Source: a virus. Taken from it: 36,785 bases of DNA. The stretch lies in the IMG/VR virus record IMGVR_UViG_3300046171_000077, positions 1-36,785 of that record; one strand, given 5' to 3'. Under the pieces are notes generated by a model. That model saw nothing but the letters and a program-made list of their open reading frames with translations, had not been told where the DNA came from and made no database searches. This document shows positions 1-36,785 of this stretch, piece after piece (position 1 is the first letter of the stretch; every line of letters begins with the position of its first letter). Both the position numbers and the translations under genes were made by a program.

Positions 1-915
1 GACTTTAGTAATGCCGCTTGGGTTAAAAACGACACGTCAATCACTTCAAGCGCAGCCACGTCACCAGACGGTGCTAACAATGCGAGCCTCCTAACGGTCA
101 ACTCATCGTCGGTTAGTTATTTAAGAGAGTTCTTTACTATTTCAGCCACGGCTCACACGTTTTCGATTTACGCAAAAGCAGGAACTGCGACTGACATTCA
201 ACTTTATGTTGTTGAGCAAGGCATAACAAGCGGGACCGCTGATGTTAACATTGAAACTGGAGAGGTAACAAATGTTACATCAAACTGGAACGGTGGAGTC
301 ACCACTGAAGATGTTGGTGATGGCTGGTTTAGAATCAAAGGAACAAGGAATTTTACAACAAGCGCACCAAACCACGGTATTGGTATCGCAGCAACTGGTC
401 AAAACGGCCTTAACTGTTACATCTGGGGCGCACAAGTCGAGACCGGAAGTGTCGCCACGTCCTACATCCCCACATCAGGTTCTACCGCGCAACGAGCCTC
501 TGACGAGCTTGTGATTTCCGGCAGTGACTTTAGTGACTTCTTTAATGGAAGCGCGGGAACATTTTTCATCCAAGCCCAGAATAGAACTCCCGAACTTAAC
601 GGTGCAGTCTTGATGGGGCAAAATAGCAATAAGTTATTTTTCTACAAATCAAATCCGAACCGTCTCTCTACGTATGATGGAGGTAGCTTTACACATCACG
701 ATGGACTTGTACCTAATCAACTGTTTAACGCTGCCGTGACTTTTAACACGTCAAACCGAAGTTCATCTTTAGACGGGTCGGCTTTAGATACAGACACTAT
801 TAACACACAATGGGCAGGAGCTGACATTTTAAAAATAGGCTTTGGATACTCAAATAATTTTAATGGTCACTATCGCAGAATCCTCTTTTGGCCTTATAAC
901 TCAGACTCTCTATAA
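1..915 (+). CDS. Tail fibre, C-terminal part (LamG-like); continues from the window's right end
   Basis: The frame is open from base 1 to a TAA at 913-915, giving 304 residues with no start of its own. It continues the frame that runs off the right end of the window: ...NLLPYSE joins DFSNAAW... without a base gained or lost. Residues about 1-160 form a beta-sandwich, carbohydrate-binding-like module ending in a QVETGSVATSYIPTSG motif. Residues about 170-304 look like a LamG/ConA-like lectin domain (GSAGTFFIQAQ near its start). Such modules cap phage fibres and are thought to bind surface glycans; this role is inferred from family resemblance. The next fibre gene starts 3 bases after the stop, so the two are probably co-translated. 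Confidence 0.8.
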   Translation, partial: DFSNAAWVKNDTSITSSAATSPDGANNASLLTVNSSSVSYLREFFTISATAHTFSIYAKAGTATDIQLYVVEQGITSGTADVNIETGEVTNVTSNWNGGVTTEDVGDGWFRIKGTRNFTTSAPNHGIGIAATGQNGLNCYIWGAQVETGSVATSYIPTSGSTAQRASDELVISGSDFSDFFNGSAGTFFIQAQNRTPELNGAVLMGQNSNKLFFYKSNPNRLSTYDGGSFTHHDGLVPNQLFNAAVTFNTSNRSSSLDGSALDTDTINTQWAGADILKIGFGYSNNFNGHYRRILFWPYNSDSL

Positions 916-918
916 CAA

Positions 919-3900
919 ATGGCACTCAATCTATCCACACTGACGAACTCAGCGACATCTGGTGACGTTCTAGCAGAAGCCCTGACGACCGCTGACTTCC
1001 TTGAGAACGTCCCAGTGTTACGCAATCTCTCGCGGGGTTCCAACAAAGGCGGCGATGCGAAACAAGGGACAGCCCTAAACCAGCCTAAAGCGTTGCCGCT
1101 GATTGATGGTGATGGTTATCTGTATGTTCCTGATGTTACTGGAAATAGCTCTTCGACTCCTGACGCTTCGACTCTAGACATTACAGGAAGCCTCACAATT
1201 GAGGTAGACTTTAATCTGGCTAACTATGCAACAGGTAGTTCTCAGCAGATATGTTGGAAGTGGGAGACAAACCAGCAATCATATATTTTAAATCTGCAAG
1301 GAAGTGGACGACTAAGGCTTTTTCTTTCATCTTCAGGCTCTAATCAATCCTTCGCTGAATCTGATGTTCTTCCCTTTGCAAACAACACAAGGGGTCAAAT
1401 AAGAATTACTTATAACCGGACAAACGGAGACGTTTTGTTTTACACTTCTACCGACAAAAAACAGACATGGACTCAGCTTGGAACAACACAGACTATTGGA
1501 CCTTTCGATATTTTTAATTCTACTAGCTCTTTGTTTATAGCTAATCGGTCTAATGGCTCTAACCCTTGCCACGGAGCGATTCACAGTGTTCAAATCTACG
1601 ACAGCGTCACGCCGTCCTCAAGCTCACTTAGATTCAACTGCGACTTCACGGCCACCAACGTGCGCCACGGTGACACCAAGTTTAAATGCGACTCCGGCCA
1701 AGTGGTAACAATCAACCAGTCCGGCAACGACCCAGCCACGGTTATCAAGAAGAGTGTCTTGCGGTTCGATGGTGCAAATACGGCACTTGGAGGTTTGTTA
1801 AACCAGACGATTGATAGCGGTTATTTCTTTGCAGCCTTTAGTGTGCTTGGTAATGGTGGTGAGCCATCCGGCAGAATATTTGGTATTAATTCAACTGGTG
1901 CTTTTGATTATAATGGCACAGGATTTCTTGTAAGTGGCCACAACGGAAACACAAATGACATCGACTCATATTATGGAAATGTCGGGTGGAGACCTCAACA
2001 CGACGGGATGTTTGACGATGCCAACGGTGACATATTACATGAGCTAAAATTTCAAGCGGGAGAGCAAAGAAGTCGGGCGAACAACGCTGACGAAAGAAAT
2101 AGGACCGACACGATGGACCAAATAAGCTCAGAGGAGTTTAAAATTGGAGCTTTAACACTTGCTGGACAAGATGCCGTCGCAATCGACCTAGAATACCTCG
2201 CTCTCTTCCCTGCGTCCATCACCGACGCCCAAGCTGACTCAGTTCGTAATTATATTAATAATAGGAACAACGTCTTTAGTCTCATTGACTCACAAGGCTA
2301 CTATTTCTTTGACCCGCAGATTTTCCCTATCGTTGACCCTGCTGATTTTGTTTCTTACTGGAACGGTAATATTGTTGGTTCAGATAATACACTTAACGCT
2401 TCTGTTAGCCAATCTACAGTCAACGACCAGCCGACACGGGATGGCTACAAGGTTACATTTAACGACAACGCTGACCACCTTGTGGTTGCAAGTCCACTGT
2501 CAGGAGGGCAAGCTGGCTGGCAAATCGTAGGCACGTCACTCGGAACCTTTGCGTATCGCGTGGACAACGATGCGGTCACTGAGCTGAATCTTTTGGGTAA
2601 CCTTGGCAACGCATCGTATCGCCAAGCTGGTGATTTGTATGGTATTATCTTGTTGCCGGAAAGTGCAACAGGTGCTGACATTGAATCTGCGAGGAGACTC
2701 TTAATCGACCGAGGTGCGGCAGATGGCGCGACTAATACAGTTGTGGGGCTTTATTGGTATGGTCGAACTGATATTGTTAATTTTAATAATGTTGATTTAA
2801 GTGGGGTAACTCAGGCTAATTACGCATGGAACACCTGCACAGCTCTTACAAGTTTTGATGTTCCTATGCCGTCACTGACTAGCGCAGTTCAAACTTGGAG
2901 AAATTGCTATGCTCTTAAAAGTTTTTCGACCCAACTCCCATCATTAATTTCTGCGTCTGGAGCATGGACTTACAATACGTCACTCAGCGACTTCAGGACA
3001 ACCGACATCAAGAACTGCACCAACTTCATATCCGCATGGCAAGGCTGCTCTGCCCTAACGTCATTTCCGGCGGGCGCAAAGCTCGGCACGGAGGCGAACA
3101 ATGTGAACTTTAGTAACGCATGGGAGCAAAGCGGACTCACTTCATTCAACACTCCGTTGCCTACAGCATCTACCTGTTCCAGCTCGTGGTGGGGCTGCAC
3201 ATCACTTGCAAGTTTTAGCACTCAGCTTCCCGAAGCTATCAATGCAAGGTTCGCATGGTATAATAATACCGCACTTTCAGACTTTAAAACTACCGACATC
3301 AAGAACTGCGCCGACTTCACGTCCGCATGGCAAGGCTGCTCGTCCCTAAGTTCATTTCCGGCGGGCGCAAAGCTCGGCACGGAGGCGAACAATGTGAACT
3401 TTAGTAACGCATGGGAGCAAAGCGGACTCACTTCATTCAACACTCCGTTGCCTACAGCATCTACCTGTTCCAGCTCGTGGTGGGGCTGCACATCACTTGC
3501 AAGTTTTAGCACTCAGCTTCCCGAAGCTATCAATGCAAGGTTCGCATGGTATAATAATACCGCACTTTCAGACTTTAAAACTACCGACATCAAGAACTGC
3601 GCCGACTTCACGTCCGCATGGCAAGGCTGCTCGTCCCTAAGTTCATTTCCGGCGGGCGCAAAGCTCGGCACGGAGGCGAACAATGTGAACTTTACGAGGT
3701 CATGGCAGTCTAGTGGACTTACTTCTTTTAGCACTCCGCTTCCGACAGCGACCAATTTAGCGGCTGCATTTAGGTTTTGTAATCCGCTTGTTAGTTTTAC
3801 GCTAGATGACCTACCTCTTGTTACATCAGTAGCCACGACTTGGCAAAACACTCGTTTCCAATCTTTTTCGACAAAGCTTCCAAAAGTAACAAGCTGTTAC

Positions 3901-4248
3901 GCTGCTTGGTACGGAAATTCCGCGCTTGTTGATTTCTCGGCAGACGTCTTTGCTAACTGGAATCCCTCAAGCATTTCAAGCGGAGTCTTTAACATAGCAT
4001 GGGACGGCTGCACGTCACTCACCGCTCAATCGGTCGAGAACATACTGACAGCCATCGACGCATCAGGCAAATACGCAACATCCGACGGTGACCCTTATCA
4101 AAATACAGTGAATACACAACTCGCTGACGCTGGTATCGACATCGACTACGATGGAACAACTCCCAGTGCCGCGACTGACAGTGCAATAACATCTCTACGA
4201 GGTAAAGGCTGGGTAATTTTTATTAACGGCGTGGAAAGAATACCATAA
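919..4248 (+). CDS. Large tail-fibre/adhesin with LamG-like domain and Trp/Cys solenoid repeats
   Basis: This is a 1109-residue protein starting at the ATG right after the upstream fibre's stop. Residues about 85-240 resemble a LamG/ConA-like fold (LDITGSLTIEVDF near its start). A second beta-rich region covers about 280-450. From about residue 615 to 1040 there are irregular repeats of 22-25 residues with the core [A/T]W..C.[SA]L.SF. They resemble BspA-type leucine-rich repeats, with Trp where those have Met or Phe. Residues 715-908 hold two near-identical 97-residue units (see the DNA repeat at 3061-3694). The C-terminus (LTAQSVENILTAID, then GKGWVIFINGVERIP) resembles the usual cap of such solenoids. 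Position among fibre genes and domain make-up suggest a receptor-binding virion protein. No transmembrane or signal segment is seen. Confidence 0.7.
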   Translation: MALNLSTLTNSATSGDVLAEALTTADFLENVPVLRNLSRGSNKGGDAKQGTALNQPKALPLIDGDGYLYVPDVTGNSSSTPDASTLDITGSLTIEVDFNLANYATGSSQQICWKWETNQQSYILNLQGSGRLRLFLSSSGSNQSFAESDVLPFANNTRGQIRITYNRTNGDVLFYTSTDKKQTWTQLGTTQTIGPFDIFNSTSSLFIANRSNGSNPCHGAIHSVQIYDSVTPSSSSLRFNCDFTATNVRHGDTKFKCDSGQVVTINQSGNDPATVIKKSVLRFDGANTALGGLLNQTIDSGYFFAAFSVLGNGGEPSGRIFGINSTGAFDYNGTGFLVSGHNGNTNDIDSYYGNVGWRPQHDGMFDDANGDILHELKFQAGEQRSRANNADERNRTDTMDQISSEEFKIGALTLAGQDAVAIDLEYLALFPASITDAQADSVRNYINNRNNVFSLIDSQGYYFFDPQIFPIVDPADFVSYWNGNIVGSDNTLNASVSQSTVNDQPTRDGYKVTFNDNADHLVVASPLSGGQAGWQIVGTSLGTFAYRVDNDAVTELNLLGNLGNASYRQAGDLYGIILLPESATGADIESARRLLIDRGAADGATNTVVGLYWYGRTDIVNFNNVDLSGVTQANYAWNTCTALTSFDVPMPSLTSAVQTWRNCYALKSFSTQLPSLISASGAWTYNTSLSDFRTTDIKNCTNFISAWQGCSALTSFPAGAKLGTEANNVNFSNAWEQSGLTSFNTPLPTASTCSSSWWGCTSLASFSTQLPEAINARFAWYNNTALSDFKTTDIKNCADFTSAWQGCSSLSSFPAGAKLGTEANNVNFSNAWEQSGLTSFNTPLPTASTCSSSWWGCTSLASFSTQLPEAINARFAWYNNTALSDFKTTDIKNCADFTSAWQGCSSLSSFPAGAKLGTEANNVNFTRSWQSSGLTSFSTPLPTATNLAAAFRFCNPLVSFTLDDLPLVTSVATTWQNTRFQSFSTKLPKVTSCYAAWYGNSALVDFSADVFANWNPSSISSGVFNIAWDGCTSLTAQSVENILTAIDASGKYATSDGDPYQNTVNTQLADAGIDIDYDGTTPSAATDSAITSLRGKGWVIFINGVERIP
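3061..3694 (+). repeat. Tandem 291-bp direct repeat (two full units plus 52 bp of a third)
   Basis: Unit 1 is 3061-3351, unit 2 is 3352-3642, and a third partial unit runs 3643-3694 before diverging at ACGAGG. By eye the units look identical, while the flanking solenoid repeats are clearly diverged. The period is exactly 97 codons, so the reading frame of the fibre gene is kept. This looks like a recent in-frame duplication of about four solenoid repeats. Confidence 0.9.
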
Positions 4249-4250
4249 TT

Positions 4251-4586
4251 ATGACAGACGAAACCCATAGATTCTTTAGGTTCAGCAACGAGGCATCCTA
4301 CGAGCAGCTCACGACCGCCGGAAACGAAGCCCGAGGTCTACCAGACGGCAACGGCACTGACAGGTGGTTGGCACTGTGGGATAACACCTTTCTCGACCCT
4401 GAGACCAACAGCGACAGGTTGTATTGTGTTAAGCGCAGTGGCATCCTTGAGACCGACGACTTTGACCTAGATGGTATCGAAGAGATTAACCTTGAGACCT
4501 ACCTTCAACGCCTACACTGGGAGCCGCCTATCGAAGAAGACCTTGAGATGGAAGATGAGTTAGAACTACTAGACCTACCTGACTAA
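4251..4586 (+). CDS. Small acidic protein downstream of the fibre (unknown function)
   Basis: This 111-residue protein starts 2 bases after the fibre stop, and its TAA overlaps the next ATG (TAATG). It is rich in Asp and Glu, especially at the C-terminus (EEDLEMEDELELLDLPD), and has no membrane segment. Its N-terminal half aligns by eye with that of the next gene: both have an FR[FY] start, then an ARGLPD or DRGYPN motif, then R...DD....D spacing. The two are probably old paralogues. The position directly behind the fibre genes would suit a fibre assembly chaperone or a small fibre-associated protein, but nothing in the sequence proves this. I do not recognise the family. Confidence 0.6.
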   Translation: MTDETHRFFRFSNEASYEQLTTAGNEARGLPDGNGTDRWLALWDNTFLDPETNSDRLYCVKRSGILETDDFDLDGIEEINLETYLQRLHWEPPIEEDLEMEDELELLDLPD

Positions 4587-4927
4587 TGGACGAACAACAA
4601 GAACCACTCACAGACATTGAGCAATCCCGCGCTGATACAGGGTTTCGATACTATGTTGTTCAGCCCGACGAACTCTACACGGGACTTGTTGCAGCCGTAG
4701 ACTCTGACAGGGGCTATCCGAACAAACAAGGCACAACACTTACCGGACTACCACCTGTGGCTAACCTGGCTGAAGCTACTGATGGTAGTGGACGACTAAT
4801 AGCCATCGACTGCTGGAGATTCACCGCTAACGATGACGCGATGCTTGAAGATGCCGAGGGTGTCCAAGAGCTTACTCAGTTAGAGTTCCTGGCGATCAAG
4901 CCTGAGCCACAAAGTGAGCTAGAATAA
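4586..4927 (+). CDS. Small protein, probable paralogue of the preceding gene (unknown function)
   Basis: The protein has 113 residues. Its ATG overlaps the preceding stop, and its own stop overlaps the holin ATG, so this block is tightly coupled from the fibre gene into the lysis genes. Shared pattern with the preceding protein: an FRYY motif near residue 21, DRGYPNKQGT in the middle, and an acidic C-terminal third. It is soluble, with no signal peptide. A fibre accessory or chaperone role is possible by position only. Confidence 0.6.
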   Translation: MDEQQEPLTDIEQSRADTGFRYYVVQPDELYTGLVAAVDSDRGYPNKQGTTLTGLPPVANLAEATDGSGRLIAIDCWRFTANDDAMLEDAEGVQELTQLEFLAIKPEPQSELE

Positions 4928-5103
4928 TGAATAACCATTTAACACACCCGATCACAGGAATGATAGCCAGCTCATGGTCAGCGATCTCGGCCTATTTTGA
5001 CTACTTTGAAATGGCTGTTGGATTTATTTCGGCGGTCATAGCCCTGCTAATCGGAATACTTTCTTTGATAAACCAATGGCGGAGGTTTAAAAAAGGCGAA
5101 TGA
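4927..5103 (+). CDS. Small holin-like membrane protein
   Basis: This 58-residue protein has one strong transmembrane segment at about residues 29-48 (MAVGFISAVIALLIGILSLI), followed by a basic tail (QWRRFKKGE). Its ATG overlaps the preceding stop and its TGA overlaps the next ATG. Size, hydrophobic core, charged C-terminus and position immediately before spanin and endolysin genes fit a holin that permits or times endolysin release through the inner membrane. A second holin candidate lies at 35484, so one of the two may be an antiholin or pinholin partner. The function is inferred, since holins share little sequence. Confidence 0.65.
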   Translation: MNNHLTHPITGMIASSWSAISAYFDYFEMAVGFISAVIALLIGILSLINQWRRFKKGE

Positions 5104-5300
5104 TGAAGCTTTTGACAGCAGCGCTTCAAGCCTATGTCGCTTATACAAACTTAAAACTGAGGAGATATATTGATGACCTGGAAGACGAAATTGATAAGCT
5201 GGCTAGCGTTGGTGATGCTGCTTCCGTCTTGCGGATTGAACGGCTCTCAAAAAGAATTAAACGCGAGCAGCTTCGATCCTCCGGTGATAACTCTGACTGA
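5100..5300 (+). CDS. Inner-membrane spanin-like protein (Rz-like)
   Basis: This 66-residue protein overlaps the holin stop by ATGA. It has a mildly hydrophobic N-terminus (residues 2-18) and then a charged, heptad-like helix with alternating Asp/Glu and Lys/Arg (DDLEDEIDKL, then RIERLSKRIKREQL), as in i-spanins. The main support is the next gene: a lipoprotein is encoded in another frame inside and beyond this gene, which is the classic Rz/Rz1 arrangement. The protein is shorter than lambda Rz and its membrane anchor is weak, so the call rests on context. Confidence 0.6.
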   Translation: MMKLLTAALQAYVAYTNLKLRRYIDDLEDEIDKLASVGDAASVLRIERLSKRIKREQLRSSGDNSD

Positions 5301-5403
5301 TGGCCGGCTTTATACATTTCAAGAGGTTTCGATGATCGGTAGAGGCCAGAAGTATTATAGTCAATATGTCTGGCAACGTGCATTAATTACCGGACAGAAA
5401 TGA
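5173..5403 (+). CDS. Outer-membrane lipoprotein spanin (Rz1-like)
   Basis: This 76-residue protein starts at ATG 5173, 8 bases after a GGAG Shine-Dalgarno core at 5161-5164. An in-frame TTG just upstream at 5170 is less likely. Residues 1-20 are a lipoprotein signal: basic start (TWKTK), hydrophobic stretch, lipobox LPSC with Cys20. The mature part is short and soluble. The gene begins inside the i-spanin-like gene in a different frame and runs 103 bases past it. o-Spanins pair with i-spanins to fuse inner and outer membranes in Gram-negative lysis. Its stop overlaps the endolysin ATG. Confidence 0.75.
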   Translation: MTWKTKLISWLALVMLLPSCGLNGSQKELNASSFDPPVITLTDGRLYTFQEVSMIGRGQKYYSQYVWQRALITGQK

Positions 5404-6005
5404 AATCAATATTTGAAAAGCTAATAGCTATTTTCTCGCGCAAACCAAAGCCGAGGATCAAGAAGGTATTGATTTGTGTGGGCCACTCTAGAATGGGCGA
5501 TAAAGGCGCTGTGAGCCGAGGCAACGTCAGTGAGTGGGCTTATAATCAATACGTGGCTGAAAAGCTACGAGAGAAGCTTACAGAGCGTTCTATATCATCA
5601 ACAGTTATTTCCGAGACTCCATTTAAAAGCTATCACAAATCCTGCTCGTATTTAGCTGAACAATCTTGGGGGTTTGATTGCGTGATTGAACTTCATTTTA
5701 ATTGTCATAGTCCTAGTGCTAACGGGTTTGAATATCTGTATTGCGCCGGAAGTAAAGAAGGACAGAAATTAGCAGAGGCATTTCGTAAAATCCACTCGGA
5801 GGTTGTGCCAGGTCAGAAGGATAGAGGCGTTAAGGCGATTAGCCAAGGAGGTAGAGGTTACAGGTTCTTATCAAAGACAAAGCCACCTGCCGCTATACTG
5901 GAGCCGTTTTTTGCTAGCAATGCCAAGGAGTGGGTTTTATTTGACGGCATGGAGTCAGAGCTAGCTCAGATCTACTGCGATGCTCTAGTTGATTACTTGG
6001 CGTAA
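5400..6005 (+). CDS. Endolysin, N-acetylmuramoyl-L-alanine amidase (Amidase_3 type)
   Basis: The protein has 201 residues. It matches the zinc amidase pattern of the Amidase_3 family: ICVGHS with His29 followed by D.GA, Glu45 in the first helix, IELHFN with His99, and LEPFF with the likely catalytic Glu168. These enzymes cut the bond between N-acetylmuramic acid and L-alanine in peptidoglycan. There is no signal peptide, so it needs a holin to reach the wall. Residues 1-20 (basic and hydrophobic) come before the catalytic domain, and no separate wall-binding domain is visible, as is usual for Gram-negative phages. It is the last gene of the lysis cassette; an AT-rich intergenic region follows. 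Confidence 0.88.
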   Translation: MKSIFEKLIAIFSRKPKPRIKKVLICVGHSRMGDKGAVSRGNVSEWAYNQYVAEKLREKLTERSISSTVISETPFKSYHKSCSYLAEQSWGFDCVIELHFNCHSPSANGFEYLYCAGSKEGQKLAEAFRKIHSEVVPGQKDRGVKAISQGGRGYRFLSKTKPPAAILEPFFASNAKEWVLFDGMESELAQIYCDALVDYLA

Positions 6006-6036
6006 AACACGCAATTAAAATAATTTAAGAAATTTA

Positions 6037-6060
6037 TTTGACTCGGTTCTATTTTTGACT
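6037..6060 (+). promoter_or_regulatory. Repeated TTTGACT elements upstream of the RHH gene (possible promoter/operator)
   Basis: Two TTTGACT heptamers lie at 6037-6043 and 6054-6060, 17 bp apart, in the AT-rich gap between the lysis and early genes. Each contains a good -35 (TTGACT), but no convincing -10 lies 17 bp downstream of either. The repeat could equally be an operator for the RHH protein encoded 37 bp downstream, since such proteins bind direct repeats. The assignment is uncertain. Confidence 0.35.
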
Positions 6061-6096
6061 ACGTTTCATTTATCAGCGCAAGGCTGACCTAAAAAA

Positions 6097-6225
6097 ATGA
6101 AACTAATACAAGTTGACCAAGAGACACATCAGGCACTTAAGGTGCTTGCCGTTACAAAGGGAGTAAGCCTTAAAGACTTAGTCCAGAACCTGCTTAGCAA
6201 AGCATTAAAAGGAGCCAGAAAATGA
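6097..6225 (+). CDS. Small ribbon-helix-helix DNA-binding protein (Arc/CopG-like)
   Basis: This 42-residue gene is the first of the early region. It reads as a minimal RHH fold: a short strand (KLIQVDQETHQ), helix A (ALKVLAVTKG), then VSLKDLVQNLLSKALKGA as helix B. RHH dimers insert the strand into the major groove and usually repress their own promoter. Its TGA overlaps the next ATG (ATGA). The next gene's Shine-Dalgarno (AAGGAG) lies inside this gene. As the only obvious transcription-factor-like protein near an upstream promoter region, it may control early genes; that is inference. Confidence 0.65.
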   Translation: MKLIQVDQETHQALKVLAVTKGVSLKDLVQNLLSKALKGARK

Positions 6226-6479
6226 AAGAGCTTATGATTGGAGCTGCGATCTTTCTTAGTCTTTCCACGCTCGTTATGTGGGTGTTTGCTAGCTCGCGAG
6301 CAGTTGAGAAGGCTAGAATTCAAGAGATGGCTCACAAGCTGTATCTTCGTCCGAATTTTGAGCTTCTTGAAATTAAGGAGCTTTTGATCGGGGGATATTA
6401 CGAGTTGAGCGAATACGAGGTCGCTGAAAGAATTGAGGCTATCAATATCGCTTTAAACGCGAAACAAAGGACATATTAA
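6222..6479 (+). CDS. Small protein with an N-terminal membrane anchor (unknown function)
   Basis: This 85-residue protein is preceded by a good Shine-Dalgarno (AAGGAG, 7 bases upstream). Residues 4-25 are a hydrophobic helix (IGAAIFLSLSTLVMWVFASS). A charged, mostly helical cytoplasmic or periplasmic part follows. I do not recognise the family. Its place at the front of the early region is typical of small host-takeover proteins, but no function can be read from it. Confidence 0.6.
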   Translation: MKELMIGAAIFLSLSTLVMWVFASSRAVEKARIQEMAHKLYLRPNFELLEIKELLIGGYYELSEYEVAERIEAINIALNAKQRTY

Positions 6480-6480
6480 A

Positions 6481-6672
6481 ATGGACATTTACGAAGAGGG
6501 TAAAAAGTCAGCTTTAATCAAAGAAGCTGAGCGAAAAGCCAGATACGCTCCTAATGAGCGCTGGGACGCCATAGAAGCTGGAGTGGCCCGAATCAGGGCT
6601 AATGAGAGCCAGGAATACAAAGCGGCGCGAGAAGCCGCCTACGCGCAAGCTAGAAAGAACCTTGGACTATGA
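6481..6672 (+). CDS. Small helical protein (unknown function)
   Basis: The protein has 63 residues. It is highly charged and rich in Ala, Glu, Lys and Arg, and probably all helical, with no membrane segment or cysteines. It starts 1 base after the previous stop. An AAAGGA sequence lies about 11 bases before the ATG. Its end overlaps the next gene by 4 bases. The family is not recognised. Confidence 0.55.
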   Translation: MDIYEEGKKSALIKEAERKARYAPNERWDAIEAGVARIRANESQEYKAAREAAYAQARKNLGL

Positions 6673-6866
6673 AAATCAAAACACAAAAGCGCCAGATATT
6701 AGCGCATTTAGAAAACGGTGGAAGCCTCACTACACTTGGGGCATTTAAAAAATTCGGATGCACTCGTCTTGCGGCAAGGGTCTTAGACCTACGCCGCGAT
6801 GGTCATCCAGTAAAATCAGAAAGAATAAGCGTGAACGGAAAACACGTTGCGAAATATTCCATTTAA
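6669..6866 (+). CDS. Small helix-turn-helix protein (HTH_39-like)
   Basis: The 65 residues follow the pattern of short phage winged-HTH proteins: QKRQILAHLENGGSLTTLGA (helices 1 and 2), FGCTRLAARVLDLRRDGHPV (recognition helix and turn), then a beta wing (KSERISVNGKHVAKYSI). This fits the Pfam helix-turn-helix family often found beside phage recombination genes. It overlaps the upstream stop by ATGA. Whether it regulates transcription or assists replication cannot be told. Confidence 0.65.
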   Translation: MKIKTQKRQILAHLENGGSLTTLGAFKKFGCTRLAARVLDLRRDGHPVKSERISVNGKHVAKYSI

Positions 6867-6870
6867 CGAC

Positions 6871-7521
6871 ATGAACGAAATAACACAAAATAAGAAGGGC
6901 AATGCTTTACAAGAGCTTGCGGAGAGACTTGGCAGCAACTCAAAGAGGACTGCTGAAATACTAAAAGCTACGGCTTTCAAGAGCTGCAAGAACGATGAGC
7001 AGTTCGCATCATTGGTAATCGTGGCTAACACCTATGGACTAAACCCCTTACTAAAAGAGCTTTACGCTTTTCCTGGCAAGGGCGGTGAAATTGTTCCAAT
7101 TGTCTCTATTGACGGCTGGCTTCGGATTATTAACGACCATCCCCAAATGAACGGGATGAGCGAGGAGTGGGCCGAGGATGGTTCTTGGTGTGAAATCAAG
7201 ATACACCGGAAGGATCGTGAGCATCCTACCACGCATCGTGAGTATCTAGAGGAGGTAAAGCGTAACACCGAGCCTTGGCGTCAGCACCCTCGCCGGATGT
7301 TAAAGTGGAAGTCCATTATCCAATGTGGGCGTGTAGCTTTCGGCTTTGGTGGCATTCACGACGAGGACGAGGGCCGCGACATTGCTGGGTTCCGTGACGT
7401 AACGCCGGCTTCTCCGGTTACAAGAGTTCGCGAAATCGCGGTTGATCCTTTTGAGGATGTGATTGAGACCGAGATTGAGCCAGACACTGAGGATCTCTTT
7501 AGTCAGGAGGGATCGAAATGA
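6871..7521 (+). CDS. bet: Single-strand annealing recombinase (Bet/RecT family)
   Basis: The protein has 216 residues from ATG 6871, 4 bases after the previous stop. An in-frame TTG at 6847 would overlap the upstream gene and is less likely. It shows the Bet core: YGLNPLLKELYAFPGKGG, then IVSIDGWLRIIN, a C-terminal basic region (RRMLKWKSIIQCGRVAFGFGG), and DEDEGRDIAG. Bet proteins anneal complementary single strands during phage recombination and replication. The next gene is the matching exonuclease and overlaps by ATGA, giving a Red-like pair. The acidic C-terminal tail may bind SSB or the exonuclease (inference). Confidence 0.88.
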   Translation: MNEITQNKKGNALQELAERLGSNSKRTAEILKATAFKSCKNDEQFASLVIVANTYGLNPLLKELYAFPGKGGEIVPIVSIDGWLRIINDHPQMNGMSEEWAEDGSWCEIKIHRKDREHPTTHREYLEEVKRNTEPWRQHPRRMLKWKSIIQCGRVAFGFGGIHDEDEGRDIAGFRDVTPASPVTRVREIAVDPFEDVIETEIEPDTEDLFSQEGSK

Positions 7522-8159
7522 TCGTGCATGACGATATTAAACAAGGCTCGGAAGCCTGGGAGCAGATCAGGCTCGGGAGGGCTACGGCTTCACAGGCTAG
7601 CAATATCCTTACACCTACCGGCAAGCTATCGACCAGTCGTATTAAATACGCTCGGAAGCTAGCGCGAGAATGCCGTGTGAGCGACCCTATGGTGTTTGCT
7701 GGGAACAAGTTCACTGACTGGGGTAACGACCATGAGAACGAGGCTAGGGAGCTGTTTGAGTCGATGATGGGCTACCAGGTCACTGAGGTCGGGTTTGTGA
7801 CCCGTGACGATAAGATTATTGGATGCTCTCCTGATGGTTTAATCATGGATGAAGACGGGAAGTATAATATGGGGTTAGAGATCAAATGTCCTCAAGTTGA
7901 TAAGCATACTGAGTATCTCATGGAGGGAGTGTTACCAAAGGAATACAAGCTTCAAGTCCATTGGAGCATGGCCGTCACCGGCATTAAGACATGGTGGTTT
8001 ATGAGCTATTTCCCTGAGACTAATCCTCTTATTATTAAGGTTAAAGCTGACGAGTTCACTGAGCTTGTTTCACGCGCCCAAGATGATTTCATTCCAGAAT
8101 ACCGAGAGGTAGCTGAGCAGGTCAAGGAGGCTCTATTCGGAAAGGTGGTGGTCCGATGA
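7518..8159 (+). CDS. YqaJ/lambda-exonuclease-like recombinase nuclease
   Basis: The protein has 213 residues, with a strong GGAGG Shine-Dalgarno 8 bases before the ATG. PD-(D/E)XK motifs are in order: Glu near 73-75 (GNDHENEA), Asp106 in GCSPDGL, Glu121 and Lys123 in GLEIKCP, then the QVHWSMAVTG helix at about 146-155. Proteins of this family resect one strand from double-strand ends to feed the annealing protein encoded just upstream. Length is normal for the family. It overlaps the next gene by ATGA. Confidence 0.88.
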   Translation: MIVHDDIKQGSEAWEQIRLGRATASQASNILTPTGKLSTSRIKYARKLARECRVSDPMVFAGNKFTDWGNDHENEARELFESMMGYQVTEVGFVTRDDKIIGCSPDGLIMDEDGKYNMGLEIKCPQVDKHTEYLMEGVLPKEYKLQVHWSMAVTGIKTWWFMSYFPETNPLIIKVKADEFTELVSRAQDDFIPEYREVAEQVKEALFGKVVVR

Positions 8160-8458
8160 CTATTGCAATGAAAAACCTTGTTGAGTCCGAGAAATGGAGG
8201 CGAGCAGGTGTTTCGACATATTACCGAAAGTCTTTGGTTTTAGCGACAGTCTGCGAACCTGGTATCTCAACTGATGATCTAGCTGCTGTAATCGGAACGA
8301 CCCGCGGGTGCATTAACACTGCTGTTAGCCATCTTGTTAAAAAGAACCTTCTTCGCAAGGAGCTGATAAAATCGACAAAGTTTGGCGAGCCTAGGAAAAT
8401 TAGAATTTACCCTACGCCTTACGCTAAAGATCTAGCAAACATTATTGAAACAGTATGA
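8156..8458 (+). CDS. Winged helix-turn-helix protein (MarR-like fold)
   Basis: The protein has 100 residues. Residues about 35-85 form a wHTH: GISTDDLAAVIGTTRGCINT is helix-turn-helix, followed by AVSHLVKKNLLRKELIKS and a strand pair (RKIRIYPTPYAKDL). Such domains bind DNA either as regulators or as part of replication or recombination complexes. It sits between the recombination nuclease and a VRR-NUC-like nuclease with 4-base overlaps on both sides. The target is unknown. Confidence 0.65.
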   Translation: MTIAMKNLVESEKWRRAGVSTYYRKSLVLATVCEPGISTDDLAAVIGTTRGCINTAVSHLVKKNLLRKELIKSTKFGEPRKIRIYPTPYAKDLANIIETV

Positions 8459-8760
8459 CACGCTACGCCAAACGGGTGGACGCCAATCACTCAGAAGTGG
8501 TTGCGGAGTTTAAGGAGCTTCTGCCCGAGGCTAGCGTATTTGATTTATCGGGCGCGGGAAGAGGCATTCCTGACATCCTCGTGGGCTTAAATGGGTTTAA
8601 CTACCTTTTTGAGATAAAGGACGGCTCCAAGCCTCCCAGCGCCCGTAAATTAACTAAAGCTCAACAGGAGCTGCACTCGACCTGGAAAGGTCAAATATGC
8701 GTGGTCCACAACGCCGGCCAGATGCTGGCGGAGATCGCGAAAACACAAAACACAAAATGA
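8455..8760 (+). CDS. VRR-NUC/PD-(D/E)XK-like small nuclease
   Basis: The protein has 101 residues. Motifs: DANHSEVVAEF near residue 9, then GAGRGIPDILVG with the catalytic Asp near residue 44, FEIKDG with Glu and Lys near 57-59, and LTKAQQELHSTWKGQICVV. This layout matches single-domain VRR-NUC/Hjc-like phage nucleases, which cut structured DNA such as branches. It lies between recombination and replication genes and its TGA overlaps the initiator ATG. The exact substrate is not readable. Confidence 0.75.
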   Translation: MTRYAKRVDANHSEVVAEFKELLPEASVFDLSGAGRGIPDILVGLNGFNYLFEIKDGSKPPSARKLTKAQQELHSTWKGQICVVHNAGQMLAEIAKTQNTK

Positions 8761-9518
8761 TTAAGATTAATAAATGGTCTCAGCTATTTGAGAATGCTGA
8801 CACAAGAAAGAGACAGAGACTTGGCTGGTTTTTATCCCCATCGGGCTGCGATTCTCGCGGATACAGACGACTAATGAGGAAAGGGAAGGACGGCATAGTG
8901 GCGTTTGGGGTTTTCCAAGCACTTTGTCAGGTGATGGCCACTTACTCAAAGGAGACACGAGCGAGCGGTGAATTTCGTAACTCGGATGGGAGTGGCATGG
9001 AAGTGGCAGACATCTGGGAGATAACCCGCATGGAAGTGGCAGATGACTGGCAGGTCATTGAGAACCTAAAAGAAGTGGGCTGGATTTCATTGATAAATCA
9101 ACAATCTGCCACCTCCGTGCCACCTCCGTGCCACCCTCCTGCCACCTCCGTGCCAGATAATTCTGGAATTGTTAAAGGAGAAGGAGAAGGAGAAGAAGAA
9201 GGAGAAGGAGAAGTTTTTTGTCCACAAGTGGACGATAAACAGATTTTATCTCAATTATGGGAATTAGCTCCAAAACTATCCAGACAACGATCATCAAAGA
9301 AACAGGTTTGGGATGAATGGAAAAAGATCAAAAAACCAGAGCGGCCTACGCTAGACGAGCTACTGGCCGCGATTGAAGCTTGGAAGCAGTGCGATCACTG
9401 GACTAAAGAAAATGGAGAATACCAGCAGGGTCTTCACCTTTGGATCAAAAGAATGAGATGGCAGGACTTGCCAGAAAGAAACACGGAAGGAGACGGAATC
9501 TATGTCGCTGAACTATAA
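8757..9518 (+). CDS. Replication initiator (phage O-like), containing the putative origin
   Basis: The protein has 253 residues from ATG 8757, which overlaps the previous TGA. A longer start at 8697 would overlap the nuclease gene and is not preferred. The N-terminal 115 residues are consistent with a winged-helix DNA-binding module (GFLSP-type start, FGVFQALCQVM, ITRMEVADDWQVIENLKEVGWI). A Pro/Ser-rich spacer and an acidic GEGEGEEEGEGE linker follow at about 140-152, as often seen in phage replisome organisers. The C-terminal part is helical and Trp-rich, probably for loader contact. The gene itself carries 11-bp iterons and a 40-base purine tract, much like the origin inside lambda O. A DnaC-like loader follows, overlapping by 17 bases. 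Confidence 0.75.
   Translation: MIKINKWSQLFENADTRKRQRLGWFLSPSGCDSRGYRRLMRKGKDGIVAFGVFQALCQVMATYSKETRASGEFRNSDGSGMEVADIWEITRMEVADDWQVIENLKEVGWISLINQQSATSVPPPCHPPATSVPDNSGIVKGEGEGEEEGEGEVFCPQVDDKQILSQLWELAPKLSRQRSSKKQVWDEWKKIKKPERPTLDELLAAIEAWKQCDHWTKENGEYQQGLHLWIKRMRWQDLPERNTEGDGIYVAEL
8995..9043 (+). repeat. 16-bp direct repeat in the initiator gene (possible origin element)
   Basis: GCATGGAAGTGGCAGA occurs perfectly at 8995-9010 and again at 9028-9043, a 33-bp spacing. It encodes a repeated MEVAD. Its GTGGCA core is the reverse complement of the TGCCAC core of the iterons at 9107-9155, and GTGGCA also occurs at 8992-8997. The site family therefore appears in both orientations around the probable origin. 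Confidence 0.6.
9107..9155 (+). repeat. 11-bp tandem iterons TGCCACCTCCG
   Basis: Units start at 9107, 9118, 9129 (variant TGCCACCCTCC) and 9140, with a partial unit (TGCCA) at 9151. The period is 11 bp, about one helical turn, and is not a multiple of three. The repetition therefore exists in DNA but not in the protein, which argues for a DNA-binding role rather than a peptide repeat. The array sits inside the replication initiator gene and is the best candidate for its binding sites. Confidence 0.75.
9174..9233 (+). other. Purine tract, T-run and inverted repeat: probable unwinding part of the origin
   Basis: A 40-base run of only A and G (9174-9213, mostly GGAGAA units) is followed by TTTTTT (9214-9219). 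Next comes the inverted repeat GTCCAC-AA-GTGGAC (9220-9233). TTGTCCACA at 9218-9226 differs by one base from the DnaA box TTATCCACA. In lambda, iterons are likewise followed by a strand-asymmetric, easily melted stretch. Function is inferred. Confidence 0.55.
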
Positions 9519-10071
9519 TGAAATAAAAACTTGGCTAGCAAAATGGGGATTCCCATCTCGCCACATCGCTAATTTAATGCAGATGCACGGCGATGGGCTA
9601 GGGAAAGCGCTGGAGCTTGAGGAGCGAGTAATAGGCGGTGATTGTTTGCTAATTTTATGCGGCGATCGTGGGCCAGGTAAAACTCAGATAGCGACCAAAT
9701 GGGCTGAGATGGCAGCTAAGCGTGACCAAGGAAGTCGATATTTTAAGACTCACGACCTGTTAGGAATAATTAAACAACAGTTTGAAGATGATAGGCAGTT
9801 AAAAGGAAACGCCCGCGAGACACTTCAGCAGGCCAAGAAGGTCTCACTGCTCATTTTAGACGAATGGTCCGAGCTAGCAGGAACTGACTGGGAGCAGAGA
9901 ACGCTAACTAACCTTATTGACCATCGCTACGACAACCTTTTAGCGACCGTTATCATAACGAATCACAAACCGAATGAGGCAGCGGCAGCGGTCGGAAGAT
10001 CTATTTGGTCAAGAGCCGAGGAGACCGGTGGAGTGGTGAATTGTAACTGGAAATCCTACCGAAATAAATGA
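9502..10071 (+). CDS. DnaC-like AAA+ helicase loader
   Basis: The protein has 189 residues, with a good AAGGAGA Shine-Dalgarno about 8 bases before the ATG. Walker A is GDRGPGKT (54-61), Walker B is LLILDE (116-121), the sensor is IITNHK (Asn154), and Arg171 in WSRAEE is the likely arginine finger. This is the compact AAA+ core of DnaC/IstB-type loaders with a short N-terminal helicase-contact part (1-45). It should load the host replicative helicase at the site opened by the upstream initiator. No phage helicase or polymerase is encoded in the window, so recruitment of the host replisome is expected. Confidence 0.85.
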   Translation: MSLNYNEIKTWLAKWGFPSRHIANLMQMHGDGLGKALELEERVIGGDCLLILCGDRGPGKTQIATKWAEMAAKRDQGSRYFKTHDLLGIIKQQFEDDRQLKGNARETLQQAKKVSLLILDEWSELAGTDWEQRTLTNLIDHRYDNLLATVIITNHKPNEAAAAVGRSIWSRAEETGGVVNCNWKSYRNK

Positions 10072-10337
10072 GCGATCAGGAAAATATCGATACCGCGACA
10101 GCCATCATACATTGTGTCTGCGATAAATATAGCTTGACTAGTAAAGAAATCTTAAGCAATACGCGAACTAACAGAATAGCTCACCCGCGCATGATTGCGA
10201 TGGCGTTAATTAGAAGACACACAACATTTTCAACAACAAAGATAGCGGAAATTTTTAGGAAGAGAGACCACGGGACTGTCCTCCATGCCACTAAAAGGTT
10301 TGGACATATTAACATTATGGAACTGACTAATGCCTAG
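10068..10337 (+). CDS. Stand-alone DnaA domain-IV-like DNA-binding protein
   Basis: This 89-residue protein corresponds to the C-terminal DNA-binding domain of bacterial DnaA without the AAA+ part. Visible matches: a helix with VCDKYSLTSKEILS, the basic loop TRTNRIAHPR, the AMALIRRHT helix, and the signature RDHGTVLHA (66-74), which resembles the DnaA signature RDHTTVLHA. Domain IV recognises DnaA boxes. It lies directly after the helicase loader (ATGA overlap) and before a phosphoesterase (8-base overlap), so it belongs to the replication operon. It could bind DnaA-box-like sites in the phage origin or compete with host DnaA. That role is inferred. Confidence 0.82.
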   Translation: MSDQENIDTATAIIHCVCDKYSLTSKEILSNTRTNRIAHPRMIAMALIRRHTTFSTTKIAEIFRKRDHGTVLHATKRFGHINIMELTNA

Positions 10338-11397
10338 ACCAAGATTAACTGAAGATGAAATGCAGGTGTTAAAACGCCTAAGATCTGGCGGCGCAATGAC
10401 AGCGCTTATGGAAGAGTGCGATGAGGCCGGCATATCGCCAAGCTCGGTTAAGCATTTCTGGTATAAATCAAAGAGGATTAGCCTTTTCTCCAAAGCCGAG
10501 AACCTTAGCCTAGATGAGCTATTTGAGCCGGTTCTGGCCGATCTCAGGAAATACTCGCCAAAGTTCAAAGCGTTCAAACGCAAGAAAATCAAAGATCCAC
10601 ACTGCCTTATACTTGATCCATCGGACATCCACGTTGGTAAGCTAGCTGTTGAGGAAGAAACCGGCAGCAACTATAACGTGAAGGAGGCCGTAGCTTGTGT
10701 AGATCGCGGGATTGATGACTTGCTGCGGATGTCGCAAGGCTGGGAGATCGACCAGGTTTATATGGTGATCGGTAACGATTGCCTGCACATCGACAGCCAG
10801 CGCCCAGTCACGACCGCCGGAACGCCTCAAGACATGGATGGTTTATGGTGGCAGTCGTTTATTCAATGCAAAGATCTCATGGTCAGGGCGATTGAGAGAC
10901 TTCTTCCGTACGCGAACGTCACGGTTATCCATTGTCCGAGCAACCATGATTATGTTGCGGGTTGGATGTTGGCGCAAACACTCAAAGCATACTTCCGAAA
11001 AAGCAAAAACGTCACATTTGATATTTCGGTAAATCATCGTAAATACGTCCAATTCGGATCAAATATGCTCGGATTTAGCCACGGGGATGGAGCGAAACTG
11101 GCAGATACGCCATTGCTCATGGCTCAAGAAGAGCCAGAAATGTGGGCAGCGACTAAGCACAGGACGATTTATTTGCATCACCTTCACCATCGATCTGTAA
11201 CAAAATGGCCTGGACCATGGCAGAGTGCCAAAGATTACATAGGAGTGACTGCTGAACATATAAGATCGCCATCCGGCACTGATAGCTGGCATCACAAAAA
11301 GGGATATGTGGGAGTTCCTCGTTGTGTGGAAGCGTTCATTCATCACAATAATGATGGACAAGTTGCGCGATTGACTCATCATATTAAACATGGATAG
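10330..11397 (+). CDS. Calcineurin-like metallophosphoesterase (SbcD/Mre11-type exonuclease candidate)
   Basis: The protein has 355 residues. An N-terminal HTH-like stretch (residues 7-50) comes before the phosphoesterase. Metal-binding motifs are in order: DPSDIHVG (Asp99, His101), IGNDCLH (Asn149, Asp150), PSNHD (Asn205-Asp207), FSHGD (His251) and LHHLHH (283-287). These follow the D-x-H, GD, GNHD, GH and GHxH scheme, with small variations. Related phage proteins are usually annotated as DNA repair exonucleases. The surrounding replication and recombination genes favour a DNA substrate, but a nucleotide or RNA phosphodiester substrate cannot be excluded. Confidence 0.8.
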   Translation: MPRPRLTEDEMQVLKRLRSGGAMTALMEECDEAGISPSSVKHFWYKSKRISLFSKAENLSLDELFEPVLADLRKYSPKFKAFKRKKIKDPHCLILDPSDIHVGKLAVEEETGSNYNVKEAVACVDRGIDDLLRMSQGWEIDQVYMVIGNDCLHIDSQRPVTTAGTPQDMDGLWWQSFIQCKDLMVRAIERLLPYANVTVIHCPSNHDYVAGWMLAQTLKAYFRKSKNVTFDISVNHRKYVQFGSNMLGFSHGDGAKLADTPLLMAQEEPEMWAATKHRTIYLHHLHHRSVTKWPGPWQSAKDYIGVTAEHIRSPSGTDSWHHKKGYVGVPRCVEAFIHHNNDGQVARLTHHIKHG

Positions 11398-11590
11398 AGA
11401 GATCAGGGAGGCTTACGCCTCGTTAAAACCCTGCGTTAAATGCGATGGATACCCACGATTTCGATATGACCCAGGCGCGACCTTTTCTTATTGCGTCAGA
11501 AATACTTCAGACTGCCCATGCTTAGCGGCAGCGCCGGACTACGATCCAGCAGAATTGGCTAGGCGAATCAATAAACAAAATAAAAAATGA
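11390..11590 (+). CDS. Small cysteine-motif protein (zinc-ribbon-like)
   Basis: The protein has 66 residues. PCVKC (Cys15, Cys18) and later SYCVRN and DCPC supply two cysteine pairs that could hold one zinc ion in a ribbon fold, followed by a helix (DPAELARRINKQNKK). It overlaps the phosphoesterase by 8 bases and the SSB gene by 4. Short phage zinc ribbons of this kind are common beside SSB genes, but their role is not known. Confidence 0.6.
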   Translation: MDREIREAYASLKPCVKCDGYPRFRYDPGATFSYCVRNTSDCPCLAAAPDYDPAELARRINKQNKK

Positions 11591-11949
11591 GCGAGAGCAT
11601 GAAACTAACAGGAAGCCTCCATTTGCTGGGGGATACGCAGACATTTAACTCTGGATTCACTAAGAGAGAGTTTGTCGTGAAAGTCGATGATGGCAAATTT
11701 GACCAATTCATTAAGTTGGAGCTGGTCAAGGATCGCATCAAAGAGATTGACGAGGCCAAGGTCGGCGACGAGATCACGGTGCATTTTAACATCCGTGGCC
11801 GAGAGCATGACGGTAGGTTTTTCAATAACCTTGTCGCATGGCGTATCGAAAGCGCCTCACCTGCCACAAGCGATCCTGGCGAAGCTTACAAGGCCAAGGC
11901 AGCGGCACTAGACGCCAGCACTGCTGATGCTGACGAGATTCCGTTTTAA
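11587..11949 (+). CDS. ssb: Single-stranded DNA-binding protein (DUF3127-like OB fold)
   Basis: The protein has 120 residues. It has the compact OB-fold pattern of the DUF3127/SSB-like family: MKLTGSLHLLGDTQTF, then KREFVVKVDDGKFDQFIKLEL, VGDEITVHFNIRGRE and GRFFNNLVAWRIE. A flexible linker ends in the acidic tip DADEIPF, nearly the classic SSB tail that recruits repair and replication partners. Start 11587 is used; an internal ATG at 11599 is also possible. It would coat single strands made by the YqaJ-like exonuclease and during replication. Confidence 0.82.
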   Translation: MSESMKLTGSLHLLGDTQTFNSGFTKREFVVKVDDGKFDQFIKLELVKDRIKEIDEAKVGDEITVHFNIRGREHDGRFFNNLVAWRIESASPATSDPGEAYKAKAAALDASTADADEIPF

Positions 11950-11968
11950 ACCTAATCAGAAGAGAGAC

Positions 11969-12199
11969 ATGAGAACTTACATAATTGATTGGGGAAAAGA
12001 TGCAATTGGAGCTAGGTATGCTTTAGTTCAAGCTAAATCACTAAGGCAAGCCTGGTTAGATATTGATTGCGCGATTGGAGAGCCTGAAAATATTAAGCCT
12101 CTTCGTATCCCGAAGTCTTTGATGGATATTCGATATTTAGAAATCGAAAGCCCCAAAGACCCTATTGAGGGATGTCTTATAAAAGAACTTAACTTTTAA
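11969..12199 (+). CDS. Small protein of unknown function
   Basis: The protein has 76 residues from ATG 11969, which has an AGAGAG sequence just upstream. An in-frame ATG at 11927 would overlap the SSB gene and encode a basic, unconvincing extension. The fold looks alpha/beta: MRTYIIDWGK strand, LVQAKSLRQAWLDIDCAIG helix, C-terminal strand. No motif is recognised. Confidence 0.55.
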   Translation: MRTYIIDWGKDAIGARYALVQAKSLRQAWLDIDCAIGEPENIKPLRIPKSLMDIRYLEIESPKDPIEGCLIKELNF

Positions 12200-12204
12200 G
12201 CGTT

Positions 12205-12663
12205 ATAAAAGTTGAACTTAACCCTGACGAGATCGCAATCTGTCAAATTTTAGGCAGAATGCGGTCTCTGATTGCTAGAAACTCAGGCGTTAAAGATGCC
12301 AAGGTTGGGACACAGGACGGCGCTACTGCAGACGTTTTGGGCGTGATGGCAGAATACGCATTTGCTAAACGATACAACACTTTCCCAGACCTTGGTTTAA
12401 CACCTAGAAGCGGTAGCGCTGACGGCATCCTCAATGGTAAGCGGTATGATATTAAATCAACTACCTACAAAACTGGCAGGCTACTATCTACGCTGAAAGT
12501 TAATCCTGATGTTGATATTTATATTTTAGGAATAGTTGGGGACTTAGATGTTGACTTCATCGGGTGGGCATCAAAGGAGCAGCTAGTGCGTGAAGAAAAC
12601 ATTATTGATCTAGGCCACGGCCAAGGATACGCGCTTACTCAAGACAAGTTAACCTGGTTTTAA
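12205..12663 (+). CDS. Phage protein of unknown function with a D-x-K nuclease-like motif; start uncertain
   Basis: The first ATG in frame is at 12259 (134 residues), but the frame stays open upstream to 12193 and reads like protein (IKVELNPDEIAICQILGR). I therefore propose the start near ATA 12205, 5 bases after the previous stop, giving about 152 residues; 12259 is the conservative start. The body shows AEYAFAKRYN, PRSGSADGILNGKRYDIKST, then DIYILGIVGD and DFIGWASKEQL. The GxxYDIKST part resembles the D...DxK core of restriction-endonuclease-like folds, though this is weak. It is tightly linked to the HNH gene downstream. Confidence 0.6.
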   Translation: MKVELNPDEIAICQILGRMRSLIARNSGVKDAKVGTQDGATADVLGVMAEYAFAKRYNTFPDLGLTPRSGSADGILNGKRYDIKSTTYKTGRLLSTLKVNPDVDIYILGIVGDLDVDFIGWASKEQLVREENIIDLGHGQGYALTQDKLTWF

Positions 12664-13056
12664 ATGGAAGCAAAAAAGTGTAATAAATGTTCCAGGTTCT
12701 TACCTATTGCTAGCTTTAGTAAAGACAGGACTAAAACAACTGGGGTTCAGTCTCAATGCGTTAAATGCAAAAGAAAGACCAATAGGCAGCATTACAAAGA
12801 CAATAAGGATCAATATTTAAAAAACCAGCAAGCCAGAAGGCAGCGTAACCGGCTTCAGCAATCAGCACATAATGCGGTAGCAAGAGCGGTAAAAACGGGC
12901 AGACTTGTAAGGCCTAGCAAATGCACAAAATGCGGATGCGATAAAAGTAGAATTGAGGCACATCATCACAATGGATACGAGAAAGATCATTGGATAGATG
13001 TTGTGTTTATATGCACTTCTTGCCACCGACACATTGACAGGCTAATAAAAAACTAA
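12664..13056 (+). CDS. HNH-type zinc nuclease-like protein
   Basis: The protein has 130 residues starting directly after the previous stop. The N-terminal zinc knuckle has Cys6, Cys9, Cys32 and Cys35. A basic helix follows (about 36-82). The C-terminal part has Cys87-x-x-Cys90, then IEAHHHNGY (100-105) and FICTSCHRHIDR with Cys117, Cys120 and His123. This is a Zn-stabilised His-Me finger as in phage HNH proteins. HNH enzymes near terminase genes can help packaging, while others are homing nucleases. Here a gap of about 740 bases with small ORFs separates it from terminase, so the role is open. Confidence 0.75.
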   Translation: MEAKKCNKCSRFLPIASFSKDRTKTTGVQSQCVKCKRKTNRQHYKDNKDQYLKNQQARRQRNRLQQSAHNAVARAVKTGRLVRPSKCTKCGCDKSRIEAHHHNGYEKDHWIDVVFICTSCHRHIDRLIKN

Positions 13057-13074
13057 AAAAGTTTAAAATACTTG

Positions 13075-13103
13075 TTGACTTTGGTTTCTAGGGGTGCGAT
13101 TGT
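13075..13103 (+). promoter_or_regulatory. Candidate promoter with extended -10
   Basis: TTGACT (13075-13080), a 17-base spacer, then GATTGT (13098-13103), preceded by TGC as in extended -10 promoters. An A-rich stretch lies upstream. The site is in the gap before a small ORF at 13113 and would drive the late-early small genes. The -10 hexamer is weak. Confidence 0.4.
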
Positions 13104-13112
13104 CCCCCCGAC

Positions 13113-13313
13113 ATGACTAAGAAATTACAACGTATTGCCTCGCCCGTTCACACTGTTAAGCTTAACGGGTTCCACCTTATTTTTGACCCTACCCAGCCTC
13201 CTGCATCATTGCATGATCGTCGGGTATACTTTGCTAAGCATGGCTCTAGGGGGCTACAGTTATTTGGTTTGGCGTCAAAGCAAGACATTATGGACGCTAA
13301 AGTTAGCAGCTAA
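13113..13313 (+). CDS. Small basic protein (unknown function)
   Basis: The protein has 66 residues. It is basic at the N-terminus (MTKKLQRIASPVHTVKL), with several aromatic residues and no membrane segment. It is preferred over an overlapping frame at 13135-13344, which has a poor composition. It lies just downstream of a candidate promoter. The family is not recognised. Confidence 0.45.
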   Translation: MTKKLQRIASPVHTVKLNGFHLIFDPTQPPASLHDRRVYFAKHGSRGLQLFGLASKQDIMDAKVSS

Positions 13314-13340
13314 TTTCCAAAACACCAAACCACTAACAAC

Positions 13341-13571
13341 ATGACAACACCATTAGACATCGCGTTTATTGAAATTCGCAAGTTTGAAAAGACTCTAAAA
13401 CTAGAGTTTGATTACATTAGGTATGACGCTGACGCCGACACAATGTGGCTTACCCAAGAGGACGACGAAACAGCAATCATCTACCTTGATCCACGCCGCT
13501 ACGCTCACCTGTTTGCCCATGTAATGGACGACCTGACCGATTGTTACGGATATAAACAAATTGAACTTTAA
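13341..13571 (+). CDS. Small acidic protein (unknown function)
   Basis: The protein has 76 residues. It is very acidic (several DxD and EDDE stretches), with an alpha-beta-beta-alpha look: an N-terminal helix (LDIAFIEIRKFEKTLKLEF), strands around TMWLTQEDDE and AIIYLDP, and a C-terminal helix. Acidic proteins of this size can mimic DNA, but there is no direct evidence here. The leader is A-rich without a Shine-Dalgarno. Confidence 0.5.
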   Translation: MTTPLDIAFIEIRKFEKTLKLEFDYIRYDADADTMWLTQEDDETAIIYLDPRRYAHLFAHVMDDLTDCYGYKQIEL

Positions 13572-13576
13572 ACACA

Positions 13577-13657
13577 ATGAACATTAAAGAAATCATACAG
13601 TCAGCTATTTTCGTAGCCATTCTAGTCCTCATGGCTTGGGCCGGAGGACAGCCGTAA
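13577..13657 (+). CDS. 26-residue membrane peptide
   Basis: A very short gene encodes one transmembrane helix (IIQSAIFVAILVLMAWAGG) after a MNIKE start. It begins 5 bases after the previous stop. Its length and hydrophobicity make it a plausible small membrane peptide, but chance cannot be excluded for so short a frame. Confidence 0.4.
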   Translation: MNIKEIIQSAIFVAILVLMAWAGGQP

Positions 13658-13664
13658 AAACACC

Positions 13665-13781
13665 TTGACGATATGTGAGAATTAGATACAACCTTGGCAG
13701 CAGCTTGCTGCTTTGTGTTTAATTCATATTATTAGTGTGTGACAGCCGGTCTGAGTATTTAGTTGCTCAGGCCGGTTTTTT
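13665..13781 (+). ncRNA. Possible short untranslated RNA or leader ending in a terminator
   Basis: A candidate promoter (TTGACG at 13665-13670, 16 bases, TACAAC at 13687-13692) is followed by a hairpin GCAGCA-GCT-TGCTGC (13697-13711) and then by the strong terminator at 13746-13781. No ORF is seen in between. This could be a short phage RNA or a transcript leader with an attenuator before the terminase genes. It rests only on signals read by eye. Confidence 0.3.
13746..13781 (+). terminator. Rho-independent terminator before the terminase genes
   Basis: A 10-bp stem (CCGGTCTGAG pairing with CTCAGGCCGG, one G-U pair), a 10-base loop and six T residues (13776-13781). It separates the early block from the packaging genes. 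Confidence 0.85.
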
Positions 13782-13798
13782 GTGCTTATTCTAAAACC

Positions 13799-14164
13799 AT
13801 GGCAGGAGGTAGGCCGACAAAATACAAACCAGAGTTCTGTGAGACTGTAGTTGATTGCGGTAAAGCTGGAATGGGAAAGGCTGAGATTGCCTCACAGCTT
13901 GGCGTCTGTCGCGATACATTGCTTGAATGGAGCAAAAGTAAGCCTGAGTTTTCCGGCGCCATAAAAAGGGCCGAAGAAGAAAGCCTAGCTTGGTGGGAAA
14001 AACAGGGAAGAACGGCAACCTTCGGTGGGATCGATGGCTTTAATCCAACTAGCTACATATTCCAGATGAAGAACCGGTTCAGAAACGACTGGAGAGACAA
14101 GCACGATCACTCCGTAGAGGTCTCCGGCGAGATTGAGATTGTGATCGGAGGAGAGGATGAGTGA
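13799..14164 (+). CDS. Terminase small subunit
   Basis: The protein has 121 residues. I chose ATG 13799 (MAGGRPTKYKPEF), the standard start for this family; a longer frame from 13763 would run through the terminator. Residues about 15-50 form a DNA-binding HTH (MGKAEIASQLGVCRDTLLEW). Then come oligomerisation helices (FSGAIKRAEEESLAWWEKQG) and a C-terminal TSYIFQMKNRFRNDWRDKH followed by a beta tail. It recognises packaging DNA and feeds it to the large subunit encoded shortly downstream. It overlaps the next small gene by 8 bases. Confidence 0.85.
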   Translation: MAGGRPTKYKPEFCETVVDCGKAGMGKAEIASQLGVCRDTLLEWSKSKPEFSGAIKRAEEESLAWWEKQGRTATFGGIDGFNPTSYIFQMKNRFRNDWRDKHDHSVEVSGEIEIVIGGEDE

Positions 14165-14411
14165 GGTGACATTTGAAGAGGTTGAGAAACTAGGACAGGT
14201 TGAGAGCTACCTAGAGGCTGAGGGCTTCCACAACATCACCTCATTTGCTGAGATTACTGAGGGCGAGAGGGTGATAGTAATGATCGCTTCAGATACCCCT
14301 AAAGAAATCAACGTCTTCGGCATTTGCTGGAGCGCTGATCATTTTCAGAAACTAAGTGTTAGCGATATTCGCAACGATTTCATGACGGCATATGGCGACG
14401 AACAAGACTAG
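14157..14411 (+). CDS. Small acidic protein between the terminase subunits (unknown function)
   Basis: The protein has 84 residues and is acidic, with an alpha/beta pattern (FEEVEKLGQVESYLEAEG helix, then GERVIVMIASD strand). It overlaps both terminase genes (8 bases upstream, 20 bases downstream), so it is translated with them. No known motif. Confidence 0.6.
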   Translation: MSEVTFEEVEKLGQVESYLEAEGFHNITSFAEITEGERVIVMIASDTPKEINVFGICWSADHFQKLSVSDIRNDFMTAYGDEQD

Positions 14412-15696
14412 ACTAACGCTGAAGCCTCGGAGCTGGGTTAGGCCATACTTGCAACGGACAGAGGACAGAGCTTGTCTGGTGGTGCATCGACGTGGCGGTA
14501 AGAGCTTCGGATGTTTGCAGGATCTAATCCTTAAATGCCACACTCACACGAGAAAGGGTTTAAAGTCATCGCCTTTGCGCTACGGATATTTTGCGCCTAC
14601 ACAAGCCCAGGCCAAGAAAATCGCGTGGAGCTACCTTAAAACCTTTACGCATCAGATACCTGGTGTGATCAAGAACGAGTCGGAGCTATGGATTCGCTTC
14701 CAGAACGGGGCAGAGATCGGGCTGTATTCCGGCGAGAACTATGAGCGAGCAAGGGGACTCTACTTTGATGGTGTAGTATTGGACGAATACGCCGACATTC
14801 CACCAGATGCGTGGGAGTCAGTCATAGAACCGTGTCTTTTAGACTACAAAGGTTGGGCCACGTTTGTAGGGACGCCTAAGGGTAAGAATGCGTTCTGGAG
14901 AGTCTACCAACACTCGCTCAAAGACCCTGAGTGGTTCTCCCTCTGTTTAAAAGCATCTGAGAGCGGCCTGATCCCGCCTGACCAGCTAGCTAGGATGAAG
15001 GCTACAAGAGAGAGCAACGTGTTTGAGCGGGAATTTGAATGCTCGTTTTCATCTGATATACCTGGCACGATCTACGCCAAGGAAGTAGAAGACGCGCTGA
15101 GGTTAGGTCATGTGTGCGACTTTGAGCCTAATCGTGGGCCGGTATGGACGACCTGGGACATCGGATCGCCACAAAACACTGCCGTCATTTATTGGCAGAT
15201 CGACGGCATGAGGAGAACGGTCATTGACTGCGACATATCAGCCGGCATGACGCTAGAGGATCGTGTAGGTCATATGCAGGCCAAAGGATTTAGCTATGGC
15301 GGTCACTTACTTCCACATGACTCGGCAGCTAGACAGCCTAATGGACTGACATTTGCAGAGGAGTTACGGAAGGCTGGCCTGTCAAACGTGCAGACAATTC
15401 CTAGAACGCATGACAAGGAACTGCGGATTAACGCGACCAAGAAGGCATTTCCGAATATTTGGTTTAGAGATAAGCCAACTACGCATCTCAGGGACGCTTT
15501 AAGCCAGTTTCATTACAAGGAAGCTACCGATGGAACTGGATGGATCACAAACAAGATCTCTCACGGCTGGGAGTCTCACCCATCTGACGCATTCTCAATG
15601 CTTGCGGAGGCAGAGCTTCACGATATGCTGACAGATCAGCAGTCACACGCTAAGCGCCGGCGTAGGCCACGCATCAATGCTGGAACTGGATACTAA
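14392..15696 (+). CDS. terL: Terminase large subunit (ATPase and nuclease)
   Basis: The protein has 434 residues. The ATPase has a Walker A-like VHRRGGKS (31-38) and Walker B VVLDE (128-132), with the coupling motif FVGTPKGK at about 158-165. The RNase H-like nuclease has Asp256 (WDIGSP), Asp310 (LLPHDSA) and Asp399 (HPSDAF). Its length is normal for a compact TerL. It packages concatemeric DNA into the prohead through the portal, driven by ATP, and cuts it. The gene is followed by a gap of about 60 bases with a candidate promoter. Confidence 0.93.
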   Translation: MATNKTRLTLKPRSWVRPYLQRTEDRACLVVHRRGGKSFGCLQDLILKCHTHTRKGLKSSPLRYGYFAPTQAQAKKIAWSYLKTFTHQIPGVIKNESELWIRFQNGAEIGLYSGENYERARGLYFDGVVLDEYADIPPDAWESVIEPCLLDYKGWATFVGTPKGKNAFWRVYQHSLKDPEWFSLCLKASESGLIPPDQLARMKATRESNVFEREFECSFSSDIPGTIYAKEVEDALRLGHVCDFEPNRGPVWTTWDIGSPQNTAVIYWQIDGMRRTVIDCDISAGMTLEDRVGHMQAKGFSYGGHLLPHDSAARQPNGLTFAEELRKAGLSNVQTIPRTHDKELRINATKKAFPNIWFRDKPTTHLRDALSQFHYKEATDGTGWITNKISHGWESHPSDAFSMLAEAELHDMLTDQQSHAKRRRRPRINAGTGY

Positions 15697-15725
15697 AGTG
15701 TCGCTTGCTTGATATTTAAAGATAG

Positions 15726-15754
15726 TTGACATATTTACATAAAAACGATAAAGA
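15726..15754 (+). promoter_or_regulatory. Candidate promoter before the virion genes
   Basis: TTGACA (15726-15731) is a perfect -35. TAAAGA (15749-15754) lies 17 bases downstream, with GATAAA two bases nearer as an alternative -10. It lies in the short AT-rich gap between terL and the Pro-rich gene and would drive portal and scaffold. Confidence 0.5.
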
Positions 15755-15759
15755 GCCTT

Positions 15760-15957
15760 ATGGGATTCCTATCGCCAAAGCCCCCGCCGCCCCCGCCGGC
15801 CCCTGCAATGCCAGACGTAGGCCGCACTGAAGCCAAGAAGATTGCTAAGCGTAAGCGTAAGCGGAGCATGAGTGAGTCTAGCTATGCTCAGTCAACTAGA
15901 GGTGGAGCCGTCAATCCAAACTACTCGACGGGATCTAAGACAGCCCAAGGACAATGA
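15760..15957 (+). CDS. Small proline-rich basic protein before the portal
   Basis: The protein has 65 residues: a PKPPPPPPAP tract near the N-terminus, a strongly basic centre (KKIAKRKRKR) and a Ser/Gly-rich tail. Similar Pro-rich small proteins occur between terminase and portal in many T7-like marine phages, where their role is unknown. It overlaps the portal ATG by 4 bases. Confidence 0.65.
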   Translation: MGFLSPKPPPPPPAPAMPDVGRTEAKKIAKRKRKRSMSESSYAQSTRGGAVNPNYSTGSKTAQGQ

Positions 15958-17600
15958 TCGACGAGAACGTAGACACTATTCTCAGAAAGGCTGAATCACT
16001 TGAGAGTGAACTAAACGCTTTTAAGTCTCACTGGGATCTGACTGCCAAGTATTTTAAGCCACAGCTTGATATATTTACGCAAACTCCCCAGTCGCCTGAC
16101 GTTACCGGATTCTCGGGCTTGTATGACACTACAGGGATTGAGAGTCTGGATACCTACTCCAACGGCATGATAGCCGAGGTATTCTCGTCAAATGAGAAAT
16201 GGATGATCTACACGCCCCAGGATGACCACGAGGTCGATGATGCGGGCCGCAAATGGTACAACAAATGTTCTGAGCTAGCCCTAACTGCTCTTGGACGCAG
16301 TAATTTCTACCAGTCGATAAAGCCGGTCGTCACCGATATGGGATGTGGCGGCACTGGATCATTGTATGTTGAGCGAGGAAATAAGAAGCTACTCAAGTTT
16401 TGTTACGACCGTCTAGGCACATTTGCTATTGAGAAGGATGGCGAGGGAGACATTCGGACCGAATACCGGTGGCTGACTATGACTGCCTCTGAAATGGCAG
16501 ATAAGTTTGGAGAGGATAACCTAGGCAAAAAGGCTAAGGCATCGCTAAATGATATGAAAAAGGGCGGTGAGAAGACTTATTTCACGGTCATCCACGCTTG
16601 CTTCCCTCGCAACAAGAACGGCATTGAGGCCAAGAACAAGCCATTTGCCAGTATCTACGTCTGCAAAGAAGACAGAATGATTTTAGAGGAAGGTGGATAT
16701 GATTACTATCCATTCGCCTCACCAAGAGCTGAGATCTGGAATGATTACAACTACGGTCTAGCTCCAGCCTCCAAGGCGCTACCGGCAATGAGAGAGCTGA
16801 ATAAGCTCCGTAGAGATGTCCATGAGGGCGTAGCTCTACAGGTCAAGCCACCTTGGTTAGTGCCATCAGACTCAGTAGATGAGATCTCAACACGGCCAAA
16901 TGGCGTGACGGTATTTGATGAGCGCAACGGGATGAAGCCTGAGCAGATGAGGCTCTATAACGACATCAACGCCGGCATGGTATTAATGGAGAACGTGACA
17001 GAGCAGGTCCGTGGGTTTTTCCACGCACAACTATTTGAGGCTGTAGCTCAGAAGGACAAGCAGATGACGGCCAGAGAGGTTGCCAGCATTGAAAACGCTG
17101 CTCTTCGTCGCTTCCTGCCTAATTTCAACCAGATCACTACAGAGCTAACACCAATCTTCCAGAACGTGTTCTTGCTACTGTTTAATGAAGGAGCATTCCC
17201 AGACCCACCTGAGTCTGTAAAGCTTTACCCTGATGGCCCAATGAATGCCGGTATCGTGCCGCTTCCAAAGGTTGAGTTCACCTCGCGCATTGCTCTAGCG
17301 ATAAGGATGATCGAAAACAACGCTATTGACCGCACTATTGAGCGGATTATGCCAATGATTCAGATCGCTCCAGAGCTTGCCGACAACTTTGACCTTGACC
17401 AGATGCTTAGAGATAGCGCCCGCAATGACGGTATTTCTGAGGATGTCATCAAGAATCTTCAACAGGTAATCGAACAGCGCGAAGCCCGTGCAGCAGAGAT
17501 GGCTCAACAGCAGCAGATGATGATGGCTCAACAAGCCGCCAGCGCTGCCAAGGACGCCAGCCAGGTCGATCCTGAGAAGCTTCAAGGCATGATGCAATAA
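15954..17600 (+). CDS. Portal protein (T7 gp8-like head-tail connector)
   Basis: The protein has 548 residues, close to T7 gp8 (536). Typical segments of the head-to-tail connecting family: an N-terminal helical region with ESLDTYSNGMIAEVFSSNEKW, GTGSLYVERG at about 138-147, the PRAEIWNDYNYGLAPASKALP region at about 257-277, ELNKLRRDVHEGVALQVKPPWLVP, and QMTAREVASIENAALRRFLP. The C-terminus is Gln/Met/Ala-rich (EMAQQQQMMMAQQAASA). It forms the ring through which DNA enters and to which tail tube proteins attach. Confidence 0.92.
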   Translation: MIDENVDTILRKAESLESELNAFKSHWDLTAKYFKPQLDIFTQTPQSPDVTGFSGLYDTTGIESLDTYSNGMIAEVFSSNEKWMIYTPQDDHEVDDAGRKWYNKCSELALTALGRSNFYQSIKPVVTDMGCGGTGSLYVERGNKKLLKFCYDRLGTFAIEKDGEGDIRTEYRWLTMTASEMADKFGEDNLGKKAKASLNDMKKGGEKTYFTVIHACFPRNKNGIEAKNKPFASIYVCKEDRMILEEGGYDYYPFASPRAEIWNDYNYGLAPASKALPAMRELNKLRRDVHEGVALQVKPPWLVPSDSVDEISTRPNGVTVFDERNGMKPEQMRLYNDINAGMVLMENVTEQVRGFFHAQLFEAVAQKDKQMTAREVASIENAALRRFLPNFNQITTELTPIFQNVFLLLFNEGAFPDPPESVKLYPDGPMNAGIVPLPKVEFTSRIALAIRMIENNAIDRTIERIMPMIQIAPELADNFDLDQMLRDSARNDGISEDVIKNLQQVIEQREARAAEMAQQQQMMMAQQAASAAKDASQVDPEKLQGMMQ

Positions 17601-17818
17601 TGGACAGACATACACATAACGGGAAGGTTGTTAAGACTCTCCTGTCTACTACAGAAGGGGACGCGCTGTTGGAATGGATGAAAGTAAAATTTCAGTTCGA
17701 CCAGCCGGTGTTCAAAGCAGAAGACGACTACAACGAGACATCCGCAAAACTACGCGAAGGTGGCCGTCACGTAATCATAGAACTAGAGAACCTAAAACCA
17801 AGAAACCCAGATGATTGA
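17600..17818 (+). CDS. Small phage protein, Bbp19-like
   Basis: The protein has 72 residues. The pattern LSTTEGDALLEWMKVKFQF, a short acidic loop, then LREGGRHVIIELENL recalls the Bbp19 family of small proteins near podovirus capsid genes (T..G..VL..L....., then EG.R.V...I). Its ATG overlaps the portal stop and its end overlaps the next ATG by 8 bases. The function is unknown. Confidence 0.55.
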   Translation: MDRHTHNGKVVKTLLSTTEGDALLEWMKVKFQFDQPVFKAEDDYNETSAKLREGGRHVIIELENLKPRNPDD

Positions 17819-18158
17819 TCCAAGACTATTTAAACTAGTTGGCGACAAGTTCATTCGACAGACCGACATGAAAGAGATTGCCACGCTTGTAGACGGCGAG
17901 GTTACAGGGCTTCACCACAAGCAGGAGAAGTTCCGAGAGACTCTAGAAAGCCTAATTGGTGACGCATCACCAGCAGAGGTTGAGGTTTCTATTGAGGAGC
18001 CTAAGACAAAACGGTCTAGAAAGGATGCTCCGGCAGAATATTTCACTAAACGCATGGGCGGGAAGTCAGCTCAGGTAGTTGAGTGGAGACGCGAGAACTG
18101 GAGCGCGAAGCAGTTCAAGGACGAATATGGCGATCTATTTACAGAAGAGAATCTATGA
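17811..18158 (+). CDS. Small charged protein between portal and scaffold (unknown function)
   Basis: The protein has 115 residues. A helical N-terminal half (FKLVGDKFIRQTDMKEIATLV) is followed by a basic linker (EEPKTKRSRKDAP) and a C-terminal helical piece (WRRENWSAKQFKDEYGDLF). It is soluble. Its TGA overlaps the scaffold ATG. By position it may be a head assembly accessory protein. Confidence 0.55.
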   Translation: MIDPRLFKLVGDKFIRQTDMKEIATLVDGEVTGLHHKQEKFRETLESLIGDASPAEVEVSIEEPKTKRSRKDAPAEYFTKRMGGKSAQVVEWRRENWSAKQFKDEYGDLFTEENL

Positions 18159-19093
18159 GACAATACGAATTGATTAGAAACGAAGAAGGAGGAGATGCTG
18201 GCGGCGGTGCTGCCGTAGCTGATCCTACAGGAGAATACGGCTCAGACCCATCAACCCCGCCAACCTTTGATACATCAGGAATGTTTGATGCAGATGGCAG
18301 GTTTCAAGAGATCGGAGACCGGTTTAAGAACGACAGCGTCGATGCTGACTACATTAACCGCAACTTCAAAGGCAAGAGTCCATCTGACCTAGCAAAGATG
18401 CTCAAGGATAACCAGACGGCAGCGCGAGCAAAGTCAGTCAGTTACCCAGGAGCAGACGCCACCGATGAGGATTGGAGTCGATTCCGTGAAGCCGCCGGTG
18501 TGCCAGAGAGTGCAGATCAAGTGATGCCGGAAGACTTTGAAAGCTTCCAGAACGCTACCGGTTGGACTGAGCAAGTAGTAACTCCAGTAATTAAAAAAAT
18601 GATTGAGTCAGGCGCGCCAGGGCCAGTAATTACCGCTAGCCTAGCGGCTGTTCAAGAAGCAGCAGCAGCACAAGCCGAACAATGGCAGGCAGAGGCCCAA
18701 GAGCGACGAGAAGCCGGTAAACAGCAACTTCTGGAAGCATTTGGAACAGAAACCGATGCTCGCGTTAACGGAGCGACTGTTGCAGCCGAAAAGCTCGGAA
18801 TCCAAGCTGGACTAAGTCAGGAGCAGATTGAAGGCGTCAAGCAGGTAGTATCTCAGATTGATAGCCCAGAGCTTACTAGGATGTTTGCTCACTTAAGCGA
18901 TGCAATCTCAGAGGCTTCCTACCGAGGCCCAGGTCAGACAGCCAAGGTCGATGACTTCCGAGGCCCAGCCGAAACAGCTCAGGCAATCATGGAAGATAGC
19001 CAACACCCAATGCACGCTAAGTTCATGGCCGGCGACGATGCTGTTCACAAACACGTTGATACTTTGCTAGCAAAAGCGAGAGATATTGCTTAA
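18155..19093 (+). CDS. Capsid scaffolding protein
   Basis: The protein has 312 residues from ATG 18155; a longer frame from 18083 overlaps the previous gene. It is acidic and Ala/Gln/Glu-rich, with a disordered N-terminus and long helices in the middle (AAVQEAAAAQAEQWQAEAQE at about 175-195). It ends in a short helical tip (DDAVHKHVDTLLAKARDIA). Its size matches T7 gp9 (307). It lies between portal and major capsid, the usual place for the scaffold that guides prohead assembly. A strong terminator follows. Confidence 0.82.
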   Translation: MRQYELIRNEEGGDAGGGAAVADPTGEYGSDPSTPPTFDTSGMFDADGRFQEIGDRFKNDSVDADYINRNFKGKSPSDLAKMLKDNQTAARAKSVSYPGADATDEDWSRFREAAGVPESADQVMPEDFESFQNATGWTEQVVTPVIKKMIESGAPGPVITASLAAVQEAAAAQAEQWQAEAQERREAGKQQLLEAFGTETDARVNGATVAAEKLGIQAGLSQEQIEGVKQVVSQIDSPELTRMFAHLSDAISEASYRGPGQTAKVDDFRGPAETAQAIMEDSQHPMHAKFMAGDDAVHKHVDTLLAKARDIA

Positions 19094-19132
19094 CAAATTT
19101 CTAGGTGGTCTCTCTCTTCCCATCTAGCACCG

Positions 19133-19172
19133 AGCCTCCTCCTCTTAGTCATGTCAGAGGGGGAGGCTTTTT
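19133..19172 (+). terminator. Rho-independent terminator after the scaffold gene
   Basis: A 13-bp stem (19133-19145 AGCCTCCTCCTCT with 19156-19168 AGAGGGGGAGGCT, one T-G pair), a 10-base loop and a T-run to 19172. It is directly followed by a new promoter for the capsid gene. Confidence 0.9.
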
Positions 19173-19174
19173 GT

Positions 19175-19203
19175 TTGACTAAATTGATATTTTAGCTTAG
19201 AAG
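19175..19203 (+). promoter_or_regulatory. Promoter for the major capsid gene
   Basis: TTGACT (19175-19180), a 17-base spacer, TAGAAG (19198-19203), sitting immediately after the terminator. It is the best sigma70-like promoter in the window and would give the capsid gene its own transcript. Confidence 0.6.
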
Positions 19204-19377
19204 GCTATCCATGACAGCTTACCTAGCTTGCTAGACCTGTCTATACAGCCCCAATTTGGCCGCCCTACATACGCCCCTCGCATGGCCTACCAGCATTAGC
19301 TGCCCCAATTTTAGAGGTTTCCGTTCACAGACAGCGGCTTTCGTGAACCAAAACAAAAACCTAAACCTTAAAATATT
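19204..19377 (+). promoter_or_regulatory. Long untranslated leader of the capsid gene
   Basis: About 170 bases without an ORF. It contains GCCCCAATTT twice (19248-19257 and 19302-19311) and a hairpin GTTCAC/GTGAAC (19323-19328 with 19343-19348, 14-base loop). The last 30 bases are A-rich with no Shine-Dalgarno before the ATG. It may stabilise the mRNA or control translation; no known riboswitch was recognised. Confidence 0.45.
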
Positions 19378-20298
19378 ATGCCAGTTAGTCCAACACTCGC
19401 GCTGATCGATCAGTATCAGCCTAAATTTGAAAGTCAGTGGCGTCGTCTTGCCCAGCAGGTCGATAGCCGTCTTAGCGGCGCTGTTAGCGTCAACTCCAAC
19501 TGCACCGGTGAGGTGAACTACCGCGACCAGATTAAGCCTATTGACGTTTCGTCACTTGGCACTCCTAGTCAAAACCGCATTGCTGCAACCGCAATCTCTG
19601 AAATCGAAACTCAGAAGCGCGCTAACTACCCTGAGAAGTTCCAGGCTGTTAAGCACTTTGACGAGTTTGACGAGGTGTGGCTTGCAGAGCAGTCGAAGCC
19701 CACATCACAGACCTTCCTTGAGTTTAAGGCAGGATTTAACCGCAAGATGGATGATCTTATCATTGCCGCTGCTACCGGAACTGCAAAGACCGGTAACAAT
19801 GGCGCTGTAAGCACTGATCTTCCAACTGGCCAAGTTATCTCTGTCGATACTGGAGGCACTGGGTCTGGAATGAACCTTGCAAAAATCCTTGATGCTAAGC
19901 AGCTCATGGAAGAAAACGAGGTATTCGGCCAAGACATTGACGGTGATGACGCTTACCTTGTGCTTAACGCCAAAGCCCTTCGCGGTCTTTATGATGAAGC
20001 TAAGATCACTTCTAGTGATTATGCCGGAGAACTCCAAGCTCTCTATAACGGAGAGATTGACCAGTTCCTTGGTTTCAACTTCGTCCGCACCGAGCGCCTT
20101 GCAGTCGCATCCAATGTTCGCACTTGCTTTGCTTTTGTGAAGTCAGGTATCGCACTTGATATTTGGCAGAATCCTAAGTTCAAGCTTAGCGAGCGTAACG
20201 ACTTCAATGACGCCGCCCAGCTTCGCGGAACTGCCGCAGCAGGAGCCACTCGCCTTGAGGAAGTCAAGGTTGTAGAGATTCCTTGCGACGAGTCCTAG
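19378..20298 (+). CDS. Major capsid protein
   Basis: The protein has 306 residues. The start VSPTLALIDQYQPKFESQW, an early beta region (GEVNYRDQIKPIDVS), a central domain (FLEFKAGFNRKMDDLIIAAA) and the late LGFNFVRTERLAV plus FAFVKSGIALDIWQNPKF segments match the podovirus-type HK97-fold capsid group (Phage_capsid_2-like). The Arg/Lys-rich, Gly-rich composition is normal. It has its own promoter upstream and terminator downstream, fitting high expression. Confidence 0.9.
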   Translation: MPVSPTLALIDQYQPKFESQWRRLAQQVDSRLSGAVSVNSNCTGEVNYRDQIKPIDVSSLGTPSQNRIAATAISEIETQKRANYPEKFQAVKHFDEFDEVWLAEQSKPTSQTFLEFKAGFNRKMDDLIIAAATGTAKTGNNGAVSTDLPTGQVISVDTGGTGSGMNLAKILDAKQLMEENEVFGQDIDGDDAYLVLNAKALRGLYDEAKITSSDYAGELQALYNGEIDQFLGFNFVRTERLAVASNVRTCFAFVKSGIALDIWQNPKFKLSERNDFNDAAQLRGTAAAGATRLEEVKVVEIPCDES

Positions 20299-20319
20299 TC
20301 CATAGCAACAACCAACAAG

Positions 20320-20359
20320 GGTCCGTCTGTCTTTCGGGGCGGGCGGGCCTTTCCTTTTT
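20320..20359 (+). terminator. Terminator-like stem-loop after the capsid gene
   Basis: A 12-bp stem (20320-20331 GGTCCGTCTGTC with 20338-20349 GGCGGGCGGGCC, with several G-U pairs), a 6-base loop TTTCGG, then TTTCCTTTTT ending at the next ATG. Partial termination here would keep capsid mRNA above tail mRNA. Confidence 0.75.
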
Positions 20360-20980
20360 ATGAGCAAGATCATTACCGACATCGACATTGCCAACCAAGC
20401 GCTTGGCTATTTGGGAGAGCAGACAATTGCAACAATGTCTGAAAACACCAAGGAGGCACGGCAGGTCTCGCTCCACTTTGACCAGACGCTCCGTGAGATC
20501 ATGGAGAAGCACAGGTGGTCAGTAGGCCGGAAACGAACTAGAATGACGCTATTCGGCGCAACACCAGATTTCGGGTGGTCTTACGCTCACATTATCCCAG
20601 AAGACTGTCTTAGGGTCTTAGATTTGTTTGAGCTTTCAGAAGAGACGCCCACACCAAACCCAGTTCCTATTCGCAAGTTTGAGAAGGAGCCTGGGCTTAT
20701 CCTTAGTAACATTAAGCATTGCGGCCTAGTTTACATTAAAGAGGTGATCTCATCAGATCTATCACCACTTCTTGTTAAGGCTCTAGCAATCAAGCTGGCA
20801 TCAAAGCTAGCAATTCCCCTCGGTGAGTCCAGACTGGCCGGCGATCTATCTAATATGGCCGACAATGCCATCAAGGACGCATGGCTGAGCGACGCAAGAC
20901 AGTCACGATCAGGAGAAAACTCTGATTTCCTCCAAAGATCTGAAGAAAACCACGCCGAAAGCGGAAGATACAATGCCTGA
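20360..20980 (+). CDS. Tail tubular protein A (T7 gp11-like)
   Basis: The protein has 206 residues (T7 gp11: 196). Signature at the start: IDIANQALGYLGEQTIATM, then ARQVSLHFDQTLREIMEKHRW, and FGWSYAHIIPEDCLRVLDL at about 71-90. A C-terminal helical part (KALAIKLASKLAIPLG) follows. This protein forms the adaptor ring under the portal. It overlaps the gp12-like gene by 8 bases. Confidence 0.9.
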   Translation: MSKIITDIDIANQALGYLGEQTIATMSENTKEARQVSLHFDQTLREIMEKHRWSVGRKRTRMTLFGATPDFGWSYAHIIPEDCLRVLDLFELSEETPTPNPVPIRKFEKEPGLILSNIKHCGLVYIKEVISSDLSPLLVKALAIKLASKLAIPLGESRLAGDLSNMADNAIKDAWLSDARQSRSGENSDFLQRSEENHAESGRYNA

Positions 20981-23441
20981 GTTTTTGCAGTCTAACTTTA
21001 ATGGTGAGTGGTCTCCGCTCATGCTTGGCCGTGTAGAGCTGTCACGATACGCTACATCGCTAAGAACGATGGAGAACTTTGCCCCGACCATACCTGGCGG
21101 CGCGAGAAAGCGACCTGGCACTGAATACATTGGCGAAGTCAGAGACTCATCAAAGAAAACACGGCTTGAAAGCTTCACGTTTTCTAATGAGCAATCTTAT
21201 TTGCTGGAATTTAGCGATATAAAGTTACGGTTCTGGAGAAACGGGGTGTTATTAGGCGATATTAAAACAACTCCTTACACTGAGGATGAGGTGTTTAGCC
21301 TAAGAATGACATCAACAAACGACATTGTCTATATTGCCTCGCCTAATCATGCTCCCTACAAGCTAACCAGAACATCTGACACTACGTTTGATTTTGCAGC
21401 GCTTGAGTTTGAGAACCAGCCGTTTGAAGATCAGAATTTAACAACGACAACAATTACACCCTCTGGGACAACTAGCTCGGTAACACTTACTTCATCTGCT
21501 CCTTTATTTGTGTCTGAAATGGTGGGAAGTTCTTTTGAGATAACTCATTTAAAAGCAAGAGAGGTTTATGAAACCACCGCTGATAGAACTAATGGTAGCT
21601 ATGTTGTTTGGAGTTCAACAGGAACTTATTCTCAAGGAGATATTATTTTAGATCAGACTGGGGGAGCATTAGATTACTATTTGTGCATTTCTGCTTACAA
21701 CGGACATAATAATCCAAGTAATGATCCTATTTCTAACTATCCTTCTAACTTTGAAGCTGGGATTATTGCAAAAGACAAAAACAATAACTCTATTAACTAT
21801 TATGTAAGAGGTGAGTGGACACTAAGGACTGAGGGAAGCTGGAACAATGAGTGGGTTTTACAGGAGTCTTATGATAATCAGTCTACTTGGACAACAAGAC
21901 ATTCATTGGTTTCTGATAATGGTTCTGATAATTACACGAGAGAAGGAGATGAGACAGGAAATCCTGTTTGGTTAAGACTTATTCTTTTTAGTGGAAACAG
22001 TGAAAGAGACCCCGTTACCTTTACTATTGCAGAAACAGAAATATCTGGGGAAGTGTTGATCAACTCTGTTAATACAGGCAACAATACCGCAACCGCTACT
22101 GTTGTTGCCACAAAACCTTTGTTTAGCACTGATGCTACAAGTCTTTGGGCTGAGAATGAATGGAATCCTAGAAAAAAGTATCCTAAGCAGGTGTTCTTTA
22201 AAAACAACCGGCTTTGCTTTGCTTCTACTAAAGCAGACAACCAAGCTATTTGGGGAAGCGAGGTAGATAAATGGGATAACTTTAAGCGTGGCATACAAGA
22301 AGACTCACAGCCATTTAAAGACGTTCTAAGGACCGGCAACCAAGATCCGATACAATGGGTATCTGAGCAGTCAAAGACGCTTCTAGGGCTATCCTCGCAG
22401 ATAAGAAACCTAACCGGTGAAGACGGGTCGTCTATTCTAGCGCCAGGCAAGAACAGCTCGGCAAGACAAGCCGGTCGCGGCGCTGCTGACCTTGAGCCTG
22501 TAGAGGTTGATGACTTTACATTCTACGTCCAGCTAGGAGGCAGGATCATCAGAGGTCTCACAAACGATTATGAGCGTGGCGTTTACGCTGCTGCTGATAT
22601 GACTAGAGAGGCTGAACACGTAACTAGAGGTGGCGTCAAGCAGATGGCGTTTCAGCTAAACCGTGTTTCTACGCTATACGCCGTCACAGGAGAGGGTATT
22701 GCTGCCTGCCTAGTGTTTGATCCAGAAGTGGAGAAAATGGGCTGGTATCGCCTTAAAACGCAAGGAGGGACAATTGAGTCAGTTGCTATCCTTCCAGCTA
22801 CCGGAGAAGAAGACGAGGTCTACTTTGTCGTTAAAAGAACCATTAATGGAAGCACTAAGCGCTACATTGAGAGGTTAAAGAACGATCAGATCAGAATTCA
22901 AGATGACGGCCTGCAAGACGATATGTTCTATGTCGATTGCGGCACTACGATTACTGGCACTAATATTACAACGGTAACAGGCTTAAATCACCTAGAAGGC
23001 GAGGAGATACAAGTTCTTGGAAATGGTGATTACTTAGGTAAATTTACAGTGGCCAGTAATTCGATTACAATACCCGCTAGCAACAAGGTGACCTATGGTC
23101 TACCTATTGAAGCTAAGCTATGGCCAATGCCGTTAGAGGGCATTACAGCGTCAGGAACGACCTCTGGAGACAAGAAGCGCGTCAAAGAAATTACGATTGA
23201 CGTTATGAACTCACTCGGAATCCAGACAAAAGACTCACCGGATGACACTAAAGAGCCTACAGATCTTACTCCAAGACAGTCTGATGCAGACCTTGGATCA
23301 TCGCCGGCACTATACAGCGGCAAGCTTGAAGTCAGAAATACTTTGCCAAGATCGTTTGATGGTAATGTTTTTTATCAATCAGATATTCCTTTTGGCGTAT
23401 TTATTCGTAACATCATTACTAAATGGGAGAAGACCAGCTAA
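20973..23441 (+). CDS. Tail tubular protein B / nozzle (T7 gp12-like)
   Basis: The protein has 822 residues (T7 gp12: 794). Typical opening: FNGEWSPLMLGRVELSRY, then NFAPTIPGGARKRPGTEYIG. Beta-propeller-like repeats follow, with QVFFKNNRLCFASTKADNQ, EQSKTLLGLSSQIRNLTGEDG and RIIRGLTNDYERGVYAAADMTREAEH in the middle. Residues about 185-345 form an inserted beta-sandwich region with Trp/Ser/Asn-rich repeats, which may contact the fibres. It overlaps the next gene by 19 bases. Confidence 0.9.
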   Translation: MPEFLQSNFNGEWSPLMLGRVELSRYATSLRTMENFAPTIPGGARKRPGTEYIGEVRDSSKKTRLESFTFSNEQSYLLEFSDIKLRFWRNGVLLGDIKTTPYTEDEVFSLRMTSTNDIVYIASPNHAPYKLTRTSDTTFDFAALEFENQPFEDQNLTTTTITPSGTTSSVTLTSSAPLFVSEMVGSSFEITHLKAREVYETTADRTNGSYVVWSSTGTYSQGDIILDQTGGALDYYLCISAYNGHNNPSNDPISNYPSNFEAGIIAKDKNNNSINYYVRGEWTLRTEGSWNNEWVLQESYDNQSTWTTRHSLVSDNGSDNYTREGDETGNPVWLRLILFSGNSERDPVTFTIAETEISGEVLINSVNTGNNTATATVVATKPLFSTDATSLWAENEWNPRKKYPKQVFFKNNRLCFASTKADNQAIWGSEVDKWDNFKRGIQEDSQPFKDVLRTGNQDPIQWVSEQSKTLLGLSSQIRNLTGEDGSSILAPGKNSSARQAGRGAADLEPVEVDDFTFYVQLGGRIIRGLTNDYERGVYAAADMTREAEHVTRGGVKQMAFQLNRVSTLYAVTGEGIAACLVFDPEVEKMGWYRLKTQGGTIESVAILPATGEEDEVYFVVKRTINGSTKRYIERLKNDQIRIQDDGLQDDMFYVDCGTTITGTNITTVTGLNHLEGEEIQVLGNGDYLGKFTVASNSITIPASNKVTYGLPIEAKLWPMPLEGITASGTTSGDKKRVKEITIDVMNSLGIQTKDSPDDTKEPTDLTPRQSDADLGSSPALYSGKLEVRNTLPRSFDGNVFYQSDIPFGVFIRNIITKWEKTS

Positions 23442-23827
23442 CCTTGAAACCTTATTTTCCAGAACATTATCCATTGCTTTGCCAATGGTGGGACTCACAC
23501 GGCTCTCTGAGGGCTAGTAGGTCTGATTTGGAGTCTGGTATAGGATTGGTGGCAGAAAGCGATTCTAGGCCCGTTGGAGCGTGTTTCTTGTATGTTACAG
23601 GAGCGCTTGGGTTTATTGAGGCTATGGTTATTAGCCCTGACTCAACTGTATCCAAGTCTAGAAAGATTGCTGACACTTTATTTAAGGAGTTACAAAAGAT
23701 AGCCAAGGCAGAAGGCGTCAACAAGCTAATCGCTTTTGTTCAGTCTAAAGGCATGGTCAGGGAGTGTTCTCGCTCAGGTTTCACACAAGTAGGGCCACCT
23801 ATGGCGCAAATGGTTCAAACAATATAA
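23423..23827 (+). CDS. GNAT-fold protein after the nozzle gene (gp13-like position)
   Basis: The protein has 134 residues. The strand-helix order resembles a GNAT acetyltransferase: ESGIGLVAESDSRPVGACFLYVT, then GFIEAMVISPDSTVSKSRKIADTLFKEL (where acetyl-CoA would bind), then VNKLIAFVQSKGMVRECSRSGF. The usual R/QxxGxG/A loop is not present in clear form, so it may be inactive and structural. Podoviruses often have such a gene between the nozzle and the internal virion proteins. Confidence 0.65.
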   Translation: MGEDQLTLKPYFPEHYPLLCQWWDSHGSLRASRSDLESGIGLVAESDSRPVGACFLYVTGALGFIEAMVISPDSTVSKSRKIADTLFKELQKIAKAEGVNKLIAFVQSKGMVRECSRSGFTQVGPPMAQMVQTI

Positions 23828-23831
23828 AGAA

Positions 23832-24320
23832 ATGGCAATTCCTTTACAAATAGCAAGCACCGTAATGAAAGCGGGTGCATCAATTCAACAGGGGCAGATG
23901 GCAATGCAGTCTGCTAGGTATAATGCGAGAGTTATTGCGCGGCAGGCTGAGCAGGAGGCAGAAGCTTCGTTAGAAAGCATGGCTCGCAAGAGAACTGAAA
24001 ACGAAAGAGCGTTATCATCGATTAAACTCCGTATGCAAGAGTCTGGACTTGATACGACTCAGGGATCTAGCGCGGATTACTTTGATGAGGCCACTTCAAG
24101 ACTTGAGTTACAGATTTTAGACGAAGCTAGGCAGATGTCATTTAGAGATAAGGCAAGGCGCAACGAAGCTCAGATGCAGATCTACCAAGGAAAAGTAGCA
24201 AGAGCTAACGCGCAAGCTACAGCAATGGGCCAGCTTATAGGAGGAGCAGCTAGGATTTCTAGCAAAATGAAAGCCATAGAGGACGCAACTCCAGGATTTA
24301 GTAAAACAAAAACTTTTTAA
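23832..24320 (+). CDS. Internal virion protein (T7 gp14-like)
   Basis: The protein has 162 residues. It is a small Ala/Gln/Met-rich helical protein with a hydrophobic start (IPLQIASTVMKAGASIQQGQ), then ARYNARVIARQAEQEAEAS, the SSADYFDEATSRLELQ motif and a C-terminal GQLIGGAARISSKM. This is the usual pattern of gp14-like proteins, which form a pore in the outer membrane during DNA ejection. It lies directly before the gp15- and gp16-like genes. Confidence 0.8.
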   Translation: MAIPLQIASTVMKAGASIQQGQMAMQSARYNARVIARQAEQEAEASLESMARKRTENERALSSIKLRMQESGLDTTQGSSADYFDEATSRLELQILDEARQMSFRDKARRNEAQMQIYQGKVARANAQATAMGQLIGGAARISSKMKAIEDATPGFSKTKTF

Positions 24321-24323
24321 GTT

Positions 24324-25721
24324 ATGCCACAATTACCAAATTTAACAGGGCCAGCAGTGCCTCCAGAGCAGGCAGCAGGAATCAGAGTTGGAGTGCCTTC
24401 TACTTCTGGTCTGCAAGCAATAGCACAAGCTGTTGGATCGGTAGGCGAGGAAATGCACGCTGCTGAGATGAAAATCTTAGAAAAACAAAACAGCATTGAT
24501 GTTCTTAAAAACGAAAGCGCCTATGGACAGCATATGGCTAATGAACAACAAAAGCTTGATATTAACAATCCTGCTAGCTGGCCTGATCAAGTTAAAAAAG
24601 CATCTTCTGATTTTGTAAATGGCCTTTCCTCTAAAAATTTATCACCAGATGCTTTAGAGTCCCTTAAAATGAGGATTATGAATTACGAGTCTAAAGTCAT
24701 GTTAAACGTGGCTCGTGATGCTCGACTTGCTCAAGTGCAAATAATATCTGGGGAATTTCAAAACCGGCAAAATGTATTTTTTGAGAATAAAGATTTTGCT
24801 GGAGCTAAGGAAAACTTAAAAGAATCAGCTAGTTTGTTAGAAATGCCAAACCATGAAGTTGAAGCTGGCCTTATGAAGATTGAGCAACAAGAAAGAATAG
24901 CAGAATATGAAGATCAAGTAGTTTCTGGTAATTCAGAATATTTTGAAAATGATTTACCTGCATTGTCTAAATCTGACAGAGCTTCTTACAAAAGGAAAGC
25001 GGCAGCGCGTAAAGCTGAATTAGAAGCAAATGATATTGATAGAATATCAGGAGCTATGGCTATAGGCGTAATTAAAACAAAAAACGATTTAGTTAAAAAC
25101 CTAGAAGCTGCTCCAAATGTATCTAGTCAAATGGCTAGGAAGGTTTTATCAAATTGGGAAAACTCTAAGCCACTTAGCTACGAAGAAAAAAGAAAAATAA
25201 CCGATACGTTAAATGATTTACATGATCAGTATTCAAAAGGGAAAATTTCTCGCGACGAATACGGCAGGAAGCATCACAATATAGCTTCTGAAGTTTATGC
25301 TATGGGGAAAAGAGAAGGCGTTGGTGGTTTAAGATCTAGGTTGTATGCTCTTGATCCAACCAAATGGAGTGATGGCAATTTGAAACTTTCAAAAGCTGAA
25401 GACATTGATCAAAAAATTGAAAAAATGGTTTCAGCGTGGGATGGTGCAGGAGGGTTTGGTAAGCCAAAAAGGGGAGAAGACCAACTTAGCCCTAAAAAAG
25501 CTTTAGAAGTGCAAGCTGCTAGAGAGCTTACTGAAATGTCAATGAAGGAGTGGGCAAAGACAGACGAAGGTAGAAATGCTACACCAGATCAAATAAGAAA
25601 AGAGTTTATGAATCAAGCTATTGATGCCATGACGCAAGACATCATAAAAGAAGAATTGGATTACAGTAAAAGATTGGATTCAATTTTAGAAGGAGCAGGA
25701 AACACGGCTTTACCAAAATGA
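24324..25721 (+). CDS. Internal virion/ejection protein (T7 gp15-like)
   Basis: The protein has 465 residues, shorter than T7 gp15 (747). It is almost entirely helical and highly charged, with repeated Glu/Lys/Ala/Gln stretches and no membrane segment. It begins MPQLPNLTGPAVPPEQAAGI. It overlaps the giant next gene by ATGA, so the two are produced together. gp15- and gp16-like proteins form the periplasmic tunnel for DNA entry. The assignment is by position and composition. Confidence 0.7.
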   Translation: MPQLPNLTGPAVPPEQAAGIRVGVPSTSGLQAIAQAVGSVGEEMHAAEMKILEKQNSIDVLKNESAYGQHMANEQQKLDINNPASWPDQVKKASSDFVNGLSSKNLSPDALESLKMRIMNYESKVMLNVARDARLAQVQIISGEFQNRQNVFFENKDFAGAKENLKESASLLEMPNHEVEAGLMKIEQQERIAEYEDQVVSGNSEYFENDLPALSKSDRASYKRKAAARKAELEANDIDRISGAMAIGVIKTKNDLVKNLEAAPNVSSQMARKVLSNWENSKPLSYEEKRKITDTLNDLHDQYSKGKISRDEYGRKHHNIASEVYAMGKREGVGGLRSRLYALDPTKWSDGNLKLSKAEDIDQKIEKMVSAWDGAGGFGKPKRGEDQLSPKKALEVQAARELTEMSMKEWAKTDEGRNATPDQIRKEFMNQAIDAMTQDIIKEELDYSKRLDSILEGAGNTALPK

Positions 25722-28700
25722 TTATTGATTTACCAACTTCGCCTAAAGAAGCTGACAGTTTTTTCAAAAACAAAGACATTGATCCTGTCTTGGCTGACAG
25801 ATCAGCTATGGGATGGGTTGAGCAGTTTAATTTGTTAGACAATCCAGAAGCTCCATTTAACCAAATTGTTGAGGATAAAAAAACAGAGCTTAGAGCTGCT
25901 TTAGGTCTTTATAAAGATTGGAATAAATCAAGAGGTGTTCAGCCGTTTGCATCTCAAAAATATGCAGGCACTGAACGAAGGGAGTTGAATTTTGCTAAAA
26001 ATATACCTAAATGGAATAGGCTTTTTTCTGATGATAGCTTTGAGTCAGAGTTAGAAGAAAGAGGACTTAAAGGTAAGTATGACGAAGTATTAAAGCTAAC
26101 TGGTGAAGGTGGCCAAGAAGCAGTAAGGAATAACTTTAGAAGAAAATTATTTGTTAGTGAAATTGCGGGAGAACCTAATGATGTAAATCAAGCTAGAATA
26201 GCAAAGGGACTTTTAGGTATAGATGACTCAGATGACGACTTTTTTGTATCGTCTGCCAAAAAGTGGGTTACCGGAACAATTAATAATCAAAAAGTTGCCA
26301 CAGACTCTTATGAAATGGGCATTGACGCTTTTATTGCAGATGATGCTGAGTCTTTTAACGAAAAGCTAAAAGAAAGAAGGAGTGTTAGCGCTATTGCTGA
26401 AGAATCATTTATTAAGGGTTACAATAGCTTGATGGACGGCGATGGCAAAGCAATGCTATTCCAAGCCAGCAAAATTGTTGCAAAAGCTAAAGCGGAAGGA
26501 GAAAGAGGTTTATTTGAACAAAAGAAAGATTTACCGGAAGCGTCAATTGGGCTTGTTGCTGAATTCTACGCAAAGCCAGGGGGGCGGGAAAAATTCTTAA
26601 TGATTTTAAATCATAAAATTCAACAAGAGTCATCAAAAACTGACGTTAGCTTTCTTACTAAATTTTTAAAACAGGCGTCTAGGTTTTACGAATCTGAAAT
26701 TGGAGCTGCCGGTAGAAATATTCTAAGAAGAAATATTGAAGAAGGTGATCGATCTTTATTTTTCCCAGACGATCCAGATTCTAAAAATTTTGAAACAGTA
26801 AACGGTAGAAAATTAGCCAAAAAGCTTTCAGAAAAAGAAAAAGCTTACTTCAGAAATGTTCAACAAGTTTCGGCTGACATTTCTAATGTTAAACAAGCTG
26901 TTTCTCAGATTGATGGAGAAAACTGGTTTTCAACTATGATCTTAGACCAGTCTGGCACATTGGCGCAAATGCCTCTTATTATGAATCCTGTTGGTTTATA
27001 TACTAGGTATGACTCTCAACGCCAACTTGATACTGAGGAAATTTTAGCACAAGACCCTGATCTTCCCTATGATGAAGCTAGGGGGATGGCTCGTTTTTCT
27101 GCTGGAATGAATGTTTTTTCAGAAAGATTAGCTACAGGATTTTTTCTTAAAAAGTTTCCAACAATTAAAAATGCTACTTCAAAAATAAAAGGAGCTAGTC
27201 CTGTTTCTATAGCACAAGCTTTCCGAAGAGCCGGAGTAGCAGCAGCAGGCATAACTGGAGCGGAATATTTACAGGAATCTTTTCAAGAGGCTACGCTTCC
27301 TTTAACATTAGATTTATTTAGCTCTCTTAACGAAGAGATGCCTGAAGGGGATTGGGAGCAGTTCAAAATGTGGGATCAGCGCAGATTTTTAGCTGTTTTG
27401 CCCTTGGCTATTCTTGGAGGTGGAGGACAAGCCGCTCGCGATAGGATCTCGACGGCAGAGCTAGGAAAAGTGCTTTTAGCTAAGAACGACGTAATGATAA
27501 GCGGAAGATCTGAAAAGCAAGCTCAAGAAGTTGCAGAGCTGGCAATGACAGATCCAGATGCAGCTTTAGCTCTTTATAAAAAGCAAGGCGAGTCGATGAG
27601 CAGAGAGGAACAAGAGTCTTTTGGCAACGAGGCAATGCGAAATGTTTACTCTGATCAACTTGGAGAAGAGTTTGCGGCTATGCCAATTGCTAGGCAAACT
27701 GAAGACGGAAAGTTTTCATTGGATTTTCAAGATGGAAGAAAAGAAGAATATGATTCTGTAGCCGAAAGAGATCAAGCTTTAGAGAATTGGTCTAAGGAAG
27801 AGTTTTTCCAGACAAGGGAGGCAATGGAGGCTTTTGCTGAAATGGCTAAAGAAAGGGTTGAAGGAGAAGCTGATTTTAAAATTGAGCGTCCAAGAACTTT
27901 CCAAGATCTTGCGGATCAGGGTGTTGAAACGGAAGCGAATCTTAAAAAAGCCATTGGTGTATATTACTCCCAAATGGGAGAAGTCGCTCCAGATAAAATT
28001 GATTTAGCTAATTACATTGAAGAGGGGTCTGTTAGTCTAAAAAGAAATCTATCAGGCTTTGCAGTTAGATTAGCTCAAGGAGCGAGTCCTATTACAGTTG
28101 CTGAAGAATTTTCTGAGGGTTTTATTAGAAGAGCGGTAGGTTTAGGTGAAACAAGTTTTGATGAAGTGAAAGCGCTTCTTGATGAATTTGGTGAAATGTC
28201 CGGCATACAAATGACGGAAGGCTATGACATAGATCCTGAGCGAGCTGTAATTGAAGGCTTTTCTAAGTTTTCAAAAGCTTATGCGCTACAAGGTAAGTAT
28301 GATATGCTTCCTAAAGAGACTCAGTCATGGATGTCTAAAGCATGGGCTGTAATGGAAAACAGCAATAACATTCCTGGCGTTTTAAAAGCATTTTCTGAGT
28401 TATTTTCAAAAATGTTCAAGGCTGTTTATGATGTGGCTAAGGCAATTGAGTTTCACAGAGCAAAGGGCGCTGGAATTGATCCTGACTTAGAAAGCATGGC
28501 GTTACGGGCGCTTGGTTTTGATGAGAAGGGGTATAATGAAAGAATGCAGGAGAGAGCTAATCAGGAAGCGCTTGAGGACACTTTTGGTGACACTATTCAA
28601 GGTGATGATACCTTTTCTGTTGGCCGGTCCGAGGTAACTCCAACAGCCGATACCCAAGTTTTCCCAACTAAGGATGGTGGGGTTGTTGGTCCTGCTTCGT

Positions 28701-31700
28701 TTTCAATCTCGGCTTTCCACGGGACACCTCACAAGGTAGACGAGTTTAGCACTGAGCAGATCGGCACGGGCGAGGGCGCTCAGGCTTACGGGTATGGGCT
28801 TTACTTTGCTCAGAGTGAGGATGTGGCGCAGAGGTATAGGGACGACTTGACCGATACCGGATTTGCGAAAAGAAGGCTCAAAAAAGCGGGGAGCGATATT
28901 AATGTGGCTCTTACTGAGGCAAGGGAAAGAGCTAGCAAATATAGAGAGGGTGGCGCGGATGCTTATGCTAGTGCTATTGAGGAGGACATCAGGTTTCTTG
29001 AGAAATACAAAAAGTCTGGAGAGTGGGCTTCCGGCTCCCTCTACACCGTAGAACTCAACGTCGAGCAGGACGAGCTTCTTGATTGGGATAAGCCGATGAG
29101 TGAGCAACCCAAGGTAGTTCAAGAAAATCTTCGCGAAATGGTAGAAGACTACTCTAAAGATTTCCCTCGCACCGCAGATGAAATCAACGGCGGCGAGATT
29201 TATTCTGAGTTTGTTGACAGAATGAATATACAAGAAGGTCAGGAGGGCATAGCGTCAAAATCTCTTTACGATATTGGCATAAAAGGCATCCGCTACCTTG
29301 ATGGTGCTAGTAGAAACGCAACATGGAAACTATCATCACCCGATACCGTTGTAGCGGGGGATTGGATGGTGAAGGACTCCAGTAAACCTCTTAGCGATGG
29401 TGTTCACTTTAACAACGAAGCCGAAGCTCAAGCGTTCCTTGAAGAAAAAAACCAAGGCACATTTAACTACGTCATTTTTAATGATGCTGATATTACGATC
29501 ACGGAGGAAAACGGCCAAGTTGTTGATACAACCAGCCCATCTTTCTCTATCACGCCAGCGCAGGACGCTGGGAACATTGAAACTTTATTTAAAGATCAAA
29601 TTGACCCTTTAATTTCATACACTTACCCCGTTCTAAAAGGAGATAGCCAAGCGCAAACGACAGCAAAAATTAAGCTTTTGGAAGCCTTGGAAGAGAATGA
29701 TCAACTAAGTAATTACGCTATTGAAACTATTGAACAATACTCAGATGATATTCTTGATGAATTTACGCGAGAGGTAATGGAAGGAAAGGATTTTTCTGAG
29801 ATTGTTGAGGAACAAGAACAAGAAATAAAAGACGATCCTGACTCCTTTAGCGATGACTTCTCAACTGAAAAAAACCTTACAGAATGGCTTCTTAATGAGC
29901 GAGGTGAAGGACAAATAGAAAACTCTGGTTACGCATTTCCTGATGGAACACTATTACATATGTCTCATGATGGGTTTGGAAGAGACGTAGATCATAGAGA
30001 AGTGCATTTCCCAAACAGCCCAGGAGGGACTGAAGGGATGGTTGCAATAATGAATGCTGGCATAATGCGTTTTGATTATTCGGGTGGAGGAGTAACGCTT
30101 AGACATCCTCCGACACGCGCACAGGCCGATATTATTGCCCGAATTGCTAGCCATACAGAGGTTTTTCTTGATGCTGAGCAGGCTTCTTCAGATGGGTATA
30201 ATGAAAAGCGAAGAGCTAGTTTTGAAATTACAGATGAATTTGCTGTAGATGATGTAATTAACAGTGTTAGGGCTTTTTATAGAGGAAGAGATTTTGAAGG
30301 CATAAGCACTTTTGGAATTCAGCCAGTAGAGCAATATGGTGCTATCACTAAGCTGGAGAAAAAAATATTATCAGACAGAGTTAATATTGGAAAAAGGCTT
30401 GAGGCAAAACTTGAGGCCGATGAGAAAAATTGGAACAACGCCAAAAAGTCAGGAAACCAAGAAGAAATCGAAAGAGCTGCCCAGCAAGTTATGCGAAGAA
30501 CTCAGGCGTATATGGAAGTTCTTCCTGATTATCCAATGGGGCCAACAATATCCAAAGCTCAAGATCTTGCGGAAAAGGTTCTAGTTGGATCTATTGAAAT
30601 AACAGAAGGCATTAAGATTGTTGACGAAAATGCCAGATACTCAGGGCTTCCTATCAAGCTTCCATCTTGGCTAAGTAATTTAAAGGTGGCAGATTGGGTC
30701 AAAAGAAACCTGAGAGCTAGAGGTGATTTAACTCCAGACCAATTTAAAATTAAGCTAGCCTCGGAAGCCATTACCTTGACTGAGCTTAAAAGAGCAGAGT
30801 TAATAAATTCTCGTCTTAAAAAAGCGGTCAAAAAGGAAGCTTTAGTAGCTCCTAATTCTGAAGGTGTGTTAATGGAGGACTTTCTCATGAAAAGAGTCCA
30901 GGACGCCCTTGTGATGGATGGCGCGGTAAATGTCACAGAAGCAATCAACAAGCTCCCTAAGAGCCTACAGAGCGTCACTAAAGAGATGCGTGTTCATGTT
31001 GATAGCCTTTCTCGCGAAATGATTAAGAAGGGCATTGCCAAAGGTGATCTTGCTGATGTGTTCCAAAGAAACATTGGCAGTTATCTAAATAGATCTTATC
31101 GCAGATTTACTAGACCAGAAAAGTGGAAGCACGAGGTAAGTGAAGAGTCTAAAAAGAACGCAATGCAATGGCTTGAAGACAACTTGCCAGCCGAAGCATT
31201 TAGCGGAGATGTGTCAAAGGAAGATCAATTAGAAGGTTATGTTGATACACTTTTGACTGATTCAGTTTCTGGGGGCTTTACGGACCAAATGAACTGGCTT
31301 TTAGGCCAGAAGCATATTGGAAACCTTATTGCCAGAAAGAAGGTTCCTATTGAGCTTAGAGAGCTTTGGGGTGAATACAAAAGAGGCGATGAGAACTACA
31401 TGACCTCGGTCCGCAAAATGGCTACTCAGATTGGCAACCACACAATGCTTACTGAGTTTTTAAAGAATGGACTCAATACTGAAATATTTTCTACGCCTAG
31501 GAAGGGCTTTTCTAAGCAAATAAGCTCAAAAGGAAACGAAATGCTGTCTCCTCTAGATGGATACTATGTTTCTGAAGGAATGTCTCAGGCGCTAATTGAT
31601 TTTTCAGAAACAGGAGAAACTACAGCGTGGTGGCTTAAATTATGGTTGAAATTCAACTCAGTAGCAAAAGTCACAAAAACAATATACAACCCTACGACTC

Positions 31701-33277
31701 ACGCTAGAAACTTTTTGTCTAACTTTGTTTATGTGGGAGCTAACGGAAACCTGTTTGAATACTTAAATATTGACACGGTTAAAATGTCTGCGACTATTAA
31801 TTACAAAGAAATATTTAAGAGTTGGGGGACTACAAAGGATATTGAGGATAGGATTCTTCATTACATTAGGCTTGGCATCATGCAGCAAGGTGCTGTATCA
31901 CAAGAATTTAAGGATATTCTTAACGATTTCTCAGCGGGAGATGTAGATATTGATGAATATACTCAAAACAGCGCAAAGAGATTTGCAAAAGCCGGTCTAA
32001 AGAAAATAGAATCTCTTTACCAAGCAGAAGATGATTTTCATAAGATTGTTTCATATGAGGCTGAAAGAGCAAAGTTAGCCAAAGCTAAGCCTGAGTGGAA
32101 ATCTGACAAGTTAGATGCTGAAGCAGCTCAGATAGTTAGGGACACTATGCCTGACTACTCGCAAGTTCCAAATGCAGTTAAAATGCTTAGAAGGGTTCCG
32201 TTTATAGGAACATTTACCTCGTTTACGTCTGAGGTAATCAGGAATAACACTAACATTATCCAAAGAGCTAAGTTTGAGATGTCAGATCCTGAGCTTAGGA
32301 GTATCGGAGCGAAAAGACTTTCGTCATTCGCAATTGCACACAGCATCCCTTTAGCGGGCGCGTATTTTCTCGCCTCATTCTTTGGCGTCGATGACGAAGA
32401 AGATGAAGCGACAAGAGCTATTGCTGCTCCTTGGGATAAATATGCACAGCTTTTATATGTCGGGAGAACTCCTTCTGGAGATCCTCAATATATTAACATT
32501 AGTTACACTGATCCATTTAGCGTATTCAAGACCCCTATTTTTGTAAGTCAACAAGATGGATTTTCGCCTGTTTCTGTTGCTAAGGGCATACTAATGGGTC
32601 TAGAGCCTTTTTACGGAGAAGAAATTGGAACTGCTGCGCTTCTTGATATTAGGGAGAATAAAAACGAAAAAATATTTAATCCTAATTCGGACGCTTGGAC
32701 AATCACTAAAGATATTTCCGAGCATATACTGAAAGCTGTTGAGCCTGGTGTAGTAAGATCAACAAAAAGGATTTACGAAGCTGCAACAGGCAAAGAAACC
32801 GATTCTGGCATGAAGCTAGACACAAGAACAGAAGTCATCGCGGTTCTTTCTGGTCAAAGAATAACCTCTATTGATCGAAAGAAAGCAATTCTTTATAGGA
32901 ACTATGATTTCCAAGATGCTCTTAGGTCGTCTACGTATCGCTTCAATAAAGCTTGGAGAAATAAGAATGTAGATAAAAAAGAGTTATCTAAGGCTTACAA
33001 GCAATACAAAAAAGATAACGAAAAAGCATATTCTGAATTTCAAGATGCTTTACAGGCCGTATCAAGGCTTGGTCTTACTGAGGAGCAAATCCTCCTAGAG
33101 ACAACAAAGGGTAAAGATAATACAGAAACAGCAAAAAGGCTTTTGAATTTGCTTAGAGCGCCAGCCGGTGAAACTCCAATGCCTGACAAAAAGTTTACAA
33201 AATCTCAAATTAAAGAAATTGAAGAAAAAGGCCGAAAAGAGATCTTAGAAGAAGTTGCCCCTGAGCTTTTTGATTAG
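25718..33277 (+). CDS. Giant polyvalent ejection protein (gp16-like position) with ADP-ribosyltransferase-like domain
   Basis: The protein has 2519 residues, nearly twice T7 gp16 (1318). Residues 1-960 are mostly helical. At about 995-1262 lies an ART-PolyVal-like domain: AFHGTPHKVDEF (His1001), YGYGLYFAQSEDVAQRY (Tyr1024), LYTVELNVEQDELLDW, DIGIKGIRYLDGASR and TFNYVIFND at about 1248-1256. At about 1400-1520 is a second conserved-looking module (FPDGTLLHMSHDGFGRDVDH, then GGTEGMVAIMNAGIMRF). From about 1970 the C-terminus resembles large-polyvalent-protein domain LPD38 (NPTTHARNFLSNFVY) with hydrophobic stretches near 2205-2225. Recurrent FS[VI] motifs at 966, 995 and 1276 mark domain edges. 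If carried in the virion, the ART could modify host proteins on entry. That is inference; the catalytic Glu was not firmly located. Confidence 0.85.
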   Translation: MIIDLPTSPKEADSFFKNKDIDPVLADRSAMGWVEQFNLLDNPEAPFNQIVEDKKTELRAALGLYKDWNKSRGVQPFASQKYAGTERRELNFAKNIPKWNRLFSDDSFESELEERGLKGKYDEVLKLTGEGGQEAVRNNFRRKLFVSEIAGEPNDVNQARIAKGLLGIDDSDDDFFVSSAKKWVTGTINNQKVATDSYEMGIDAFIADDAESFNEKLKERRSVSAIAEESFIKGYNSLMDGDGKAMLFQASKIVAKAKAEGERGLFEQKKDLPEASIGLVAEFYAKPGGREKFLMILNHKIQQESSKTDVSFLTKFLKQASRFYESEIGAAGRNILRRNIEEGDRSLFFPDDPDSKNFETVNGRKLAKKLSEKEKAYFRNVQQVSADISNVKQAVSQIDGENWFSTMILDQSGTLAQMPLIMNPVGLYTRYDSQRQLDTEEILAQDPDLPYDEARGMARFSAGMNVFSERLATGFFLKKFPTIKNATSKIKGASPVSIAQAFRRAGVAAAGITGAEYLQESFQEATLPLTLDLFSSLNEEMPEGDWEQFKMWDQRRFLAVLPLAILGGGGQAARDRISTAELGKVLLAKNDVMISGRSEKQAQEVAELAMTDPDAALALYKKQGESMSREEQESFGNEAMRNVYSDQLGEEFAAMPIARQTEDGKFSLDFQDGRKEEYDSVAERDQALENWSKEEFFQTREAMEAFAEMAKERVEGEADFKIERPRTFQDLADQGVETEANLKKAIGVYYSQMGEVAPDKIDLANYIEEGSVSLKRNLSGFAVRLAQGASPITVAEEFSEGFIRRAVGLGETSFDEVKALLDEFGEMSGIQMTEGYDIDPERAVIEGFSKFSKAYALQGKYDMLPKETQSWMSKAWAVMENSNNIPGVLKAFSELFSKMFKAVYDVAKAIEFHRAKGAGIDPDLESMALRALGFDEKGYNERMQERANQEALEDTFGDTIQGDDTFSVGRSEVTPTADTQVFPTKDGGVVGPASFSISAFHGTPHKVDEFSTEQIGTGEGAQAYGYGLYFAQSEDVAQRYRDDLTDTGFAKRRLKKAGSDINVALTEARERASKYREGGADAYASAIEEDIRFLEKYKKSGEWASGSLYTVELNVEQDELLDWDKPMSEQPKVVQENLREMVEDYSKDFPRTADEINGGEIYSEFVDRMNIQEGQEGIASKSLYDIGIKGIRYLDGASRNATWKLSSPDTVVAGDWMVKDSSKPLSDGVHFNNEAEAQAFLEEKNQGTFNYVIFNDADITITEENGQVVDTTSPSFSITPAQDAGNIETLFKDQIDPLISYTYPVLKGDSQAQTTAKIKLLEALEENDQLSNYAIETIEQYSDDILDEFTREVMEGKDFSEIVEEQEQEIKDDPDSFSDDFSTEKNLTEWLLNERGEGQIENSGYAFPDGTLLHMSHDGFGRDVDHREVHFPNSPGGTEGMVAIMNAGIMRFDYSGGGVTLRHPPTRAQADIIARIASHTEVFLDAEQASSDGYNEKRRASFEITDEFAVDDVINSVRAFYRGRDFEGISTFGIQPVEQYGAITKLEKKILSDRVNIGKRLEAKLEADEKNWNNAKKSGNQEEIERAAQQVMRRTQAYMEVLPDYPMGPTISKAQDLAEKVLVGSIEITEGIKIVDENARYSGLPIKLPSWLSNLKVADWVKRNLRARGDLTPDQFKIKLASEAITLTELKRAELINSRLKKAVKKEALVAPNSEGVLMEDFLMKRVQDALVMDGAVNVTEAINKLPKSLQSVTKEMRVHVDSLSREMIKKGIAKGDLADVFQRNIGSYLNRSYRRFTRPEKWKHEVSEESKKNAMQWLEDNLPAEAFSGDVSKEDQLEGYVDTLLTDSVSGGFTDQMNWLLGQKHIGNLIARKKVPIELRELWGEYKRGDENYMTSVRKMATQIGNHTMLTEFLKNGLNTEIFSTPRKGFSKQISSKGNEMLSPLDGYYVSEGMSQALIDFSETGETTAWWLKLWLKFNSVAKVTKTIYNPTTHARNFLSNFVYVGANGNLFEYLNIDTVKMSATINYKEIFKSWGTTKDIEDRILHYIRLGIMQQGAVSQEFKDILNDFSAGDVDIDEYTQNSAKRFAKAGLKKIESLYQAEDDFHKIVSYEAERAKLAKAKPEWKSDKLDAEAAQIVRDTMPDYSQVPNAVKMLRRVPFIGTFTSFTSEVIRNNTNIIQRAKFEMSDPELRSIGAKRLSSFAIAHSIPLAGAYFLASFFGVDDEEDEATRAIAAPWDKYAQLLYVGRTPSGDPQYINISYTDPFSVFKTPIFVSQQDGFSPVSVAKGILMGLEPFYGEEIGTAALLDIRENKNEKIFNPNSDAWTITKDISEHILKAVEPGVVRSTKRIYEAATGKETDSGMKLDTRTEVIAVLSGQRITSIDRKKAILYRNYDFQDALRSSTYRFNKAWRNKNVDKKELSKAYKQYKKDNEKAYSEFQDALQAVSRLGLTEEQILLETTKGKDNTETAKRLLNLLRAPAGETPMPDKKFTKSQIKEIEEKGRKEILEEVAPELFD

Positions 33278-33334
33278 AATGTCCTTACCTTACTTTAACC
33301 TTGAAAGTCAACGAAATAACATTTATTAACAGCT

Positions 33335-35464
33335 ATGCCAGTAACTGAGCAATATACTCCTAGATATTACACTGGAGACGGCGCAAAGCAGATTTTTGAT
33401 GTGCCTGATCTATGGTTTGAGCAATCAGAAGTAAAAGTTGAGGTTGCTGGAGTTCTCACGGGATGGACGAGAGAAGCTGGTGAGGGGGTTAGATTAGCGA
33501 CTGCGCCTGCTTCTGGGGCTTCTGTGGTTATCTATAGAATAACATCACTTACCCAAGATAAGGACTTCCAGACAGCCGGACGTATGCCAGCCACTGAGGT
33601 TGCTGAAGGCTTTGACAGGCAAATCCTTATCAATCAGGAGGTTAAGGATAGATCTACGTTTTTACCTCCAAATACGACTACTCAAAACAAAATTAACACA
33701 ACTGTTGGTTTTGATGCAAATGGAGATCCTGTTTTAAGAACTGCTACCCAACAGTCTACTTATTTAGGTCTTGCTAATTTGAGTCAAATGCAGTCCTATG
33801 CTAACACTGCTGAAGAGCAAGCTGGATATGCAAACCAAGAGCGTGTACTTGCTGAAGCTGCGGCAGCATCGGCTCAATCAGCTACACAAAGCGTAGCGGG
33901 TGCTGTTACCCCTAAAGATTACGGAGCGTTTGGCGATGGAGCTTCACACCCTGCTAGCGGCTCATACTCCACGCTGGCGCTAGCTCAAGCGGTGTATCCG
34001 AGATGTGTAGCTCTTACTGAAGAGCTTGACGGCTTAGCGATCCAGAAGGCTTGTGACACTGGTGGACGGGTCTTTATTGCTGACGGGACTTATAAAATAT
34101 CAACTACTATTGAACTTAAAACTCAAGGGCAAATTATTGAAGGAGAAAGCTCAACAAGCACAATTTTGCAATGGGTTCAAGATGTTAATGGTTTTGAAAT
34201 TGAAGACAATCCTAACGAAAGTAATACAACTAACTTTCCAACAAGTTCTTCCGCAAGCTCTTCTTGGGGTCAGATTAGAACATTGTTGATTTATGGGCCT
34301 GCAAATTCTACTAAAAAAGGCATCACTAACACTGAAGATCCAAATGCAACTCTTTGGGTTGGTGAAGGGTGGAGGTATGACTTTCTTACTATTCTTGGTT
34401 GGCATACGGGGATATATTCATCAAGCGCGGCTAGATTAAATGGTCGTTCAATTAATATTAAAAGTTGCAGCGCAGTTGGATTACACCTTTCTAATGGTAG
34501 TTCTGCCACAAATAACTGTCACGTTTTTTACGGTGTTTCTATGTCGTCTTGTGATATTGGGATTAAATTACAAACTGTTCGATCTGCTTGGATTCAACTT
34601 CAAGACACAACAGGAAACCGTGTTGATGTTAGCGCAAATGCTTCTCTAGCGCACATTGAAGGTGGACAGGCCGAAGCCTACACTGAAAGATTTTTAATTG
34701 CTGAGAATTCTTCCCGCATGACTATTTCTAATGTTAACATTCTTGCTTCGACAACAATTATTCCTATCACTGTAAATGGTAATTCATCTGTTAAGATTGT
34801 AAATTGCCAAAACGTGCAAGCTGGAAACCAGGTGGAGATTGCAGAAATTTTAGATACTAACTCAACAGTATTTGGAACTGCTCATCTTCATCTTTCGGGA
34901 TCAGCGCCTGGCACTTCTCCAACTTCTAGAGTTAGAATATCCCAAGCTGATTCTAATACTGCTAATGATGATTCGGTATTTCTTTGCCCGATACCGTGGA
35001 GACTAGGAACTAGCCTTCTTCCATCAGACTCAAATCATCGCGGGGCTTTGCATTGGCGTGGGGCAGTTCCTTATAATAACCTTAATAACGATGATTTGCA
35101 GGGCGTTATTGAAATGGGAGGAAATTATGTCCGCGCTGACGCATTCAAACGAAATACATTTTCAATTAATATTACATCAGGTGGTTATGGGCCACAGGGA
35201 TTTGAGGATGTTATCTTAATGGATAACACGGGAGTCAGAACCGTATCTTTAAGAGCTACAAATTCAGCTTATTATCGTGCCTCAACAAACATGAGGGTGT
35301 TTACAATTGTAGATTCGGCTGGGACTGCTCAGACTTCACCTATTACCATTAGCGCTAATGGCTCAGATACAATTAATGGGAGTAATAATTATGTCATTAA
35401 CTCTCAATATGGATCAGTCAAAATTGGAACTACTGGAAATGGTAAATGGTTTATCCTCCCTTAA
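33335..35464 (+). CDS. Tailspike: T7-fibre-like N-terminus plus beta-helix (depolymerase candidate)
   Basis: The protein has 709 residues. Residues 1-150 resemble the T7 gp17 N-terminal adaptor (YTGDGAKQIFDVPDLWFEQS, then VVIYRITSLTQDKDF and FDRQILINQEVKDRS). A short coiled-coil, Ala-rich section (about 145-190) follows. At about 192 the classic pectate-lyase-like entry TPKDYGAFGDG starts a beta-helix with GRVFIADGTYKIS. The C-terminus is a beta-rich capping region. Such spikes bind or cut surface polysaccharides. No catalytic residue pair can be named safely. The leader lacks a Shine-Dalgarno. Confidence 0.88.
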   Translation: MPVTEQYTPRYYTGDGAKQIFDVPDLWFEQSEVKVEVAGVLTGWTREAGEGVRLATAPASGASVVIYRITSLTQDKDFQTAGRMPATEVAEGFDRQILINQEVKDRSTFLPPNTTTQNKINTTVGFDANGDPVLRTATQQSTYLGLANLSQMQSYANTAEEQAGYANQERVLAEAAAASAQSATQSVAGAVTPKDYGAFGDGASHPASGSYSTLALAQAVYPRCVALTEELDGLAIQKACDTGGRVFIADGTYKISTTIELKTQGQIIEGESSTSTILQWVQDVNGFEIEDNPNESNTTNFPTSSSASSSWGQIRTLLIYGPANSTKKGITNTEDPNATLWVGEGWRYDFLTILGWHTGIYSSSAARLNGRSINIKSCSAVGLHLSNGSSATNNCHVFYGVSMSSCDIGIKLQTVRSAWIQLQDTTGNRVDVSANASLAHIEGGQAEAYTERFLIAENSSRMTISNVNILASTTIIPITVNGNSSVKIVNCQNVQAGNQVEIAEILDTNSTVFGTAHLHLSGSAPGTSPTSRVRISQADSNTANDDSVFLCPIPWRLGTSLLPSDSNHRGALHWRGAVPYNNLNNDDLQGVIEMGGNYVRADAFKRNTFSINITSGGYGPQGFEDVILMDNTGVRTVSLRATNSAYYRASTNMRVFTIVDSAGTAQTSPITISANGSDTINGSNNYVINSQYGSVKIGTTGNGKWFILP

Positions 35465-35483
35465 CATCTAACTAAACAAAACT

Positions 35484-35651
35484 ATGAAAAAGCAAATCCT
35501 TGGAATTATTCGTCACCTTCTAACCTTTGGAGGAGGCTACCTTGTTGCTCAAGAATGGCTTAGTGCTGACCTTATGCCTGAGCTTATTGGAGCAATTATG
35601 ACAATCATCGGCGGCGTTTGGTCAATGAAAGCGCCTGAGAAAAAATCTTAA
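35484..35651 (+). CDS. Holin-like protein (Pam3-gp28 type)
   Basis: The protein has 55 residues with two hydrophobic segments, about 12-24 (LLTFGGGYLVAQE) and about 32-48 (PELIGAIMTIIGGVWSM), and basic ends (MKKQ, PEKKS). The pattern RHLLT.GGG.LVA..., then ELIGA...IIGGVWS fits the Pam3-gp28 family of putative holins. It lies among fibre genes, far in map position from the spanin/endolysin block at 4927-6005, which has its own holin candidate. One of the two may act as antiholin. Confidence 0.75.
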   Translation: MKKQILGIIRHLLTFGGGYLVAQEWLSADLMPELIGAIMTIIGGVWSMKAPEKKS

Positions 35652-35663
35652 CCATAAATAAAA

Positions 35664-35915
35664 ATGACAATTACATTCCCAGATACCAATCCTGACATCA
35701 TTAAGATTGAGCGGGGCCGCACATACTATGTGTCTGCTAACGCTGGAGATCTTACGATTAAAAGGAAGGCTTTGAATGGCTCATATATTGAAGTTGAAGG
35801 ATCGCCAGTGACGGACGGTCAGGAAAAGTTCCTGCTTACGTTTTCCTCTGACGACACATTGGAGATTACTCCTTCTGCAACTAATACAGAGCTAGTCTTA
35901 GAAAAGAAAGAATGA
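35664..35915 (+). CDS. Small beta-rich protein (unknown function, possibly virion-associated)
   Basis: The protein has 83 residues made almost entirely of predicted strands (IIKIERGRTYYVSANAGDL, then KFLLTFSSDDTLEITPS) and resembles an Ig- or lectin-like small domain. It is preceded by an A-rich leader. Its stop overlaps the next fibre ATG by 4 bases. Among fibre genes it may decorate the virion, but no family was recognised. Confidence 0.6.
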   Translation: MTITFPDTNPDIIKIERGRTYYVSANAGDLTIKRKALNGSYIEVEGSPVTDGQEKFLLTFSSDDTLEITPSATNTELVLEKKE

Positions 35916-36277
35916 AGCTCCAGAGGCCAGACCCAGGTATTGATGCTGCTAAGTCCGGTCTTCACGGCAAAGCTGGCATTTTTTTTAACGCCGGATTGTT
36001 TTCAAAAGGTGGAGGATTTAATCCATTAGACCTTGATCCTTATTTGCTCTTTGACGCTCGCACGTCAATGATAGGCACGCTGGAGAATCCCACGCTAGAC
36101 CTAGACCCAAGCAAGCAAGACACGCTTGATGTTATTACGGCTACAAGGGCAGGAACCGCCACGTTCACAGATGTCAACGGTAACATAGCGACCGCCAGTG
36201 CTGACACGGTGCGCGTTGACCTACACCAAGGAGCCCGAGTTGACGCCGACGAAGTTTCAGCGGATTGGATATACTGA
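35912..36277 (+). CDS. Tail fibre, N-terminal part before a +1 frameshift
   Basis: 121 residues as read without a frame change, ending in TGA at 36275. The opening (GFNPLDLDPYLLFDART) and the segment DTLDVITATRAGTATFTD, then NIATASADTVRVD, match the front of common phage fibre proteins. Homologues of this type normally go on with QGAELTPTKFQ. Here the phase breaks after GGA GCC at 36230-36235: skipping one C of the CCC run (36234-36236) gives GAELTPTKFQ in the downstream frame, which is open to the window end and into 1-915. The last 13 or so residues (RVDADEVSADWIY) are therefore probably out of frame. Confidence 0.75.
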   Translation: MKLQRPDPGIDAAKSGLHGKAGIFFNAGLFSKGGGFNPLDLDPYLLFDARTSMIGTLENPTLDLDPSKQDTLDVITATRAGTATFTDVNGNIATASADTVRVDLHQGARVDADEVSADWIY

Positions 36278-36785
36278 CTTCTCGCAAGGCTGGGCTGCTC
36301 AAAGCGGCGTGGTCGCACAAGGTGCAGATGATTACCAAGGAAATGCTGTAAGAAGGCTTACTTTTGATGGAGTTACAACAGGTGGAATTTATCAAACAAC
36401 TATTAATACAATCGGCGGTGTAAGTTACACAGGCTCGTTTTATATAAGGAGAATTTCTGGCTCAACCCCACTATACATGCGACACGGTTTTTCCGCGTCA
36501 GGCAATCAAACAGCGATTTCTGTAACTACAGAATGGCAACAGTTTAGTGTTACAATGTTAGGCGCAAGTGGTGGTGGTAATGTTTATTTTGGAATTCTAC
36601 AGTTTGGTGCTGGCAATGATGTTTATGAGATAACACAGCCACAGTTTGAAGAAGGCACAACCGCAAGTTCCTTCGTGGCTAACACCAGTGGAAGTCCAAA
36701 ATTCATCGCTAGTGCAGTATATGGACCTAGGGTGCCGATGATACTGGTGGAGCCGTCGAGTGAAAACTTGCTGCCTTACAGTGAA
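36237..36785 (+). CDS. Tail fibre, middle part in the shifted frame; runs off the window and continues at base 1
   Basis: The frame is open from 36189 to the end. It reads ELTPTKFQRIGYTDFSQGW, then a beta-sandwich module with VSYTGSFYIRR, closing with PQFEEGTTASSFVANTSG, and the NLLPYSE motif at the very end. It continues in phase at base 1 as DFSNAAWVKN. With a +1 shift the full fibre would be about 595 residues. Alternatively a TTG at 36240 with AAGGAG six bases upstream could start a separate protein. The missing C-terminal part is the feature at 1-915. Confidence 0.75.

Follow-up and report, generated by a model that had tools for sequence, protein, structure and literature searches.

An ART-PolyVal-family domain in an exchangeable slot of the gp16-position protein in a group of T7-like phages

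T7-like ejection proteins are usually regarded as channel parts only. We wondered if such a protein may also bring an enzyme into the host. The question is raised by a giant open reading frame in the window, i.e. the whole stretch of DNA that was analysed (36,785 nucleotides, IMG/VR record IMGVR_UViG_3300046171_000077). The frame (25718-33277, plus strand) is real, runs without interruption and encodes 2519 aa. An earlier note had placed its product at the gp16 position and described an embedded ADP-ribosyltransferase (ART)-like domain, and it had suggested a polyvalent-protein character and a delivery resembling that of T4 Alt.

In the window, tail tube A (assigned by synteny and position only) opens a series that continues with tail tube B, the 134-aa and phrog_418 proteins, the 465-aa protein and the giant protein and closes with the tail fibre. 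Around the giant frame, the T7 order gp12-13-14-15-16-17 is matched gene for gene:

20973..23441, plus strand: gp12-like tail tube protein B (phrog_376)
23423..23827, plus strand: gp13-position protein, 134 aa (by position; weak match to phrog_17252, which has no function attached)
23832..24320, plus strand: gp14-like internal virion protein (phrog_418)
24324..25721, plus strand: gp15-position protein, 465 aa (by position; co-varies with the N-terminus of the gp16-position protein)
25718..33277, plus strand: gp16-position giant protein, 2519 aa (open reading frame; synteny with T7 gp12-gp17)
33335..35464, plus strand: gp17-like tail fibre (PF03906, T7 tail fibre N-terminal domain, E 2.8e-5, slightly under the cut-off)

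The giant protein thus occupies the slot between gp15 and gp17, and both its claimed position and its claimed length of about twice T7 gp16 (1318 aa; ratio 1.9) hold. It resembles T7 gp16 (internal virion protein D) in this position and in its large size. Unlike T7 gp16, it is 1.9 times longer and shows no detectable similarity to that protein: a PHROG scan gave no match to phrog_342 (T7 gp16), and hhalign comparison of its N-terminal, middle and C-terminal regions with T7 gp16, for which the alignment is shallow, returned nothing. Pfam and PHROG scans likewise detected no N-terminal lytic transglycosylase in the giant protein, whereas T7 gp16 itself matches transglycosylase families. Megablast of the window against phages gave no match. 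A gene at the window's left end (919-4248) encodes 1109 aa, which include a Laminin_G_3/ConA-like lectin domain.

Within the giant protein, the following features were distinguished:

25718..28582, plus strand: N-terminal backbone, residues 1-955 (common to relatives with and without ART)
26915..27577, plus strand: conserved backbone stretch, residues 400-620 (glycine-rich hydrophobic segments here in relatives)
28040..28162, plus strand: putative degenerate zincin-like motif, AEEFSE at residue 795 (HExxH in some relatives)
28613..28624, plus strand: separator FSVG, residues 966-969 ([FY]S[ILVM]G motif)
28700..28711, plus strand: separator-like FSIS, residues 995-998, bordering ART strand 1 (by motif)
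28703..29506, plus strand: ART-PolyVal-family domain, residues 996-1263 (Pfam, tblastn, alignment, fold model; compact relative)
28718..28720, plus strand: His1001, strand-1 histidine (His in 77/78 aligned)
28802..28804, plus strand: Tyr1029, strand-2 tyrosine (78/78 aligned)
29108..29275, plus strand: ART segment 1131-1186 (replaced in a close relative)
29465..29467, plus strand: Asn1250, third-motif residue (invariant, 78/78 aligned)
29543..29554, plus strand: separator-like FSIT, residues 1276-1279 (by motif)
31004..33088, plus strand: C-terminal region, residues 1763-2457 (matches phrog_22602, a virion structural protein; homologous to proteins of phages Y3 and phi18:3, the latter gp123)

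Residues ~996-1263 are, judged by sequence, an ART-PolyVal-family ADP-ribosyltransferase domain with its family motifs kept and with predicted catalysis. Pfam ART-PolyVal (PF18760) matches residues 999-1042 with E 7e-4 and 20.8 bits, under the gathering cut-off of 31.2; at E<=0.01 it is found in 17 of 18 aligned giant proteins, at best with 3.6e-25. Using the ART domain as tblastn query, phage vir555 (E 1e-28, 90% of query) and Tunturi_5 (2e-25) were retrieved, both with 85-90% coverage, and an IMG/VR scan yielded at least 585 relatives. Such whole-domain homology, together with the kept motifs and with the viral ART-PolyVal fold matches described below, confirms the embedded ART-like domain of the earlier note. 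Members of this ART subfamily are also found as separate proteins of ~350-550 aa (L014, L022, L026, L041 and others); in Sulfitobacter phage phiGT1 (L014) its gene, at 4918-6081, lies between the portal and scaffold genes.

FHGTP (1000-1004, with His1001) and YGYGLYFA (1024-1031) are located as previously described, and NYVIFND, placed near 1251 in the earlier note, begins at 1250. An alignment of 78 divergent sequences reveals that, apart from the residues listed above, Gly1002, Pro1004, Glu1019, Gln1130 and Arg1199 are kept in all 78, and that the LDWDKP..Q and Y.D..SR motifs are strictly conserved. Tyr1024, formerly taken as the key tyrosine, is well conserved, yet it lies outside the tyrosine position of the G-x-G-[LI]-Y-F-A motif. 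The tyrosine of this motif, which we take to be equivalent to the catalytic tyrosine of PARPs, is Tyr1029 here. Asn1250, at the start of a strand, presumably corresponds to the position where PARPs have their Glu. Of the residues sought as catalytic, the alignment shows His1001 and Tyr1029; column 1255 contains Asp in 58 of 78 relatives and Asn in the window protein. Since the polyvalent ART clade was described as His-Tyr-Asp (H-Y-D) (PMC5512222), this Asn is a caveat for the predicted activity and no refutation of it. The R-S-E active site of Alt/VIP2 is absent from the window ART, the motifs of which are of H-Y type.

ART is the only polyvalent domain recognised by Pfam in the window protein, and relatives carry several, which together would agree with the proposed polyvalent character. 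The LPD38-like region (PF18857) that had been reported towards the end was not found, either in Pfam scans or at E<=10 in a direct profile search, where controls gave no match too. A PDB sequence search with ART profile A1 returned none. Profile A4 matched HIV gp41 constructs (E 1e-4); this was rejected as a chance match in a helical segment, composed of two construct repeats that each reach E 0.3-0.5 alone and leave the ART motifs uncovered.

To specify the fold, residues 985-1275 were modelled by AlphaFold2 (pLDDT 92.4). Foldseek search of BFVD with this model gave 31 matches at E<=1e-3, with identity down to 11%; many of them bear the name of an ART-PolyVal-like or large polyvalent protein, and others are unnamed. 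One match (E 9.5e-13) is a 920-aa protein of Burkholderia phage Bp-AMP4 (BFVD A0A0A8KXG5), which could be a cultured case. Against the PDB, the window model retrieved low-TM noise and no solved ART. A compact relative from the same phage group (L056, 212 aa, pLDDT 91.5) did match ARTs, so that the empty result of the window model can be ascribed to its long helical insertion. The top four PDB matches of L056 are tankyrase-1 (E 0.02, probability 0.95) and, at ranks 2-4, three RES toxin chains; PARP3 follows at rank 15. All five are ART-superfamily folds, a support that is specific and statistically modest. The structure prediction suggested earlier is thus favourable as to viral ART-PolyVal proteins, and as to solved ARTs it is so through L056 (E 0.02) and not through the window model itself.

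We therefore favour the reading, with a probability of roughly 0.7, that the giant protein is a gp16-equivalent ejection protein that carries an exchangeable effector cassette, here an ART, which is delivered in a T4 Alt-like manner. This reading builds on position, domain family, motif conservation, slot exchange and separators, all of them legible in the sequence. The constant N- and C-terminal parts would form or assist the DNA-ejection channel, a role suggested by position and by distant C-terminal homology, and the variable slot between them would carry effector cargo, here the ART-PolyVal-family ADP-ribosyltransferase. As a putative virion component, the giant protein would, during ejection, leave the capsid either together with the DNA or before it. 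The ART domain would then reach the host cytoplasm and transfer ADP-ribose from NAD+ to a host macromolecule, favouring the phage as Alt does. The Alt-like delivery put forward earlier is plausible.

The delivered ART may instead be a NAD+ glycohydrolase, or act on nucleic acid or small-molecule signals and not on a host protein. RES proteins, found at ranks 2-4 with L056, are NAD-degrading toxin folds, the third motif residue is Asn, neither Glu nor Asp, and viral NAD/ADPr systems were proposed to counter NAD-based or nucleotide-signal defences (PMC9503650). On the other hand, a kinship of the polyvalent ART clade with protein-modifying ARTs has been argued (PMC5512222), and we consider this alternative unlikely, if worth keeping in mind.

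Further, we examined variation among close relatives. One relative within the species group, L002, is 97-99% identical to the window for most of the giant protein from residue 600 on. In the ART core, dN/dS between the two is 0.12-0.25, indicating purifying selection. L002 has 115 extra residues at 956. Moreover, ART segment 1131-1186 is replaced in L002 (16% identity) while the rest of the ART is 93-97% identical; the segment has been swapped between close relatives with both flanks conserved. It could set target specificity.

Is the ART itself a fixed part of the giant protein? An N-backbone alignment (A5) was too divergent for scanning the collection and a closer subset (A6) worked, so the closer relatives' version of the conserved N-backbone stretch served as IMG/VR probe. 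It identified 58 loci, 46 of them with a recognisable tail tube B and 47 with the gp14-like protein. This ART subfamily is present in 22 loci and not in 31, some of which are open-ended and may hide cargo; the remaining 5 are cut by the contig end. Among 54 scored non-redundant proteins, the N-terminal ~900 aa are constant, as are the C-terminal ~1000 aa in close relatives, and the middle is variable, with this ART subfamily in 28. L128 and L125, for example, are 91% identical in the N-terminal and 99% in the C-terminal part and carry MuF_C and ART, respectively, in the slot. Similarly, L113 and L115 (88% and 79% identical outside the slot) contain Kinase-PolyVal with LPD3 versus ART. Other cargoes are PBECR5 nuclease (L159), LPD13 (L140), a weak Kinase-PolyVal match with DUF7178 (L110) and another ART-PolyVal subfamily (L107, L138). 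On a maximum-likelihood tree of the backbone, made by a quick method and with some long branches, 28 ART and 26 non-ART rows require 11 changes, with a minimum of 9 by starred branches. By sequence comparison, then, the middle of the gp16-position protein is an exchangeable cargo slot between constant parts, and ART is one of several cargoes.

Ahead of the slot, a few relatives have an intact zincin-like HExxH motif, which in most, as in the window, is degenerate (noted at L032, L023, L073, L147, L149 and L005); possibly it is a relic of the polyvalent-protein metallopeptidase.

ART superfamilies include non-catalytic members. With Asn1250 and Asn1255 standing where acidic residues are expected, the ART might accordingly be a structural or binding relic, its fold kept for assembly or NAD binding and its catalysis lost. 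Such a relic is difficult to reconcile with strict conservation of the H, Y and N residues and of LDWDKP..Q and Y.D..SR over 78 divergent sequences, or with the low dN/dS against L002. Moreover, kinase or nuclease domains replace the ART in near relatives, which suits effectors and not structure. We regard the relic as improbable.

Several observations bear on the question whether the giant protein is ejected. The gp15-position protein and residues 1-200 (up to ~400) of the giant protein diverge together (window 24324-26900 versus L002-L005), while several neighbouring genes are near-identical in the same comparisons. Such joint divergence would suit a contact between gp15 and gp16. The C-terminal region has a distant homologue in Cellulophaga phage phi18:3, gp123, which was annotated from virion MS/MS. 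Another homologue, ORF31 of Pseudoalteromonas phage vB_PunP_Y3, matches window residues 1746-2493 and also contains an ART-PolyVal match (E 2.3e-6, slightly below cut-off). If the giant protein were not ejected, it would be a head/core or late-made protein whose effectors act in the producing cell, e.g. in superinfection exclusion. This would agree with the missing sequence kinship to T7 gp16, ejection being argued from position only. The T7-like gene order, the co-variation of gp15 with the giant N-terminus, the virion-annotated C-terminal homologue and the hydrophobic glycine-rich segments in the conserved backbone of relatives all speak against it, and we give this possibility little credence.

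Borders of the slot are marked by a short peptide, [FY]S[ILVM]G. It occurs in 81 copies in 55 non-redundant proteins, compared with 8.3 in shuffles (maximum 17 of 200); the count is inflated by related sequences, and single proteins nonetheless hold three to five copies. As many as 76 of the 81 copies are situated in the slot, which corresponds to 1.67 per 1000 residues versus 0.04 and 0.06 in the backbones. The ART of the window is framed by one exact copy (FSVG, 966) and two looser variants (FSIS, 995; FSIT, 1276). Since several members (e.g. L127, L128, L132) have no copy, the peptide is confined to a subset of the group. Nor is it a general trait of polyvalent ART proteins, as outside the group 6 copies were observed versus 4.5 in shuffled sequences. 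Codons for its serine, isoleucine and glycine vary, so conservation acts at the peptide level, which counters a role as DNA-level recombination sites. As to function, processing or hinge signals are the likeliest reading of the separators; as such they would let the modules act and evolve apart.

L005 and L006 are siblings of the window phage by their tail genes (97.7% DNA identity over part of tail tube B). The N-terminal part of their giant protein has no detectable similarity to that of the window, and yet their ART cassette is 99.6% identical to the window's over 234 bp. The reading frame is broken in several places in both (about 6500-9675, near the contig end), which may reflect either real decay or sequencing errors; an alternative code for the stops in their ART was not supported, as all three stop codons occur and the frame is broken repeatedly. 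That the cassette pattern is a metagenomic assembly artefact joining unrelated genes is hardly credible: slot-bearing group members are indeed all uncultured IMG/VR contigs and the L005/L006 frames are broken, but dozens of uninterrupted frames of 2000-3200 aa from many samples stay open across the junctions, separators sit at these junctions, and the phage records vir555 and LS06-2018-MD07, which likewise have a T7-like cluster, carry ART in the gp16-position protein.

Extending the favoured reading of an ejection protein with an effector cassette, we propose, at about even odds, that this phage group uses its gp16-position protein as an effector magazine: between constant parts, one slot would be loaded by recombination with an ART, a kinase, a nuclease or another domain, and each module, bounded by processing peptides, would pass through the ejection channel and be released in the host.

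Parts of this scheme have precedents. Phage polyvalent proteins with ART domains (ART-PolyVal / Tox-ART-HYD2 clade) were described by Iyer et al. 2017 (PMC5512222), and neither polyvalent ART proteins nor ARTs packaged in the head are a new idea (PMC5512222, PMC9503650). For delivery, T4 Alt and polyvalent proteins provide the precedent, and cassette-like recombination was raised for kinase loci in the 2017 paper (PMC5512222). The window protein shares with polyvalent proteins an ART of that family with His and Tyr motifs, a multidomain make-up and a predicted presence in virions, and its relatives share Kinase-PolyVal, PBECR5, LPD3, LPD13 and MuF_C. In contrast to them, the proteins of the window group hold a fixed place, gp16, in a T7-like ejection cluster and have constant backbones around one slot with group-specific peptide separators; the window protein itself has Asn where most have Asp, and no Pfam LPD domain. 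The terms linker, T7-like and internal virion are absent from PMC5512222, and no report of ART in a gp16-position protein was found among titles and abstracts of the open-licence literature.

With T4 Alt, the window protein would share the logic of a virion-borne ADP-ribosyltransferase at the start of infection; Alt, however, is a separate head-packaged protein of the R-S-E class, whereas the H-Y-type domain is fused inside the putative ejection protein. Y3 ORF31 likewise joins a sub-threshold ART-PolyVal match to a homologous C-terminal region, but as annotated it lies outside a recognised T7-like gp12-gp17 cluster; it was published as an auxiliary metabolic gene, and in the available part of that publication an ejection role is not proposed (PMC11654794). 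The gp16-position protein of vir555 (L013, BK063671) is alike in gene order (phrog_376, phrog_418, gp15-position, giant) and in its ART (E 1e-28), and unlike in backbone and C-terminus. vir555 itself is T7-like, and its predicted host is an archaeon (Methanomicrobiales). What is new here, at the level of sequence, is that in a group of T7-like phages the gp16-position protein contains a slot for exchangeable effectors whose borders are marked by separators.

If the proposed reading is true, ejection would be effector delivery as well, with swappable enzymes threaded through the same channel. Slot cargoes would then constitute a candidate list of early anti-host or counter-defence enzymes, and the giant protein would point to a device by which proteins are delivered in nature and whose modules have defined borders.

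Follow-up and report, generated by a model that had tools for sequence, protein, structure and literature searches.

How is a phage tail fibre made when its gene, as deposited, lies in two reading frames: by a programmed ribosomal shift, from a second start, or from a single frame that the record fails to preserve? The question is raised by the window, i.e. the whole virus record of 36785 bases analysed here, whose genes for a head-tail connector, tail proteins and terminase, together with a T7-type tail fibre N-terminus matched just under the Pfam cut-off, indicate a marine podovirus-like phage.

Layout of the fibre gene

The fibre gene spans 35912..36785 plus 1..915 of the window. Its N-terminal anchor part (35912..36277, plus strand; 121 aa, of which residues 1-110 are conserved in relatives) is read in the zero frame from an ATG at 35912 to a TGA at 36275-36277, some 40 bases past a CCC run (36234-36236). 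Directly 5' of this run stands a Shine-Dalgarno-like AAGGAG (36228..36233, plus strand), itself within conserved Gln-Gly-Ala coding (CAA GGA GCC), and the conserved continuation GAELTPTKFQ is found one base ahead of the zero frame. The next frame, which reads ELTPTKFQRIGYTDFSQGW beyond the run, remains open up to the record end and encodes the downstream part (ELTPTKFQ...LLPYSE; 36237..36785, plus strand), with 93-94% protein identity to the intact fibres of loci L003 and L019. The preliminary description had placed a frame break at the CCC run after AAGGAG, with the N-terminal frame stopping about 40 bases on, and this is indeed what the deposited sequence contains. In tblastn comparisons, residues 1-110 of the N-terminal part and the C-terminal part share one frame in relatives, e.g. 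L003, as opposed to two frames in the window; the deposited sequence does carry the frame break, which is more than a chance effect.

The record ends adjoin in frame, with LLPYSE on the 36785 side followed by DFSNAAW on the base 1 side, so that the shifted frame extends to 915 (500 aa when counted from a GTG at 36198). The remainder of the gene across the ends (1..915, plus strand), in frame with 36785, is a PHROG tail protein. No repeat was found when the two ends of the window were compared; since they abut exactly, in frame and without repeat, the record behaves as a closed circle from which the overlap was trimmed. PHROG tail families match 36240-36785 and 1-912 and, together with homology to intact fibre genes, place the gene among tail fibre genes; sequence searches of Pfam and PDB with the fibre pieces returned no family. 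Immediately after the fibre gene comes a gene of 1109 aa (919-4248) with a concanavalin-like domain, inside which a tandem repeat of 291 bases (3001-3694; 2.4 copies, 98% alike) is located. Elsewhere, a single gene of 2519 aa (25718-33277) gave only a weak, below-cutoff match to an ADP-ribosyltransferase polyvalent protein.

The same site in related phages

Scans with the N-terminal part and the downstream part returned 45 and 5 loci, respectively, and every distinct allele carrying the junction was compared (n=29 besides the window). GGAGCC followed by GAG, i.e. two Cs, is present in 29/29 of these alleles, and in all of them except L008 (28/29) the frame runs uninterrupted through the site, from well upstream as far as a remote stop codon or the DNA end; L008 also has two Cs at the site, and a separate break of its own about 80-90 bases upstream. 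In a scan of IMG/VR with a consensus pattern, the two-C form was met in 25 stretches and the exact three-C form in 0. In L003, the relative closest to the window with 93-94% protein identity, both fibre parts lie in a single frame; across aligned parts, L003 and L019 share 81-94% protein identity with the window. The intact fibre gene BAQ94262.1 from uncultured phage MedDCM-OCT-S45-C18 (Ayaqvirus S45C18) belongs to the same family; like the intact fibres of L003, L012, L019 and L090, it shares with the window the conserved N-terminal part and the TQGAELTPTKFQ junction. Where these intact fibres have a single open frame and two Cs, the window has three Cs and a break.

Regarding the window form as a natural allele, searches of IMG/VR for GTTGACCTACACCAAGGAGCC, for the three-C pattern and for the degenerate peptide KEPELTPTK(F/Y)Q each gave 0 matches, and 0 copies were found in genome contigs, near-identical records being possibly missed by these searches. 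Within the window itself no other copy occurs, even with up to 3 mismatches allowed. The upstream frame +1 (YTKEPELT) was also considered as the true homologous reading and was found in no relative. The preliminary description had named a comparison with related phages as a check and a clean single frame in all of them as the sign of an error; with such a frame in 28/28 alleles, and 25 two-C against 0 three-C stretches, the third of its readings, namely a one-base sequencing or natural indel, is supported. In another locus, L029 (1778-2900), the fibre gene bears a premature in-frame stop (...SGSTA*RAKDD...), after which coding goes on in the same frame.

Programmed shift, second start or phase variation

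A known parallel is prfB, encoding release factor 2, where a Shine-Dalgarno-like sequence likewise stands near a +1 frame change; there, CUU UGA and the C after it work in concert with the Shine-Dalgarno-like AGGGGG and a spacer codon (PMC13245932; see also PMC10885494), whereas the window has no shifty stop, spacer, re-pairing or conservation. The preliminary description had likened the site to this system and proposed a Shine-Dalgarno-assisted programmed +1 shift, which would take place at GCC C GA and yield two fibre forms. The AAGGAG adjoining the CCC run and the end of the frame 40 bases later could be taken in its favour, as could the zero-frame A-site codon, CGA, used at 5.4 per thousand compared with 36.1 for GAG. 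Neither the site nor the two-frame arrangement is conserved, however, since 28/28 other alleles keep a single frame and none has three Cs. Besides, the spacing is wrong: AAGGAG ends at 36233, the first base of the would-be P-site codon GCC (36233-36235), and this overlap makes prfB-like assistance impossible. By the codon-anticodon pairing rule, tRNA-Ala would no longer pair at the first position after slipping from GCC to CCC, and CCC is no in-frame Pro codon; the zero-frame codons GGA GCC CGA GTT include no stop at the site. Downstream, the predicted fold is no better than that of shuffled sequences (z -0.74), giving no sign of a stimulatory structure, and no tRNA able to suppress or shift was found in the window. 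As AAGGAG or GGAG is ordinary Gln-Gly-Ala coding in intact relatives too, a prfB-like programmed shift, unconserved, badly spaced, poor in re-pairing and devoid of stop or special fold, is abandoned here as extremely improbable.

Scarcely better placed is a re-initiation or internal start at the TTG at 36240, driven from AAGGAG and giving a fibre without its N-terminal part; this too is very improbable. The preliminary description had named this TTG as a start that AAGGAG could serve, and the 6-base spacing from 36233 is indeed suitable for a Shine-Dalgarno sequence. Yet GGAG with TTG or CTG 5 bases on, mostly TTG, is ordinary coding in intact relatives, whose genes need no second start, and CAAGGAG itself is found in the intact alleles L075, L087, L090 and L094. 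The product would moreover be made without its conserved N-terminal part, which presumably anchors the fibre to the tail. AAGGAG is also common, with 35 copies in the window, and after 5 of these, all within other genes, a start-like triplet comes next. The suggestion of a phase-variation-like indel finds no support either: the C run counts only three bases, far from a long slippery repeat, and no other run length was observed among relatives.

Probable origin of the break: C runs at an allele junction

The preliminary description had attributed the break to one surplus C within CCC. The net frame change is indeed +1, but three adjacent C runs differ from the closest intact allele, L090, so that the position of any shift becomes ambiguous. 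These runs form a patch (36220..36236, plus strand) where the window, GACCTACACCAAGGAGCCCGAG, has two Cs for one at 36220-36221, two for three at 36226-36227 and three for two at 36234-36236 in comparison with L090, GACTACACCCAAGGAGCCGAG (DYTQGAE); the first two changes offset each other and the third shifts the frame. Once runs are collapsed, both alleles reduce to GACTACACAGAGCGAG and are identical across 36218-36239, which amounts to three run-length changes within 17 bases and zero substitutions. As in run-length errors, relatives are intact and the difference lies in homopolymer lengths only. Viewed alone, the extra C in GGAGCCCGAG resembles one insertion; the nine bases before it, CTACACCAA, nevertheless fit common alleles poorly, 6/9 differing from CAGACACAG. 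Judged from the alignment, the L090 allele accounts for the whole patch, and the window break is more than one clean insertion. In-register two-parent hybrids of known alleles were tried as well and improved little on the fit of L090 by itself (edit distance 3 vs 4).

The surroundings of the patch do not derive from one relative throughout: 36100-36159 matches L003 exactly, 36180-36219 has 0 mismatches to L009, L022 and L081 with L003 not exact there, and 36236-36300 has 1 mismatch to L003. This change of nearest relative at the patch means that two alleles meet there, which fits a mixed-strain consensus and also a recombination joint. In comparison with the genomes of seven relatives (DNA identity of about 84 to 99% across longer aligned stretches), the fibre patch is the single net frame break in aligned coding DNA, the other indels of the window being compensated within a few bases or situated at gene ends. 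Both fibre halves keep their frame relative to relatives, silent codon changes are about as numerous as replacement ones and 0 stops occur in 480 downstream codons, hence no sign of decay.

On these grounds, the gene would be an ordinary single-frame receptor-binding fibre gene whose expression needs no shift, and the break at 36220-36236 would be an error in the metagenome-derived sequence, where C runs may have been miscounted (1 to 2, 3 to 2 and 2 to 3, net +1). Judging by the letters themselves, the break probably goes back to C runs that were counted wrongly, or to a faulty local consensus where strains are mixed in the fibre region; co-occurring strains with different fibre alleles could make the consensus weak in precisely this region. 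Changes confined to C runs look like miscounting and would be hard to obtain via ordinary mutation under selection. Most likely, the underlying phage has an intact frame and the cause of the error is technical. Against an error it can be said that a three-C run is short for a homopolymer error, that the 36.8 kb show a single affected place and that, if the assembly is from Illumina data, actual reads would need to contain the patch. Polished long-read assemblies of marine viruses are known to retain indels, at 22.78 per 100 kb, and also recover host-recognition islands that do not assemble from short reads (PMC6487183). Residual indel errors in such metagenome-assembled viral genomes are likewise small, gene-splitting and situated in microdiverse host-recognition regions (PMC6487183); the window differs in having only one net break in 36.8 kb.

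The main competitor of a sequence error, unlikely and still well ahead of any shift or second start, is a real break, left as small indels by a recent local mutation or by an imprecise recombination of two fibre alleles, in which case the phage, or a minority of its population, would make a truncated 121-aa fibre stub. The allele switch at the patch and the mosaic nature of fibre genes in this phage group are in line with it, as are the broken fibre of L008 in another record and the premature in-frame stop of L029. For such a break, on the other hand, a stretch of 17 bases would have to undergo either three distinct C-run changes or an insertion together with about six substitutions; in-frame alleles exchanged by homologous recombination would keep the frame, and 0 independent copies of the patch were found.

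The second broken record, L008/G007 (37729 bases), belongs to the same phage group, with a portal 99% identical to that of the window, and is also closed, its ends abutting without overlap. Its fibre (5001-5364) carries a different two-base disruption, an extra AC relative to L011, and the genes homologous to the window's 2519-aa and 1109-aa ones (L067/L068) are fragmented, conserved genes being intact. That closed records are broken in their variable genes suggests a weak consensus wherever strains vary; alternatively, function may truly have been lost in such genes. The fibre breaks of the window and of L008 do not coincide, being separated by about 80-90 bases. A wider pattern, where the break is real and the phage group switches its fibres off via frame breaks at allele junctions, seems distinctly improbable; if true, one receptor-binding protein would be heritably lost and the other tail protein (33335-35464) kept.

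The case of the window illustrates how programmed recoding can be wrongly read into a gene that is broken in a metagenome record, and how two cheap tests, i.e. conservation among relatives and homopolymer-collapsed comparison, tell error from recoding. Should the break be real after all, it would be relevant to how marine phages lose and exchange their fibres. Regarding the fibre N-terminal part (36100-36300, loci L002-L050), it is a mosaic of short alleles in varying combinations, such as NGNI/NGLI, ATASAD/ASAPAN and DQTQGAELTP/DHVDGVPM, a pattern which suggests that fibre alleles may be frequently exchanged between marine phages.
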